A stretch of 64,000 bases of DNA, taken from Morinoia aosen (Eukaryota > Arthropoda > Malacostraca > Amphipoda > Talitridae). The stretch spans positions 35,195,891-35,259,890 of the forward strand of contig CM059573.1 of NCBI GenBank assembly GCA_030386875.1. Reading direction: 5' to 3'. The notes below the pieces were generated by a model that was not told where the DNA came from, made no database searches, and worked only from the letters and a program-made list of their open reading frames with translations. The translations under genes were made by a program, and so were the position numbers. This document shows positions 1-64,000 of this stretch, one piece after another (the first letter of the stretch is position 1; the number at the start of each line of letters is the position of its first letter).

Positions 1-2
1 GG

Positions 3-269
3 AAGGGTTATTTGCCAAATTTCACTAATGAGTTATTCATTGTATCCGAAATACTGTCTACTGAACCAATTACTTATAGATTAAAAGATATGGATGGTGA
101 AGAAATAAAAGGAAGTTTTTATGAACAAGAACTATCAAAATATACTAGTGATGTTTATGCAATTGAGAAAATTCTCAAGAAGAGTAAAGGAAAACTTCTG
201 GTCAAGTGGAAAGGTTATGATGAACCTTCATGGATCTCAGCAACTGAACTTAATGTCAGTTCAGAGTGA
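3..269 (+). CDS. Integrase C-terminus (chromodomain), Polinton/adintovirus-like, partial
   Basis: The frame is open at the left edge, so this is only the C-terminal part of a larger protein. Seen: an SH3-like stretch running from GYLPNF to a G-SFYEQEL motif, followed by a chromodomain-like segment (VYAIEKIL...LLVKWKGYDEPSWI) and a TGA stop at 267-269. Known: integrases of Polinton/Maverick and adintovirus-type elements are retroviral-type DDE enzymes that insert viral DNA into the host chromosome and often end in a chromodomain that reads histone marks. The capsid and protease genes directly downstream on the same strand support that family over a Gypsy chromovirus integrase. The catalytic core lies outside the window. 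No internal stop is seen in the visible part. Confidence 0.72.
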   Translation, partial: KGYLPNFTNELFIVSEILSTEPITYRLKDMDGEEIKGSFYEQELSKYTSDVYAIEKILKKSKGKLLVKWKGYDEPSWISATELNVSSE

Positions 270-305
270 ACTTATATTAAGTTAAAGTCTTTTTGAATTT
301 TTCTC

Positions 306-316
306 TTTAAAAAATG
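306..316 (+). promoter_or_regulatory. TTTAAAAAATG start-overlapping promoter motif 1
   Basis: The exact 11-mer TTTAAAAAATG; its last three bases are the start codon of the gene beginning at 314. The same 11-mer recurs at four other viral gene starts. A promoter role is inferred from this placement and from analogy to start-overlapping late promoters of large DNA viruses. Confidence 0.6.
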
Positions 317-1426
317 GCGTTGATTGATATCAAAACTAAATCAGATTTACTAAACTTAGCAAAGAGTTTGAAAAAGCAATTCACAAATGATAGAATAATC
401 GAACAAGATTTATACCATGATGTTAAAAAAGTTTACAAACCATTGATTGAACCTTTATCTAAAATTGTTGACGAAACTAAACAAACTAGGTTGGCAATAA
501 AAGATTTACCTCATGAAAAACTTGAATCTATCCAAGGAAAACCTGTTGAGAAACTAGCTTTGCCATCTTCTGAATCCAACACTGTAGTTGGGCCTATCGC
601 ATTGAATTTCTTGCGTTTTGAATGGAAACATGGAAATGAGTATGACAAAGCTTATGAAATTCGTTGGGATGGAAGTAAAGTTATGCTAGGAAATAAAAAG
701 GTAGATATTTTGGGTAATGATTTGAAAATTGGAGATAGAATATACGAAGGCAAAACTGGATTATGGGAATTATTAACAAAGCAAAATCCTATTGATTTTA
801 GGGACGAAGATAAAAATAATTATTATGATATGCTGTATTCAACTGATGCTTATTTGAAGGATGACGGTACCATAAAAGCAAATAGGGGTGAGAAATATTC
901 TAAATTTACCAAACCCTTCTATCGAATAGTTCAACGAAAAAACGCTCAAGCTGCAGTTGAAACAATTAGATCAGCAAGTCCATCAAGTCGTGAATCAAGT
1001 CGTGAATCAAGCCCTGAACCAAGTCTTTTAAGAAACTCAAGAATAGTAGAATCTTCAATTTTCAGTCGACACAAAATTCCTTCAACAAGTCAGAGACCAA
1101 TTTTCGACCCGTCACTAAGGTCTACTTTTAGACCAACTCCTACTCCTATACCTTCTCCTACATCTTCTCCTATACCTCCTCGTCATCCTCACAGAGAGGA
1201 TTCAGACGTTTCAGGATCAGGTATTATTGTATTACCATCTAACATCAATGATCTTGTAAAATGACACCAGTTATTGTTCGGTTTGTTTACCGCTGGAAAT
1301 ACAGGAGTTTTTAATGAATTGCAAATACTTACGCATGAACTTTTAAAGCAAGGTCTATTAAATACTGCTGAAGTAAAGGTGTTTGATGATTTATTGTTTA
1401 AAAAATGGAATCTCAAAGCATTGTAA
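314..1426 (+). pseudogene. Unknown viral structural-type protein, one in-frame stop
   Basis: ATG at 314 lies in the TTTAAAAAATG motif. The frame runs 316 codons to an in-frame TGA at 1262-1264 and then stays open, with family-like sequence, to TAA at 1424-1426, so the intact gene probably had about 370 codons. Seen: a charged helical N-terminus (residues 1-85), a globular middle (about 90-215, rich in aromatic residues, with GPIALNFLRF and GLWELLT motifs) and a Ser/Pro/Arg-rich tail (about 220-300). I recognise this as a protein that accompanies integrase, penton and capsid genes in Polinton-like elements of insects, but I do not know its function. Its 3' end overlaps the next gene start at 1405 in another frame, typical of compact viral layout. 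Confidence 0.55.
1397..1407 (+). promoter_or_regulatory. TTTAAAAAATG start-overlapping promoter motif 2
   Basis: Exact 11-mer; the ATG at 1405 opens the penton-like gene. It lies inside the 3' end of the preceding gene. Confidence 0.6.
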
Positions 1427-2105
1427 TTAGTGAAAGAAAAAGTGACATAAGTATAAACTTTAGTCCAGCAATAGAATTGAACCAAAAATAAATTTCACGA
1501 AATGGCACTGGTTGGGTTAGACATGTATCATTCTATTCCTAACATTGATGAAAATAATAATAAATTGTATTATGAATTAAATTGTGTTGAAAATGTAATT
1601 ACACTTCCAACAGGATGTTATGAAATAGAAAGTATAAACGAATTCATTCAAAAAACATTGGCCGGCTTTATTGAAATCAAAGCAAATACTAATACTTTGA
1701 AATGCGTCCTAGTTCTCCATTCATCTACGTTAAAAGTATTTTTCAATAAAGAAAAATCTTTAAATACAATGTTAGGATTTGGAGAAATTATCTTAGAAGG
1801 TGTTGGAGAACATGAAAGTAAAAATATAGTGAACATAATGTCTGTTAACGCAATACTCGTTCATTGTAGCGCAATTAACGGCTCATACCTCAACGGTTCT
1901 TTGCATAATATTTTATATTCCTTTTTCCCCAAACGTCCCACCAGGATATAAAATTTTAGAAAATCCAAATAAACCAATTTATCTACCGATATATCAACCT
2001 TTACTCTATGATTTGAGAACTTTGCTTACTGATCAAAATGGACATGCTCTGAATACTAGAGGTGAAGAAGTAACTGTTCGATTACACCTAAGATCTAGAA
2101 ATTGA
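1405..2105 (+). pseudogene. Penton-like minor capsid protein, frameshifted
   Basis: The start is ATG 1405 in the repeated promoter motif. The first frame stops at 1489-1491; similarity continues in another frame from about 1490 to 1951 (149 codons from ATG 1502) and then, after a second shift near 1935-1945, to TGA 2103-2105. Seen: a tract around SIPNIDENNN, a YEIESINEFI segment, and a C-terminal block ending in GEEVTVRLHLRS. Known: insect Polinton-like elements encode a single jelly-roll vertex (penton) protein with this motif order next to the major capsid gene. Here the assignment rests on recognised motif order and gene position, not on an alignment. Two frameshifts make it a pseudogene. 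The shifts sit in homopolymer-rich sequence. Confidence 0.6.
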
Positions 2106-2125
2106 AATAATTTGATAAAATTATC

Positions 2126-2136
2126 TTTAAAAAATG
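2126..2136 (+). promoter_or_regulatory. TTTAAAAAATG start-overlapping promoter motif 3
   Basis: Exact 11-mer; the ATG at 2134 opens the major capsid gene, 28 bases after the penton stop. Confidence 0.6.
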
Positions 2137-3402
2137 GATTCTTTAAGATGGAATGAAAATATTAAAGTTGATGAATCAATTGAAAAAAATTGAAACGCAT
2201 AACAATGAACCACAAATAGGTACTGATTTGAATCGTGAACATAATGATATCAAGATCATTATCCAGAATCAAGATCAGTTTGTATAACCTAGTAAAAGTT
2301 TTATATATATAGAAGGAGCTTTGAATGAAGAAGATGGAAGTGATTATAATTTTAAAGATGAAAAAATAACAATAATCAACAATGGATTAATGCATTTGTT
2401 TGATAGAGTTTCTTACAGAATTGGAGATGAAGAAATTGAAGGTTATAGTTACCCTGGAATTACAACAACTCTAAAAGGATTAGTTAGCTATCCCCGAAAT
2501 GTTAAAGGAAACATGATATTTTTCTGGAGCGTCGATACTAAGAAGAATGAAAAATCAAACGAAGGATTTAGCGATCGAAATGACTACTTAAGTTCAGCTA
2601 ATGGGAAATTCAGCGCTGCTATCCCACTTGAACATGTGTTTGAATTTTGTGAAAATTATAAGAAGGTAATTTATGGAGTGAAACATGCTCTGACTTTAAG
2701 AAGAGGTGATAATTCTAATGCTATATTCAAATCAGATGAGAAAGATGCAAACCAGCAAGATAAAGTAGTTGATGGTAAAATTACTATTACAAAATAATTT
2801 GGAATATGCCAGCTTACAAACTGTCTGATGAGTATAAAATAAAGCTATATCGTCAAATTAAGGATAAAGTAACATTACCTATTCCTTATTTGAATAGACA
2901 ATTGGAACAAACAATTGTAAACTCTCAACAGAAATTCTTAGATTGGACTTTAACTCCAAATTCAGGAACTCAAAGACCTCGATATATAATTTTAGCGTTC
3001 CAAACTAAGAAAGCTAATTCACAAGCTGTAAACAATGCAATTTTCGATCATTGTAACTTGACGAATGCATATGTTCAGCTGAATAATGAACGATACCCTG
3101 ATCACAATTTACAGATTGATTTCGATTCTAACAATTATGCTATAGCTTATAAGATGTTAATAGATTATGTACCTAATGAAAATTGTGCTATCGAATACAG
3201 ACACTTTAAATATTTGTATCCCATCTATGTGTTTGATATCAGCAGACAAAATGAACGTATCAAGGAAACTACAATTGATATTAAAATTAAAGCAGAATTT
3301 AAAACCAATATTCCTGATGATACACATGCATATGCACTGATTCTATCTGACAGAGTAAATCGATTGCAATCTGACGGTGATAAAATGAGTTTAAACTACT
3401 AA
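2134..3402 (+). pseudogene. Double-jelly-roll major capsid protein, broken
   Basis: Three frame segments make up one gene of about 420 codons: ATG 2134 to about 2190, then a shifted frame to 2797, then a third frame from about 2790 to the TAA at 3400-3402. An in-frame TAA also interrupts the second segment at 2285-2287. Seen: PRYIILAFQTKK, FDHCNL, YVQLNNERYPDHNL and a C-terminal DDTHAYALILSDRV block, the hallmark order of the insect Polinton-like major capsid protein. Known: such proteins trimerise through two jelly rolls to form the icosahedral shell (PRD1/adenovirus lineage). Position between penton and protease genes fits. Two frameshifts and one nonsense codon mean no full-length product from this copy. 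Confidence 0.65.
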
Positions 3403-3429
3403 AAATTAAAATATATTCACATAATAATG

Positions 3430-3440
3430 TTTAAAAAATG
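3430..3440 (+). promoter_or_regulatory. TTTAAAAAATG start-overlapping promoter motif 4
   Basis: Exact 11-mer; the ATG at 3438 opens the zinc-ribbon/hydrophobic protein gene. Confidence 0.6.
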
Positions 3441-3824
3441 TATTGTGTAAGGAGTAAGAAGAAAACTGATACTGATAATCCTCAATATTTAATTACAAAG
3501 AACAATAAGATACTGGTCAGAGGTATGTGTATTATTTGTGAAAAGACAAAGACTTCTTTTGTTTCTAAAAATACTGCGACGAAAGGGGGTTTTATATTTA
3601 CAATTCCAGCTTTATTAGCTGGCCTTGAGGCTGCTGGCTCTTTGGCTGGAGGTGCTGCTGCAATAGCATCCGCAGTTAATAAGAAAAAAGCTGACGATAA
3701 ACTCTTGTCAGAAACTAAAAGGCACAATGAAGCAATGGAAAGTAAGAGAGGTTCAGGTATACGGATAACTCCGAGAAAAAAACCTTCTGGAAAGGGTCTC
3801 TACTTGAAACCACCAAAGAAGTAA
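3438..3824 (+). CDS. DUF5679-like zinc-ribbon protein with hydrophobic segment
   Basis: 128 codons from an ATG within the promoter motif. Seen: an N-terminal zinc-ribbon-like module (residues 2-35) of the DUF5679 type, with CIIC at 31-34 but only one cysteine of the first pair (C3; position 6 is Ser where Cys is expected). A Gly/Ala-rich hydrophobic stretch follows at about 52-80, then a basic tail with RHNEAMESKRG and a GKGLYLKP motif. Known: Polinton-like elements of insects carry this combination just before the protease. A membrane-active or minor-virion role like adenovirus pVI is only inference. The frame ends where the protease frame becomes recognisable, so the two may once have been one polyprotein separated by a frameshift near 3800-3830. 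The missing cysteine suggests decay. Confidence 0.55.
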   Translation: MYCVRSKKKTDTDNPQYLITKNNKILVRGMCIICEKTKTSFVSKNTATKGGFIFTIPALLAGLEAAGSLAGGAAAIASAVNKKKADDKLLSETKRHNEAMESKRGSGIRITPRKKPSGKGLYLKPPKK

Positions 3825-4231
3825 TACCTAACCAACCATTATCTAAACATGAAATAGAATACTACATAAATATATTGAAAATTCCGAATTTTCGAGGTAT
3901 TTACATGAGAGATACTTTACCTAAACAACCTCTAGAAACGGAATGCGGAATCCTAAATTTAGACACTGAAAAAGGATTAGGAACGCATTGGACTTGTTGG
4001 TATAAGAAAGATAACATATGTTATTACTTTGACAGTTATGGTTTGATTTATCCAATTGAATTTAAAGACTACTCAACAGATTGTGTTGACATAATTTTCT
4101 TTACTTTCAAATTCCAGAAAATAGGTGATGTAATTTGTGGACATTCATGTCTAGAAATGCTGAAGCGTTTAGAAAATGAAAGCTTTCATGCAATTCTTTT
4201 AGATCTGTATAAAACCCCAACTAGTTTTTAG
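3824..4231 (+). pseudogene. Adenain-type cysteine protease
   Basis: The open frame runs to TAG 4229-4231 and has no promoter motif or convincing ATG; protease-like sequence begins at about 3830 (PLSKHEIEYY). Seen, numbering from the TTG at 3875: catalytic His38 in GTHW, Asp53 in YYFDS, oxyanion Gln81 and Cys88 in CGHSC. The seven-residue Gln-to-Cys spacing equals that of adenovirus protease (Q115/C122). Known: these ULP1-fold proteases mature capsid precursors inside the particle. All active-site residues are present, so the domain itself looks intact. Lack of its own start suggests it was fused to the upstream zinc-ribbon protein and separated by a frameshift. That makes it a broken gene part rather than an independent one. 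Confidence 0.68.
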
Positions 4232-4258
4232 AAAATAAACTACAGTTAATTTTTTTTC

Positions 4259-4269
4259 TTTAAAAAATG
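4259..4269 (+). promoter_or_regulatory. TTTAAAAAATG start-overlapping promoter motif 5
   Basis: Exact 11-mer with ATG at 4267, at the head of the long coiled-coil gene. An indel just after the ATG moves the main reading frame. Confidence 0.58.
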
Positions 4270-5588
4270 TATTGTGGAATATTTATGCAGCAAAGTTGGT
4301 CTTTTTACCTTCCTGTAAAGAAAATCATGAACATGAAAATAGTGAAAATATTTCTGATGGACTTTTGCAGAATGTAGAGCAAATAAAAAGTTTACTTGAA
4401 GATTCTAATATAGAGTCATTGAAAGACACAATTGAAGCTCTCAAAAATGAAAGAACTGAATTGGAATCAATTACAAACGAGTATGATGAGAATTACGTAC
4501 CTCTGAAAACAGATTTACAAGTGAAATTTTCTGATGTAGACTCAATCGTTAAATTCTTAGAGACGTTAATTTATGATTTATCTGAAAAGTTCGTTGCTCT
4601 TGAACCAAAAATTGTTTCAAATGATGAACGACTTTCAAGCATAGACTCAACATTGATGAAGAAAATTGATGAAATTGATACTAAATTTGAAAACATTGAT
4701 TCAAACATAACCAACCTAACAGACGTAAAAATTCCAGAGATTGGGGACAAATTGAAGAGTCTAGAGTCGGGTATTGAAACTAGAATTGATGAAAAGCTGT
4801 TAGCTAAAGAGTCAGCATTAACCGATCAGATTAAAGGAGTTGAAGCTAAATTTGAGCTTGTGGACTCTAAGATAACCAATTTGATTGATGTTAAAATTCC
4901 TGAGATTCAAGAGAATTTCAAGAATCAAGAGTCAGTTATAGAAAATCAAATGGATGAAAAACTGAAGACTTTAGAAACTAAAATCAATGATCAAATTGAT
5001 TCAAAGAACAAATTAATAAGTAATAAAGTTGAAGAACAAGAAATTAGTATAATTAATGTTGTGAATGAAAAAGAAATGAGCTTGCAGACATCACTTAATG
5101 ATCAAATTGAAGAAAAGCTGAAGAGTTTAGAATCAACACTGAACAATACTGTTGAAGAAAAAAGTAAAAGCTTAGAGGCACATCTAACTGATTTAAGTGA
5201 TAGAAACCTTTTTGTTATGGAAAGAACAGTAGCCTTAGCACCCTCGTTTGTTGAAGTTGACAATAAGCTGAAAAATTTAGAGTCAACCATAACCTCATCC
5301 AGCGAAGAAAAATTCAACGATCTTAACAAAATTATAATGGAATTACGAGCAGAGTCAGTCCCATTAAGAAAAATAGAAGAACTAGCTAAGAACTTGAGTG
5401 ATGTAGAAAGTCTTTTCCAGGAGTTTTCAAGAGACATTATTTCAAATCAGAATGAAATCAGTCAGTTCAAATTAATGCTTCAGAATGAAACTGATAAAAA
5501 TGTAAAATTAAACCAGGAAGTGGAAAGTTTGAGTGCCCGAGTAAACAATTTGATATCTATGAGAGTTAGAGAAAATTTAGAGAATTGA
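4267..5588 (+). pseudogene. Long coiled-coil (fibre-like) viral protein
   Basis: A frame of about 438 codons (4272-5588) without internal stops; its natural start is probably ATG 4267, out of frame by one base because of an indel at about 4270. Seen: after a short hydrophobic N-terminus (residues 1-15) nearly the whole protein is heptad-patterned and charged, with degenerate repeats of the form ESxIxxQIDEKLKxLE every 25-45 residues (about 130-320). No Cys or enzyme motif stands out. The repeat pattern resembles trimeric fibre stalks or phage tail-fibre shafts. A receptor-binding or vertex-fibre role is inference from shape and position after the capsid genes. The frame is otherwise long and clean, so this is the least damaged large gene of the virus block. 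Confidence 0.5.
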
Positions 5589-5597
5589 AAATTCTAT

Positions 5598-5608
5598 GTA
5601 TAAAAAAT
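5598..5608 (+). promoter_or_regulatory. TATAAAAAATG variant promoter motif 6
   Basis: One base different from the 11-mer seen at five other gene starts; the ATG at 5606 starts the last viral gene. Confidence 0.45.
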
Positions 5609-6303
5609 GATAGGCGTAAATATTTTTGGACAAGGAAAAAAATCATTTTTTATCTTCACAACCAGGACCTCCTGGAATAGGTTTTCAATATCTTGATGAA
5701 GATCAAAATTTCGATTTGAATAATAGAAAACTTGCAAATATTTCTTTTCCAATCGAAGAATTTGATGCTACGAATAAAAAATATGTTGACGAAGATTTGG
5801 AAAATTTGAGGCTTCATCTCAGAAAATATATAGAGGTAAGAGAAAATCTTATCAATGAAAATTATCAGTTCAGAAGTGATTCCATCCAAACATCTATAGA
5901 TGAGAATACTACAGGTTTTCAAGAAAAACTCAGGGAAATTATGACAAATCTCGATGAACATAGTAGAATATCTGAGGAAAAAATAGAGGTGATTCGAACA
6001 GGTACTTTAGAACATACAGACTTTTTGAAAAATGAGATAAAGAGGTTGGAAGAAGAGGAAATAAAAAGTGTGAAATTAGACTATGCAAATCTCGAGAGAG
6101 TATTCAACGATATGAGTTCATACATTGAAACATTTAGAAATAATCTTCATGAACAGGATAGAGAAACTATCATAAATACAAATGAAATAGAAAAATTGAA
6201 ACAGTCATCGCAGAAATTGGAGGATGATTACGCTGAGATAAAAAACAGATTAATATCGTTAGAGAATACTTTGAGAAGAGAAACCGTTGAACCGTTGAAC
6301 TAA
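5606..6303 (+). pseudogene. Short collagen/fibre-like coiled-coil viral protein
   Basis: ATG 5606 starts a frame that shifts at about 5635-5655; the main frame then runs to TAA 6301-6303 (about 220 codons). Seen: a short GPPGIGF collagen-like tract followed by a segment with the pattern fDLnnrKLaNIsfPieefDATnKKYVDe, which resembles the N-terminal part of tail-fibre-like proteins, then a coiled coil of charged heptads to the end. Known: similar proteins occur next to the long coiled-coil gene in insect Polinton-like elements. A role as second fibre or adaptor is inference. The frameshift near the start inactivates this copy. Confidence 0.45.
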
Positions 6304-6582
6304 AAATGGTTTTCTGAAATGTTCCTGAATGGAGTAAAATTTATTTCATATGCTACATACGGTTAGATTAAGAAAATAGGAATTTATATCTAAAATACAC
6401 TTAGTAGTTTGTCTAAGTCGCTTCTGCTTATAAAAAGTACAATTTGTCAACGAATGAATCTTCTATGTAATTTTGCACTAATGAATTTTCATTTGAAGTA
6501 TTTGAATCTCCCTCCATTTACTTCGTGACGTATATCCAGCTTCTCCTGGAATTTTATTGCAGGTCCATGTAACCATGAAAAA

Positions 6583-6675
6583 GCCCGATCTTTATCTCGG
6601 GATTCGAACCATCAACTGTGATCCCATTCATAACACAACCCCAACGCGTTAACCACTCGACCAAATAGATCTACT
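6583..6675 (-). tRNA. tRNA-like sequence (Ser/Leu-type A and B boxes), degenerate
   Basis: On the minus strand an A-box-like GGTCGAGTGGTTAACGCG is followed about 35 bases later by a B-box GGTTCGAATCCC. A partial acceptor pairing GATCTAT/AAAGATC is visible, but the T stem pairs poorly. It is a tRNA pseudogene or a tRNA-derived promoter rather than a confident functional tRNA. No anticodon could be assigned. Confidence 0.35.
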
Positions 6676-6857
6676 TTACTATGGAGAATTTTTGTCTATT
6701 TCCGCTAACTTTTTCTTAATATTGAAGAAAAATGCTTCGATTTTTTACAATTCATAGTCATGTTAAAACTTTCTTTTTTTTCATTCGTAAAAGAGAAAAA
6801 ATAGAAAATATTTAATTTACGTATCAGCCCTTCGTTTTGTCAACATAAGAAGTGTGA

Positions 6858-6938
6858 TATTTGGCGGGATTCGAACCCGTGATATCTTTGCATTACGATT
6901 TTGCTGCTGCGCCTCAGACCACTAAGCTACAACATGTG
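6858..6938 (-). tRNA. tRNA-like sequence, degenerate
   Basis: On the minus strand an A box (TAGCTTAGTGGTCTGAGGCG) and a strong B-box arm (CGGGTTCGAATCCCG) are spaced as in Leu-type tRNAs. Four of five T-stem pairs form, but neither acceptor nor anticodon stem folds well. It lies about 270 bases from another tRNA-like sequence in the same orientation. Confidence 0.38.
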
Positions 6939-7402
6939 AAAGTTGCGTGAAATTGTTGTGTATACATTTTAAATGTGTCTTCGTTATATAAATTATATCG
7001 TTTTAACATCTCTGTTCAAGATTCTATTTATAATTTTAAATTCAATTTTGTTTGTTTTCAATAGTTTCTTATGTAATTGTTCAGACGTAATCATATATGA
7101 TTGATATTTGACAAGTCTACCACGAAATCTCAGTTCATTTTTTATGTACGCTTTAGAAAAAATAGTTGAACGGGAAATTAAAATTAATTTCGAACAATTT
7201 TTGCAAATAAGGAAAATGATAAAATGGAAGTAGTTTTTATTGATGAAACCCTTGTGGTTAGATTAGGAAAATCGAAATTTATATCTAAAAGGGACATAGT
7301 CGTTTGTGTAACTAATTTTGGCTTATGAAACTCAAAAATTCGTCGAAGAATGAATCTTTTTGAAATTGTTTTTCAAATAATTTCAATTATGAGCTAATTG
7401 GG

Positions 7403-7975
7403 GTGAATTCTGCCCTGATTGGTATTGTGCTTACTACTGTTATCAACAGACTTGATACTACAATGCCTCCCAAAATCAAACTTCCTTATGACCCCGGAGG
7501 AGGTAAAAGCAGTGTCAAGGGACAAGTTACCCGAGCCTACACTCGACCTATATCAGAGTCAGAGAAATCTGAATTCAATAATGCTAGGAAACCTAACTAA
7601 AATTACCTCGTGAAAACCTCTACTCCTAAGAGTAAATCACAGCCAGCTCCAAGACGAGAAGCCCCAAGGGCAAACCCTAACAATGGGAGCCCAAAGCAAA
7701 AGAATAAAGGACCATATAACAATACATCTAAGAGAACATTAGAGAGCAGTCAAGAGTTTTTGGACTTGCAGTGTAAAAAGAAGAGGGAAACACAATGTCT
7801 CTGACTCAGAAATGTCTCAGCACAATGTGTCATTGCTCAGTGAGTCACATCCCTCAGGAGTTATTTCTAGCAATGATTCTCTTTCTGAATCAACTATGGT
7901 AATTCCAAACAATCACGAAGAGCAAAACAAAACTTTCAATGCCCTGCAGGGCTTATAGAATTATTCTGACATTAA
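7403..7975 (+). pseudogene. Remnant of a basic, low-complexity ORF (retroelement gag/ORF1-like)
   Basis: Two short frames (7403-7600 and 7610-7804) and further coding-like sequence to about 7960 read as one damaged Lys/Pro/Ser/Asn-rich protein (e.g. PKIKLPYDPGGGKSS, then TPKSKSQPAPRREAPRANP). There is no CCHC knuckle or enzymatic motif, so the family is not recognised. The composition resembles the N-terminal part of LINE ORF1 or Gag proteins. Stops separate the pieces, so it is not a working gene. Confidence 0.3.
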
Positions 7976-8320
7976 ATTATTGAGCACTTATTTAATTCAA
8001 CGTGGAGCGGTGACATTGCACTTCACTCGACTCGTCGACACTTCGTTTGAACGGCACGGCCAGATCTAAGATTGTCGTACCAGTAACCAGTACGCTAACA
8101 GTGGTGCTAGATTTCGGGCTAGCAATGTTCCCAAATTTTAGCGCTGCTATTGGTCCGTTTCCATGACGTCACATGCACACCACTCGATTTCCCAAAAGAC
8201 TGGTTTGCTGCTACCTCCTTTACGTATACCGTGCGCATGACTCAGGAGCGTGCTGAGGAGTGAATCAGGGTAGTTTCAATTTAGTGGTTGTGTAATGTAG
8301 ACTAGATGCTGTGCCTTCAT
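7966..8320 (-). repeat. Dispersed repeat, inverted copy of 62900-63245
   Basis: Read on the minus strand, this stretch matches 62900-63245 over about 340 bases. Shared blocks include GAGGTAGC(A/G)GCAAACCAGTCTTT, a GTGACGTCA core, CCCGAAATCT and TTAAATAAGTG. Homology stops sharply near 7966. It could be the promoter end of a mobile element: it is CpG-rich and holds a CRE-like TGACGTCA. Confidence 0.55.
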
Positions 8321-8689
8321 GGTTAGGACTTTAATGTTTAGCTATCAATAGCAAGAGTGCAGTTTACGTGATGTTAAATTCATTTAAGTAACTGGAGCCA
8401 ACGTGTTACCTTTTTTATTTGGTAAATAGGGTTTCAACAACTATATTTTCGGAAAGAAAACATTCATTCCGCTTCAAATTTAACCGAACTACGCGTAGAT
8501 AAACGGCCTTCATACCTCCATGACTTACAGAGTAGACATAATTTGTGGTACAACTCATTGTAATTCAGTTGTTCAAGAATTAATGGTCCATAGAAATCTA
8601 TATTCAGCATTCGCCATATTCGAGTTCTTGTGCAGTGAAGGGCATGAATAATAGGCGTAACAGACCTTGTTGTGAATGCATTGATGAGA

Positions 8690-8845
8690 ATGGCGACTAA
8701 AGACCGACCGGGGCTCCAGCTCCAGCCCCGGCCATTTTTGCTGACCTCGGCCCCGGCAAGCCCCGAAAATTTTTGCAGACCCCGGCCCCGGCCCCGGCAA
8801 AACAGGGTTCTAAGCCGGGGTTTTGGCCGGGGTTTTTAGTTTTTT
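8690..8845. repeat. GC-rich CCCCGG repeat block
   Basis: A degenerate run of GGCCCCGG/CCGGGG units in otherwise AT-rich DNA. A related piece with the same neighbouring word (GAATGGCGAC) lies at 23365-23425. It abuts the outer end of the foldback element and may be its subterminal part. Confidence 0.5.
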
Positions 8846-8867
8846 TACTACACCTTTTTCACTTCAA

Positions 8868-9050
8868 ATTAATCCAAGTCAAGTTCAATTTAATCCAAGT
8901 CAAGTTCAATTTATCCAAATCAAGTTCAAATTAATCCAAGTCAACTTCAAATTAATCCAAGTCGATTTCAAACTAATCCAAGTCGAATTCAAATTAATCC
9001 AAGTCTAGTTCAAACTAATGCAAGTCAAATTCAAATTAGTCCAACCTGAA
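8868..9050. repeat. 21-bp minisatellite (left foldback terminus)
   Basis: About nine units of a 21-base repeat near AATCCAAGTCAAGTTCAATTT. Because 21 is a multiple of three it gives a false open frame with a heptapeptide repeat. Inverted copies lie at 20228-20336 and 21130-21212. Confidence 0.8.
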
Positions 9051-10030
9051 GTTGAGTTAAAAATTTACATAATAACTTATTAATTTTAGCTTTTTTGTGT
9101 CAATTTGTATCTATTGGATGTGATGAGCAATAAAGCCTTTTTCCTTTCAGCAAGTAATACATAAAATTTCTGCAATATAATATAAGCTGTCGTAAAATGT
9201 GGTAAGTATCCAGTATCAAAAGGCAGAGTGTGATTCAGATCTTTGAGCGGAGTAAAAGATAGAAATCAACTACAAAAACTTCGTATTATACTACATATTA
9301 AAGTTGCTTTACAATTCTACATTAATGGCAGTATGCATCCATTCAAATATTTATTTTCAGAGACAATTTTGTGTTACACATGCACATACACATAGTAGTA
9401 TCGAGGATTTAATTACTCTTAAAAAGTTTTATATGCTTGAAATTCCACTTGATCACATATATAAGTCAAATATGCATGCAACTACGAAATATTACCATTG
9501 GTCGATATGTAGATTCAACCTTTAAAAGATATATAGCAACGAAGTCTATTTTTGCTTGTTCAAACGATTTTTGTTGAAACAAGTTTCAATTTATTTCATC
9601 GATAGAGATGGTATTTTTGAATAGGCCTATTCATTTGAATGAATGGCACATTTTCTATTGCTATTGCAGGATTGTATCTGTGTAGTAATGTACTCATATA
9701 AATTGTAATCAAATGGCATCGTACATGAGTACTCAGTGAACCGCATTTGCATATTTCTTTTAAAGGTTAAATCTACATACCGTCCAGGGGCAATCATTTG
9801 TAATTGCATGCATATATGATTTCATATGTGTGATAAAGTGGAATATCACGAATGTACACCTAAATATGAGTGTAAATAAATCCTCGATACTACTATGTGT
9901 ATGTGTGACACAATAGTACCTTTGAACATAATTATTTGAATGGATGCATACTGCCGTTAATTTAGAATTGTAAAACAACTTTAATGTGTAGTATAATACG
10001 AAGTTTTTACAAATGATTTCTATCTGTTAC

Positions 10031-10238
10031 TGTGCGAGGCGAGTAAAACACGGTAGAAGCTTGACGGTAGAGTTTATTGGTGAGAGCCAGGTGTCATTGG
10101 CAACAGGTGAGAACTGATACAGATTGAGCGCCCCAGGCTAGACAAGTGCGCCTTATATAGATTGCGAGACGACCTCAAGATATCAAGATAAACAGACACA
10201 GAAGACATGAGTAAGTGACGACACATCACTCGCGCACA
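10031..10238 (-). mobile_element. Gypsy element 1, 3' LTR
   Basis: 208-base LTR (TGTGCGAGG...CTCGCGCACA) directly repeated at 19821-20028, with about 10 differences by eye. A minus-strand TATATAAG box sits at 10153-10160. The flank before it ends in TTAC, and TTAC follows the other LTR at 20029-20032, giving a 4-bp target duplication. Confidence 0.9.
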
Positions 10239-10251
10239 TCACTCCCCCCCT
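10239..10251 (-). promoter_or_regulatory. Gypsy element 1 polypurine tract
   Basis: On the minus strand AGGGGGGGAGTGA abuts the 3' LTR, as expected for the plus-strand DNA primer of an LTR element. Confidence 0.8.
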
Positions 10252-11745
10252 GACACATCGGATGAGAAATAAACTCAAATTTAAAACGGTTAACCAAAAA
10301 ACTCAAAAAGAATTCGCAGAATGAACGAAAACCGCTGAACAAATTAACACGAAGTTAACAAGGAAAGTTAACAAAAGGTATTCAAAAATTAACGCGACAA
10401 CCCTAGGTTAAAGGTAACGCTATTACTTTAAATCGACAGTAATTTTGAAACGTCTCGCAACTCATACTATTAAAAAGTTAAAATGTATGCATCAAATTTT
10501 AAATAACTCACCAATACACCATCCAAGCCTTATTATAGTTATCGAACTTGGCAACAAGCACAAACAAGGGCAGCTAAGCGAATACGAAAAATATAATGCC
10601 CTGTTCAAACTTAACTTGAAACAACTCGATACATTATGTTAAATAATCATTAATTAAACCATCGCACAGTGACAATAACCAACTAAATACCGTCCACATA
10701 ATTATAATAAAACGCAACTAAAATAAACGAACATTTGCTAGTTACCAAAAAAACGCAAAACACATTTTAAATCAACTGATTTACATCTTTGTCTCCTACT
10801 AAATACGCAAAATAAATAAAAAAACATATATGAAAATTTAAAAAGACACATTGAAAAATTTATACACCACACAACACCGTAAAATTATCAATTATTAAAC
10901 GCGTAAACACTGTTTAAAAACGTTTTAAAACCTTCCATACCCTACAATCATGTAAAACATCAGATATAAGGATAAATAGCGATTAATATGGATTAATACT
11001 TAAAACGTAACGAAAAAAAACGGAACACTAAAGTTTCAGCAAGTTTTAGCAAATAGCAAAAGCAATCCCCAACAAGCGTAAGCAAACAACTAACTTACCG
11101 TATAATATGGCAACCAGCACGTCGACAGCATTAAGGAATTTTTTAATAAAAAACAAACGCCACATTTTCTCATATCAACAAAACTAATAAACGTAATCTC
11201 CAATAATTTAAAAAGGAAACAACTCCGAAAATTACATATTAAAAATATAGAAAGTATTGGAAAACAATCAAAAACACATCATCTTAGAACCAAAAACAGC
11301 CTTTAAATTAAATGAATTTAAATAACTTGATAATTGAAATAATTAAAATTTTTCTAAAATAAAAAATTTAACACCGCAAAATTACGCGCTGACATCAGAA
11401 AAAGCATACGACAGTAGTAAAATATAGGGTTAAAAACTTACTTCTAGCGGAACATGTTATATTAATAAACACATTTTTTATTATTTTTTAACGCATTTTA
11501 TTATTATTTTTTCAACGCATTTTCCAACTTTTTTAACGCTTGGAAATTTTCACTATTCCAATATTGAATTTCACTATTGAATTTTCACTATTTTTATTAC
11601 AAATTTTAATTACTTTTCAATCTAATTCACTGGATATTTACTTCCACTTGGCGATCTAATTTCCCATTGTAATTAATTTTCTAATTCCAATTTCTCCATT
11701 TAATTTCAATTCACCAATACTTCGCCGCTAATGTCAACGTTCGTG
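10252..11745 (-). other. Long 3' untranslated region of Gypsy element 1
   Basis: About 1.5 kb between the small 3' gene and the polypurine tract. It is very AT-rich with many TTAACG-type words and has no coding frame I can support (the 65-codon plus frame at 10445-10642 is antisense). Such a long noncoding 3' segment is unusual and may be the remains of a longer gene. Confidence 0.5.
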
Positions 11746-11747
11746 AC

Positions 11748-12059
11748 TTATGCTTGTTCTTGGTGGTTGTTGCACCTAGGTGACAACCTAGGTGCCCGCT
11801 GTAGCTGGTAATCCTCTAGGCGGTCCGAACGATCGGACAAAGACTCCAGACTACGCTTCGTGTAGTACACGACCGCCCCTAGTCCCATCGTAGTTATCAC
11901 CAGCAACATCACCAAGACGTCGGTGACGCTGTCTGGCAAGAGGTCCATACGTGATTTCGACTTCATTAATTCTTCGTAGAGTCCCTCATTTACCCCTTGA
12001 TTTTTGGCTATTGCCGACGCTAGGGTGTCCACGTCGACAAGGGACACTTGATTGCCCAT
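11748..12059 (-). CDS. Small extra gene: predicted N-myristoylated single-pass membrane protein
   Basis: About 103 codons from the ATG at 12057-12059 (MGNQVSLVDVDTL...). Seen: Gly2 and Ser6 fit the N-myristoylation consensus. A PDSVTDVLVMLLVITTMGLG segment leads into a hydrophobic helix (about residues 45-65) ending VVYY, then a basic/charged heptad region (SLESLSDRSDRLEDYQL). The second Gypsy copy has the same layout at 46498-46932. A polypyrimidine-CAG acceptor (TTTCCGTGCAG) lies 20-25 bases upstream on the coding strand, so expression from a spliced RNA is likely, as for env. It has no envelope features: no signal peptide, no Cys pattern, far too short. Function unknown; membrane targeting is inference from the motifs. 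Confidence 0.65.
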   Translation of the reverse strand: MGNQVSLVDVDTLASAIAKNQGVNEGLYEELMKSKSRMDLLPDSVTDVLVMLLVITTMGLGAVVYYTKRSLESLSDRSDRLEDYQLQRAPRLSPRCNNHQEQA

Positions 12060-12763
12060 CGCGAACACGTCCATGCAAATCCTGCACGGAAACAGATACA
12101 AAGACGATTAGCATGACCAAGAAAAAAACAACCCATTATCCTATGTTATGCATACCTAAAAAAAAACAAACGAAAACGCTTGCTGCAATGACCACAGTCA
12201 TGAAGAAAAATAAATTCGAGTCGAACCCTCGGTCGGGTAATAACCAACCACTGTATGAAATTTAATTTACTTGTGCTGATAACAGAACATTCCAAGTGCC
12301 GCAGCGTCAAGCCAGCCCATCTCACAGGATGAACTGCAACCTCAGCGATTGCATTTAGCAGTCGCAGAATTCACTCACCCATAAAAATGTCAATTCAGCA
12401 ACATTTCCAGGTTATCAAAGCAACGCTTTAAGCAAATTGGAAAGGACAAATAAGGCGTCTTAGAGACAAGGGTTATCAACCCTCAAGGTTACAATAGATA
12501 GTTACACATTCCTTTCAACATTCAGGTTAATATCAAGCAATATCCCAAATTAATCTATAACAACGCAGCACCAAAAAATCTGTAAACACAACACATAAAA
12601 TATAATATACGGATTACTGAGAATATTATGAAACACAACGCATATTACACAGCAAAAACTCATTAACCTATGATTATTAACCTTAACGCAACTGTTAAAC
12701 AATGTAACATAGTAAATCGTAACTCGTTGAGTCGTTGCGACGTCAAAAACTTGTCGTTTTAAC

Positions 12764-14237
12764 TCACAGTTTAACCTTCCTCAAGGGTAACAAGTGATTT
12801 AAGTTACTCTTATAAATTTTGGAACCAATTTTGACCTCAGCCCAATTACGCTTAACCTTTAGAACCACAGCTGGCCCTAGCCAGGTCAATTCAAGTTTAT
12901 GCTTTTTATCGTGATTTTTTTGAAAGAACCCGGTCCCCCACCTTCACGTCTTTATTTCGACGCTTGATGTTTCTGTAAAGGTTTCTTTCCGCTGTATTAT
13001 TTATAATCAAATTTCTAATATTTTCTACTGTCCGGGCAGCTTCTTTTGCCCGAAAGTTTACCAGATCCAATTCTTCATCATAACTGTAAGTTACAGAATC
13101 AAAACTCTCGGATTGATAGAATGCGCAGGTATCTCGATTAAACATTACGAAACTAGGAGTTTCGCCTAAAGTAGAATTCAATGCGTTGTTCAGTGCATTT
13201 TCAACCACCTCCAGCAACTGATCCCACTCTGCATGAGGGAGCGAATTGACATGAAGTTTTAGCAGATTGGTAATTTTCTGGTTATTTCTCTCTAATATAG
13301 CGTTGGAATGAGGACTGTAAGCCAATACCTCTTTTTTCGCGATGGCGTGAACGTTAGCAAATTGCTTAACCACTACTGACTTAAACTCGAAAGCGTTATC
13401 GCTTATTAGGGTTTTAGGAAAACCGAAACTACAGAAACAATTACTTAAACATGAAATTACCGTTTCCGTACGACGATTAGAAGTTGCATACAACTTGCAA
13501 AACCGAGAAAAAATATCAATAATTATCAACATGTACTTATTGCCATTATCTTTACCTTTTAGTGGACCTAAATAGTCCATGGAAACGACTTCAAATGGTT
13601 CTTTCGCTATTGGAGCAGTCAAAATTTTATTTGGCAGAGAAGGTCTTGCCTTTAATAATTTACAAACTTCACAATCTCGTACGAAATTTCGAACAATCGT
13701 TTTTTCCAAATCATTATAGTATTTAATTTTAAATTTAAAAAGGGTGTGTATATCATCAGTATGATACATTGAGTGAATAGCCAATATACCTTTACCCATT
13801 AAGGAATTAGGTACCACTGCTGTCAAAATTGTGCTAGGTCGGTTGTCAATTTGTCTACGTCGGTACAGAATGTCGTTGAGAATTAAAAATTTTTGTAGGT
13901 CTTGAATTTTCGAAATACTACCATGCAGTAAAGCTTCCTTAACTTCTATGCAAAAAGGATCTTTCTCCTGCTCGTCAATAAATTCTTTAATAGTCCAAGA
14001 AATCTCCTTTTCTTTTGGTACATAGTCTATAAGCTTCGGGCGAGCTTCTTTACTTGCTGCGTCGTCAACACTGTCGCTAAGTGGTGGGTCAACCACCTCA
14101 CGTCTAGTCATTTCTCTTTTTTTCTGCGGTCGCGTCTCCATGATACAGACGTCTGATTCAAGCGCGGATTCCAGAGCATCACAGCGCTCTAGTTCTTTAA
14201 AGGCTAATTTTTCATCGTTAATGGGAAGTCTGCTCAA
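12764..14237 (-). pseudogene. pol: Gypsy element 1 pol: integrase
   Basis: The long frame 14237-12906 joins by frameshift to a C-terminal piece ending at TGA 12764-12766. Seen: HHCC zinc module (IHSMYHTDDIHTLF...CEVC), then the D,D,E core with Asp in VSMDYLGP, Asp in LISDNAFEF and Glu in SNAILERNNQ, then a GDRVLSK / LTWLGP (GPY/F-like) C-terminal domain. Known: the enzyme inserts element cDNA into the chromosome. The frame break sits in an A-run near 12917-12923. The N-terminal residues of this frame are the end of the RNase H connection. The catalytic triad is intact, so most damage is recent-looking frameshifts. Confidence 0.85.
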
Positions 14238-14286
14238 ATAATCCGCTACGACATTTTGTTTCCCAGGTAAATACTTTACAATAGGA

Positions 14287-14838
14287 TCAAACGAATGAAC
14301 GTTTATACATGGTTGAATCTTCAGGGAGTCTTTTTTTAAATAGTGGCGCCAATGGGCGATGATCCGTATAGATACGAATAGGATACCCCGTAATCAAGTA
14401 TTTAAAATATTTTAGAGCTGAATGAATCGCGAAGAACTCTTTCTTAGTCGTGCTATATCGCTTCCGACTCGAGTTCGAACTTTTACTATAATAGGCCACA
14501 GGGCGTAAAATTTGATCGCTTGAATCTTCCGTCTGCATCAAGAAGGCTCCGATACCAGAGTTAGCAGCGTCCGTAAATAAGTGGAAGTCCTTAGCGTCAT
14601 CAGGATGTCTTAAAACTGTGTCAGAAGTCAAAGCAGATTTGATAAAAACAAAACTTTTCTGGCATTCGTCGGTCCACGTATAGTCAACATCTTTTCTTAA
14701 TAGGTTGTACAGAGGGTAAGCCACCTCAGCAAAGTTGGGCAAGAAATTACGGAAATAGTTAGCTAAACCTAGGAACTGTTGTAATTCCTTCACATTAACA
14801 GGAGCCCTGCAAGTCTGCAGTTTTTCCGAATTTTTCAT
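14287..14838 (-). pseudogene. pol: Gypsy element 1 pol: RT thumb and RNase H
   Basis: Contains the RT connection (ELQQFLGLANYFRNF) and RNase H domain with FTDAANSGIGAFL, KEFFAIHSALKYFKYL and IYTDHRPLAPLF, i.e. the conserved D, E, D residues. It degrades the RNA strand during reverse transcription. A frameshift near 14838 separates it from the RT palm, and a small deletion near 14280 (compared with the second copy at 43040-43080) shifts it away from integrase. Confidence 0.85.
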
Positions 14839-15860
14839 CTGATACCATCTGCAGCAATAATGTGTCCCAGATATTCAAGTTCTTTTTTGAAAAACTTACA
14901 TTTTTCAAGTTTTAAAGACAAGTTACCCGAACGAAGCATCTTAAGTACGCTTCCAATGTCAGTCAAATGCTGACTTTTTGTTTTGGAAAATACTAATATA
15001 TCGTCTAAAAAGACGAATGCTAATTTGCCTAGGATAGGTGCAAGGGCAGAGGTCATCACTCTCTGGAATGCACTTGGACTGGTACTCAAACCAAACGGAA
15101 CACGTGCAAACTGGAATTTCCGATAATTCTCACTAAAAGCCGTAAACTTTCTACTATCTTGATCCAACTCGACCTGGTGAAAGGCCAAACGCAGGTCCAG
15201 GTTAGTGAACCACGCGTTTCCTCCTAGAGTCGATATAATTTAATCAATTCTGGGTATTGGGTAAGCTTCCTTCACTAATACTTTATTTAGAGCCCTAAAA
15301 TCAATCAATGGCCGGAGCTCCCCGGACTTCTTTTTAACTACTATGACCCGAAAATTCCATTCGGATATCGATTCCTCAATTATTCCCTGTGAAAGCATGT
15401 CATTAGCGATTTTCATCACCTCTTCTTGATACTTATGGGGGATTCTGTATGGAGCTAAATTTAGTACAGGTGCATCCGGTTTCAACTGAATCCGGTGCGT
15501 CATAAGGTCTATAGTCTCCCCTTCTAACGTAACTACATCACGAAATTCATTTAATAAATTTACCAAAGGTAACTGCATGTCCTCTTCGTAACATGAAATA
15601 TCATCATTAGTTAAACAACGTCGTACTTCCTGCTTTACTCCACAAGACACACCTACTTGTGCATTAACTCCCCACTCCTCGTCACCAGCGAGAACTTTCT
15701 TTCTACCGCGAGCGTCAGCCTCCAACCCAAGTTTCCCTTCGACTATGGCCTTAATTCCACCACCAGCCGAGACAAACTGCATTGTATCCGACACCGCGTC
15801 AAAATTTATTTCCACACTATTAGCATCTCTAGGTGCTGTTTCAACACTTGTCATGTACAT
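14839..15860 (-). pseudogene. pol: Gypsy element 1 pol: reverse transcriptase
   Basis: Seen: APYRIPHKYQEEV, SGELRPLIDFRALNKV, NLDLRLAFHQ, RVPFGLSTSPSAFQRVM and the catalytic FVFLDDILVFS (a FLDD form of YxDD), then LEKCKFF and EYLGHII. Order and spacing are those of Ty3/Gypsy reverse transcriptase. A single in-frame TAA (15240-15242) replaces the Glu codon present in the second copy, and a frameshift lies near 14838. The linker N-terminal of the palm begins after a frameshift near 15855. Confidence 0.88.
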
Positions 15861-16387
15861 TTCGTTCCGATCTCATTAGCTGCAATTAATTCAACGTTGC
15901 ACAGCATCGTATTCTCGGTAAAACAAATAGCATCCTCATGTGCATTTAAAACCATTACAGGTACCAACCCATCTTCTTCGATACGAGCAATGGATTCAGC
16001 CAAAAGTGCTCCATTTTCAAGGCATCTTTTCAAAATTACATACTCTCCTGGAGTTGCTTTTTTAACAAAACCGTACACTATCTTCATCGAGTTACCGGGC
16101 ACTTCCACCTGAGTGCAATGCACTGTCAACGGCCTTGAGCTCTGTCTCGCCTCAGCCGCGGCCACGATTTTTTTTTCTCTGCAGTTACTATTTTTAGCGG
16201 GGTCACTACCCCCGTGGCTCTTTCTGGCCACGACAACATCGGATATCAGACAGTCGCTGTTCACGATTTTTTTCATCGCTACTTCTCTGCTAAGAACCGG
16301 TTCCATTTTTAACTCATAGAAAGGGATTGAAATACCTTCCCAATGAAGGGTTCTACCTTTGAAATTAATGATAGCATCACTCAGCAC
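15851..16387 (-). pseudogene. pol: Gypsy element 1 pol: protease-RT linker
   Basis: This frame carries the segment between protease and RT (ILKRCLENGALLAESIARI, FTENTMLCNVEL), matched by the second copy at 41260-41500. It starts inside a 112-bp tandem duplication (16301-16412 and 16413-16524) that repeats the end of the protease domain and, because 112 is not a multiple of three, breaks the frame. Confidence 0.75.
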
Positions 16388-16526
16388 ATCGCGTCCTAGA
16401 ATTAGATCGTAATTCCATTTTTAACTCATAGAAAGGGATTGAAATACCTTCCTAATAGAGGGTTCTATCTTTGAAATTAATGAGAGCATCACTCAGCACA
16501 TCGCGTCCTAGAATTAGATCGTAATT
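16301..16526. repeat. 112-bp tandem duplication inside pol
   Basis: TTCCATTTTTAACTCATAG recurs exactly 112 bases apart (16301 and 16413). The two units differ at about five or six positions, so they are not freshly duplicated. Each ends with the same CCTAGAATTAGATCGTAATT stretch. Confidence 0.88.
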
Positions 16527-16997
16527 GAATTTCGCTTCCTTCACTATCAGAGCACTAGTTTTTAGTACTCTGTCAGTGCCTGGAATTGAAATCTTCAGCT
16601 CTACTTCTCCGCTAACGTTACTTTTACCATTGATGCCTTTTACCATTAAACGACTCTGCTTAACTTCTTCGTTCAGATTCTTGATTCGTTTGTAACTTAT
16701 TAAGCATTTTTCTGAACCGCTATCTAGCAAGACACCTAAATACTGGTCATTATTTGTTAATATTATCGTAGGCTTATTGGATTTTTTAAACGCAACCAAA
16801 CCAGCGCCTTTTTTATTATGATTGCCGTTTACGACACTAGCGGAGAAATAGGCCTCTACTGCTTTGCTTTGCTGTTGTCTTTTATCTGCAAGCTCTTCGT
16901 CTTGCAACAATTTGTACCTATTTTCACATTTGAACAATGGATCAATGACAAATTCAAATTCGTTTGTCTCGGGTGTATCTGGTGCAATTTCGACCAC
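16452..16997 (-). pseudogene. pol: Gypsy element 1 pol: aspartic protease
   Basis: The frame begins after a stop with GTG at 16997 and shows the retropepsin active site LLDSGSEKCLI (Asp at about residue 92; DSG instead of DTG), then a NYDLILGRDVL flap/helix motif near the C-terminus. It cleaves the Gag-Pol precursor. The frame ends in the 112-bp duplication. The second Gypsy copy encodes the same domain at 40447-41000. Confidence 0.85.
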
Positions 16998-17157
16998 AGC
17001 TTAGAGATTAACGAGAGAGCTGGCCGCCTTCCTCTCGGGCTCAATCAAATTCTCCCTGTTACCATTACCTTTTTCTACTCCTCGCTTAAAAAATCCCGAG
17101 CACCTGACTCGGCATCTGCAAAATGTACTTCACTCCTACCGCGCGATTGGCCTCTGT

Positions 17158-18553
17158 TTACATTGCCCCCCGTAGATAAGCCTTGAATCCTCTTATTTCA
17201 CTTCCGGTGGCTCTACAATGTTTCACCAAGTGTGCAACGCCGCAAGCGAAACAACCTAGCCCGCTACTTCCTCTTGGTTTAAACTGACCTTTCTGAGATC
17301 TACATTCATAATGACCAACAACTGAACATGAATTGCAAAATAGAAAACCCCGTTTTTTAGTTCCCGCATCATATTTAGATCCCGCAAAATGCCCTGAAGC
17401 CTGAACAGAACTACTAGGATTACTGTCTGTTCTTACAGTATTGCACTCTATAGAACCTATTGTTTTATCTCCTATGTAACCACTAAATTCTCTCGCTCTT
17501 CCACGAGGATTTCGCACCCAGGGTCTAGGACCTGCAATCCTGCGTTGCCCTACACGATTCCTACGGTGGTTTCCGAAGTTCCCATAGAAAACTTCACTCT
17601 CCTGAAGGGAGTCTTGCGCCTCAACGCAGCTATCAAGACCACTTGTTACATCTACTACGTAACTTTCATTATCATTTCGGACTGGGTACTGGACCGCAAG
17701 GATTTTTTTTTGTTTCAGCTTGGCTCCTAACAGCAGCAATTAAACGTGCTAGGAGCTCTTCTGATGAACCAATTTGACACTCGAAAACTTTCTTCGCGAA
17801 GGATTGATCCAACAAGGGACCCAAAGTAGTTAAAGCGAGACTGTACACAATGCTGTCTGCAACGAATCGTTTGAGTACTGCCTGCGTTGTGCAAGCTTGG
17901 TAGTAGGGATGACGTTGCCAACCCAACGTATTTGAATTTAACGCATGATCAGAAAGTTTACGTATTTTTGCAAAAACTGTTACTAATTGTGCTGCCAAAG
18001 CACCGTTGCGGACCAGTTGGAGTTCATTTAAATCGCATGCAAAGGCGTGAAGTGACTTCTCACCCTTGCACACGTAAATGTCGTCCAATATTTTTACAAC
18101 TTCATCAAAAGTGTAATTTAGATCACTATTCACTAACTTGGTCACTACCGAATTGAAGTCACCAACCTGTTTCTGGGCAGACCTTACCAGAAGTTCCTTC
18201 TTTGCCTCATCACTATTGACCTCTGGCAAAAGTGACGTATAGGCTTTGAGATTCATTATATGTGTTCCCAATGTTTTATTTTCAAGGAACTCCGGATCTG
18301 CAAATCTACGTCTACCTCGGAAAGTCGGGATCTCAGCGCTCGACATTATGGTTCCTGCTCTAGGAGGCATGTTTGCCACTATATCGCGAGCTAACTGAGT
18401 CCTATCATCATTATTACTAGTGCTAGCACTAGCGCTGGGAGTAGTCATTGTGGTATTTTGGGGAGGTGTAAATTTAGGAGTGCTTATCCTACCACTTTTC
18501 GTTTTTATTGGTTCTGAGCGGACGAATTCCTCTGAATCTGATATGTCCGACAT
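17158..18553 (-). pseudogene. gag: Gypsy element 1 gag, frameshifted
   Basis: The capsid part runs from ATG 18553 (MSDISDSEEFV) to 17672 and the nucleocapsid part from about 17705 to 17158. They join across a run of nine T (17703-17711 on +), where a slip of one base has separated them. Seen: an acidic/Ser-Thr-rich N-terminus, a helical capsid domain (about residues 95-285), then RG-rich sequence and two zinc-knuckle-like motifs (CNSCSVVGHYEC and CFACGVAHLVKHC). Known: Gag forms the particle shell and binds RNA. The A-run could in principle be a programmed slip site, but it lies inside gag rather than at the gag-pol border, so mutation is more likely. Confidence 0.75.
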
Positions 18554-18569
18554 GAATATTACCACAATT

Positions 18570-19795
18570 TACTTCAAGAATTTCTTATTAACCGTTAGTA
18601 CAACCAATAATATGTAAAAAATGTCACACTATGCAAAAATACACATCTAAATTCCAATAATATACGCTCTAGAAAATATACCATCAATACAAGTACACAA
18701 TCAATTTCTTCCCCGGTATTTGGAACGGTAAAACTCCAAAAGGTACAAACTCCAGATAAAAATCCTTAAAATTTTCAGATATAATTCGAGACACTCTTAT
18801 GAGGGGAAGAGGAAGTACAATCTCCAGAAAAAAATTCTTGAACTCTACAGATAAACTTGGCAACACTCCCAAAACACCCTTGGGAAGACTTCAAAAAAAT
18901 CATAAAATGCCGGAACCCTTTTACTTCTTTACCCGCTGGGGTATTCAAACAATCGAGCCACCTAAACCCTTTTATCAACCCTGCAAATCACAACAGAAAA
19001 AATTGCACTTACTCTGGAACATTGAAACAGAAAGGGTGTTGTTTATTCTGCTAAATCCAACGACCGCGCGTCTCAGTGCGTTTCACTACGTACAAGAGGT
19101 GACTGAAATTACTGACAGAGACAGAGGCTGAGAGCCTTGCTCAACACAGAGTGCATACCCGCATTGCGACAGAAAAAAACAAACCTCGAGCAGCAACGCT
19201 CTCGGTACACACGCACTGAAGAAAAAAAATTCAGGAGAACACTTAACTGCAAAAAAAAGAGTCGGGCTGCTGGGTAAGACGCCGCTGGTGCTCGATGTCG
19301 AGGTGCAGGGTAAAACGCCGCTGATAAAACACGATGTTACACTATGTCGAAAGGCGTACTCGTTGATGATAACCTTTGATTACGTACCACAGTTCACTTA
19401 ACACTGCAACAGTTAATCAATTACGTAGTAATGTATCTCACACCAAGTTCTTGTTCACTCAAAAAATTGTTCCTTTACTCATTACCCGTCGCGGGGGAAG
19501 CTACTCCAAATGTCACTTCGAAGACAATTTCAATATCGTCTCCAGATTCGTAAACCAGCACCCTCGTGCGAAATGGAGATCCGATGTTGAGTCAAATAGT
19601 GAACTCGGTGTAAACTTCCACCAGTGCCTCCACTGGGATTTGGAATCCGAAGACAATAACGGACGGTTGCGGTTGCCACACTTGGTTATTGTTATTGGTA
19701 ATCATTTGAGACTGTATATAAAGTCTTCAATTAGTCAGCCTCGGGACACTTTACTTTACTTCTTATCTTCCTTATTAATATACACGAACACGTGA
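18570..19795 (-). other. 5' leader of Gypsy element 1
   Basis: About 1.2 kb between the primer-binding site and gag. No coding frame on the element strand can be supported; plus-strand frames here (e.g. 18799-19131 and 19376-19795) are antisense and show no known domain. It likely holds the packaging signal and a splice donor for the small 3' gene, but I could not fix the donor. Confidence 0.5.
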
Positions 19796-19800
19796 GTTTA

Positions 19801-19815
19801 CCACAGACTGCGCCA
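19801..19815 (-). promoter_or_regulatory. Gypsy element 1 primer-binding site
   Basis: Five bases inside the 5' LTR the minus strand reads TGGCGCAGTCTGTGG, close to the TGGCGCAGTCGG-type primer-binding site shared by gypsy/17.6/297-like elements. The exact primer tRNA was not determined. Confidence 0.7.
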
Positions 19816-19820
19816 CCACA

Positions 19821-20028
19821 TGTGCGGGGCTAGTAAAACACGGTAGAAGCTTGACGGTAGAGTTTATTGGTGAGAGCCAGGTGTCATTGGCAACAGGTGA
19901 GAACTGATACAGATTGAGCGCCCCAGGCTAGACAAGTGCGCCTTATATCGGTTGCGAGATGACCTCAAGATATCAAGATAAACAGACATATAAGGCAAGA
20001 GTAGGTGACGACACATCACTCGCGCACA
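19821..20028 (-). mobile_element. Gypsy element 1, 5' LTR
   Basis: 208 bases, partner of 10031-10238, with the same ends (TGTGCG/CGCACA). About ten differences between the LTRs imply the insertion is not recent. Followed by TTAC, matching the TTAC before the other LTR. Confidence 0.9.
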
Positions 20029-20227
20029 TTACTCCGCTAAAAGATCTAGATCACACTTTGCCTCCTGATGCTGAGTACTTACCACATTTTACGATAGCAT
20101 GTTTTTATATTGCAGAAATGTTATATGTTCCTTGCTGAAAGAAATAACGTTTTTCATGCTCATCACATCCTATAGATACGTATTTACACAAAAAAATGCT
20201 CAAATTAACGAGTGATTACGTGGATTC

Positions 20228-20336
20228 TTAATTCAACTTGGGGCTGGATTCATTTGAACTTGACTTGGATTAATTTAGACATGACTTGGATTACAACTTG
20301 ACTTGGATTGATTTGAACTTGACTTGGATTAATTTA
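20228..20336. repeat. 21-bp minisatellite (right foldback arm, inner part)
   Basis: Inverse of the 8868-9050 array: repeats of TTGAACTTGACTTGGATTAA. Interrupted after 20336 by the LINE insertion and resumed at 21130. Confidence 0.75.
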
Positions 20337-20339
20337 AAC

Positions 20340-21120
20340 AAACAAACAATTTATAACAAACAATTTATTTATCACAGGTGATACAGTGATAGAATGTTTC
20401 TTAAGTCTAGTACAATGGTCAAATTTGAGTATAGCTACCTGTGGGCCCGAATAAGTTCAGTGACTTCTAGGGCATCCTACCATCAAGGTTAGTCTAAGGA
20501 GTACAATAATGTTTAACCTAATTCACTTAAGCTAGAGACGCATTAGACTGATCAATGAGATAATTAGCTCGAAATTAGATACTTCATTTTACAACATAGT
20601 TCATTTTGACTAGATTTAACAGTATATTCGACAAACTATTCAAGAACAGACTGAAGATCGGCGAAATTAACCAAAGCAAATTACATTATTAGGACCAGTT
20701 GTGTAGGGGACAAGGTTTGACTCTGTGATCTTACACGACTAGTTATCTGATAGGAAGTTAGACTCAAGATTTTTTTTAATACCTTATAAGAATTACTTTC
20801 ACGGATCTCCGCAGGTATTGAGTTCCAAGTTTTAGTTCCAACGAAGAGGATACTGTGTTGTGACCGAGCCTTTGAGTAATAAGGAAGCATGAATTTACTT
20901 CTATTTCGGGTTAAATGGTCGTGATGACCAGTTTGCTCAGTTAATAATTGTTTTAGGCTATTGTCGCCATCATTTGTTAATGTTTTGTGAATGAAATTGC
21001 AAATGGAGATTTTGTACAGATCCGAAAGCTTAAGTATTCGTAAATTTTGGAATGAGTTATTCGTGTGAGCATTATATTCTAGATTCTTTACCGCTCTAAT
21101 GGTTTTTTTTGCAGGGTAAA
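20340..21120 (-). mobile_element. 5'-truncated LINE fragment (reverse transcriptase C-terminus)
   Basis: On the minus strand 20890-20681 encodes the tail of a non-LTR reverse transcriptase (LPYYSKARSQHSILFVG then WNSIPAEIRESNSYKV), the usual C-terminal motif of Jockey/CR1-like elements. The 3' end at 20340-20375 is a TTTG-rich tract. It sits inside the minisatellite of the right foldback arm, which resumes at 21130, so it inserted there. About 780 bases remain. Confidence 0.65.
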
Positions 21121-21129
21121 AATTTTGTT

Positions 21130-21212
21130 GGTTTTATAATTTGGATCTGACTTGAGTTAATTTGAACTTGATTTGGATTATTTTGAACTCGACTTGGATT
21201 AGTTTGAAGTGA
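21130..21212. repeat. 21-bp minisatellite and terminus of right foldback arm
   Basis: Four or so units of the inverted 21-base repeat, ending GATTAGTTTGAAGTGAATAAAG, the inverse of TTCACTTCAAATTAATCC at the left end (8859-8880). Confidence 0.7.
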
Positions 21213-21474
21213 ATAAAGCGTAGTGAGCCCGGCTACCCGCATTTGAAAAATTCACGTGTTTTTAAACAAATTTAAAACGATTTCTGAAGATATTTTCGAT
21301 TTCATTGCAATCCTGAAGAACATGCAGTCACTGAGAATAAAAATCAGTATCTATGGTACCATCAGTGTAATTATAATCCAGTGCGCAGTTATTGACATGA
21401 AAGAATCTCGACTTGGTGAGGTTCAAATATCAGTAGTTATTGAGAAGATACTACTTTCGTTAATTAACTTGCTT

Positions 21475-22085
21475 TTGTGTTTCTTCTGAAATGGCGAACT
21501 GAATTTGGATATTGAGGTCCGGAATTAGTCTTGTTCTAATTAACTTCTCTGATGGACCTTGAAATTTCTTGTTCAAAAACCCTTCAAAATTTTTAAAAGT
21601 TTCCTTTTCCCCAGGGTCGTGATGATTGAGCTCGTCACAAAGCCAGTAAATAAACGATTTCTCCCTATGTATTTGGTCAGTATTATTTTGCTCCCAGTTT
21701 TTAAATTGAGTAAACATTTCTTTTAAAGTCAGCTGTTTTCCAGTGGACGAAGACGACTTGCTATAATCGGCAGTTTTGCCACTGCTGCAACCTAAACTGT
21801 CTTTGTTTGTTTTCAATACATAGACATTTAGTTTTTCTTATTGCTCGTTTTGTTTCTATTTTTCAATTCTTTTTCTTTGTTTGGTTTTTCTTCAGCTTCC
21901 AGGAATTGATCATTTTGTGTCGATTTTAGATGGCCCCATAAATATTTAGTTGAGTAAGTTTTCTGAGATGCACCAGCCGCTCCTCGTCGTATATTTGCTT
22001 CACAAATGGTGCACACTGCAATTTCTACACTCTTTACCGATATATAAAAGTAATCCCATACTGCTGACGCACTTCTTTTAGTCAT
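21475..22085 (-). pseudogene. hAT transposase N-terminus (BED zinc finger), partial
   Basis: Two minus-strand frames (22085-21828 and 21816-21475). The first starts MTKRSASAVWDYF and contains a BED finger (AVCTICEANIRRGAAG... LWGHLKS). The second resembles the following region (QLTLKEMF...NWEQNN, then GFLNKKFQGPSEK). Known: BED fingers bind DNA in hAT transposases and derived genes. The catalytic RNase H-like part and dimerisation domain are absent, and a stop separates the frames. A mariner-derived foldback element begins at 22090, a few bases upstream of the start codon. Confidence 0.6.
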
Positions 22086-22089
22086 TATT

Positions 22090-22831
22090 CCGGGTGTCCC
22101 ACAAAAATCTGCGCTTTGAATTAACAAATTTGATTAGCCATTTTTTTACAATGTAGTTAATTTTATTTTATTTTCGAATAATTTATGTCTTGAAAATCGT
22201 TCAATAATCACTTTACATTGATCGATTAATTGAAACGGATAGAAAAACTAATTATTCAAAGGAAAACTTTTTAAAACAATATTGAAATTCTTCCTTATTT
22301 TGAACTTTCCAAAAAAAACTAACGAACAAAAGTTTAAAAGAGTAACAAATCATTACCTTAAATAAAGTTTATATAAAAAAGTAATTTAGTATCCTTCGGC
22401 ATACCCTCCATTTCTCTCAAGGCAAGCATTACTTCTAGCCACTATAAAACGAAGAGTTTTACGGATCATTTCACCGTTTTATTTTAGTTCTCGAAACACT
22501 TTTTCAATTCGTTGTCGAAGAATTATTAATGATGGAGGTGATGTTTTGAAAACACGTTCCTTCATAGTAGGTATAGAGAATTAAAAAACAACACCAGCGC
22601 TGTTTTTAAAACTTTTCCTTTGAACAATTAGTTTTTCTGCCTCTATCAGTTAATCGATCACTGTAAAGTGGTTATTAAACGGTTTTTAAAAACTTGAATT
22701 ATTATTATATTAATAATTATTAAGGAAACAAGATTTACTACATTGTGAAAAAAAGACAATTCAAATATGGTTATTCAAAGCGGAGATAGAATCAATTAAA
22801 AAGTCGGGGATATTTTTTGTGGAACACCCGG
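22090..22831. mobile_element. Long-TIR foldback element, CCGGGTGTCCC family, copy 1
   Basis: 742 bases from CCGGGTGTCCCACAAAAAT to its inverse ending ACACCCGG, flanked by TATT on both sides. The outer roughly 200 bases of each end are inverted copies of each other. Copy 2 lies at 49034-49803. No intact frame. Confidence 0.72.
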
Positions 22832-22834
22832 TAT

Positions 22835-24165
22835 TCATAATTACTACGATTATAATTGTTTCTGTGTTAATTAATTCAACAAGCACTGCAACTGCAAGTC
22901 TACAAAACTTCAGTGACTTGACATAAATACACACCCAACCGCAACCGTAATTCAAAATGCATTGAGCTACTGTTGTGTCGTTACTTTCAACACAGCATGA
23001 GGTTAATGTAACTGCAGCTGCAAACTAGAGTATCGGCAGCTTCAACTACCGTATCTGAAGCCTTAACTTCAGGAGTAGGAGAAGGAAACTCTCAGTTAGG
23101 CACTTATCCATCTACTGCCCAAAGTACCTTCCGGCGGCATCTGCGGTCGGGACGCTTCCGACCCATCCGAACCCAAGCACGATAAGGACATCCTGTGAGT
23201 CTGCCATGCGAGGCCCACAACAATGATCTTCCGGGACTCGTAAACCTAGGCCTCCGGAACACTTACTTACAAAACCAGTGTCACACTATAACGATGCATA
23301 TTTTAATATATAACAGCTACTAACCGGCGTTGTGCATTACGTCATCGTGACACGTCTTGACACGGTCTGAACCCCGGCCCCGGCCTCGTCCAAATTTTCA
23401 ACCCCTGTCGGTCCAGAATGGCGACCTCACACGATTCACGATTCGTACAATTGAAAGTGTTGAAAGCATTGAAGAATTTATTTTTCGAATTATTGATGTT
23501 GTAAATTAAGTTGTAAATATCGTTTATCAAGACATGGAAAATATTTGTGAAACTTTTTTTTTCAACATGACCAAAAAGTTTCACATGGGTGACAAAAGTG
23601 TTTTAGTATTTCCTTGGAAGGGTTCTCATTTAAAGTGTATTTTATTGAAATTTTTGCAATTTTACAATGTGTGTAAATAACTACAAATGTGAAAGCTTTT
23701 TGGGTGATAAAGTGTGATCTCAACGCACAAATGTAAGTTCTGACTATTACATTATTTGAGAAAACTTCAATATTATTTCTTTAATTTTCTCATTTCATTA
23801 ATTGATTCAAGTTTTTTCAAATCATACAAATTTATTGATATAATAGCTCTTTGTTATTAGGGTTTCCACAACTATATTTATTGAAAGTATTGTTCAATTC
23901 ATATATGTATTGTACATATGTATTCTTAATTGTTGATGATAAGTGATATTAATATTTTTTTTGACTATTATTCTGTATATTTGTAATAGTGCTTCTATTT
24001 TTCTTTTTTATTGTCCAGATCAGCTGATTAACGATTTATTCATTGAAATACTGTGCAAATACTACACAAATGAAAAAAATTATTAGGCCATTAGCAAAAG
24101 TGTGAAGGAAAGAGGTATTTGTGAAGCGTATTTGTGGAAAGGAAAGAGGTATTTGTGTTCCAATT
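22835..24165. other. AT-rich intergenic sequence
   Basis: No supported gene. A short GC-rich piece at 23365-23425 (CCCCGGCCCCGG) resembles the block at 8690-8845. The rest is AT-rich without recognisable elements. Confidence 0.5.
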
Positions 24166-24167
24166 TT

Positions 24168-24430
24168 CGATGCCTAAGCATTGTTAATTTGATCGAAATA
24201 AACAATTGTTCTTCTATGCACTTTCGGTGGCAAATGAGTATTTAATGAGTTATAGCGGTAGGTTTAGTTTCATCTTTGATGACGAATGCGCTCGAGTAAA
24301 CAGCTACTCGTCGATTTTCGAATTTTTGTTGCTTGAATCATGGCAATAACATCGAAATAAAGTACTTTACTTCTATGAACTTTTTGCGGCAAATGAATAT
24401 TTTACGTGTTAAGGCGGTAGGTTTTATTTT
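24168..24430. repeat. Dispersed repeat, tandem here, third copy at window end
   Basis: Two diverged units of about 130-150 bases (around 24190-24300 and 24340-24430) share ATCGAAATAAA...CTTCTATG, GGCAAATGA and GGCGGTAGGTTT-like words. A further copy occupies about 63885-64000, including GATGGCGAATGCGCTCGA against GATGACGAATGCGCTCGA here. Confidence 0.6.
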
Positions 24431-24547
24431 TTGCGCGATTGAGCTGTCAATACGTTTAAGTACTTTGTAATTTATTAATTGCAGGCCCTGCGGAGCCTGA
24501 ACCAACTTCTAGGATCTTTTAGTTGATAACACAATAGAAATTATTGT

Positions 24548-24784
24548 GAGGAAATACTACTCTCATAAAATGTTTTTGGGAATTATTGAGAAATACTCTC
24601 GTAAATATTTTTTTGGGGGAAACAGGCTCGTAAAATGTTCTTTGGGAAAATTCTTCACTATTGTCAGGAAATACTACTCTCATAAAATGTTTTTGGGAAT
24701 TATTGAGAAATACTCTCGTAAAATATTTTTTTGGGGAAACAGGCTCGTAAAATGTTCTTTGGGAAAATACTTCACTTTAGGAAA
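24548..24784. repeat. 117-bp tandem duplication
   Basis: GAAATACTACTCTCATAAAATG starts at 24551 and again 117 bases later; both units run to TTTGGGAAAAT(T/A)CTTCACT. Each unit is itself built of related TAAAATGTT(T/C)TTTGGGAA blocks. Confidence 0.85.
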
Positions 24785-24811
24785 AGTCAAAAACCGTTAT
24801 CACTGGTATTG

Positions 24812-26158
24812 TTAGGAATCAATTCAGGATAGGCAATATATGGTTCAAAGATGCTGTACTTTATTTTGTGAGAGATGTTACATTGTTGGCGGCAATGATT
24901 GGAATTTGACGGTTAGGCCGGTGACGCAGGTGGTGGCGCGCCAAGCGGGGCTGCTTCGAGGGGAAAGGGGAAGGCGTTAGCAGAGAACCAATTGTGCTAC
25001 ACCAATGAACGCTTGCCTAGCGATCACGCGAGAAAGTGTGTCTGAGCACACACCAATGGGAGTCCCAGACGTCAGAACAAACAAGGATTTCGCCAATCAG
25101 GATGCAGATGCTGCCTCTGTACAATGGAATGATCTGGATCAATCTCGAAGCAAGGAAGCGAAACGCTTATAAGGAGGGTAGATGAAGCCTAGAGAGGGAT
25201 TTTTTGAACGCACGAGAGAGCACTGCGCACGAGGTCTGAGGGTGCACTAAACAGCAGGTCGGCTAGCGCCGGCTTGCCTTCTACCGAACTGCAATCTGAA
25301 GGTTGGAGTAAAATTAACAATTAGAAATACAAGAGGCAACGTTGGACGTCGGCAACCGTTGAAGCACCGTCTCACAAAAGAAACCTGATCGAAGTAAACC
25401 AGCCTCGCATCGGTGATCGTCATGTGTAAACACGTCGGAGATTCAACCGAGAGCATTCAAATATCTTTGCATCGGGGTAGAACTCACAGGCAACTTCAGC
25501 GTCAAGATTTGAAGACACTGAATTGCTAACGTTGCGAATATCTACAGTTAAGTTCGTTCACCAACAATGCGAAGATCAGCGCACAAAACTACAGTTAATT
25601 GGCGCACCAACGAAACTCTTAAGAAATTCCCGGCACCAGGGCAGCGGCGAATGCAAGTTGTAATGCCGGCAGCACGGAGAAGGAGCGGCAGCAGGTACCG
25701 CTGCAGCGCGTTGGCGAGACATCAGCCCAGGACAGAAGCAATTATAAGCAACGACGAAGGAGAGCAGCAGTGAACGATATCACATCGGCAGTGAATATCT
25801 ATCAGTGAATCACTTATTATTAAAAGGGCGAGTGTTTTATGGTTGTCAGAGCTCTTTAAGGTGGTGATAGAAGTTCAATTTCAAATGTAGAACAGCACCC
25901 AGAAAAGTGCTTGTCAGAGTATCGCGCAAATCATCTAAATTATAGGAAATCGGTTACCCGTGTTTATTTGGTCGAGGATCGAATTCACGTTGTGAGTCGT
26001 GCGGCACTTCACATAATTCTACTTCTTGTCACAAGTCCAGGTTAAATCGTGATATATTATTCTCGCAAATATTGTGTTTTGTGTTGCTTGTGGAACCTGC
26101 AATTTTGTGGATGCGTAAATTGTTGTCGGCGATGGAGTATTGGTAACTTGAATTCTCG
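24812..26158 (+). other. GC/CpG-richer promoter or LTR-like leader with splice donor
   Basis: Compositionally distinct from the flanks: CpG-rich, with a TATAAG box at about 25169 (GCTTATAAGGAGGG) and many short upstream frames. A donor-like TCG|GTAAGC lies at 26158 and an acceptor TCTGGTATGCAG at 26337-26348. It begins TGTTAGGAAT, like many LTRs, and GGTTGTCAGAGC at about 25840 vaguely resembles a primer-binding site. No second LTR copy is in the window, so a host promoter/5'UTR is as likely. Confidence 0.3.
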
Positions 26159-26360
26159 GTAAGCATCAGATTTATATCATGTCGTGTTTAAAGTCTTATG
26201 ACGGTAGATATGTGTGTGCCTTTCTTTAACGCAATTTTGCCCTTTCAAATCATTTCGTTCCAATGCCTTGTGTACTTTATCCACGTGTTACCTAAAATAA
26301 ATTCATGTAAATCTTCAAGTTCTTTTATTCTCCATGTCTGGTATGCAGGTGTACGCAAGC

Positions 26361-26480
26361 ATGAAGGACGATACTTTAAAATTTGCGGGGGTTGAGAGTC
26401 CCTCAGCGTCTGGGAAGGGGGTCCTAAGCCCACCCTCTTCTCGTATCGCAACATTATCACCCAAAAATAACGAGCTATAG
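26361..26480 (+). CDS. Short unrecognised ORF after a splice acceptor
   Basis: Thirteen bases after the candidate acceptor at 26348 an ATG opens 39 codons (MKDDTLKFAGVESPSASGKG...), Ser/Pro-rich, ending at TAG 26478-26480. Placement after an exon-like leader suggests real translation or the first coding segment of a gene whose later exons I cannot join. No domain recognised. A minus-strand frame (26315-26707) overlaps it and could instead be coding. Confidence 0.3.
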   Translation: MKDDTLKFAGVESPSASGKGVLSPPSSRIATLSPKNNEL

Positions 26481-27224
26481 CTGTATGTTAACTTTCGTCT
26501 TAGATGCCGGGAACGGGCTCGATGATTCGAGGGTTCGATGGCAGCGTCCATTGCAGTGTTTCCAGACGCCGTGCTCGATGAATTATTTCCCGCTTCAAAC
26601 ACTGGAGTTGCGGTAACTAATTTACCGCTATAACTTGTTAAATACTCATTTGCCCCCGAATGTGCATTAAAAAATTTGTTTATTTTGATGTAATTATGTT
26701 TAGGCACCGAAAATTGGAAAATCGATGATTGTCCTAGCCTTCAGATGTACATCAAAGCTAGCAGAAACACTACTCAGTGACTCACAAGATTGCCAGCATT
26801 CCTCCTTTTGGAACGTTTATGCTGTGTGGTTAGGGTTGCCTAAGCTAACTTATAATCTAATCTTTCCTTTCGGCATTATGGTAAGCATCAATGTTAGTGC
26901 CTGTTAGTGAATGACATGTATGGTACCATATCACATTTTGAACCACACATTCATTAAGGAAGTCAGCCACAATGAGTGGGCTATGACACCCAAGATACCC
27001 TTTCGTAATACTCATTTGCAAGTGACAAAACTTTGCTCACATTCAATAAATTATATTTGCATGAACATATTGCCCTTTACAGAACTTTTCAATGTAAAAA
27101 TTAAATTCTTGCAAATAGGGGGGACTGACATTCAGAAATCTACCCAAGAAATCCCAATGAGAGTCAGAAAACATATACTGATCTACAAGGAGCTCAACTT
27201 CTGCTCTTTCTATGAGGTTACTCA
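26481..27224. other. No supported gene
   Basis: AT-rich sequence with short frames lacking recognisable domains. A second GTAAGCATCA word at 26880 repeats the one at 26159. Confidence 0.45.
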
Positions 27225-27227
27225 GTC

Positions 27228-27396
27228 TAACTTTTTGCCAGGGCATGCATAATTTTCGCTGCCCAAGCAGTTCAATTACTTGGGCGGCGGAAAACATGCA
27301 TGCAGACTGCATGCATAATTTTCGCTGCCCAAGCAGTTCAATTACTTGGGCGGCGAAAAACATGCATGCAGACTGCAAAAATGTTAGACTGGGTAT
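27228..27396. mobile_element. Small MITE of the CCCAGTCTAAC family with two tandem hairpins
   Basis: Ends ACTCAGTCTAACTTTTTGC and GCAAAAATGTTAGACTGGG are inverted repeats. Inside are two 66-base units starting at 27243 and 27309. Each folds as CGCTGCCCAAG-loop-CTTGGGCGGCG framed by GCATGCAT/ATGCATGC palindromes. Relatives lie at 35645-35930 and 60459-61030. Confidence 0.72.
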
Positions 27397-27659
27397 CCAT
27401 GTACGAGTTCAAACAGTGAAGTGGATTGGCGCTTCAACAGACAAGGATGGTAACTTAAACGTTTTTAAATTTACTTATTTTATCATACCAGTATTCATAA
27501 TGAATACTGCTCGCATTATGTTCCAATGCTGTGCTTGCTTACTTTTAATGACTAATCAGTTTTGTGAGGGATTATCTGAATTAGTTGGTCTATCTTGTCA
27601 AAGAGACCAGAATAGTTCAAAATATTTAATTTCTAGAGATTTATGTTGTATTAATGTAA

Positions 27660-28970
27660 TAAAAAGAACCATATAATTTTTTCACTTCAATTCTTCCCAC
27701 CTTTTAAGATGCAGGTGTATTGAGACGCAGGTATATTGCAGCTTAACTTTTACTGTGACCTTCAATAAATCATGTTTTTATTTTCCTCTTCACTTTGAAA
27801 ATCACCAATCTACAGTAATACTACCATCTATCATACATTGTGCAACAAATGTGAAAAGGTATAATTATTTTTCAGTTATATCGAATGGACCTCATGTCAA
27901 TCCCTCATCTGTGTCAACTTGGGTATTGTTCGATTGTGCTGATATTTTGCACACCTTTCTTTATGGTATTTCTTAAGTTTTTTATATCCTGCTCATTATC
28001 ATTTCACGAATCAAAGCTGGATTGAACAGTTTCACCTCCCTATTAGGTATGTATATCTAGGTAGCATTTAGCTACTAGTAAGCTAGGTTAATATGTAAGA
28101 ATCCACACATTAACAGTTATAATGATGATATAAAAATAATGGTGACAAAAAAGTACTGGACTTATATACATATGTGTATCTAGAATATTATATAAACCTG
28201 AATGGTAAGTTGCCCTGTTAAAGGAGACCAAGTCAAATTTTTTTTAATTTGAACTTAATCTGAAGCTACACTCACAGTATTTTTATTTTGTTTGTTATAC
28301 ATACTGCATTTATAATTTTTTTTGTTCAAATGTAATAATTTTAATTCAAATTATAATTGAAATCATGAATTTTTTCAAGTCAGTAATGAATATATTTTCA
28401 CGCACATTGGATTTAGTATGACCTTAAGAAATTTTGAAACAAGCCCGCTAATATTCTTGAAGCAGTCATAATTTTTATATTTATTTCAGCTGTATATACA
28501 GTCACCTGTAATCCAGTATGTACCTCAGGTTTGTATAACTTGAACCTAATGTAATTAATAACTAAATTGGCTGCTAGTAAACATTAGCATTCGTGCCACA
28601 ATGAAGGATTTGGGCTGTCCTGAAACCCTCATTATCACCAAGATGTATCGTACTGACTATTAGTCGTGAGCAAAACCTGTCCCTCACTCTTTTATAATGG
28701 CAAGGACGCAGTTTCATTCAAGAACGAAATACTGGGAACTCGATTAGCTACATGTTTTAAATTTTATGTAAACTAGGTAACCGCGTTCTTATTTTTGCTT
28801 TCAATGAACCGAATTACTGTCGCCACAAAACGATCGTCTACCACTTCTGCCATCATCGCTGGCAGTAATTTTTTCAGTACTTTTCAATAGAATTATAGCT
28901 AGATAACTAATTTGAAATACATCATTATGCGCATTTTTCAGCTAAAATGATACATCTTGGGGGGACACGA
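27660..28970. other. No supported gene
   Basis: AT-rich intergenic or intronic DNA; no repeats or domains recognised. Confidence 0.4.
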
Positions 28971-28974
28971 TTTG

Positions 28975-29065
28975 TTTTCAGGTGAAACGGCATCAAACCG
29001 CATTTACACCTTTGCCCGACCACTGGTATACGTGCAACACAAAATTGGACTTCTACCCTACGATG
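28975..29065 (+). CDS. Candidate internal host exon
   Basis: A good acceptor (GATTTGTTTTCAG) precedes 91-93 bases with no stop in the frame reading ETASNRIYTFARPLVYVQHK, followed by GAG|GTGTGT as donor. Composition (mixed hydrophobic and charged, no low complexity) looks like a genuine protein. I do not recognise the family, and no neighbouring exon is joined with confidence. It may belong with the leader at 24.8-26.5 kb. Confidence 0.35.
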
Positions 29066-29286
29066 GCAAAGAGGTGTGTAATCATGGAATCATGGATTTT
29101 AGATAAAATTTGAATGCTGTATAGTTAATATTTTTAACCCAGTATCAGTTAATTATTGCGTCAATATTGAATTGATATTGAGGTGTTTCCTTAAACAATA
29201 CTTTGGCTCAATAATTAATTTCTAATATCACATCAATGTTGAGAAGTATTCAAAGACCAGAAATATATATAATTCTGATAACTATG

Positions 29287-29790
29287 TTATCTGATGTACA
29301 CACACATATAAGTGTGTAGGTCGTTGGGACGAGACGAAGGAACTGGCGGTGGTGCTGTGGCTGCTCCCGCCAGTGATGAGGTACAAGCAGCGCTTGGGAG
29401 ATTTTCGTCAAAGACGGGCGACTCTGCTGCTCGACTCTCTGTCGGGCACCTCTCCGTCGATTCTCTGTCGGTTTGCACTGGTGATGTTTTGGGAGTTGCG
29501 ATGCTTTCGTTGACGTCATACTGTTTCTCTGTCGGAGTTTTTGTAGTCATTGTGAGCGGCTTAGACTTTTAAACGAGTGATTTTACAGGCGAGAATTTTG
29601 GTGGTGTTTGCTTTCGTTTTGTGAACGGTTCAGATATATTCCCCTTTTTGGGGTTTGAGTTTTCATGCGGCGCAGTTGTGAGGGATGTTATTTCTCCAGA
29701 TAAAGCTGCTTTCCGAGTAGCTGAGCGAGTTTCGTAATGAGACGTTGTGAAGTAGTATTGCATGAGTGAATAAAGGTGAAAATAATTCAA
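29287..29790 (-). CDS. Unrecognised Ser/Thr/Pro-rich reading frames
   Basis: Two adjacent minus-strand frames (29790-29569, and 29550-29287 starting MTTKTPTEKQYDVNES) are hydrophilic, Ser/Thr/Pro/Lys-rich and in locally GC-richer DNA. They could be one first exon interrupted by a stop, or a retroelement gag N-terminus. No domain is visible; a competing plus-strand frame exists at 29312-29572. Confidence 0.25.
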
Positions 29791-29799
29791 AATTTTGTT

Positions 29800-32077
29800 A
29801 ACTGGTTAGCTGTTATGGAGTGAGTAACGATCGTCTTAGGTAGAAGGGTAATCGTTTACACATGAGTAAGGGCTAGCCTCTCATTTAGAATTTGAAACAC
29901 CCAAAAATATTGCCATAAAAACATCACCTAAAAAACATCACCAAAAACATAAGAAGATAGAGTTGCCTTAATGCTGGAGAAAGGAGGCAAAGAACTGGGA
30001 GAGTGTTGGTCGGCCGTGAATAATGACGACAATGACGTTCAGAGTTTTGCAGGTTGACACATTTTACTCATTCAGTTTCTCAACGTTTCATAATTACAAA
30101 ATTTGTAATCCCTCTTTCACTTTTTATGTCACTATTCACCAAAGTTAACTGGTGGGTCACTATTTCACCAAAAGAAAAGTTAATTTTGTTTACTCAGAGG
30201 AGGTTGAAAAATTGGGTGATTAACTTTCAACAAGAAAGATAGCCATCATTGAAATATTTACGGATGAGGGATTGCGTTGCTCGTTCACATTTGAAAACGA
30301 AAAAGACCACCTTTTAATGCCAGATGAAGAGAAGTCGCCCGTAAGAAAGAGGGGGAGGGGTAGAGGAAAAGAGAAGGTAGAGTAGACAGAGACGGGGAGA
30401 GCGGGGAGCAGGATGCTTGCGGTGATCCAGCTTGGCGTTTCTCGTTCGTCAGCTTGTGAAGAAAGCAATACAATTTTTTTTTTCGTGTAAAGATTGCTAT
30501 GCTGAGCTATCCAAAATACGTCATATCGCTGGAAATTCGCCTCACGTTGTGGAATTATGTTCTAGCAGTGAACACAGATATAAGTTAGCCACTATTACAG
30601 TGTGGCAATTTTTTTCCAAGGAGAGGGTAGGTTGGGGCGCAGACTTGGCTGGGCCCTCATAGAGGTCTATTGTTTCGGGGTTTCACATTGTATTCACTCA
30701 TTTTGTGACCTTCAACATTTATAGAATTTATTTTCACTAAATCACGTTTTACGTCACTGTTTCACCATAAGTTCTCAATAAAAGGACAGAGTTACTTACT
30801 GGTAAAGTAATTTGAACACAATTTTGAGGAAAAGTTCAAAATTGAGCATCATAGACACTCAACATAATTTTTTTTGCAATAACTGATAAAAATTACAAAA
30901 AATTTATCACTGTGTTTCATGTTTATCTTCACAAAATTCAAATTTGCTACTACATCGGGCCTTTTTTGTTTCCATGCTGGTGTTCGTGGTACGTTTGTTC
31001 TATATGCGGAAGAGGGAGGAGCAGGTGTTGCGGTTGACCAGGGAGGGAGGTTACACCGAGGGTCGCTACACAGACTTCGAGTGGAGACAAAGTTTACAGA
31101 AAGCACCAGTCTGTTATTGCACGATAAAATTGGTCACAAATGATTGCATTTTATTACTGTTTTTCACTTTCGCGGTTCAATGAGGTAGAAAGCACGTTCA
31201 CAGATACTCAGTTCGAGTTTGGGGTTTTGGGAAAGTTTCGTTTCCTTACATTTTGAAATGTTTGACGCCGCGTTTACGCGGAACGTCAGTTCACCTCCGC
31301 ACTCCATACTCCACACTTTTTTTTTCGCGCTCCACACGTTCCTTCCGTACGATTGCAATGATCAGTCAGCGCTCAAAACATGTTCAATATTTCTCTAAAT
31401 ACTTTCTTTGTTCATGACAGTGAGTATCTGATCTTTTCGACTAACCGCTGAAAACCAATTTGTTTAGCACAAGGGTGACACCGAAGAGGATGAAACTAGA
31501 GAGACAAGTCAAAAGCAAGAATCCATGTGGATATAGACTTAAAACTCCAATGATACTAAAAAAGATGTACGCCTTTGTAACTGAAGGATTTAATGGCGAT
31601 AGAAATGTTACAACTTAGAGTTGAGATAATCGCCTCATCCTCCCGCTCAAGGAACGAGCGACTGCAACAGGCCACCTGTTGTACAAGTTTGTGAAAGCGT
31701 ACTAGTAAAAGGCCCCATGTTTTATCAATCACAGAAATTAGTTGTAATTTTATTAAAGTGTAGGCAACCGACTAAACGCACTTATTGTCTTTGGCCCATG
31801 CATTCATATGCTGGCAAGCTACTGGTTCGTGTAAAACTGCTCTTCTTTTCCATAACATCGTGGGAATTAGACGTTGAGTCCTGAAATTCGACTGATGCCT
31901 ACAACGGAAAAATTTCTGTTATCATGAAGCATTGATCTTAAAATGGGCAAACCTTCGAAGCTTAAAAAATTGTCAACCCTAATATAGAATAAAAACAAAA
32001 TAGCTTCAGAAATCACCCATGAATCAAAAATGTGCAAACACAAGGCATCAAACTTCGAATAAGCTCACCAAAAAGAC
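29800..32077. other. No supported gene; purine-rich tract
   Basis: A purine-rich stretch at 30325-30415 (GAGGGGGAGGGG-type). Related motifs (TTTCACTA..TTCACC, TTACTCATTCA) recur at 30055-30180 and 30690-30790, suggesting a diverged duplication. Short frames show no domains. Confidence 0.4.
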
Positions 32078-32081
32078 TTAA

Positions 32082-33288
32082 GGGGAACATCCCAGTTTTT
32101 CAACTTTTTCGTCCGATTCGTTTGAAAATTGACCAGTATATGTATTTTGTGAAATTAAACCTTTTTACTCCTGTCATGTTTTCGATTTAGGCCTTGTTTT
32201 CTTTTACGAAAAATGAGTTTTTTGGAATATTTTTATTGATAATTTACAAAGGGACTCGTCCTCGAGTTTTGATGCTAGAACAAAACCAAAGACATTTTTA
32301 GAATCCTTGGAAGATTTTTAACAAACTCAATTGTTTTTTTTCAATTCAAATTTTTTCAATTTTTTCAAATTTTTTTTTTGAAATTTCTAAAATCAACAAT
32401 TTTTGGGGTTTTGAGCTATATATTTTTTCGAAGAATTTGAATTTGGGAAAAAGCCCATTTGAGTTTGTTAGAAATGTTTCTAGGATTCTAAAACTGTCTT
32501 TGGTTGTGTTCTAGCATCAAAACTCAATGAGAAGTCCCATTTTGAATGTTGAAAGTTATTTTTATGAGTATAAGCAATAACAAAATTTTTGGTTGAAGTG
32601 TAATATCATGAGCAATTTATGTAATTGAACGCAGTTTTAATTTTATTTCGATAATTTCCATACATAGCTTCATATTCACACTGTGAATTGTAATTTCCAA
32701 AAAAAATAATTTTTTTTTCAGAAATATGAATTTTTTTATTTTCAGTCTGATTCTTATGAAATTTGACTATGATATGTAACCTTTGAAAAGAAACACAATT
32801 TATTTCATTCCTTTTTTTATTTACGCCTTACTTTTTGAAAAAATTACATAATGGTTTTTAGATATTGATATTTCACTGGTATTGATATTTAAAGATGTAT
32901 CTCCTCATTCAGTTTTGATGCTAGAACAAAAACAAAGACAGTTTTAGAATCCTTGGAGCATTCCTAACAAACACAAATGATTTTTTTTCATTTCCCATTT
33001 GTTCTCTTTTTATATGGGGTTGAAAAATGAAGGGGAGTAAAATTTTCAATTTTCGAGCCCATTGCAACCCCATATAAAAAGAGAACGAATGGGTAATGGA
33101 AAAAACCCATTTGAGTTTGTTAGGAATGTTTCAAGAATTCTAAAAATGTCTTTGTTTTTGTTCTAGCATCAAAACTGAATTAAATACATCTTGAAATATC
33201 AATACCAGTGAAAGATTTTGGTCCCCTTACCCCCCGACAAAAACATGAAAAATGACCATCGGAGTGACATGGGCCTGGGATGTTCTCC
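32082..33288. mobile_element. TTAA-flanked element with two internal hairpins (piggyBac-type MITE)
   Basis: Flanked by TTAA (32078-32081 and 33289-33292) with inverted ends GGGGAACATCCCAG / CTGGGATGTTCTCC. Two long inverted repeats lie inside: about 32258-32340 with 32455-32528, and about 32872-33020 with 33065-33215. Both contain the word GATGCTAGAACAAAA(A/C)CAAAGACA and its inverse. No transposase frame. TTAA target choice points to piggyBac mobilisation, by inference. Confidence 0.7.
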
Positions 33289-33299
33289 TTAATCGAGAG

Positions 33300-35640
33300 A
33301 ACATAGAATAGGCCTAGGCAAAAAATTATAAAGATAGAACTGAAATAATTTGAAGAACAAATAAGGAATAATAGTGAACAAAACCGACCTAAATGCAACC
33401 AAAATAGAATTTATTGTTGAAACTGCTGTAAATATGTTCTAGTTTCGTTTCAAATATATTTTTAACGGTAGAATTTACTAAATGAACTGCAATTTCAAAA
33501 AGTCATTACAATTTCATCCCAATTTCAGGAGACGGATCTACCATATAATCATACCGATTCCACATAACGCTCCAGATGGAGTTGGGGAAACGCCCCATCT
33601 CTCAACCGGTACTGCGCTGGATGTAGTTGGAGCGCTGGCAAAATATTCATCCGCAGGAAGTGCTGTCGTATTGGGCAGTACTTCGCCCGCTGCGTTGTTA
33701 TCTGGATAAAGTGACTTACATTACTGAAAACACATTTGAATCGGAAGGAGTACAGTTGACGAGAAATAAGTAACAAATTAGAGACTCCGACAGAGTAATA
33801 TAAAAAATATATATGAACATACGGGGCAAATGTTTTATCAGCGGCCGTGATTGGAGTGCATGATCAGGGAAATAAGTTTCCCTTGTATGACGACGGATCG
33901 TTTAAAGCGAGGAAAAACATGTGGACGGAGATTAGGAATAGAAACAGTACTATTTTGTTCTACAATCAGTGGCAAAAGCGCAAATGCTTTTAAATATTTA
34001 TAAGTCAAAAATATTTTTGGCAAGAAAGTTTGTTTAAGGCTCCTTACCCACAACAAAGGAGCTAAGAAAGAGAGTAATCACGATGGAATCATCGAGTATG
34101 ATAACGAACACGGTGAACCTATGCACACGTGTGTTCATACACTAGTCTCTCTGCTTAAAGAAAATGTCAGGTTGAAACTTCAAAGATAAAAATTGAAGAA
34201 GAAGTTCGTATGTGATGAATAAAAGGAAAGCAATCAACAGAAAAAGTCCTTGTTAAAAGCAAATGCACTATTTTGCCAAAAAAGGATTCCCTATCCATCA
34301 GCTCAGGCCCGTACAATCTCCTTAATGAAGCGTCATAGGTTTAATAGTTGTATCCTTCTGAGGGTTTAAGCTGAGAAAAGACAAAGAAAGTGCCGAGAAA
34401 GACACAGAGAGGCTTGATGCAAGGTTTGCGAAGGGATGTACCATGATCTTCCGATTTACTATGGTGGCATGGATGGAGTTTTGCTTGCAGTTAATAGTAA
34501 CATGCTTGTTCAAATGAACAATTTAAAAAACGCACTCAAAGCTTACCGATATGCCATTTTTTACGAACGTCGAAGCGTTAATAGCTGATTCCACAAGTCA
34601 TGATTAGCTGTGAAGCGTTTACTTGGGAAAGATATGAAGTAAATACAACAAATTTAAAATTTCAGGAGCTAATCGTTTCAATATCTGTAGCCCAAGTACT
34701 AATGATGAAATAATGTATGCAGTGGAAACATTAGTGACAAAAGCACAGCCTGCTGCGTGAGGACGAAAAGCTATGTAATGAGGTGTGTAAAAGGTGTTAA
34801 AAATCTATACGCATGAAGTTTTACCGGTAGTAATAAAGCCAGAGTGGGGACCATGAAAAATGATTAACCACTGCATTCATATATTCTTGAGGTGAAATGA
34901 TGCAGAAATAATGGGACTTACTGAACAAATGTTTGCAGAACGACAATTTATCTTAATTAAGATAACAGATGTGAACTGGTATACGCTTAGTAAACGGATC
35001 GAACACAAAGAGAACTGAAGGAAAGAATGGCGAAACAGTACTCCAGAGCTTCAATCCGTGGAGAGATTTTTATGCGACAGAATTTCAAGCGAAAAAACAT
35101 ATGTAGATAGATGATCGTTGCTACAGCTCGAAGTGTAATCTGAGGAACAAGGTGATGTGGGTTATGTAGGCCGAATGTAAAACTTTTCAACACCAAATGC
35201 GATCATATATGAGATCGATATTTTGAGAGAGAAATGTGTTTCTAAGGGTGATCTATTGGAAATATGAATGGGGTCACACCTACTGGTTTCTAGACATTAT
35301 AGGTCCAATGCAATCCTACACAACATAAATTTAATAAGGAAGCGTTACGCTGTCAGCAGATGACACAAAACCCACAACCACCCAAGCTTTATATGTTTGA
35401 CTAAGAAAACACTGGCCGAACGGAACTGTACGAACTGAACAGCAACCGCTGGTGAGCGTCAGATGCAGCTCATATTTTAAGAAGTGGGAGACATAAGAGT
35501 TTGAGAATGTGCAGCTAATGGGCTGGCAATTTTTACTCCTAATAATATGCCTAACCATTTCCCTTACAAATATAGTCATATAGGGCAAACCTAATAGAAA
35601 ACGACCATTTCAATTGTTTCTTGATATTTCGTTTGCATAT
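33300..35640. other. Mostly unrecognised; possible degraded coding remnants
   Basis: No intact gene. Around 33815-33985 the + strand reads with coding character (VIGVHDQGNKFPLYDDGSF) between stops, and 34060-34190 similarly (GIIEYDNEHGEPMHTCV). These may be pieces of one dead gene, family unknown. Nothing else is supported. Confidence 0.3.
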
Positions 35641-35644
35641 AATT

Positions 35645-35930
35645 CCCAGTCTAATCTTTTCACCGCCGGAGCATGCATGTTTATCGCCGTCCAAGTGATT
35701 TTATCGCCGAAGAGGCGGCTATTCTACTTATAGATTCATATCGCCGCTCAATGTATGCATTTTTATACAACATTTTGCAAAAAAATGCAAAAAAATTATG
35801 TGTTCCACCGTTCAAGCGATTTTATCGCCGGAGAGGCGGCAATCTACTTACCGATTCATATCGCCGCTCACTGTATGAATTCGTATACAACATTTTGGAT
35901 AAAAATAAAAAAAATCAAACTGCAAGTGCG
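35645..35930. mobile_element. CCCAGTCTAA-family element with 121-bp tandem units, partial
   Basis: Starts CCCAGTCTAATCTTTTCACCGCC. Two 121-base units follow (GATTTTATCGCCG at 35697 and 35818), each with TATCGCCG and GAGGCGGC words. The right terminus was not found, so it may be truncated. Confidence 0.6.
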
Positions 35931-36239
35931 ACCGCGCGGCTTAAATTTTTACATTCGTTTCACAATATTTCACATACTTTTATTGCTTTGTGAACAACAT
36001 TTACAAACTATTTACAAGTTTTGCAACGTGTTAATAGTTTTTTCATGTTTGTACGAGTGTTTTTCTCTTTTCGTTCTCGTTCTTTTCGTTTATGTTATTT
36101 AAAAAAAATGAATTTCGGAAATGCTGTCAGATAATTTTAACGTAAACACATCGTAATTGTAAATGCTCAAATTGCGACATAGTTATTCTTTCGCCTGTTC
36201 AAAAGTTGAAGTACAATACACTTCCAAATTCGAATTTCA

Positions 36240-36908
36240 ATCTTGAGGTAAAAGAGTTCAGTGACACTTCATTACAAGTTTTTAATCTTCAAATCACGCG
36301 AAGTATTGACTCTTCTATGGTTCGATGGAAACATGTCCTTCAAATCTCACGTTGATAAAACCTGCAACGCAATTCACGGGACCTTATTGTTTTTCAATCG
36401 TATAAAAAATATGCTTGACGAAGAATCTAGATTGTTGGCCGTTCATTCTTTGGTCTTATCACGTATTGACTACTGTAGCCTGGTCTGGGGAGATATATCG
36501 AAAGATCATCAGAAAGACCTACAAAAATGCATGAATTTTGCAGCAAAGGTTGTATGCAACGGTATATTCAAAAAGCATGACCACGTAACACCTCTCCTGG
36601 ATAAACTTGGCTGGGCTCCGATTCGGGAAAGGTTTCTGGCGCACAAAGCCCAATACGTTTTCTCCTCTTTATATCTTCCTCATAGCAGTGCTGAAATAGT
36701 GGAATTCCACTCCCCTACCGTCACCAACCAAAAGCCGAACAGGAGACGTGATGTCTCAATCAAATACCGTTCATCTAGCATCGGGCAGAAAGCTCTGTCA
36801 GTATCAGGCGCCTTACTGTGGAACAGACTCCCCCAGAGCTTCAAAACCCCTCAAACACTGAGAGAATTCAAAACTAAAATGGCTCTCTATCTTGCGTCAA
36901 CACAATAA
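36240..36908 (+). pseudogene. LINE reverse transcriptase C-terminal fragment
   Basis: One open frame of about 215 codons to TAA 36906-36908, lacking the catalytic RT palm. Seen: the typical post-RT region of Jockey/CR1-type elements, with MSFKSHVDKTCNAIHG, SRIDYCSLVWGDI, HDHVTPLLDKLGWAPIRERF and finally ALLWNRLPQSFKTPQTLREFKTK. The 5' end is truncated near 36240, as expected from incomplete target-primed reverse transcription. A GT/TA-rich simple repeat follows at 36930-37010 and may be the tail. The frame is intact, so this fragment is relatively young. Confidence 0.75.
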
Positions 36909-37159
36909 GTGTGAACTGCAGTACGTGCTGGAAGAGTGCGCATATGCAGTACGTGTGTGCGTATATACGTATGGATATAGGTGTACGTATGTGCGTGTCT
37001 GTATGTTTAAAACATATTCCCCTTTAAAATGCTCATGTTGATCCTGTTGTGACGCAGTGTCGACCTTTACACTCTTCCAGTATGCTTCGGCCACACCATT
37101 TGAGGTTGTTTTGACATTCTCGTTTTGCCCCATCAATCTTGATAATGTTACGGTTGGCA

Positions 37160-37530
37160 TTGTACATCGGTCCCTCTCATCTATTTTGAATCCGGTGAAT
37201 TTTTCTGTGCCAAGGCCTGTAGTATACGAAATTTAAATTTTTCCGTTACTGTAAAATTCTTCATTTCATCCATACCAGGCATTTTAGCTTACTAGATGAT
37301 ACAAAACAATGTAAAACTGCCTCTAGCATCAACCTAGCAGTCAAAGATGCAAATTAATTTTGGATCTACCCGTTGTACTTTCAACCTTTAATCCCTCATT
37401 TCACTAGTTCCAACGTTCGTAAGCTCAAATTTCAATATGGAAGTGCACCAACTGGAGTGTTCTTAACAACGCATCACATGTGCAATATTTTCTTGACCCC
37501 TTGAAATAAAATCCAGTGTTAAAATCAGAC
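37160..37530. other. No supported gene
   Basis: AT-rich. The neighbouring minus-strand piece 37160-37020 reads RLMGQNENVKTTSNGVAEAY, possibly a fossil coding fragment, not identified. Confidence 0.3.
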
Positions 37531-37532
37531 CA

Positions 37533-37735
37533 ACACAACGGAGAGAATGCATTTATCTACGTACTTTTCTCACAATTATTTGTTCCAAAACTTAACCGAT
37601 AGAAATATTACGATCATCATGTATTTGATATCAACACAATGGAAGGAATGTATTTTCTTTGTACTTTTCTCCCAACCATTTTTTTCAATTCAACCAATAT
37701 AAATATTAAGATCCTCATGTATTCGATCTTAAGTC
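37533..37735. repeat. 100-bp tandem repeat
   Basis: CAACACAA(C/T)GGA recurs at 37531 and 37632, a period of about 100. The units share TGTACTTTTCTC, TTCAACC and ATATTA(C/A)GATC. A third, isolated copy lies at about 39135-39215. Confidence 0.65.
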
Positions 37736-37739
37736 ATGG

Positions 37740-39420
37740 TCTTAACTTTAAGATACTCGTAAGTACTTTTCGCTCATATTGAAGCTTTTTGAACATGCGA
37801 CGTAGTTCATTAGCAATTTTTTGCTTTCCTGCGCTCGTGTGTACATTGGTGTTCCAGCTATGTAGCAAATATTACGGACTCGTGAGCCAATAAAGCGCAC
37901 CCTAACAAGATTATTTTCAGCTATGTGTCACAGGGATTTTGTGTTCTTAGTGACTCACTTTCATCTTGCATTTCCAAACCCATATTAATTACCGCAAAGC
38001 GAGAGAGGATGTTAAATGTGAGGGTATTTTAGTACATACTTTCTCTACTTCGGTCTCATTGAAACATTTAAAAAAGGCCTCGGATCTGACGAATGTCATA
38101 ACTTTAAAGATCATCATTTAAATCTTCTTATTCTGGTCTCAAATTGCTGTCGTAAGCTTTGTGTGGTAAACTCTTCTTACCTTTTTATTCTCGTGAATAC
38201 ACTACGACAACACTAATTTTAGATAGTTACCTTTTGTACGGTTCCACCTATGTTGAAAATATTACAGCTAGCGATGCAAAACAATACTTTTCATGTCTTT
38301 TAACCCCGATGTACTCTTTGTGCCAGTACTATTAGCGCAAGTAAGAAATATCATAACCATTTTGTGTTTTGTGATAGCAAATATCATCGTTGGGACACCT
38401 TACATAGGGATGAAAGATCGGATGTGGGCTTTCACCGGATGTAAGATATAAACAAATGTGAAGCGTGACCAAGTGTAGTGGCATGACCGGATGCGAGGCA
38501 TCACCGGAGGAGGAAGTGAAGTGTTGTCGGATGGGCGAAAGGAATTTTTGGATTTTGGAGTTGATAATTTATAAGAAAAAATAGGCTCCATTTCCATTCC
38601 TGGGCACCAAAGATGAAGCACTAGTAATTGTGGAAAACAACCTCATTCCCCTGCATGGAAGCAACAGTTGTGATGCTCATTTTATTCGACAGGAATAAGT
38701 AAGATCAATATTTGAATGACTTAGCGCACGTACAATAATATAAATTTTCACATCCTAGCACTAATTTCAGAAATCGAAACTTAGAAATTGAAACACAGAA
38801 ACTGAAACTTAGTGCCGCCCTCCAAATGCAAACGATCCTCTTATACATATTATTGTTTATTTTTATTAACTTGTGCTTCTCCCTAAATCCTGTGTCGACA
38901 ACTATCATGTGTATTACGATAACCATGTATGAATAGCAATTAATGATCTAAATCATATGTTCCAACACTTAACATGTGTGTTACGATAACCATGTATAAA
39001 TAGCAATTAAGGGTTTCTATGTTAAGGTATTTGAATGCGTTTTTCGCTTTCATTTTCAAAACTTGTGCGTACTAATGAAAGTGTTTTTCAAATGAGCGTC
39101 GCGAGGATTGTGCTCTCTTAGTTCAAAATCAGATTAGGCAAGGAAAGGAACTCAATTTTCTTGTACTTTTCTACCAATTATTTTGTTTCAACATTCTACA
39201 CGGGTATTACGATACCAATGTGTTATAATCATTTATGGATGTTAATGTTAAGGTGTTTTAAAAACCAATGTATCGACATTTCATGTTTGTACTTTATTGG
39301 AAATAAAATATTTTTCTTTCTTTTTATTTCTTTCTTTTTCTTGGAGATCTTAATTAAAAATAGGAAGACTAATGACACAACGCTTAGACTCATTTTGTAC
39401 TAATTTTGTACTAATTGGTT
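37740..39420. other. No supported gene
   Basis: AT-rich. A 37-base direct repeat (ATTACGATAACCATGTAT.AATAGCAATTAA) occurs at 38912 and 38978. No domains. Confidence 0.4.
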
Positions 39421-39439
39421 GATAAAATCGATAAAAGTG

Positions 39440-39478
39440 AACGTTTCGACCAACTAGCAGTGGTCATTCTCAACACTG
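39440..39478 (-). ncRNA. Hammerhead-ribozyme-like motif of a Penelope-like element, degenerate
   Basis: The minus strand reads TTGAGAA-TGACCA-CTGCTAGT-TGGTCG-AAACG, i.e. a stem II (GACCA/TGGTC) between a CUGANGA-like core and GAAAC. Two core positions differ from the consensus (TTGAGAA), so it is probably inactive. Penelope-like elements are known to carry hammerheads in their terminal repeats. Confidence 0.4.
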
Positions 39479-39555
39479 TAAAAGTAAAGATTACAAATCA
39501 GACATCATTCAGAAAAGCACAATGGTAAAAACAAACATAAAATTAGAAACATTTG

Positions 39556-40255
39556 CTAACAAACTATTTGTAGGGGATAGGCAGACTGCATATCATTGAG
39601 ATTTGGCTTTAGTCTATAAATGAAAAGAGATTCTAATATTCTGAGTTCTATTGGGTTACTTCCTCGGCCTAATACTTCAAAGTCAGATAGTCTAACAGGC
39701 AGGTCGCATTTTTCTGCATGTGTGCGTATTGCAGAGTGAGAAGGTGCTGATAAAAGGTTATTAGTACGGTGACTTCGTCCAGCATGCTCAGCCACACGAA
39801 TACGCAGGCTACGGGATGTGGATCCAACGTATTCAGATGCACCACATCGTGCACAACTATGCTTGTATACAACCGAGCTAAGCATGCCCTTAGGAAGGTC
39901 ATCCTTAAATTTGAAAAAGATCCAACTGACAAGGAATTGACAATAATAAATTTGAAATCACACTGCGTAAAAAACTTCGATAAAAGGAGGGATAGTTCAG
40001 ATTTTAGTTTTTCCGACTGAGCACCAAAGTACAATAGTGAAACGTAACATTGTTTTCAATCAACAGAGGCAACCGATGGAACGTTTGTGCGAACAGAGGA
40101 GAGAAATTTTCTAATTGAGTCGTCTACTAGGCGAACAGGGAAAGTAGTTCTTTAAGAACATAAATTCCTCGTGGAGGAAATCATATGTGCTGCAAACACT
40201 ATAAGCCCTATACAGTAATGTTTTGATACCATTTATTTTGAATTGAAAACAGCAA
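39556..40255 (-). pseudogene. Penelope-like element: RT end and GIY-YIG endonuclease
   Basis: On the minus strand 40255-40170 encodes the end of a Penelope-type reverse transcriptase (FKINGIKTLLYRAYSVC), followed by a decayed linker. Then an open frame (about 39990-39556) encodes a GIY-YIG endonuclease: FFKFKDDLPKGM, VVYKHSCARCGASEYVGSTS, RIRVAEHAG and an ESLFIYRLKPNLN end. Known: Penelope elements fuse an RT to a GIY-YIG nuclease that nicks the target. The catalytic RT motifs are missing and stops interrupt the linker. Confidence 0.7.
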
Positions 40256-40404
40256 CAGCATTGAATGTGCAGTCTATCGCAAACCAACATTTACTGGTTT
40301 AGGATTTAGTTTTTTTTAGTTTTTGCTGTTTTCAATTCAAAATAAATGGTATCAAAACATTACTGTATAGGGCTTATAGTGTTTGCCGCACATTTGATTT
40401 CCTC
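40174..40404. repeat. 82-bp inverted repeat (hairpin) from head-to-head Penelope copies
   Basis: Arms 40174-40255 and 40323-40404 are near-perfect inverses (over 60 bases match without a visible difference); the loop is 67 bases. Each arm encodes the same RT segment on opposite strands. Confidence 0.88.
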
Positions 40405-40420
40405 GTTAATCCAAACGCTG
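40256..40420 (+). pseudogene. Penelope-like RT fragment, inverted partial copy
   Basis: The plus strand encodes VYRKPTFTGLGFSFF, then (after a TAG) the same FKINGIKTLLYRAYSVC segment as the opposite-strand copy, ending at about 40420 where Gypsy element 2 begins. Inverted or tandem partial copies at the 5' end are a known habit of Penelope-like elements. Confidence 0.65.
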
Positions 40421-40446
40421 TAGTCGAAACGAATCCAGATACTGAG

Positions 40447-41259
40447 ATGACAAGATGTAATCATGAAGAGAGTGAATCATATATTGATCCATTATTTAAA
40501 TGTAGAAATAGGTTTGCCAAGTTAAAAGATGAAGAACTGACTCATGAGATATCACAGAAAAAAGTAGTTGAAGTATATTTGAACACTACAGTTGTAAGTG
40601 GAGAAAGACGTGAAAATGCATCAGATCTTGTTACGTTTAGGAGAACTAAACGGCCGACCATTATACTGTCTAATAAAGACAAGTACTTGAGTGCGCTGCT
40701 TGACAGCGGTAGTGAAAAATGCCTCATTAGTGACAGTAACATCAAAAACCCCAAGGAAAAGCTAAAACCAAGTTTTTTGAGCGTTAGAGGCATAAACGCA
40801 CAGAGTAATGTCAGCGGAGAGATTGATTTAAATATCTCAATACCTGGTACTGACAGAGTACTGAAGACTAGTGCTTTAGTAATTAAAGATGCTAATTTCA
40901 AATATGATCTAATTTTAGATAGAGATGTATTAACCAACGCGGTTATAAATTTGAAGGACGGTTCACTCATTTGGGAGGGAACCAGAGTACCCTTCAATGA
41001 AATAGAGAATAAGCCTACAATAAGCAGAGAAGCCATATTAATGGATATAATAAACAGTAATTGTTTAATGTCGGAGGTAGTTGCCTGTGCTAGGAAGAGC
41101 ACCAGATGCCGGGGCTCAATGAATGGTCGCGAGAGAAAAAAAGACGCTGTAAGAAGAGGCAAGAAAAAAGAGGCTGAACTCGAGTGCGTACCCGAGCGGC
41201 CAAAGACAGTGGCAAGAGAGAAAAAAATAGACCTCTTCTGGTTCACTGTGACGCAATAG
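40447..41259 (+). pseudogene. pol: Gypsy element 2 pol: protease and linker start
   Basis: Aspartic protease with LLDSGSEKCLIS (Asp at residue 86) and KYDLILDRDVL. It shares the IDPLFKC start region with element 1. The frame is broken near 41222 in a run of seven A; the linker continues in the overlapping frame 41184-42020. Confidence 0.8.
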
Positions 41260-43850
41260 AAGTTCCTGCTAATTGTATCAAGCTCATTAATGCCTTTGTC
41301 AAAAAAGCTAAGCAAGGTAATTATATCGTGTTGAAACGAGGATTTAATAATGGAGGACTGATAGCAGAATCAACAGTTACAGTCAATGAAAATGGGAATG
41401 TACCTTTATTAGTACTGAACCCGACAGATGAGGCCATTCAATTTAGTGAAAACACAATGCTCTGTAACATGGAGGCATTACCTGAAGAGGAAGTTGAGGC
41501 CGAACTTTACCTCACAAATGTAGAGGAAGCGCTTAATGAGGCGAATAATGTTGAGATAAACTCTGAGGTTACATCGGATTCAAACAAAGTCATCTCAGGA
41601 TCTGGTGAATCAAAGACCATAGCCACGGAGAGACTTGAGTCGAAGGTCGATGTTCTTGGTGATTTTTATGAGTGTGGTGCACAAGTCGAAAGTGTATCTA
41701 ATGTACAGAAGGACGTACGCCGTCCGCTAACATGTAATGATGTAACATGCGATGAAGTTGATGTAAAACTAAAATTGCTGGAATTGATGAACAGTTTCCG
41801 TGACGTGATCACGTTACAAAGCGAAACTATAGGTGTCACGAATGTGACCAAGCATAAGATTGTATTAAAAACTGATGCACCAGTTATAAACATACCGCCA
41901 TATCGCATACCTCACAAATACCAGGAGGAGTTGGCCAAGGTCAACAGAGAAATGCTCTCACAGGGAATTATTGAAAAATCAACATCAGAGTTCAATTTCC
42001 CAATTATCGTGGTAAAATAAAAGACGGGTGAAATTAGACCCGTAATAGATTTCAGAGCCTTGAATAAAATAGTGATCAAGGAGAGTTATCCAATACCACG
42101 AGTGGACGAAATATTGTCTACCCTTGGTGGCAATACCGTATTTTCCTCTCTAGATTTAAAAAGTGCCTTTCATCAGGTAGAATTAGAACAGGAAAGTCGG
42201 AAATATACGGCATTTAGTGTAAATTATCAAAAATATCATTTTAGGCATATTCCGTTCGGACTCGCTTCGAGTCCGAGCGTTCTTCAAAGCGTAATTTCAT
42301 CGGTTCTAGCACCTATTTTAGGAAAATTGTGCTTTGTATTCAAGGATGATATATTAATTTACTCAAAATCTAATGAGCAACATTTGTGCGATATTAAAAC
42401 TGTCCTCTGGACGCTCCGTTCCGGCAAACTATCTATCAAACTCGAAAAATGTCAATTTTTCATGAAAAAAATAGAGTACTTAGGTCATATTATTTCGGCA
42501 GAAGGTATACATTGTAAATACTCAGAGAAATTGCAAAATTGTCCAGCCCCAACAAACTTAAAAGAATTGCAGCAATTCCTTGGTGTAGCAAACTATTTCC
42601 GCAACTTCATAGCTCAGTTTGCAGTGATTGCTAATCCCCTGTACAGATTGTTAAAAAAAGGTGTTAATTTCGACTGGATAAACGACTGTCAAAAAAGTTT
42701 TGACTACATAAAAGCAGCTCTGACTTCTGACACTGTTTTACGACACCCTGATTTTACGAAGACATTTCACATATTTACTGATGCATCAAGTTTTGCCAAA
42801 GGATCTGTCTTGATGCAGCCCGAAGATTCTGGCGATAAATTAATGCGTCCAATTGGATATTTCAGCAAAACTTTAAACTCAACACGAAAACGTTACTCAA
42901 CCACGAAAAAAGAGTTCTTCGCAATTTATAGTGCTCTTAAAGCATTCAAATACCTAATTATTGGGTATCCCATCCATGTGTATACGGACCACCGTCCGTT
43001 AACACCTCTATTCACACGAAAATTGCCAGACAACACCACAATGTCCAGATGGTGTATAAACATACATGCTTACGACCCTATTGTTCATTACTTACCAGGT
43101 AGACAAAACGTCGTAGCTGACTACCTAAGTAGGCTACCAAACAACAATGATCAGCTCACAATTAAAGAATTAGAAACATGTATAGCGCAGACGCGAGCCA
43201 AGACACGAGCAAAGCAAGACGTTCTCACTGACCAGGCGATGCAATCACACGATAACGACATGTTGACACCAAAATTAATTGACTATGTCCCGACAGAAAA
43301 AGAGATCTCATGGACTTTAAAAGAGTTCACTGATGAGCAAAAGCTTGATAACTTTTGTATTGAAGTTCGAGAAGCATTACTTCATAAAAGTACGTCTACA
43401 ATTAGTTACTTACCGAGTTATTTAATTGTCAATGACATATTGTACCGACGACGACGCATTGACTCCCGAATTACAACAATACTAACAGCAGTAATGCCAG
43501 CTTCGTTGTTGAATAAAGCAATCTTAAGCATACACTGTATGTACCATACAGATGCGTTGCATACGCTATTCAAGTTTAGGCTAAAGTACTTCAATATTTT
43601 AGAGAAAACGGTTATAAGAAAATTTGTTCAGGATTGTGAAGTGTGCAAACTTCTTAATGCAAATCCTACCGTACCTATTAAAATATTAACAGCCCCGATA
43701 GCAAATGAACCGTTTGAAGTAGTTTCTATGGATTTTCTTGGTCCCCTTAAAACTACCGATAGTGGGAATAAATACATATTGGTTGTGATAGACCTTTTTC
43801 ACGTTTCTGTAGGTTATACGCTACCTCTAACCGTCGAACAGACACAGTAA
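41184..43850 (+). pseudogene. pol: Gypsy element 2 pol: RT, RNase H, integrase core start
   Basis: One frame throughout apart from an in-frame TAA at 42018-42020 that replaces a Lys codon in VVK(K)K. Seen: RT motifs PYRIPHKYQEEL, RPVIDFRALNKI, SSLDLKSAFHQVE, IPFGLASSPS and FVFKDDILIYS, where the residue before DD is Lys rather than Leu, which would likely impair catalysis. RNase H: FTDASSFAKGSV, KEFFAIYSALK, VYTDHRPLTPLF. Then LPGRQNVVADYLSRLP and the integrase zinc module and first catalytic Asp (VSMDFLGP). A frameshift near 43796 ends the frame. Confidence 0.85.
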
Positions 43851-45567
43851 TATCATGTTTAGGAAGTTGCTTCTCCGTATTCGGGTACCCTAAAACTCTA
43901 ATAAGTGACAACGCAGTTGAATTTAAATCTGCAGCAGTGAAACAATTTGCAAAAATTCACGCTATTGCTAAAAAAGAAGTTCTAGCTTCTAGCCCCCATT
44001 CAAATGCGATTGTTGAACGTAATAACAAAAAAAAAATTACTAAAACTATATATTAATTCCCTGTCTCATACCGAATGGGACCATTGTTTGGAGATGGTGG
44101 AGAACGCCATCAACAACGCATATAATTCTACTTTAGGTGTTACACCTAGTTATGTATTGTTCTATAGGGACACATGCCCATTTTTCAGCGGGGAAGATCT
44201 CCCCATTTCATACAGTTACGATGACGAAATTGACTTAGTGAATTTTCGTGCAAGGGAAGCGGCGCGAACCATAGAAAACGTTAGAAGTCTTATTTTGAAT
44301 AATACGGCTGTACGTACAATGTACCAGAACTCAAAAAGAAAGAAAAAAAGAAAAAAAACTTTATTTCCAATAGAGATTGTACAATATTACAATCATTGGT
44401 TTTTAAATATCTTAAAATTAATACACTTAGATGATACACACACACGAGTATTGAAAAACTCGTGTCACTAGTCGAAAATAAATGATTGAGGGCAATGTAC
44501 TCCTAATCTTGCTTAATCTACATTTGACAATACATGTAATGATAATTATAAGAGTTAACGCAAATTCATGGACGATGCATTTTCATTGTGGGGTGAAAAC
44601 ACTTTTGACAGTTTACATGTACATGACATAAAACTTCGCAATTATTGATGCCAGGAAATAATATATGAATCGCTTGTTTCGGCAAATGTTCAAAAGTGTC
44701 ATTTTAAGGAAGCATGAAAAAAAAATATAAATACAAATCCATATACATATATATACGTACACATATATATACATATATACACACACATACAGATATATAT
44801 ATATATATGTACGCATAAGCGTGAGGACCAAGAAGATTATAAGTTTTGTATTTCTAATTCAACAATTTTAACATAACGGTCGTTAGTTAATAAGCATTCT
44901 ATTTAAATATAAATGGATGATCGTACAACAAATGTATAGTTTGTACATGAATGCTTTACAATAATAAAGAGATGACGAGTTAGGTAATGTTACAAGTTGA
45001 GAGTGAACAGAAAATGACCATTATCTCTAGTAAAATGCTAGTTGTCAGTCTAGTACACACATATGTGCACACATACATGTAAATATATACACATATATGT
45101 ACACATAAGCATGAGGACCAAGAAGATTATAAGTTTTGTATTTCTGATTCAACAATTTTAACATACCGGTCATTAGTTAATAAGCATTTTATTTAAATAT
45201 GAATGGATGATCGCAGAACAAATGTATAGTTTTTACATGAATGCTTTACAATAATAAAGAGATGACGAGTTAGGTAATGTTACAAGTTGAGAGTGCACAG
45301 AAAAAAGACCATTTTCTCTAGCAAAATGCTAGTTGTCAGTTTATTACACACATATGTGCACGTAAAAGGAGGGACAAAGATTTCAGAATAGGTGACAGGG
45401 TTTTGATAAAGAATAATTACAAAACAAACAAGCTTCAGCTTACATGGCAGGGTCCTGGTCTAATTACGAAAGTAAAAGGAAAAGGACACTGGGTTGAAAT
45501 CAAAATAGGAGATAAAATCCATAAAAGTAACATGAACCATGTGTTGCCCCTAAGTAAAAGGAAATGA
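43850..45567 (+). pseudogene. pol: Gypsy element 2 pol: integrase C-terminal half, interrupted
   Basis: After the frameshift, Asp (LISDNAVEF) and Glu (SNAIVERNN) of the catalytic triad are readable; a second slip occurs in a run of A at 44025-44035. The frame continues to 44340, is interrupted by about 1,020 bases, and resumes at 45362 with RRDKDFRIGDRVLIK and LTWQGPGLIT to TGA 45565-45567. The second half contains the GPY/F-type module found in Gypsy integrases. Confidence 0.75.
44341..45361. mobile_element. 1-kb insertion with 290-bp tandem duplication and microsatellites
   Basis: Splits the integrase exactly where element 1 reads without interruption. Starts with an A-rich stretch. It holds (TA/CA)n tracts at 44735-44812 and 45055-45105 and two copies of a 250-base block (44821-45070 and 45111-45360; period 290) starting TGAGGACCAAGAAGATTATA. 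No coding frame. Class unknown. Confidence 0.65.
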
Positions 45568-46497
45568 CAACGTTACAACGTATTGTTTCACCTATAACTA
45601 TTTTTGCGACTATAATGTTTCAGACGTGACAAGTTACCATTTTGCTAAAAATACGACTGTGTGACTATGTATTAGGTAAATTAATTATTAACGTTACTTC
45701 CTGCGCATCATATTAATCTCGTATATGCTATATCTCGTTTCATATTAATCACCTGTATGCTTGTGTTCAATAATCTCGTGTGTTCTAGTATTAGCGATTT
45801 TCATTGCTAGCAGCAAAGGAATTAACCTTCTAAACAGGTTACCCCGTGTTGAAGTTCAAGTTTGTAAGTAAAAGTCAAGATTAACGAATATCACAGAGAA
45901 GATCCTTCAACGAATGTTCTCACGATCTGTGAAATTGATATGTTTCACAACAGTCAATAATTATGTTCAAATTTTGATGCTGAACAGCCAATTAAAAATG
46001 ATGGGCGAGTTCCGCAATTGCTAAATGCATCACATCAACAGAGCACCAATGTTGATGAAAAAATCAACCTCGCGACTTGAGGACATCAACAAATTATTCG
46101 AAATACATCGTGAATATATCGTGAGAAACTTCCGGGTTGAAACTGAACACTGTTGTTAACTTATTTTGATTGACAATCAGTTTAATAGCTTTTCACTTCA
46201 ATGTTTTCACAATCAGTTAACTGTCTCAGAAATATTTGGTATATCAGTTAGCATTTAATAATCTCAGTTAATAGTTAGACTTTCACTGTTAACTTTCAAA
46301 TTTAAACAACGAATACATTTATATTTTAATTACACTTATAATTGTGTTTAGGATTATATGTTTCATTGGGTGTGTAACATTATAAAAATTTGTGGCCATG
46401 CTAATAGTCTTGGTTTCGTTTCCGTTGCAGATCCGGGTGGCTGATACACGAGTAAACAATTACCACTTCAAATACTAAATACGGGTAACATTACATT
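45568..46497 (+). other. Intergenic/intronic region before the small 3' gene of Gypsy element 2
   Basis: AT-rich with no frame. Near its end TTTCGTTTCCGTTGCAG (about 46415-46431) is a strong splice acceptor 66 bases before the ATG at 46498. Confidence 0.55.
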
Positions 46498-46932
46498 ATG
46501 GGAAACAAGATAAGTAGTATCAGTGTCGAAACACTAACTGCAGCTCTAGTTGACACTAAAGGCCAAATAACCAACGACTGGATAGCAGCAAACAGTAACA
46601 CGGACTGGATACCAGACCGAGTGAGTGATGTGCTTCTCATGATCCTAATTCCTAATCATAGTCATGATAACCCTAACAGTCCTAGTCTATTATTTGCGAA
46701 AGCAAATGGAGCTTTTGGCCGAACGCATACAACAAGAGGATTTTCAGTTACGTCGAAACATCCTCAAAACAAAGGGAACATTATCAGAAATGTAACCACT
46801 GTAACTGTAGGGGGACACGTAGTAATAAATTTGCAACCCATCTTGAAATGGCCTAGGCACCCAAAACGACCGGCGCGGGCTAACATGCCAAAGCTGACAA
46901 CGACTTTCGAAATGCTGTCAACGGAGGTATAA
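46498..46932 (+). pseudogene. Small extra gene of Gypsy element 2: N-myristoylated membrane protein, frameshifted
   Basis: Starts MGNKISSISVETL, with Gly2 and Ser6 as in the copy of element 1, then PDRVSDVLLMIL. A one-base shift near 46656 breaks the hydrophobic helix; in the neighbouring frame the helix continues (IVMITLTVLVYYLRK) into a charged coil (ELLAERIQQEDFQLRR). The original product was thus about 100 residues, like element 1. The 144-codon frame as it stands is an artefact of the shift. Shared motifs PD.V.DVL and DxQLxR between the two copies argue for selection on a protein rather than chance. Confidence 0.65.
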
Positions 46933-46935
46933 CCA

Positions 46936-47630
46936 AATTTGGAAATAAATTTGGTATAATTCGGTTCTTTGTAAACGTATCAAACCCCATTAAATAGAGT
47001 GCAGCTCTGCTGAAAAATGTTCCGTTTAAACATATTTCATATAACCAAATGTTTACTCGATGCCTAGTCGATGTCTTTATAATCATAGAATAGTCCTACA
47101 AGAAATTTAAGTGCATATGAGTTCCACAATCTACTATTGCCTCTGCGTTCACACCATCGTTTGCTTTAATTTAATAGTCTGATAGTCATTCAAAGCTTTG
47201 AAAGCTTCCAACTTGTTCAATAATAGTTAAAAAAATAATACCTCCAACTCCGGTGCGGTGTCTGTCCGAGACCGCATGACTCCGAATGTCTGTCAACAAA
47301 CATTGATGGCCTAGACTGTAATTAACCTTAGGGCGCAGTCAAGAACTTTGACTCCAATTAACCTTGAAAGCAGTTCTCCGTTTTCTCTATGTGAGACAGG
47401 GAACGATGCCAAACTTGCGACTATTCAAGTACACGGACGTGTACACCCATTTTTCATATCCATGTTAAATCGATCGAGGTTAAATGCGAAATGTATTTAA
47501 TATTATTGAATTTATGCGTATCGATATTCAGTTTTTTTTAATTGTGTTTTTATAACCTTGTACCTGGCGTTTTTATTTATATTCCCTTAATCTAAAATAC
47601 TGACGATTTTTATTTTTCCATAGTAGTAGT
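46936..47630. other. No supported gene
   Basis: AT-rich flank between Gypsy element 2 and the hAT element. The 3' LTR expected here was not recognised. Confidence 0.4.
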
Positions 47631-47669
47631 GTAGGAACCAGGGTTGCGGAGTCGGAGGAATAAATTTGC

Positions 47670-47880
47670 GACTCCGACTCCGACTCCGACTCCACCTTTC
47701 CAGAATTTGGGGACTCCGACTCCGACTCCACCTTTCCAGAATTTGGCGACTCCGACTCCGACTCCGACTCCACCTTTTCAGAATTTGGCGACTCCGACTC
47801 CGACTCCGACTCCACCTTTCCAAAATTTGGCGACTCCAACACGGACTCCGCCAATTCGCAATTTTGGGACTCCAACTTCA
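47670..47880. repeat. GACTCC-rich subterminal array (left)
   Basis: Five units of (GACTCC)n-ACCTTTCCAGAATTTGG, period about 39-45 bases. Open frames here (PTPTP..., ESESES...) are repeat artefacts. Confidence 0.85.
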
Positions 47881-48544
47881 CCTATTCATAATTTATAAGC
47901 TGAATATTTTATTTCTTAACTAGTGTACACGGTCCGTCAAAAATGACAGGATTCAATACCTTTCTTCAACAAATTTTCGCTCGAGTGGAGTTTCCATGCT
48001 TAAACTCATTCCAAAGGTAACTTATTTTTCTTATTAGAGTAATAAACACTTGGAACACAGTATTTTTGAGCCGCAAGAGAAGTAGTTATAGCCATTCGTG
48101 TCGTATCCTAGGTATAAAAATTCAACATAACTGAAAGCAACTGCGAGCTTGTGTATGTATATTGTAATATGCAATAGAGTGTATTGTAATACAGTACATT
48201 GTAATATACAATACCCCGCCGAACTCAGTATCCACGCTTAGAACTCTGGTATATAAGGCTCTGGATCTCTCAATTGTTTTGAAAGTTGCATTATAGCTAG
48301 AGCACTTGTTCGAAAATGAGTGTATCAATTACCGTGAACTGAAACCAAGACCGCCAGTGCTAATTTTTTCCTATCGATTCCTAAGAGCGTGACACGAAAC
48401 GTATAAATAAACACACGACTGTCATTCTTAGTAGTAGACGGTTGCAGATGTTGAAACCTGTACATATGTTCACTATATTCTTTATTAACGAACGACTTTT
48501 AAATTGACTGCAGAATGTTAATTGGCAAATTACTAGAGTACATG

Positions 48545-51005
48545 ATTAGTGAAAAATGATGGGATTCGATGGTATCGTTATAAAAAAATATCAAGATAAA
48601 GATGGCAAACAAATGTACCCATCCTAATAGTACCCGCGATTAAAATACAGTATTCTCGTACTTGTGCACTGGTAAAAATTTTATCAGAGTTACGGTCATT
48701 AAGCATCTTTAAGAATGTGGCAGCCGCACACACCAACCAAGCAAGCAACAACACTGTATAATAATTTATATTATTATTCGGCAAGAAGTTTTCAACAAAA
48801 TTGCCATACCTTTTTACTGCGATTAGCCGCATTCTCGTGACAATAGATTCGATTTTGACGCAATTTTTTTATTTATAAACAAAAGTGAACAGATGCCAGA
48901 TTTTTCATAGTATTTCAATGGTATTCATGATACTGTCCAAGCAAGCAGATTCCCATTTTAATAAAATAGGAGAAATTACGCACGAGAACATATATTTATT
49001 TACAAATTGACAGACACCTGGGTTTTTATTATACCGGGTGTCCCAAAAAATGTCCCCGATTTTTCAATTAATTATATCTCCGCTTTAAATTAAAATATTT
49101 GAATTGTCTTTCGTTCACAATGTAATAAATTTTGTTTCTTTTCGAATAATTCAAGTTTTTGAAAATCAGTTGAATAAACATTTTACAATGTTCAATTTAC
49201 TGAAAGGGGTAGAAAAACTAATTGTTCATAGGAAAAGTTTTTTAAGCAATATTGATACTCTTCTTTATTTTGTACTTTCCAAAAAAATGAACAAACGAAA
49301 TATAAAAAAGTAAGAAATCATTACCATAAATACCGTTCAAACAAATAAGTAATTCAGTATCCTTCGACATACCCTCCATGTCTCACAAGGCATGTATTAC
49401 TTCTGGCCACCATTGAACGAAGAGTTTTACAGATTATTTCACCGTTTTCTTTCAGTTCTTGAAACACTGTTGTTGAAAACACTTGAAACCTCTCAGAGGG
49501 CTTAAATACCTGGTGGTATGTAGCATACATCATTATGAAATTATTCTTATCAGTAGGTATTGAGAAATGAAGAAGGACATCAATGTTGCTTTTCAAACTT
49601 TCCCTTTGAACAATTAGTTTTTCTACCCATTTCAGTAAATCGATCATTGTAAAGTGGTTATTCAACTGATTTTCAAAAACTTGAATTATTTGAAAAGGGA
49701 ATAAAATTTACTACAATTTGAAACGCAGAAAATTTGAATATGTTAATTTAAATCGGAGATATAATCAATTAAAAAGTCGGGGACATTTTTGTGGGGCACC
49801 CGGCATAGCGTTGATTGTTCTTATACAATAAAGGGCAAGTGTCCCCTTAAACAAATAAATAAATTGGTTTAGGTATTTCCTGTGCGTAATCTCTCCTATG
49901 TTATTACAACGGAATGTTAGGATTTAAAACTTAAGGGCTACTGTTCGAACATTTATTTCAAATACAGAATAACTTCAAGGGAACAACAGCAAGTCGTTTC
50001 CCGAGATGTGCAAAAAGAGAAACAGCACCCAAATTAGGCGTATCTTGAGGATTCCAGCAGTACGCACAGCAGCATCCTCTGTACTATTTTTATAATTAAA
50101 TTCCTTTAAAGCGGAGACCGAAGATTTTCTTTAACGGAATGTTAGTTCTAAAAACGAAACTCCTCAAAAATAGAAAACGACCAATGGACGTGGCCGGTCA
50201 TCAGCACGGCACTCCGGTAGGAAGTTTTAGTGGCATTCTGAGTAGATAGAAACAGAGTTTTAAGATGTCTGGTCGCCGACTAGCTGAATATCGTATCTTA
50301 TTGCAAGGTTGCATATAACACTAAAATTTTAACAATTAATTGACAAATAATTACCTTGAATAATAAGCGCCTGTTTACCGGGTCGAGGAGTTAAAGTCGC
50401 AGAAAGAGATTGCTTTTTACGCAAGAGAAATAAGTTAGAGGTGCCAGACCGACTTTTATTAAAAGGGCGACATGCTGCCCAAGCAGAGTAAGCTCAAATA
50501 TAAATTAATAAGTGAACGCCAGAGCGTCTCGAGTAATGTTAATTTAAGCGATTTTAGGTTAATGCAGGTCTGGTAGAAGCTCAAACATGCTTAATTATAG
50601 AAAGTTAAATTTAAACAAAAAACGAAAAGAAAAGATGTAGCTGCAAAACAAAAAGACGAAGAGAGGAAAGAACTAATTTCAACAGTTTCAAATTCTTGTC
50701 TGTCTACTATGACAGGCCATCTGAAGGAAACTTTTTCTTCCACAAAGCCGCCATTAGAAATACGGAAGGTTTTCAACAGGAAATTTCATTGAACAAATAA
50801 AATTGGCTGTCCTTCTTTGTTGGTTGGTCTGTCTCCTTTTCACGCTCTTACAGATGCTTAATGACTGTCTCTGTAATGCGAGTTTCACCAGTGCACTAGT
50901 ACTAGAATATTTTAATCGCGGGTACTATTAGGTTGGATATATTTCTTTTTAATCCACATGTGGAGAATTCGTATATAGACAATATTAAATCCCATCATTT
51001 ATCAC
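48545..51005. mobile_element. Nested element with about 160-bp inverted ends
   Basis: AATGATGGGATT...CCTAATAGTACCCGCGATTAAAATA...GTGCACTGGT...GTCATTAAGCATCT at 48555-48705 recurs inverted at 50850-51000. The interior holds the CCGGGTGTCCC element at 49034-49803 and no coding frame. Exact ends and TSD were not resolved. Confidence 0.6.
49034..49803. mobile_element. Long-TIR foldback element, CCGGGTGTCCC family, copy 2
   Basis: 770 bases; ends CCGGGTGTCCCAAAAAATGTCCCCGA and its inverse. The outer roughly 250 bases form inverted arms (e.g. GTAGAAAAACTAATTGTTCA and its inverse). The minus frame 49665-49354 ends with VARSNTCLVRHGGYVE, resembling the C-terminus of mariner-type transposases, so the family probably derives from Tc1/mariner. 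Copy 1 is at 22090-22831. Confidence 0.72.
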
Positions 51006-51029
51006 GGGTCGAGTGCACAATTTTGTATA

Positions 51030-51645
51030 CTGAGTGTTTCAGAACACGAGGTGCAAAATTGCACACCAAGTAGCAAATGGCTAAATAAACACTTTTAATT
51101 CCATTAAATTTTCACCAAAAATCGGGGTCGTGAGATATTAGCTGTTTATTGTTTTAAATGATGAAATTTAATGGCACAATTACTCGCAATATTTATTTTG
51201 AATTTACTTTACAAAATTGTTCAAAATGTGTTCCACCTACATCAATGCACTTTTCGAATGTTTGCCTTAACGACTGCCGGATATTAGGAAACAAGTCTGG
51301 CATTTAGGTATCTCTCCAGCAGCCACTGCAATTTTGGCCACAAGATCTTCCTCAGACTCAATGGGTGTAGCATAGACAAGGCTCTTCACGTGTCCCCAAA
51401 AAATGAAATCGAATGGAGTCATGTAAGGAGATCTAGGAGGTCATGCAACTAAAAGATTTCGCTCGATCAACGTAAATTGAAATAAATATTGCGAATAATT
51501 TAGTCATCAAATTTCATCCTTCAAACAATAAACGGCTAATATCTCAATGTCTCTTTCTTCAGAAAATTTCATAGAAGAAAAAGTTTTTATTCGGACATCT
51601 TCTACTTGGTGGGCAACTTTTTGCCTCTTATTCTGAAACACCCTG
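51030..51645. mobile_element. Mariner-derived element with TA duplication
   Basis: Inverted ends (C)(A/T)G(G/A)GTGTTTCAGAA; arms about 170 bases; TA on both sides (51028-51029, 51646-51647). The minus strand in the centre (about 51450-51200) reads a damaged mariner transposase C-terminus (TPFDFIFWGHVKSLVYATPI and a following AKIAVAAGEI). Confidence 0.75.
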
Positions 51646-51659
51646 TAAATTGCTGACAA

Positions 51660-53265
51660 GTGTCTTCTGAGTAGGTAAAGTGGTCACTGCCAACACTGAG
51701 AAGCATAGATATGTATCCATAGTTTTTTATTACTAAGTAAACACTCATTCAGTGAAATTATAATAGTTAATTCAATGACTATGCTTAAAATTCGCAAAAT
51801 GATATACATCTAGATAAAGTAGGCAAGATTTGCACACTGCCTCTCATTCTCTGTGTCTACACTATACAGGGTAACAATACAGGAAAGGTGTCATATTATT
51901 GCTCAACACTATTATTTATCTCGGCTATAATAGGCAAAAGTTGTTCTGCTTTCGTCGCAGGGGATTGAAGTTTTCGGAACGTTTTGTTTACGAATAAATG
52001 CCACTTCTAGTGTCTTTGCGTGTAATATGATACTACCTCTTATTCTCGTCTAACCTTTTACTTTATGTTTGACACTTTCTTATTTTAATAATGCCCATGT
52101 TCTTCTAATTTCATGTTTTTTGAAGCGGTTTGAAACGTCTCCAGTAAGAAAATTTGCACTATCGCATAAATGTAACAACCATTGCAGCTGAGATAGTGCA
52201 TTGCTTTCAGTTACAATATGTGTGTGACTAAGTGAAGTTTTTGCAAGTGTGTTATTATTTTCACTGCAGCTCGTTTACATTGTATTTTAAATTTTCATGT
52301 GTCTCAATGCCGATATTGATTACAACACAACATTTACAAATCTTTCATAAGAAGAAGTAATTAATTATGTAATGCTGCAAAACGGAGACTATATCAGTGT
52401 TTAAAATTGTGGAAGCATAATATTAAATTTCCCACCTTTCAGCGTATGCTTAAAAACTGGGGAGTGATACCGAAGATAAAAATTCAACATGATAATGATA
52501 TATCGAAATACAATATAACTCTCAAAGAACCAAACAACATTCAAGAAATAACTTTAGAAATGAGCAGAAATTGTAATTAATAATGTATGTTAACTTGACC
52601 TAAAGACAAGGAAGCCATATCAATTTTGGTAACATAACCTGAAAACTAGAAGTCTTTATGTACCAGACCCTAGCTTCAGGTTTTGGCAAAGACTACTCAT
52701 CGGCAAGGAATCATAACATAAGGACTACAAATACTTATGATCACAACATAACTTTAAGTTTCTGCAAAGACTAGTCATTATCAATCAATGCATCATTAAG
52801 AGCGTACATAGTTACCACTCCTTAAGTGAGTACAATGTATTGCATCAGCTGAAATGTTCTACAAGTAACTTGCAACCCAATTAATACTATTTGCTACTTC
52901 CTGTGTACTAATTGAAGGGGAAATAAACGAAACATAAAATTAATATACAGAACAAATTTTCAATGCTTCAAATAACAAATTTTGCTTAAATAACTGCCAA
53001 ATATTCATTATTACTTCAGTACAATTATACTTCTTTCTTGTATTTATCATATATAGGAATGCAAACCCACAACGACTAGACAACACGTAACGGTATTAGG
53101 TGATAGGTATAAATACGCTGTTTCAAACTTAAAACAAAATAATCAACAAAAACATTGCGTATTTTTAGATTTTCAGCAAAGTATTCTAACTCTGTTTTGT
53201 TTACTCTCGGCTTTAAACAATTATAAATAATTTTTGGTAAAAATTAGAATCGAAGACAGCAAAAA
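51660..53265. other. hAT element interior, no gene
   Basis: AT-rich; no supported coding sequence or repeat. Confidence 0.5.
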
Positions 53266-53269
53266 ATAG

Positions 53270-53455
53270 CGACTCCAACTAAGACTCCACCCCATCCGAA
53301 TGAACGACTCCGACTCCGACTCCACCACACTCGGAAAAGCGACTCCGACTCCGACTCCGACTCCACCACACTTCAGAGAACCGACTCCGACTCCGACTCC
53401 GACTCCACCCTAAAACATGCGACTCCGGCGACTCCGACTCCCGACTCCGACTCCG
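53270..53455. repeat. GACTCC-rich subterminal array (right)
   Basis: Runs of GACTCCGACTCC separated by CACCACAC-type spacers, in the same direct orientation as the left array rather than inverted; only the terminal 17 bases are inverted. Confidence 0.8.
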
Positions 53456-53475
53456 CAACCCTGGTAGGAACTCGT

Positions 53476-53790
53476 GTTATAGTTTACACTGTTATAGAAG
53501 ATGGCATTGTTATTGTTAACCAATCGTTGCTTCCTTACTTCCTGCTTGCGTTAATGCGTTTCTATATACTAATTAATGCGTTATAGTTTACACTGTTGAA
53601 GAAGATGGCATTGTTATTGTTAACCAATCGTTGCCTCCTTACTTCCTGCTTGCGTTAATGCGTTTCTATATACTAATTAATGCGTTATAGTTTATACTGT
53701 TGAAGAAGAGGCATTATTATTGTGAACCAGTTGCTGCCTTCTTTCTTCCCGTTTGCGTTGGTGCGTTTCTTTATTCTGTTGTTATTGTTA
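53476..53790. repeat. 104-bp tandem repeat, three copies
   Basis: GTTATAGTTTA(C/T)ACTGTT starts at 53476, 53580 and 53684; units 1 and 2 are almost identical, unit 3 more diverged. It begins just outside the hAT target duplication. Confidence 0.85.
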
Positions 53791-53794
53791 AAAA

Positions 53795-54890
53795 TAAAAC
53801 AAGGTGTATTATGGATAAAAAACACGCTTACTTATACTTAAAATAACTTTGTTAAATATTGTGATTTTTGAGATGTTTAACTTTCAACAATCACCCGCTG
53901 AGGAGCAACCAATTTGCTACGTTAGTAGTGAATAATTTCATGTATGAAATTTTTTTTAATCACTTATTAAATTTTAAAAAAATTTTTTGCGATAAGTACC
54001 TCACTTTGAAAGAGGGATGGGGAGGTACGCCCATGCGTACCAGAGCCTTTATAAGCACTTGACAATTTAGTCCTGGTGCTATCGTTCTCGTCACCTCCAT
54101 CAAGTAAACACCTAAGAAACGTCTCCGTATTTCCTTACCACTACCAAGGCCGCACCCCTAGCGGCACACAATTTTAGTGCTTGATATCACTGTTCAGCTA
54201 TGGCAAATAATTTTGTACAGGCTCACAATATAATTCTTTTTCTGTTAAATAATAGTAAGTGTTTTCTACAGAAGTTGCCACTTATTGCATATCAAAATGT
54301 TTCCAATTCAGTTAATATCCATATTGTAAATATACATTTCTTGGAGAGAAGTATGCATGTTAAGTACTTACATGGTTAAGCCATAATTCTTAGTGTGTAG
54401 TCTTTTCATTATGTGATGTTTTAAAAATTCTTCTCTAAGTGCAGGAGATATTAATTAAAACCAGCTGATTGTATTTTAAGCTACAAAGTTACATATTTCT
54501 CTCATATTATTGCATCATATTTGTATCATTTCATCTAGAAAAAGTAGGGGTATTTGTGAAGGAGAGTACATAAAACAATTTTCCAATTTTTGGTGCTTGA
54601 TTATTGGTTATTAGATTGTTATAAACAATTTTATTTAATGCATATTCTGACATGGCTTCATTCCCAGAAAAAGAAAAATGCATGTTGCTGTTTTGCTGCT
54701 TTTAATGTCGAACGTGCCACACTGAGTCCTTTCATTGCATGAACTTAGAAAAAAAGCCTTATGAACATTCTTTATATTTGAAAACATAATATCTGTGTCA
54801 ACCTGTGCCATGATCTATGTTGCAGATTAAACCAAGCGCAGTGATGTCTTTGAATAAATATAAATTTTCAACGCTTACATTTAGGGATAA
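53795..54890. other. No supported gene
   Basis: AT-rich. A TTATAAGC box near 54050 is a possible promoter, but no downstream start is supported. Confidence 0.35.
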
Positions 54891-54894
54891 TTCA

Positions 54895-55041
54895 AATAGG
54901 ATGGTGCCATCAAGCTGGCTTATATTGAAGAAAAAAATTTTTGCTACTGGCCTTCAAAATATTTAGAGTTGAAAACAAGAGACTGTGTAGCATCATCACA
55001 CTGGAGAACTTATGTGGTCACAAACATCATAGCAACTTCAA
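54895..55041 (+). pseudogene. Degenerate exon of a DUF4806-type gene (N-terminal domain)
   Basis: Acceptor TTACATTTAG at 54885-54894 and donor GTAAGT at 55042. The exon reads MVPSSWLILKKKIF, then after a shift in an A-run CYWPSKYLEL and SSHWRTYVVTNIIA. Known: insect genes with a C-terminal DUF4806 domain begin with a ..VPssW....CYWP..W..y.v.. module. The indel near 54937 makes this a pseudogene or assembly error. The next recognised exon is at 57064. Confidence 0.45.
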
Positions 55042-55044
55042 GTA

Positions 55045-57060
55045 AGTGTAAAGTTACTTAGTCACTAAAAATTGTTGTGTAAATAATCTAGCTTTTACTC
55101 CTCAGGGGATGCAACTATTGTATTTATGGGAAGTAGTTCCCATTGTGGCAGAATATAAGGGCTAGAGTTGATTATTGGTATCCCTTCTTTTTGTTGAAAT
55201 ATGTATATTTTGTTTTGTTAAAAGACCATTTGTTGTCTCACTGCTATCATTTTTTCAGCGCTTACTAGTTTCTCCTTGAACTGTTATCTTGTTTGAACTT
55301 TCTTCCTGAAAAGCTCTTTGTATGTGCAGGGAAAGCTATGAGGGAAAACACTGGTGCATTGATTCCCAGTGAACATGTTCTTGTGTCTATACACGATGGC
55401 CCCTTCACTATGCCTCTCTTGGGAACACCTTTGTTGTGGGATTATGTAGACTATAACTTATATAGTAATAATGATATGAATCTAGTTCATGATCCTTTAT
55501 CATTATTATATGTCATTTATTATTATTGTTATATAAGTTCTGCAATATTAATGATTTGCAGCAGTGTTTCATATATATTTTTTATGTTTAGTGAAGAATT
55601 TTCCATCTATATCATATGTTAGACATCCTGTAATTTGTAATAACACTTAAATATGTACAGATGAGTTGTTTGCTTCATATTTTTGTTTCCACGGATACTG
55701 CTTTCAAATGGAGCAACTATTCTGAGATATAGGTATATTCTACATATAAGATTGGATATAAAATAGTGCTTGTACATGTATACTAATTAGCATTAGCACC
55801 TTGGCCCATGAGAATAAATTTTAATTTGTTTGCTCTACTCTGTGTCTTTTTGTGCGCTTCATCAAGTGGCGAAACAATATTTAATATTCTTAATCAATTA
55901 TTTCTGTCTTTCTATTCATCCGTTGTGTTGCCCCCCGGCTACAAGGAGGCAACAAAGTCCCCAAAGGGAAGGGGCACAGAATTCACATAAATACCAGAAA
56001 CCCAAAAAGGGACGGTAACACTTTTAACTAATAATTTTGAACAATCAGAGCATGGCGATAAAAGGGCTCTCACCTTTCTAAAATTTATTTGTTCAGATGA
56101 ACAAATTCTTCATTGTAGCCGGCTGTTCAAGAACGCAAGATTCCAAGGTAGCGGGGAAGATGACCGGTGACCAGCTAGGCACACAAAGTTGCGTGCACCC
56201 GTGGCCGCGGTTGGAAGCAGTCTGACGTGACAGTCGGAAAGACTGCACACATCGGCTTTCCTCCGAATCCGTTGCATTGGCTTCGAACTCGGAAGAAAAG
56301 TGCAGGCGCATTTTTAGTAGTGAAGAAATACGCTTGCCACCGAAGTTGTGAGGAACCCCCACCATTGCTCTGTTATTCGCTTATTATTCGTTTTATACCC
56401 TTTTAAGTCTATTGAATTGACAGCAGCCTGAAACCCCTTACTGCGGAAGGCCATTAATAATGCTTTACTAAGCCCGCAGAGGATCTCGGCTTAGAGCAAC
56501 GGCTGGAGTTTCCACACTGTAAGCTTGTAGCAAGAGGAGCTCTGCTGTTCATCTTCAGTTAACTTTTTAATTTTTTTCTAGTGGATAGCTGAATTTCTGT
56601 TTTAGTTTTGCTACGTTTTTCTCATACATTATACTCTCTCAACCTTCTAGATTCACGAGCCAGATGTGGAGGAAAATGATACCTAGGAGCTTGCTCTTCT
56701 TCAGCCACGAAAAATGATTCTGCGCCAAGCACCATCTAATTACCGCTTCTATCGTTTACAGTTTCATCACTGGTGCAAGTTGCAATGCTCCCAGTTCATC
56801 ACGGTGAGATATCCTCTGTCGAGTACGATACCATTACCCTGACTTTCCTCATTCACATTAACATTGAATTGTATGCTAACTTTCTAATTATCATAATCTT
56901 TCTTCAATCTTCATGACATCGGAAGGCTGCATTTGTATCATAACTACTTCTCTGGTATTGACATTGAATAATTATGTATTCCACTTGTCTAACCATAATC
57001 ACTTTGGAATTCAGGGCAGTTATATATGTCTTAATGAAGTTGACAAAGTTTTGTTATCTA
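55045..57060. other. Intronic/intergenic, no supported gene
   Basis: Short frames (55293-55622, 56093-56365 minus) show no domain. It is probably intron of the DUF4806-like gene. Confidence 0.4.
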
Positions 57061-57063
57061 CAG

Positions 57064-57334
57064 GAATGAATGCACATCCACTGAAGTGATGGGCAAGCGA
57101 CACAAAGTGGCAAGTAATGTCAATGATCTACAAACTGGGCTAAAGCGCATCAGCAATCAACAAGGATTTGCAGATATACTGTCAAAGAAATTTAAGAAGT
57201 TGGAGCATTGGTCGGTTGTCTTTGAACAAAAATTGGACGAGGTAAGAAAGCCCCGATTTTTAAGCAACGAGCCCTTACCTGGACTAGCCAAGACAGTGGA
57301 AGAACTGGACGTTCTTTTGAAGCGACTTGAACTA
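57064..57334 (+). CDS. Exon of a DUF4806-type gene (start of the C-terminal domain)
   Basis: Acceptor TTGTTATCTACAG before 57064; open to CTA|GTGAGT at 57335. An alternative donor GAG|GTAAGA is at 57242. It reads GKRHKVASNVNDLQTGLKRI, then FLSNEPLPGLAKTVEELDVL and LKRLEL. The LPGLAKTVEELD motif resembles the start of the DUF4806 domain; a spectrin-like helix is an alternative reading. This exon is intact. Confidence 0.5.
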
Positions 57335-57654
57335 GTGAGTTAAATAGAATGATTTATATTTCATACATAGATGATGCCGTTCCCAAGTCCCTGCAATAAT
57401 CATTTATGCACAGGTAACTACTTTTTATATAAAGGTTAGATCTAAGCAGTAATAATGAATTATTTTTATTGGTTATTTTTTATTGTTTGGATGAGTTAGA
57501 GAGTGAGAATATCCATTTCTTAGAATGAATGGAGTATTGTAAACATCATAAGAAATATCTAAGATGAATCGTTCATGGAAGTTTTTCTAAATTATTACCT
57601 TAAAACAACAACTAACAATAACAACAACAAACATCGGCATCTTTGGGATACTTT

Positions 57655-57905
57655 ATTTCCAATCAAGCCTGATACATATGATCTTAAGCATTGGTTTTTC
57701 AAATGTATTATAACTAACCCTATATATATGACACCATGACGGTTCCCCAGTAAAGCCGATACCCATTTCCGACACCTGGGTTGAGTGGGGTATTGTGCTT
57801 GAGTTTTCCCTCATACCCAACGGGGAAAATCTCCGCGCCAGCGCCGGAATACGAACCCTCGTCTCCAACATACAAGGCTGATCCCTTAACCACTGTGCCA
57901 AGGAG
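57655..57905 (-). mobile_element. tRNA-derived SINE
   Basis: On the minus strand, A box TGGCACAGTGG (57889-57900) and B box GGTTCGTATTCC (57846-57857) are spaced like RNA polymerase III promoters. An unrelated body follows (GGAGATTTTCCCCGTTGGG...CCCCACTCAACCCAGGTGTC). It sits in the intron between two exons of the DUF4806-like gene. Confidence 0.75.
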
Positions 57906-58213
57906 AGCACAGTTTCAAGAAGCACAGTGTCACAGTTTCAAGAAACAGTTTCTTACGTAAGGGCAAACAGAGGTATTTCACGTGAAGGCCCATAACCTTG
58001 CATCAAATTTAATAGAAGGAAATATTAAGCTTCAATGAAAAATCTACCAATATTGAATTAAACTAATACATCAATGATGCATTCAGGTAGTCATTTTCTC
58101 AATTTGTCTATGGCCACGAGACTATAGTGCAAGTCACGGTAAGTGTGGAGATGAAGCTTGTGCTAAAGCCTAGATAAAATATGAATCTAATGAAAAAGAT
58201 TATTTTTTTGCAG

Positions 58214-58410
58214 CCTGTAGCTCTCAAAGGCCATGTACGAGTAAGCGTTTCACAGTCCGGAGACGTATATTGAAGAACCTGTTCACCAGAGAACTGGCGA
58301 TGCAGTTCAGCTCCTCAAGACTTGGTGCAATGTCATCGGAGGCAGCAGTCGAAAATTGCCTTCAAGGACCACAATGCAATGCGCATTATTCATGGGAAGC
58401 ATTATTTTAA
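58214..58410 (+). pseudogene. Degenerate last exon of the DUF4806-type gene
   Basis: Acceptor TATTTTTTTGCAG before 58214. It reads RRRILKNLFTRELAMQFS, the core of DUF4806 (kkiLk.LFt.elA..fnW.G), then loses frame; the remaining motif KIAFKDHNAMRIIHGKHYF is in another frame. The shift near 58310 inactivates the domain. Confidence 0.5.
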
Positions 58411-58414
58411 CTGA

Positions 58415-60455
58415 GAAATGTTCTTATCCTCCCTGATAATCTTGTTTTTACGTAGATTACTAACTTATTCAGATAAAGCTCTGCAAGATAAAAAAAAATT
58501 GAACCAGTGCATAGGTAGTTCTTTTTAATATTGATCTATTTTTCTTTTCCTTGTTGATCATCTTATGAATTCGGTTGTGAAAGCCATAAATTCTGTACAG
58601 GACATGAAGAACTGAAACCTAAAAGATTGACATTACTTTATTCTTTACGTGATGTTCATCTAGAGCATCTAGATTTATTGTGTTTTGCTATTGTTACATA
58701 TCCTTTTGAATGCAAAGCCAAGTCACTCACAGATCATTCATTTGTCTGCCCAATTATACACTAACAAGGATAAAATAATTGTACCAAAGGGAAGTAACAT
58801 TCCCAGAATGAAAATTTAAGGACTGAGCTTGAAATTTGACTGTCTACGGGTTGAAATAGTGTGATTTTTATTTTGTTAACGACAGCAAGTCATTTTTTCA
58901 GGTAACTGCTACCCTTGTCTTCAGCACCCACCTGTTCCATCATGAACTTCTATAGTGTTTGAACTTCCTGACTTGCTGTTTCTATGCGCATGCAGTATGT
59001 GTTGTGTGGGAACACACTTTGGCTTAGGTTATTCTTGTACACAGTCTATTCTAGATGATCCTATCATTATTCCTCTCTTTGGATCACCGTTTTCTTAGTT
59101 AGGGAAGCTTAAACTAACTAATAATCTAATATCTGCTATATTATCTATTTTGCCTCAATTGCGATAGAACATTAATAAACTTGCCATTCGAAATAGTGAT
59201 CATTGAGATAAACATTAGTAAATCATTCTTTAGTCTACAACTCGTGAGTAATTTCTATTTATCCACTTTTGTATTGGTAGAACTTTATCAATCACGAAAC
59301 TAATTAGCAGCCGGTGGGTTCACTAACCACAAAGGAATCGCAGTGGTCACGCAACGAGGTCTGCGTGAATCGGTGGATTGAGATGGAAATAGCCATCACC
59401 GTGGAACAGGTGCTACAGAGGCTGCAGGAATAGCATTCACCACCAATATCAGCACCATCACCACAACCGTATCAACTGATGCTGTCCCCTCACCGAGTAT
59501 CACTTGTGCAGCTGAGCTCGTGCCTTCGTAGGATCTAATTGTGGAATCAGACACAGAGAATAAGTGTTTAATGCTGCGTTAACACCCATGAATGAATCTT
59601 AAATTTTGACATTCTGTGTAAGTTTATCCCCTCAGGGTGATAATATTGTATATATGGGAAGTAGCCCTCCCAGGGGGACATTGAGTGCCCTGTGCGAAAC
59701 CATACTTTGGGCATAAAATTCCCAGATAATTCTCTATACTAAAAGGTGCTTGAAATATTCCTCTTTTGGGGACTCTTGCTGTGATTAGTGAAACTCATAC
59801 TATGATATATAATGAAAATATAAAAATTATTCAAAAGATTATGCCGCAGGGGGACAAAGTTAGGGCCCGAACTGATGGTGGGTAGGCCTCTTTTTTGTTG
59901 AAATATATGTGTTTATTTGTTGAAGTACCATCTTTTGTAACGCGTTAACTGCGATGGGTTAAACTGAAGTTCAATATTCAATTTAAATTTAAAGTCAATT
60001 GTAGTAATCAACTATGAAAACGGCAAACTAAAACTGGGTCCGGCTTTTATTTAGCTTTCATTAAGTATTTTTAAAAAATTAGTTGGTGACTGCAAGTGGG
60101 TGAGCAGCACTATGGAAATCACTCAAGTGACCACCAGTGGGTCACTTTGAAGGAAATGTGTCAAGCTCACTACTATCTTTCACTTAAGCACCTACTATCT
60201 TCTTGAGTTTTTGAATTATTCTGTGATTTTTTTACCTGAACTTTGTGATACTTATTAGCAAGGAAATATTTTATATGTTCTCTGTGATGATATTTTTACA
60301 TTTCGGTGAAAACTTGACTTTAGTGTGTCATAGATTACCAATTATAAAATATGTGATGATATTGATTAATTCAAACCTGTTTATTTCAATAGTCAATTAA
60401 TAATGTATAATTAGGCAATGTTATCGCCACCTTTCTCTTCATTAAACTTATTACC
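58415..60455. other. No supported gene
   Basis: AT-rich; a moderately GC-richer patch at 59310-59530 has no open frame. Confidence 0.4.
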
Positions 60456-60458
60456 ATT

Positions 60459-61030
60459 TGAGGCAGCGATAACTTCGAATGGAAGGGATGTGCTTCATAA
60501 TAGCTGAATATACTCACGGTACGCGTAATGGCGCACAGAAATACATGTATTTACGTCTGTATACCGTGCTATGAAAATGCATACTGCATACAATATTATG
60601 TGTACTTATGCATTTCATCAGCCGTCTGTCATGCAACTTTATGCACAATTATGTTTTCGAGGCGGCAATAACTTCGAATGAAAGGGAATGCTTCATAATA
60701 GCTGAAAATACTCACGGTACGCATGAATTTTAATAATCGCTAACAGAAATACACGTATTCACGTCTGTGTACCGGGCTATGAAAATGCATATTGTTGACA
60801 ATATTATCCATACTTATGCATTTCATCAGCCTTCTGTCGTGCAACTTTATGAACAATTATGCTTTCGAGGCGGCGATTATTATCGCGGCAAAAGAGGTCT
60901 TTGGCGACGATAAAGTCGGCTATATATCGCCGCCTTGGTGACGATAAACATGCATAAATAAGCATATGAATTGGCGAACCATGTGCATACTTTTCGAAGA
61001 GGCGGCGAAAAAGTTAGACTGGGAATGACT
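60459..61030. mobile_element. CCCAGTCTAA-family element with about 205-bp tandem units
   Basis: Ends GGCGGCGAAAAAGTTAGACTGGG, the inverse of the family terminus. Two units begin GAGGC(A/G)GC(G/A)ATAACTTCGAATG at 60459 and 60660, and a partial third at 60868. Units carry TATGCATTTCATCAGCC and end in GAGGCGGC. The left terminus was not found. Confidence 0.62.
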
Positions 61031-61034
61031 CAAC

Positions 61035-62895
61035 ATTCGAAGGGAAGGAAATAAAATGGAAAAGAAAATTTTTCGTACTCAACGTACGACGTACGTAGTA
61101 TTATATTTTTTGTTTCAAATATATTGAAATTGAAAACATTTTTGACTCATGTTCACAAAATGGAGAACATTCTAATATGCCTTCCAACTGTCAATATCAT
61201 ATTTAAACTTAGCGCAACTATCGTGCAATTAGATCCAATTTACTTTTAATTTTAGCGCATGTTTTATGAATTGAAAACTTTTTAAAACCCAGCTTTGTGC
61301 TTTTTATGTAAGCGAATATGAAAAATGTACCAGCAAGCCTGGAAATATAAGTGGTTTTAGCAATTTGTACACGAGAGAGCAGCAGTGACAAGTTTACAAC
61401 AAATATGTGAAAGCCGAATGAAATGCCCTGAATCACGAACAATGAAATGTTCAAACACAAAATTCCCCTCATTGGTCTAAACTATAGAAGCACCTCGTTG
61501 AAAGAACTGGTCACTTCAAACCCGAATCGCATCAGAATGTTAGAAGACCCTGTAGCCAATGGCACAAAGAAATAGGCTAACTTTGTAGCCCATGGACGCA
61601 AAAAGAAGGAGACCCTCGTGCAATGGGAACTTCATTGATGAAAAAGAGAAAATATTAGGGGTATCAAAATATAGTTCTCACAGATTCAAACTCCCTACGA
61701 GTGCCATGAAACAACGTACGTGAACCAAGAGAGTGTTGCGTAAGAGAAACAAAAACACATGGGGTATGATTGTGCCAAGGAGGTCCCCAGGCGCCTAAAG
61801 ACACTCATGGAATGAAAATCAAGCTGACAAACGCTGGTAGTGGAAAAACAATCAGAAACAATGCGCGAACAAAAAATGTTCGGCAGCGCAGCAACTTTAC
61901 AGCCACTGATTACTTGAGAGAGGATTAAATTTGTTACTCCCTGCCGCATTTCGGTATGGAAAACGCTAGCACGTGTTTCTGATACAGATTAGTTTGACAT
62001 CGCCAGCACAATAGTGACACATTTCTACCGATAAGTGAAGGCTAGGGCAGGCATCTCCTTGTATTTTTCCTGACCCATTAACAACATTCATTAACATTAC
62101 TGCGAAGGAATTCTTCATCATCTCATGCTGTTGGCTTTTCTCTGGAGTGGCTAGTGCCCTGTTTCAAATTACTGAGACCGTATCGAAACTATATTTAATT
62201 CGCACTGATTTTAATCCTTCTCATAACCTAAAATCAAATCACAACCTAAAATCAAAATTTCGTCCAGATGAATAAAAAAATTGAAAAGTTAAAAAAAACG
62301 AAGCTATAAAGGAAACCGGCAAACCAGAAATGAAATGATCAAAAAATAATCCACCTATATATGGCACAAACAATCCGCAACAAATTGTTCACAATTGAAA
62401 AAACATAATACCAAATAATTTAAAGAAATATAGGGAAAAAACATGTCAAGCATCACGAAGTCAACTAAATGAATGAAATTTGTAGGATAGTCTCACTCAA
62501 ATGAACGGATTGAAGTGAAAGCCTAGTACATAAACCCTGTACTTCACCAATCAAACGATAACATTATAAAACAAACATAGAGATATACATTGAGTTAACT
62601 TTGTATTACTTCATTGTATGTCATCAACCTCATGGCACGATATGAACGGTGTGTGGTTTAAGTCCAACATGGTAAATGATAATAACTATATAATATAGAA
62701 AGCTATGTAGTCTATTAAGATAACATCGTTCTAGCACGAAGACAATTTGTAATGTAAAAAATAGTAAATATCCATGTCAGCTGCTGTTATTAGAGAAGAA
62801 GAAAGATTTGGTAACAAGTGCGTTTGCGATTTGATCCGAAGGAATCGGCATGTGCCCATTTCTTAATTAGATTGCTCTAAAATGTTCGATCGAGC
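61035..62895. other. No supported gene
   Basis: AT-rich, with short minus-strand frames at 61218-61472 and 61695-61949 that lack recognisable domains. Confidence 0.4.
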
Positions 62896-62899
62896 GTGC

Positions 62900-63245
62900 A
62901 GAGGGCACTACAAAAAATAAGGCAAAAATAACAGGCGCAATCCCATATGCACGAGTGTGTCCATGGTAGACGAAAGAGGAGGTAGCGGCAAACCAGTCTT
63001 TTATCGAATCGTGCTGCGTGCGAGTGACGTCAAGGCATCGCACCATTAGCAGCGCCGCTTACATAAAGGTACATTGCAAATGGCAACACTGCTAACCCGA
63101 AATCTGGCATTACTGTAAGCGAAGCGTTACTGGTACGACAATCTGGCATGCCGTTGAAACGAAGTGTGATGGCGTTAAGTGAAGTGAAATGTTGCGGCCT
63201 CACGTGAAATTAAATAAGTGTTCCTTAATTTAATGTCGGAGTAAT
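62900..63245 (+). repeat. Dispersed repeat, inverted copy of 7966-8320
   Basis: Same blocks as at 8 kb (GGAGGTAGCGGCAAACCAGTC, GTGACGTCA, AACCCGAAATCTGGCA, TTAAATAAGTG) in the opposite orientation. It lies directly upstream of the candidate spliced gene at 63316 and may supply its promoter. Confidence 0.55.
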
Positions 63246-63315
63246 TCTAAAAATTTACCTAAGATATTTCAATGTCTTGGTTTCAATTCTAATGAATGGA
63301 TTTTGCTGAGTTGAA

Positions 63316-63593
63316 ATGTTCAGGTTAATTAATAACTTATTTATGTTAGCAGCTGCCATTTCGAAAAGACCGACTACCGAAAAGTCCTATCAGCATTTAA
63401 TTAAGACACCCATTTCAATGAAAAGTGGTGTTGTGCTGTTGTTATATGATCACTCGAGTTTGGAACTGGAAGGTAAGAAATTAAACTTTTATTATTATTT
63501 TAATATAATTTAAAAAGGATGGCTCATAACTAATTTTTTCAGTGGATGAAGTTGCATCTCTTTATCAAAGCTTTGAAACCAGATACAATTAGA
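63316..63593 (+). CDS. Candidate small spliced gene (two exons)
   Basis: Exon 1 is 63316-63472 (MFRLINNLFMLAAAISKRPT...). Donor AG|GTAAGA is at 63473, acceptor AATTTTTTCAG ends at 63542, and exon 2 63543-63593 joins in frame (DEVASLYQSFETRYN) to TAG. The intron is 70 bases, a normal insect size. The product is about 68 residues with a short hydrophobic N-terminus. Family unknown; further alternative exons could lie beyond the window. Confidence 0.4.
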
Positions 63594-63884
63594 ACAGTTC
63601 AAATTTGATATGCTAGTTCCATGGGAAAATGCTGTTGACTTGCCTGAAATTGAAAATATAAAGTAAACAAAGAATTAGGAATATGATGTGCTACAATTCA
63701 ATGCCAAAAAATGACATAGGGGGGGCCTACTGCTTATTTTCAATTTTTTTCAATACCTTGGAGCTTTTCATTCCAAAAAGGTGACCTAAATCGGTCAATG
63801 TGAAGTTTAATGCAACCACGGAAATTAAGGTAAATCTGAAGGAGATGACAGTTGTCGATTTTACACTTTTTAATGCCTGAACCT

Positions 63885-64000
63885 AATTAATTGAATCAAA
63901 ATAAACAAGTTTTCTTCTATTCTTTTTTCGTCTCAAATGAGTATTTTACGATTTATAGCGGTAAGTTTAGTTTCGTCATTGATGGCGAATGCGCTCGAAT
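63885..64000. repeat. Copy of the dispersed repeat at 24168-24300, cut by window end
   Basis: Shares AAATAAACAA.TTTTCTTCTAT, CAAATGAGTATTT and TTATAGCGGTA(A/G)GTTTAGTTTC, then GGCGAATGCGCTCGA, with the 24-kb copy, in the same orientation. Confidence 0.65.

What the first reader, a model, noticed from the sequence alone, without database searches (positions are those of the whole stretch)
11748..12101. Extra 3' gene of a Gypsy family: predicted myristoylated membrane protein from spliced RNA
Both Gypsy copies, on opposite strands and diverged, encode after pol a protein of about 100 residues starting MGN..S (myristoylation consensus), with a PD.V.DVL segment, one membrane helix ending VYY and a charged coil. 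Both have a pyrimidine-rich TTTCCGT(G/T)CAG acceptor just upstream. It is where env sits in errantiviruses but is not an envelope. A lipid-anchored accessory protein could steer Gag to membranes or act in transfer between cells; that part is speculation.
Basis: partly seen in the sequence, partly recalled or inferred. Interest (0 to 1): 0.86.

Follow-up and report, generated by a model that had tools for sequence, protein, structure and literature searches.

The report
Crustacean retrotransposon's small membrane-protein gene
Jumping genes in a beach-hopper crustacean carry, where retroviruses keep their envelope gene, a small and selectively maintained membrane-protein gene that resembles the insect sORF2 proteins thought to carry such elements directly from cell to cell, so envelope-free spread may reach beyond insects.

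Summary
Copy 1 (10031-20028, minus) is a Gypsy element with LTRs, a GTAA target duplication and, after a broken pol, an intact 103-codon MGN frame (12059-11748). Copy 2's homologue is broken inside the membrane segment; 12 of 12 relatives read stay open through it. The host is a talitrid amphipod (COX1 98% to Platorchestia). Of 70 family-A copies read, 67 keep at least 96 codons; median pairwise dN/dS is 0.15 (380 pairs, none at or above 1). An integrase match lies upstream in 56 of 70, and a branch-point plus acceptor block in 64 of 70. A moderate donor-like site in the leader is kept in 10 of 11 aligned leaders, though other GT sites are kept as well. MGxxxS/T is present in 64 of 70; one membrane helix (about residues 48-66) ends Tyr-Tyr and is followed by two basic residues. 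These protein traits match sORF2/FAST-like proteins of insect elements, linked to envelope-independent soma-to-oocyte transfer. Differences: crustacean host, place after pol, predicted splicing, longer ectodomain, and an in-frame upstream AUG in family A. Splicing, lipidation and transfer remain unshown. Verdict: new variant of a known kind.

The parts
19821..20028 (-). 5' LTR of copy 1 (TG...CA, 208 bp; GTAA next to it)
   Evidence: the LTR repeat is 95% identical over 215 bp
10031..10238 (-). 3' LTR of copy 1, preceded by a polypurine run (AGGGGGGGAGTGA), followed by GTAA
19007..19015 (-). candidate splice donor in the leader, AGA|GTAAGT, junction 19013|19012, upstream of gag
   Evidence: donor-like GT in 10 of 11 aligned leaders; score 6.8 in copy 1; motif also in L078, L107, L108. 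Prediction only; other GT sites are as conserved (19801 in 10 of 11; 18187 and 18166 in gag in 11 of 11)
17158..18565 (-). gag frames (two overlapping ORFs; first ATG 18553, no N-terminal MG)
   Evidence: no Pfam capsid match, so called gag by position and by Cys/His-rich stretches that I read
16452..16997 (-). retropepsin part of pol
   Evidence: Pfam RVP 2.1e-7
14287..15860 (-). RT / RNase H part of pol, in several broken frames
   Evidence: RT_RNaseH_2 2.3e-30 for 14287-14838; the RT stretch aligns with copy 2's RVT_1 frame
12906..14237 (-). integrase part of pol
   Evidence: Pfam rve 1.2e-13
12082..12119 (-). branch point CTAAT plus splice acceptor block; junction 12082|12081
12072..12074 (-). 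upstream in-frame ATG (MDVFA-MGN), T at -3
11748..12059 (-). MGN gene: 103 codons plus stop, sORF2/FAST-like membrane protein
11862..11918 (-). predicted membrane helix, residues 48-66, ending Tyr-Tyr, then Thr-Lys-Arg
46393..46430 (+). homologous branch point plus acceptor block of copy 2; junction 46430|46431
46498..46650 (+). copy 2, first part of the MGN frame (ectodomain and start of the membrane segment)
   Evidence: E 1.2e-10
46652..46792 (+). copy 2, second part (rest of the membrane segment and tail) in a different frame; copy 2 is broken here
   Evidence: E 1.7e-7

Best explanation
The MGN gene is a crustacean counterpart of the sORF2/FAST-like genes of insect LTR retrotransposons. 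A singly spliced RNA (donor in the leader, perhaps at 19013; acceptor 12082) would bring the MGN start near the 5' end of the message, as env is expressed in retroviruses and errantiviruses. The product, about 100 residues, would be myristoylated at Gly2 when made from the MGN start. It would span the plasma membrane once with the N-terminus outside, and present a basic foot and a helical tail inside that gathers Gag capsids. At contacts between somatic cells and oocytes it would bring two membranes together so that capsids pass directly, without an envelope. Shown here: gene, position, selection, homology between two families, conserved acceptor sequence, motif and hydrophobic segment. Inferred: splicing and donor, topology, lipidation, capsid binding, fusion or transfer.
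For: Purifying selection between families (86 codons, pN 0.42 vs pS 0.72) and within family A (median dN/dS 0.154 over 380 of 2211 pairs, those with dS 0.1-0.8; 32 non-overlapping pairs pN/pS 0.25). An integrase match upstream on the same strand in 56 of 70 (40 of the 70 show only about 1 kb upstream). Acceptor pattern in 64 of 70 and in copy 2 plus all 12 family-B relatives read. Donor-like GT in 10 of 11 aligned leaders. MGxxxS/T in 64 of 70; best hydrophobic 19-mer at least 1.66 in 68 of 68 copies scored; more Lys/Arg after than before the helix in 65 of 68. Tyr at the helix end (alignment column 70: 65 of 67) and basic residues at columns 72 and 73 (64 and 65 of 67). Length 97-107 in 65 of 70. 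AF2 with 31 rows: helices 7-19, 21-35 and 43-88, mean pLDDT 87 at residues 51-60. The protein traits, though not the splice sites, are among those listed for sORF2/FAST-like proteins in PMC11952523, where 7 of 22 lepidopteran cases also lie after pol.
Against: No sequence relationship to any sORF2 or FAST protein was tested (I held none; the paper itself says homology searches were unproductive). The stretch before the helix is about 47 residues, not about 30. The basic patch is only two residues. Whole-chain AF2 confidence is low (62.7). The leader donor scores 6.8, below the cut-off; stronger donor-like sites lie in gag (18187, kept in 11 of 11), its 9-base conservation is only at the 90th percentile of the leader alignment, and among 20 further leaders only 3 had a match over the place and 2 of these show the motif. 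Six of 70 copies lack the acceptor pattern. An upstream AUG in family A may bypass the myristoylated start. Other non-coding islands upstream are as conserved as the acceptor. Fusion by sORF2 has itself not been reproduced in standard cell-fusion assays (PMC11952523, Limitations).
Confidence: 0.6

Rival explanations
1. Assembly factor, not a transfer factor: the membrane protein gathers Gag at a membrane of the cell in which it is made, replacing a membrane signal that Gag lacks, with no fusion.
For: Gag of copy 1 starts MSDISDSEEF, with no N-terminal MG; the MGN protein has a myristoylation motif, a hydrophobic helix and a charged helical tail.
Against: Many intracellular Gypsy elements manage without such a protein (general knowledge), and the similar insect proteins are tied to cell-to-cell passage.
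Confidence: 0.22
2. A membrane pore or host-defence antagonist (viroporin- or Vpu-like accessory protein).
For: Size (103 codons), single hydrophobic helix and 3' accessory position fit such proteins (family traits recalled, not tested).
Against: Conserved N-terminal MGNxxS, Tyr-Tyr at the helix end and a conserved ectodomain are not explained by a bare pore.
Confidence: 0.1
3. Shrunken remnant of an errantivirus-type env: the membrane anchor of a lost envelope kept as a fossil.
For: Same genomic place as env.
Against: Purifying selection over the frame, ectodomain included; no env-sized sense frame after pol in either copy; two families share the same short protein.
Confidence: 0.04
4. The protein is real but starts at the upstream AUG (MDVF-) and is not myristoylated; MGN is internal.
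For: In family A the V and F codons of the extension differ mostly at third positions (0.54, 0.40) against first and second (0.06-0.20); the in-frame AUG is present in 65 of 70.
Against: The upstream AUG always has T at -3 (65 of 65) while the MGN AUG has G at -3 in 47 of 67; L043 has a stop between and L041's AUG is out of frame. In family B no AUG lies between the acceptor and MGN in 12 of 13 sequences (copy 2 included), and none after a later CAG in the thirteenth, L120.
Confidence: 0.15

Closest known systems
sORF2 of MDG1-group retrotransposons (412, Stalker2, Mdg1) and sORF2/FAST-like proteins of insect Metaviridae (PMC11952523; abstract, Results, Discussion, part of the legends read)
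   Same: Env-less Metaviridae; forward-strand short gene; MGxxxS/T; one membrane helix; Tyr at its end; basic residues after it; helical tail; some lepidopteran cases also after pol
   Different: Crustacean host; after pol in both families here; predicted spliced RNA, whereas MDG1 full-length RNA showed no evidence of splicing; longer ectodomain (about 47 vs about 30); short basic patch; in-frame upstream AUG in family A
FAST proteins of fusogenic reoviruses (features from PMC11952523 and from the abstract and passages of PMC12945298)
   Same: Small, one helix, acylation signal, predicted N-out/C-in
   Different: Non-enveloped dsRNA viruses; shown fusogens; no sequence relation tested
Env of errantiviruses (gypsy group; recalled)
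   Same: Place after pol; env is made from a spliced RNA (recalled)
   Different: No env-sized frame; about 100 residues only
Troyka elements (PMC12440569; abstract and passages seen)
   Same: Gypsy-like LTR elements also known from crustaceans
   Different: Troyka ends in CG...CG with 3-bp duplications; copy 1 ends in TG...CA with GTAA

Membership tests
sORF2/FAST-like proteins of Metaviridae (Voichek et al.) | Encoded in the sense strand of a Metaviridae element without env | tested here: met
   Pol domains by Pfam, LTRs and GTAA, no other frame of 80 codons or more on the element strand after pol in copy 1
sORF2/FAST-like proteins of Metaviridae (Voichek et al.) | Length 63-107 residues | tested here: met
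   103 in copy 1; 97-107 in 65 of 70 family-A copies (the others 14, 83, 90, 115, 117); 96 in 6 of 12 family-B relatives read, the other 6 differ in the tail
sORF2/FAST-like proteins of Metaviridae (Voichek et al.) | N-myristoylation motif MGxxxS/T at the start | tested here: met
   64 of 70 copies; the real start in family A is uncertain because of an upstream in-frame AUG
sORF2/FAST-like proteins of Metaviridae (Voichek et al.) | Single membrane helix | tested here: met
   Kyte-Doolittle 19-mer at least 1.66, median 2.12, in 68 copies scored; long helix 43-88 in AF2. No dedicated predictor was run
sORF2/FAST-like proteins of Metaviridae (Voichek et al.) | N-out / C-in topology | tested here: inconclusive
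   Positive-inside count agrees in 65 of 68; a rule of thumb only
sORF2/FAST-like proteins of Metaviridae (Voichek et al.) | Ectodomain of about 30 residues | tested here: not met
   Helix starts at residue 48 (median of 68). The paper offers this length as a possible filter, not as a definition
sORF2/FAST-like proteins of Metaviridae (Voichek et al.) | Tyr just after the membrane helix | tested here: met
   Alignment columns 69 and 70: Tyr in 56 and 65 of 67
sORF2/FAST-like proteins of Metaviridae (Voichek et al.) | Juxtamembrane polybasic patch | tested here: inconclusive
   Lys in 64 of 67 and Arg/Lys in 65 of 67 at columns 72 and 73, but only these two in a row
sORF2/FAST-like proteins of Metaviridae (Voichek et al.) | Amphipathic motifs outside and inside | tested here: inconclusive
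   Helical moments computed for three copies without a null model
sORF2/FAST-like proteins of Metaviridae (Voichek et al.) | Moves capsids between cells / membrane fusion | not testable with these tools
   Needs microscopy and genetics
MDG1 group of Metaviridae | Pol falls in the MDG1 clade | not testable with these tools
   I had no named reference pol set; best database hit for the pol query was 57% over 59% of it, unnamed
MDG1 group of Metaviridae | sORF1 and sORF2 upstream of gag | tested here: not met
   ATG frames found in copy 1's leader before gag are 29-42 codons and do not start MG (which listed frames of 25 codons or more); other copies' leaders were not scanned for this
Errantivirus (env-bearing Gypsy) | Env glycoprotein gene after pol | tested here: not met
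   No env-sized sense frame there in either copy

The most novel reading that the evidence does not exclude
In amphipod crustaceans a Gypsy lineage has exchanged the envelope scheme for a FAST-like one wholesale: a spliced subgenomic RNA delivers a small lipid-anchored fusogen at the very place of env, with two AUGs in one family setting the ratio of lipidated to unlipidated protein. If so, envelope-independent soma-to-germline transmission is older or more often invented than insects alone suggest, and is regulated by splicing and start choice.
Probability: 0.3. Interest if true: 0.8.

Novelty: new variant of a known kind. Interest (0 to 1): 0.62.

Why it matters
The retrotransposon cases named in the text of PMC11952523 that I read are from Diptera, Lepidoptera and Coleoptera. 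A strongly selected, high-copy counterpart in a malacostracan crustacean, with a conserved acceptor of its own, suggests that envelope-free transmission may be a general strategy of arthropod Metaviridae. In the held papers, retrotransposon with 'FAST protein' and crustacean gave none; 'FAST-like' with retrotransposon gave three listings, two of them on the subject; the other searches listed no crustacean case that I recognised. The many near-identical family-B copies make the idea testable in living animals.

Tried and rejected
Sequence search of the 103-aa protein against the 5.8-billion protein set found no candidate; PDB and Pfam gave only weak matches, the Pfam ones below cut-off. Viral contigs held no confirmed relative of the pol piece or of the MGN protein. 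The strongest donor-like site near the gag start (18188|18187) I set aside because, in copy 1, it is in phase 0 from the gag ATG and would not enter the MGN frame (my reading); it is kept in 11 of 11 aligned leaders, so the donor stays open. Env remnant, Troyka and MDG1 filing were rejected or left open as told in the membership rows. The fold search was left out because both models are of low confidence. A search with the gag piece was asked twice, not answered and dropped.

Cautions on counts: the 70 family-A copies are the best 30 plus 40 that I chose down the table from 120 others, all retrieved by protein similarity, which favours conserved copies; 3 were dropped before dN/dS (L019, L031, L033). 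(profile) and 99 used 67 and 52 copies. Of 40 leader stretches fetched 10 of the first 20 went into the alignment with copy 1. The 12 family-B sequences were chosen by me from 149 rows. One search made the acceptor look far more conserved than its surroundings, with a longer stretch, shows other islands (about -340 to -240) as conserved, so the contrast holds only against the variable -200 to -70 stretch. The stricter acceptor rule lists copy 1's site but not copy 2's.

Full report
What is there. Copy 1 occupies 10031-20028 on the minus strand. Its LTRs (19821-20028 and 10031-10238) start TG and end CA, are 95% identical, and GTAA stands on both outer sides. Retropepsin, RNase H and integrase domains lie between them by Pfam, with an RT stretch homologous to copy 2's RVT_1 frame, in broken frames. 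After integrase comes one sense frame of note: 103 codons at 12059-11748, starting MGNQVS. Copy 2 (plus strand, alignable from 40402) matches copy 1 at 63% DNA identity over pol. It has the homologous gene at 46498, but the homology leaves the frame inside the membrane segment: piece A and piece B match copy 1 separately, each beyond all 2000 shuffles, and both match a profile of 67 genomic copies.

Host. The window lies in a 1.99-Gb assembly of 29 contigs. A COX1 copy with 8 TGA codons on a 561-kb contig (translated with code 5) is 98% identical to Platorchestia sp. and 93% or less to the other amphipods listed. So the host is a talitrid amphipod crustacean or very close to one (lineage), not an insect.

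Selection. The two copies stand for two diverged families. Over 86 aligned codons pN is 0.42 and pS 0.72 (near saturation), and differences fall 41/28/59 on codon positions 1/2/3; an integrase stretch is more constrained (ratio about 0.05, same call). In the genome, 150 family-A matches were scored out of 2907 first-look candidates, 142 without an internal stop. For family B, searched with 51 residues, 150 of 2832 were scored, 147 without a stop and, by my count, 53 of 150 at 98% identity or more, which suggests recent spread. I read 70 family-A copies. 67 keep 96 codons or more; the 380 of 2211 pairs with dS 0.1-0.8 give a median dN/dS of 0.154, none at or above 1; 32 non-overlapping closest pairs give pN/pS 0.25. 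Mean differences per codon position are 0.235, 0.148 and 0.507. Retrieval by protein similarity biases these values downward, but the third-position pattern and open frames at a median 26% divergence are hard to get without selection (simulation).

Position and expression. A C-terminal integrase match lies upstream on the same strand in 56 of 70 copies, 669-1302 bases before MGN and mostly 820-940; the other 14 show none in the 1.0-1.5 kb held. Between them, CTAAT...TTTCCGTGCAG forms a branch point and acceptor whose pattern is kept in 64 of 70 copies, is present in copy 2 and its 12 relatives read and is 85% identical between the two window copies. Nine sites by a stricter rule occur on both strands of the window against 4.3 expected, so the motif alone is not rare; its conservation is the argument, and other upstream islands are equally conserved within family A. 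In the leader, a GTAAGT-type site at 19013|19012 keeps a donor-like GT in 10 of 11 aligned leaders and recurs in L078, L107 and L108. Its score is moderate (6.8, with a cut-off of 7, did not list it), and other GT sites are as conserved: 19801 (10 of 11, weak), 18187 and 18166 inside gag (11 of 11). So the acceptor is well supported and the donor is a candidate. A donor before gag and an acceptor before the 3' gene would give a retrovirus-like subgenomic RNA. No RNA data were at hand.

The protein. MGxxxS/T is present in 64 of 70 copies. The best hydrophobic 19-mer starts at residue 48 (median) and scores 1.66 or more on the Kyte-Doolittle scale in all 68 copies scored; Lys and Arg are more frequent after it than before it in 65 of 68. 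M1, N3, D9, V10, P42 and D47 are invariant and G2, S6, Y65, Y66 and K68 nearly so in 31 rows. AF2 gives short helices 7-19 and 21-35 and a long helix 43-88, with good confidence only in the membrane part (alone).

Start codon. In family A 65 of 70 copies have an in-frame AUG five codons upstream (MDVFA, MDVFY and the like). Its -3 base is T in 65 of 65, whereas the MGN AUG has G at -3 in 47 of 67. The V and F codons of the extension vary mostly at third positions, so it is probably translated. Leaky scanning would give two forms, only one with Gly2 free for myristate. In family B no AUG lies between the acceptor and MGN in 12 of 13 sequences, copy 2 included; for L120 the script looked only after a later CAG.

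What it resembles. The preprint PMC11952523 (abstract, Results, Discussion and part 1 of 2 of the figure legends read, passages 67) describes sORF2 of the MDG1 group: a short membrane protein with MGxxxS/T in four of six and FAST-like layout, found with capsids in follicle-cell protrusions that enter the oocyte; a Tyr after the helix emerged in its wider set. It lists 105 similar genes in 29 organisms (its text names Diptera, Lepidoptera and Coleoptera), 7 of 22 lepidopteran ones after pol, and reports no evidence of splicing in the full-length MDG1 RNA. The gene studied here shares most listed protein traits and differs in host, in predicted splicing, in ectodomain length and in the upstream AUG. 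FAST features were also seen in the abstract and passages of PMC12945298. Membership in the MDG1 clade by pol could not be tested.

Judgement. That a selected 3' gene for a small membrane-type protein exists, with a conserved acceptor before it, I hold very likely. That it serves envelope-independent passage between cells I hold more likely than not (0.6), on resemblance alone.

Noticed in passing
window 2321-3402 (+), within 314-6303: Polinton/adintovirus-like region (name recalled): a double jelly-roll capsid-type domain split over two frames (Pfam DJR-like 2.4e-13 and 7.6e-35), with unassigned and coiled-coil-like ORFs beside it.
   Followed up: partly
window 16301-16524 (-): A 112-bp tandem duplication inside pol of copy 1 (96% identical).
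   Followed up: no
window about 12400-12300 (-) and 46000-46029 (+): A second conserved non-coding island before the acceptor (about -340 to -240 from MGN within family A). A stretch ending GCTAAATGCA looks shared with copy 2, but the spacer alignment as a whole was not above chance (13 of 300 shuffles as good). RNA element or true end of pol, unknown.
   Followed up: partly
L020-L022, L026, L028, L031, L038, L041, L042, L044, L049, L057 (L054 similar): A sub-family with two acceptor-like CAGs nine bases apart (CAGGATACGCAG) before MGN; in L043 the first CAG reads CTG and the second is kept.
   Followed up: no
leader alignment of copy 1 and 10 of L071-L090: An almost invariant TTTTTGCAGTTAAGTG stretch upstream of the candidate donor: acceptor-like, unexplained.
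   Followed up: no
G000:C27 (55-72 Mb), C26, C22, C28, C29: A COX1-family search finds many oxidase genes mostly without TGA codons on C27, as if that contig held bacterial sequence, and mitochondrial-type copies with TGA on C26, C22, C28 (561 kb) and C29.
   Followed up: no
window 44771-45361 (+): About 300-bp direct repeats (91% identical) between integrase and the acceptor of copy 2, in a stretch that does not align with copy 1; probably an insertion.
   Followed up: no
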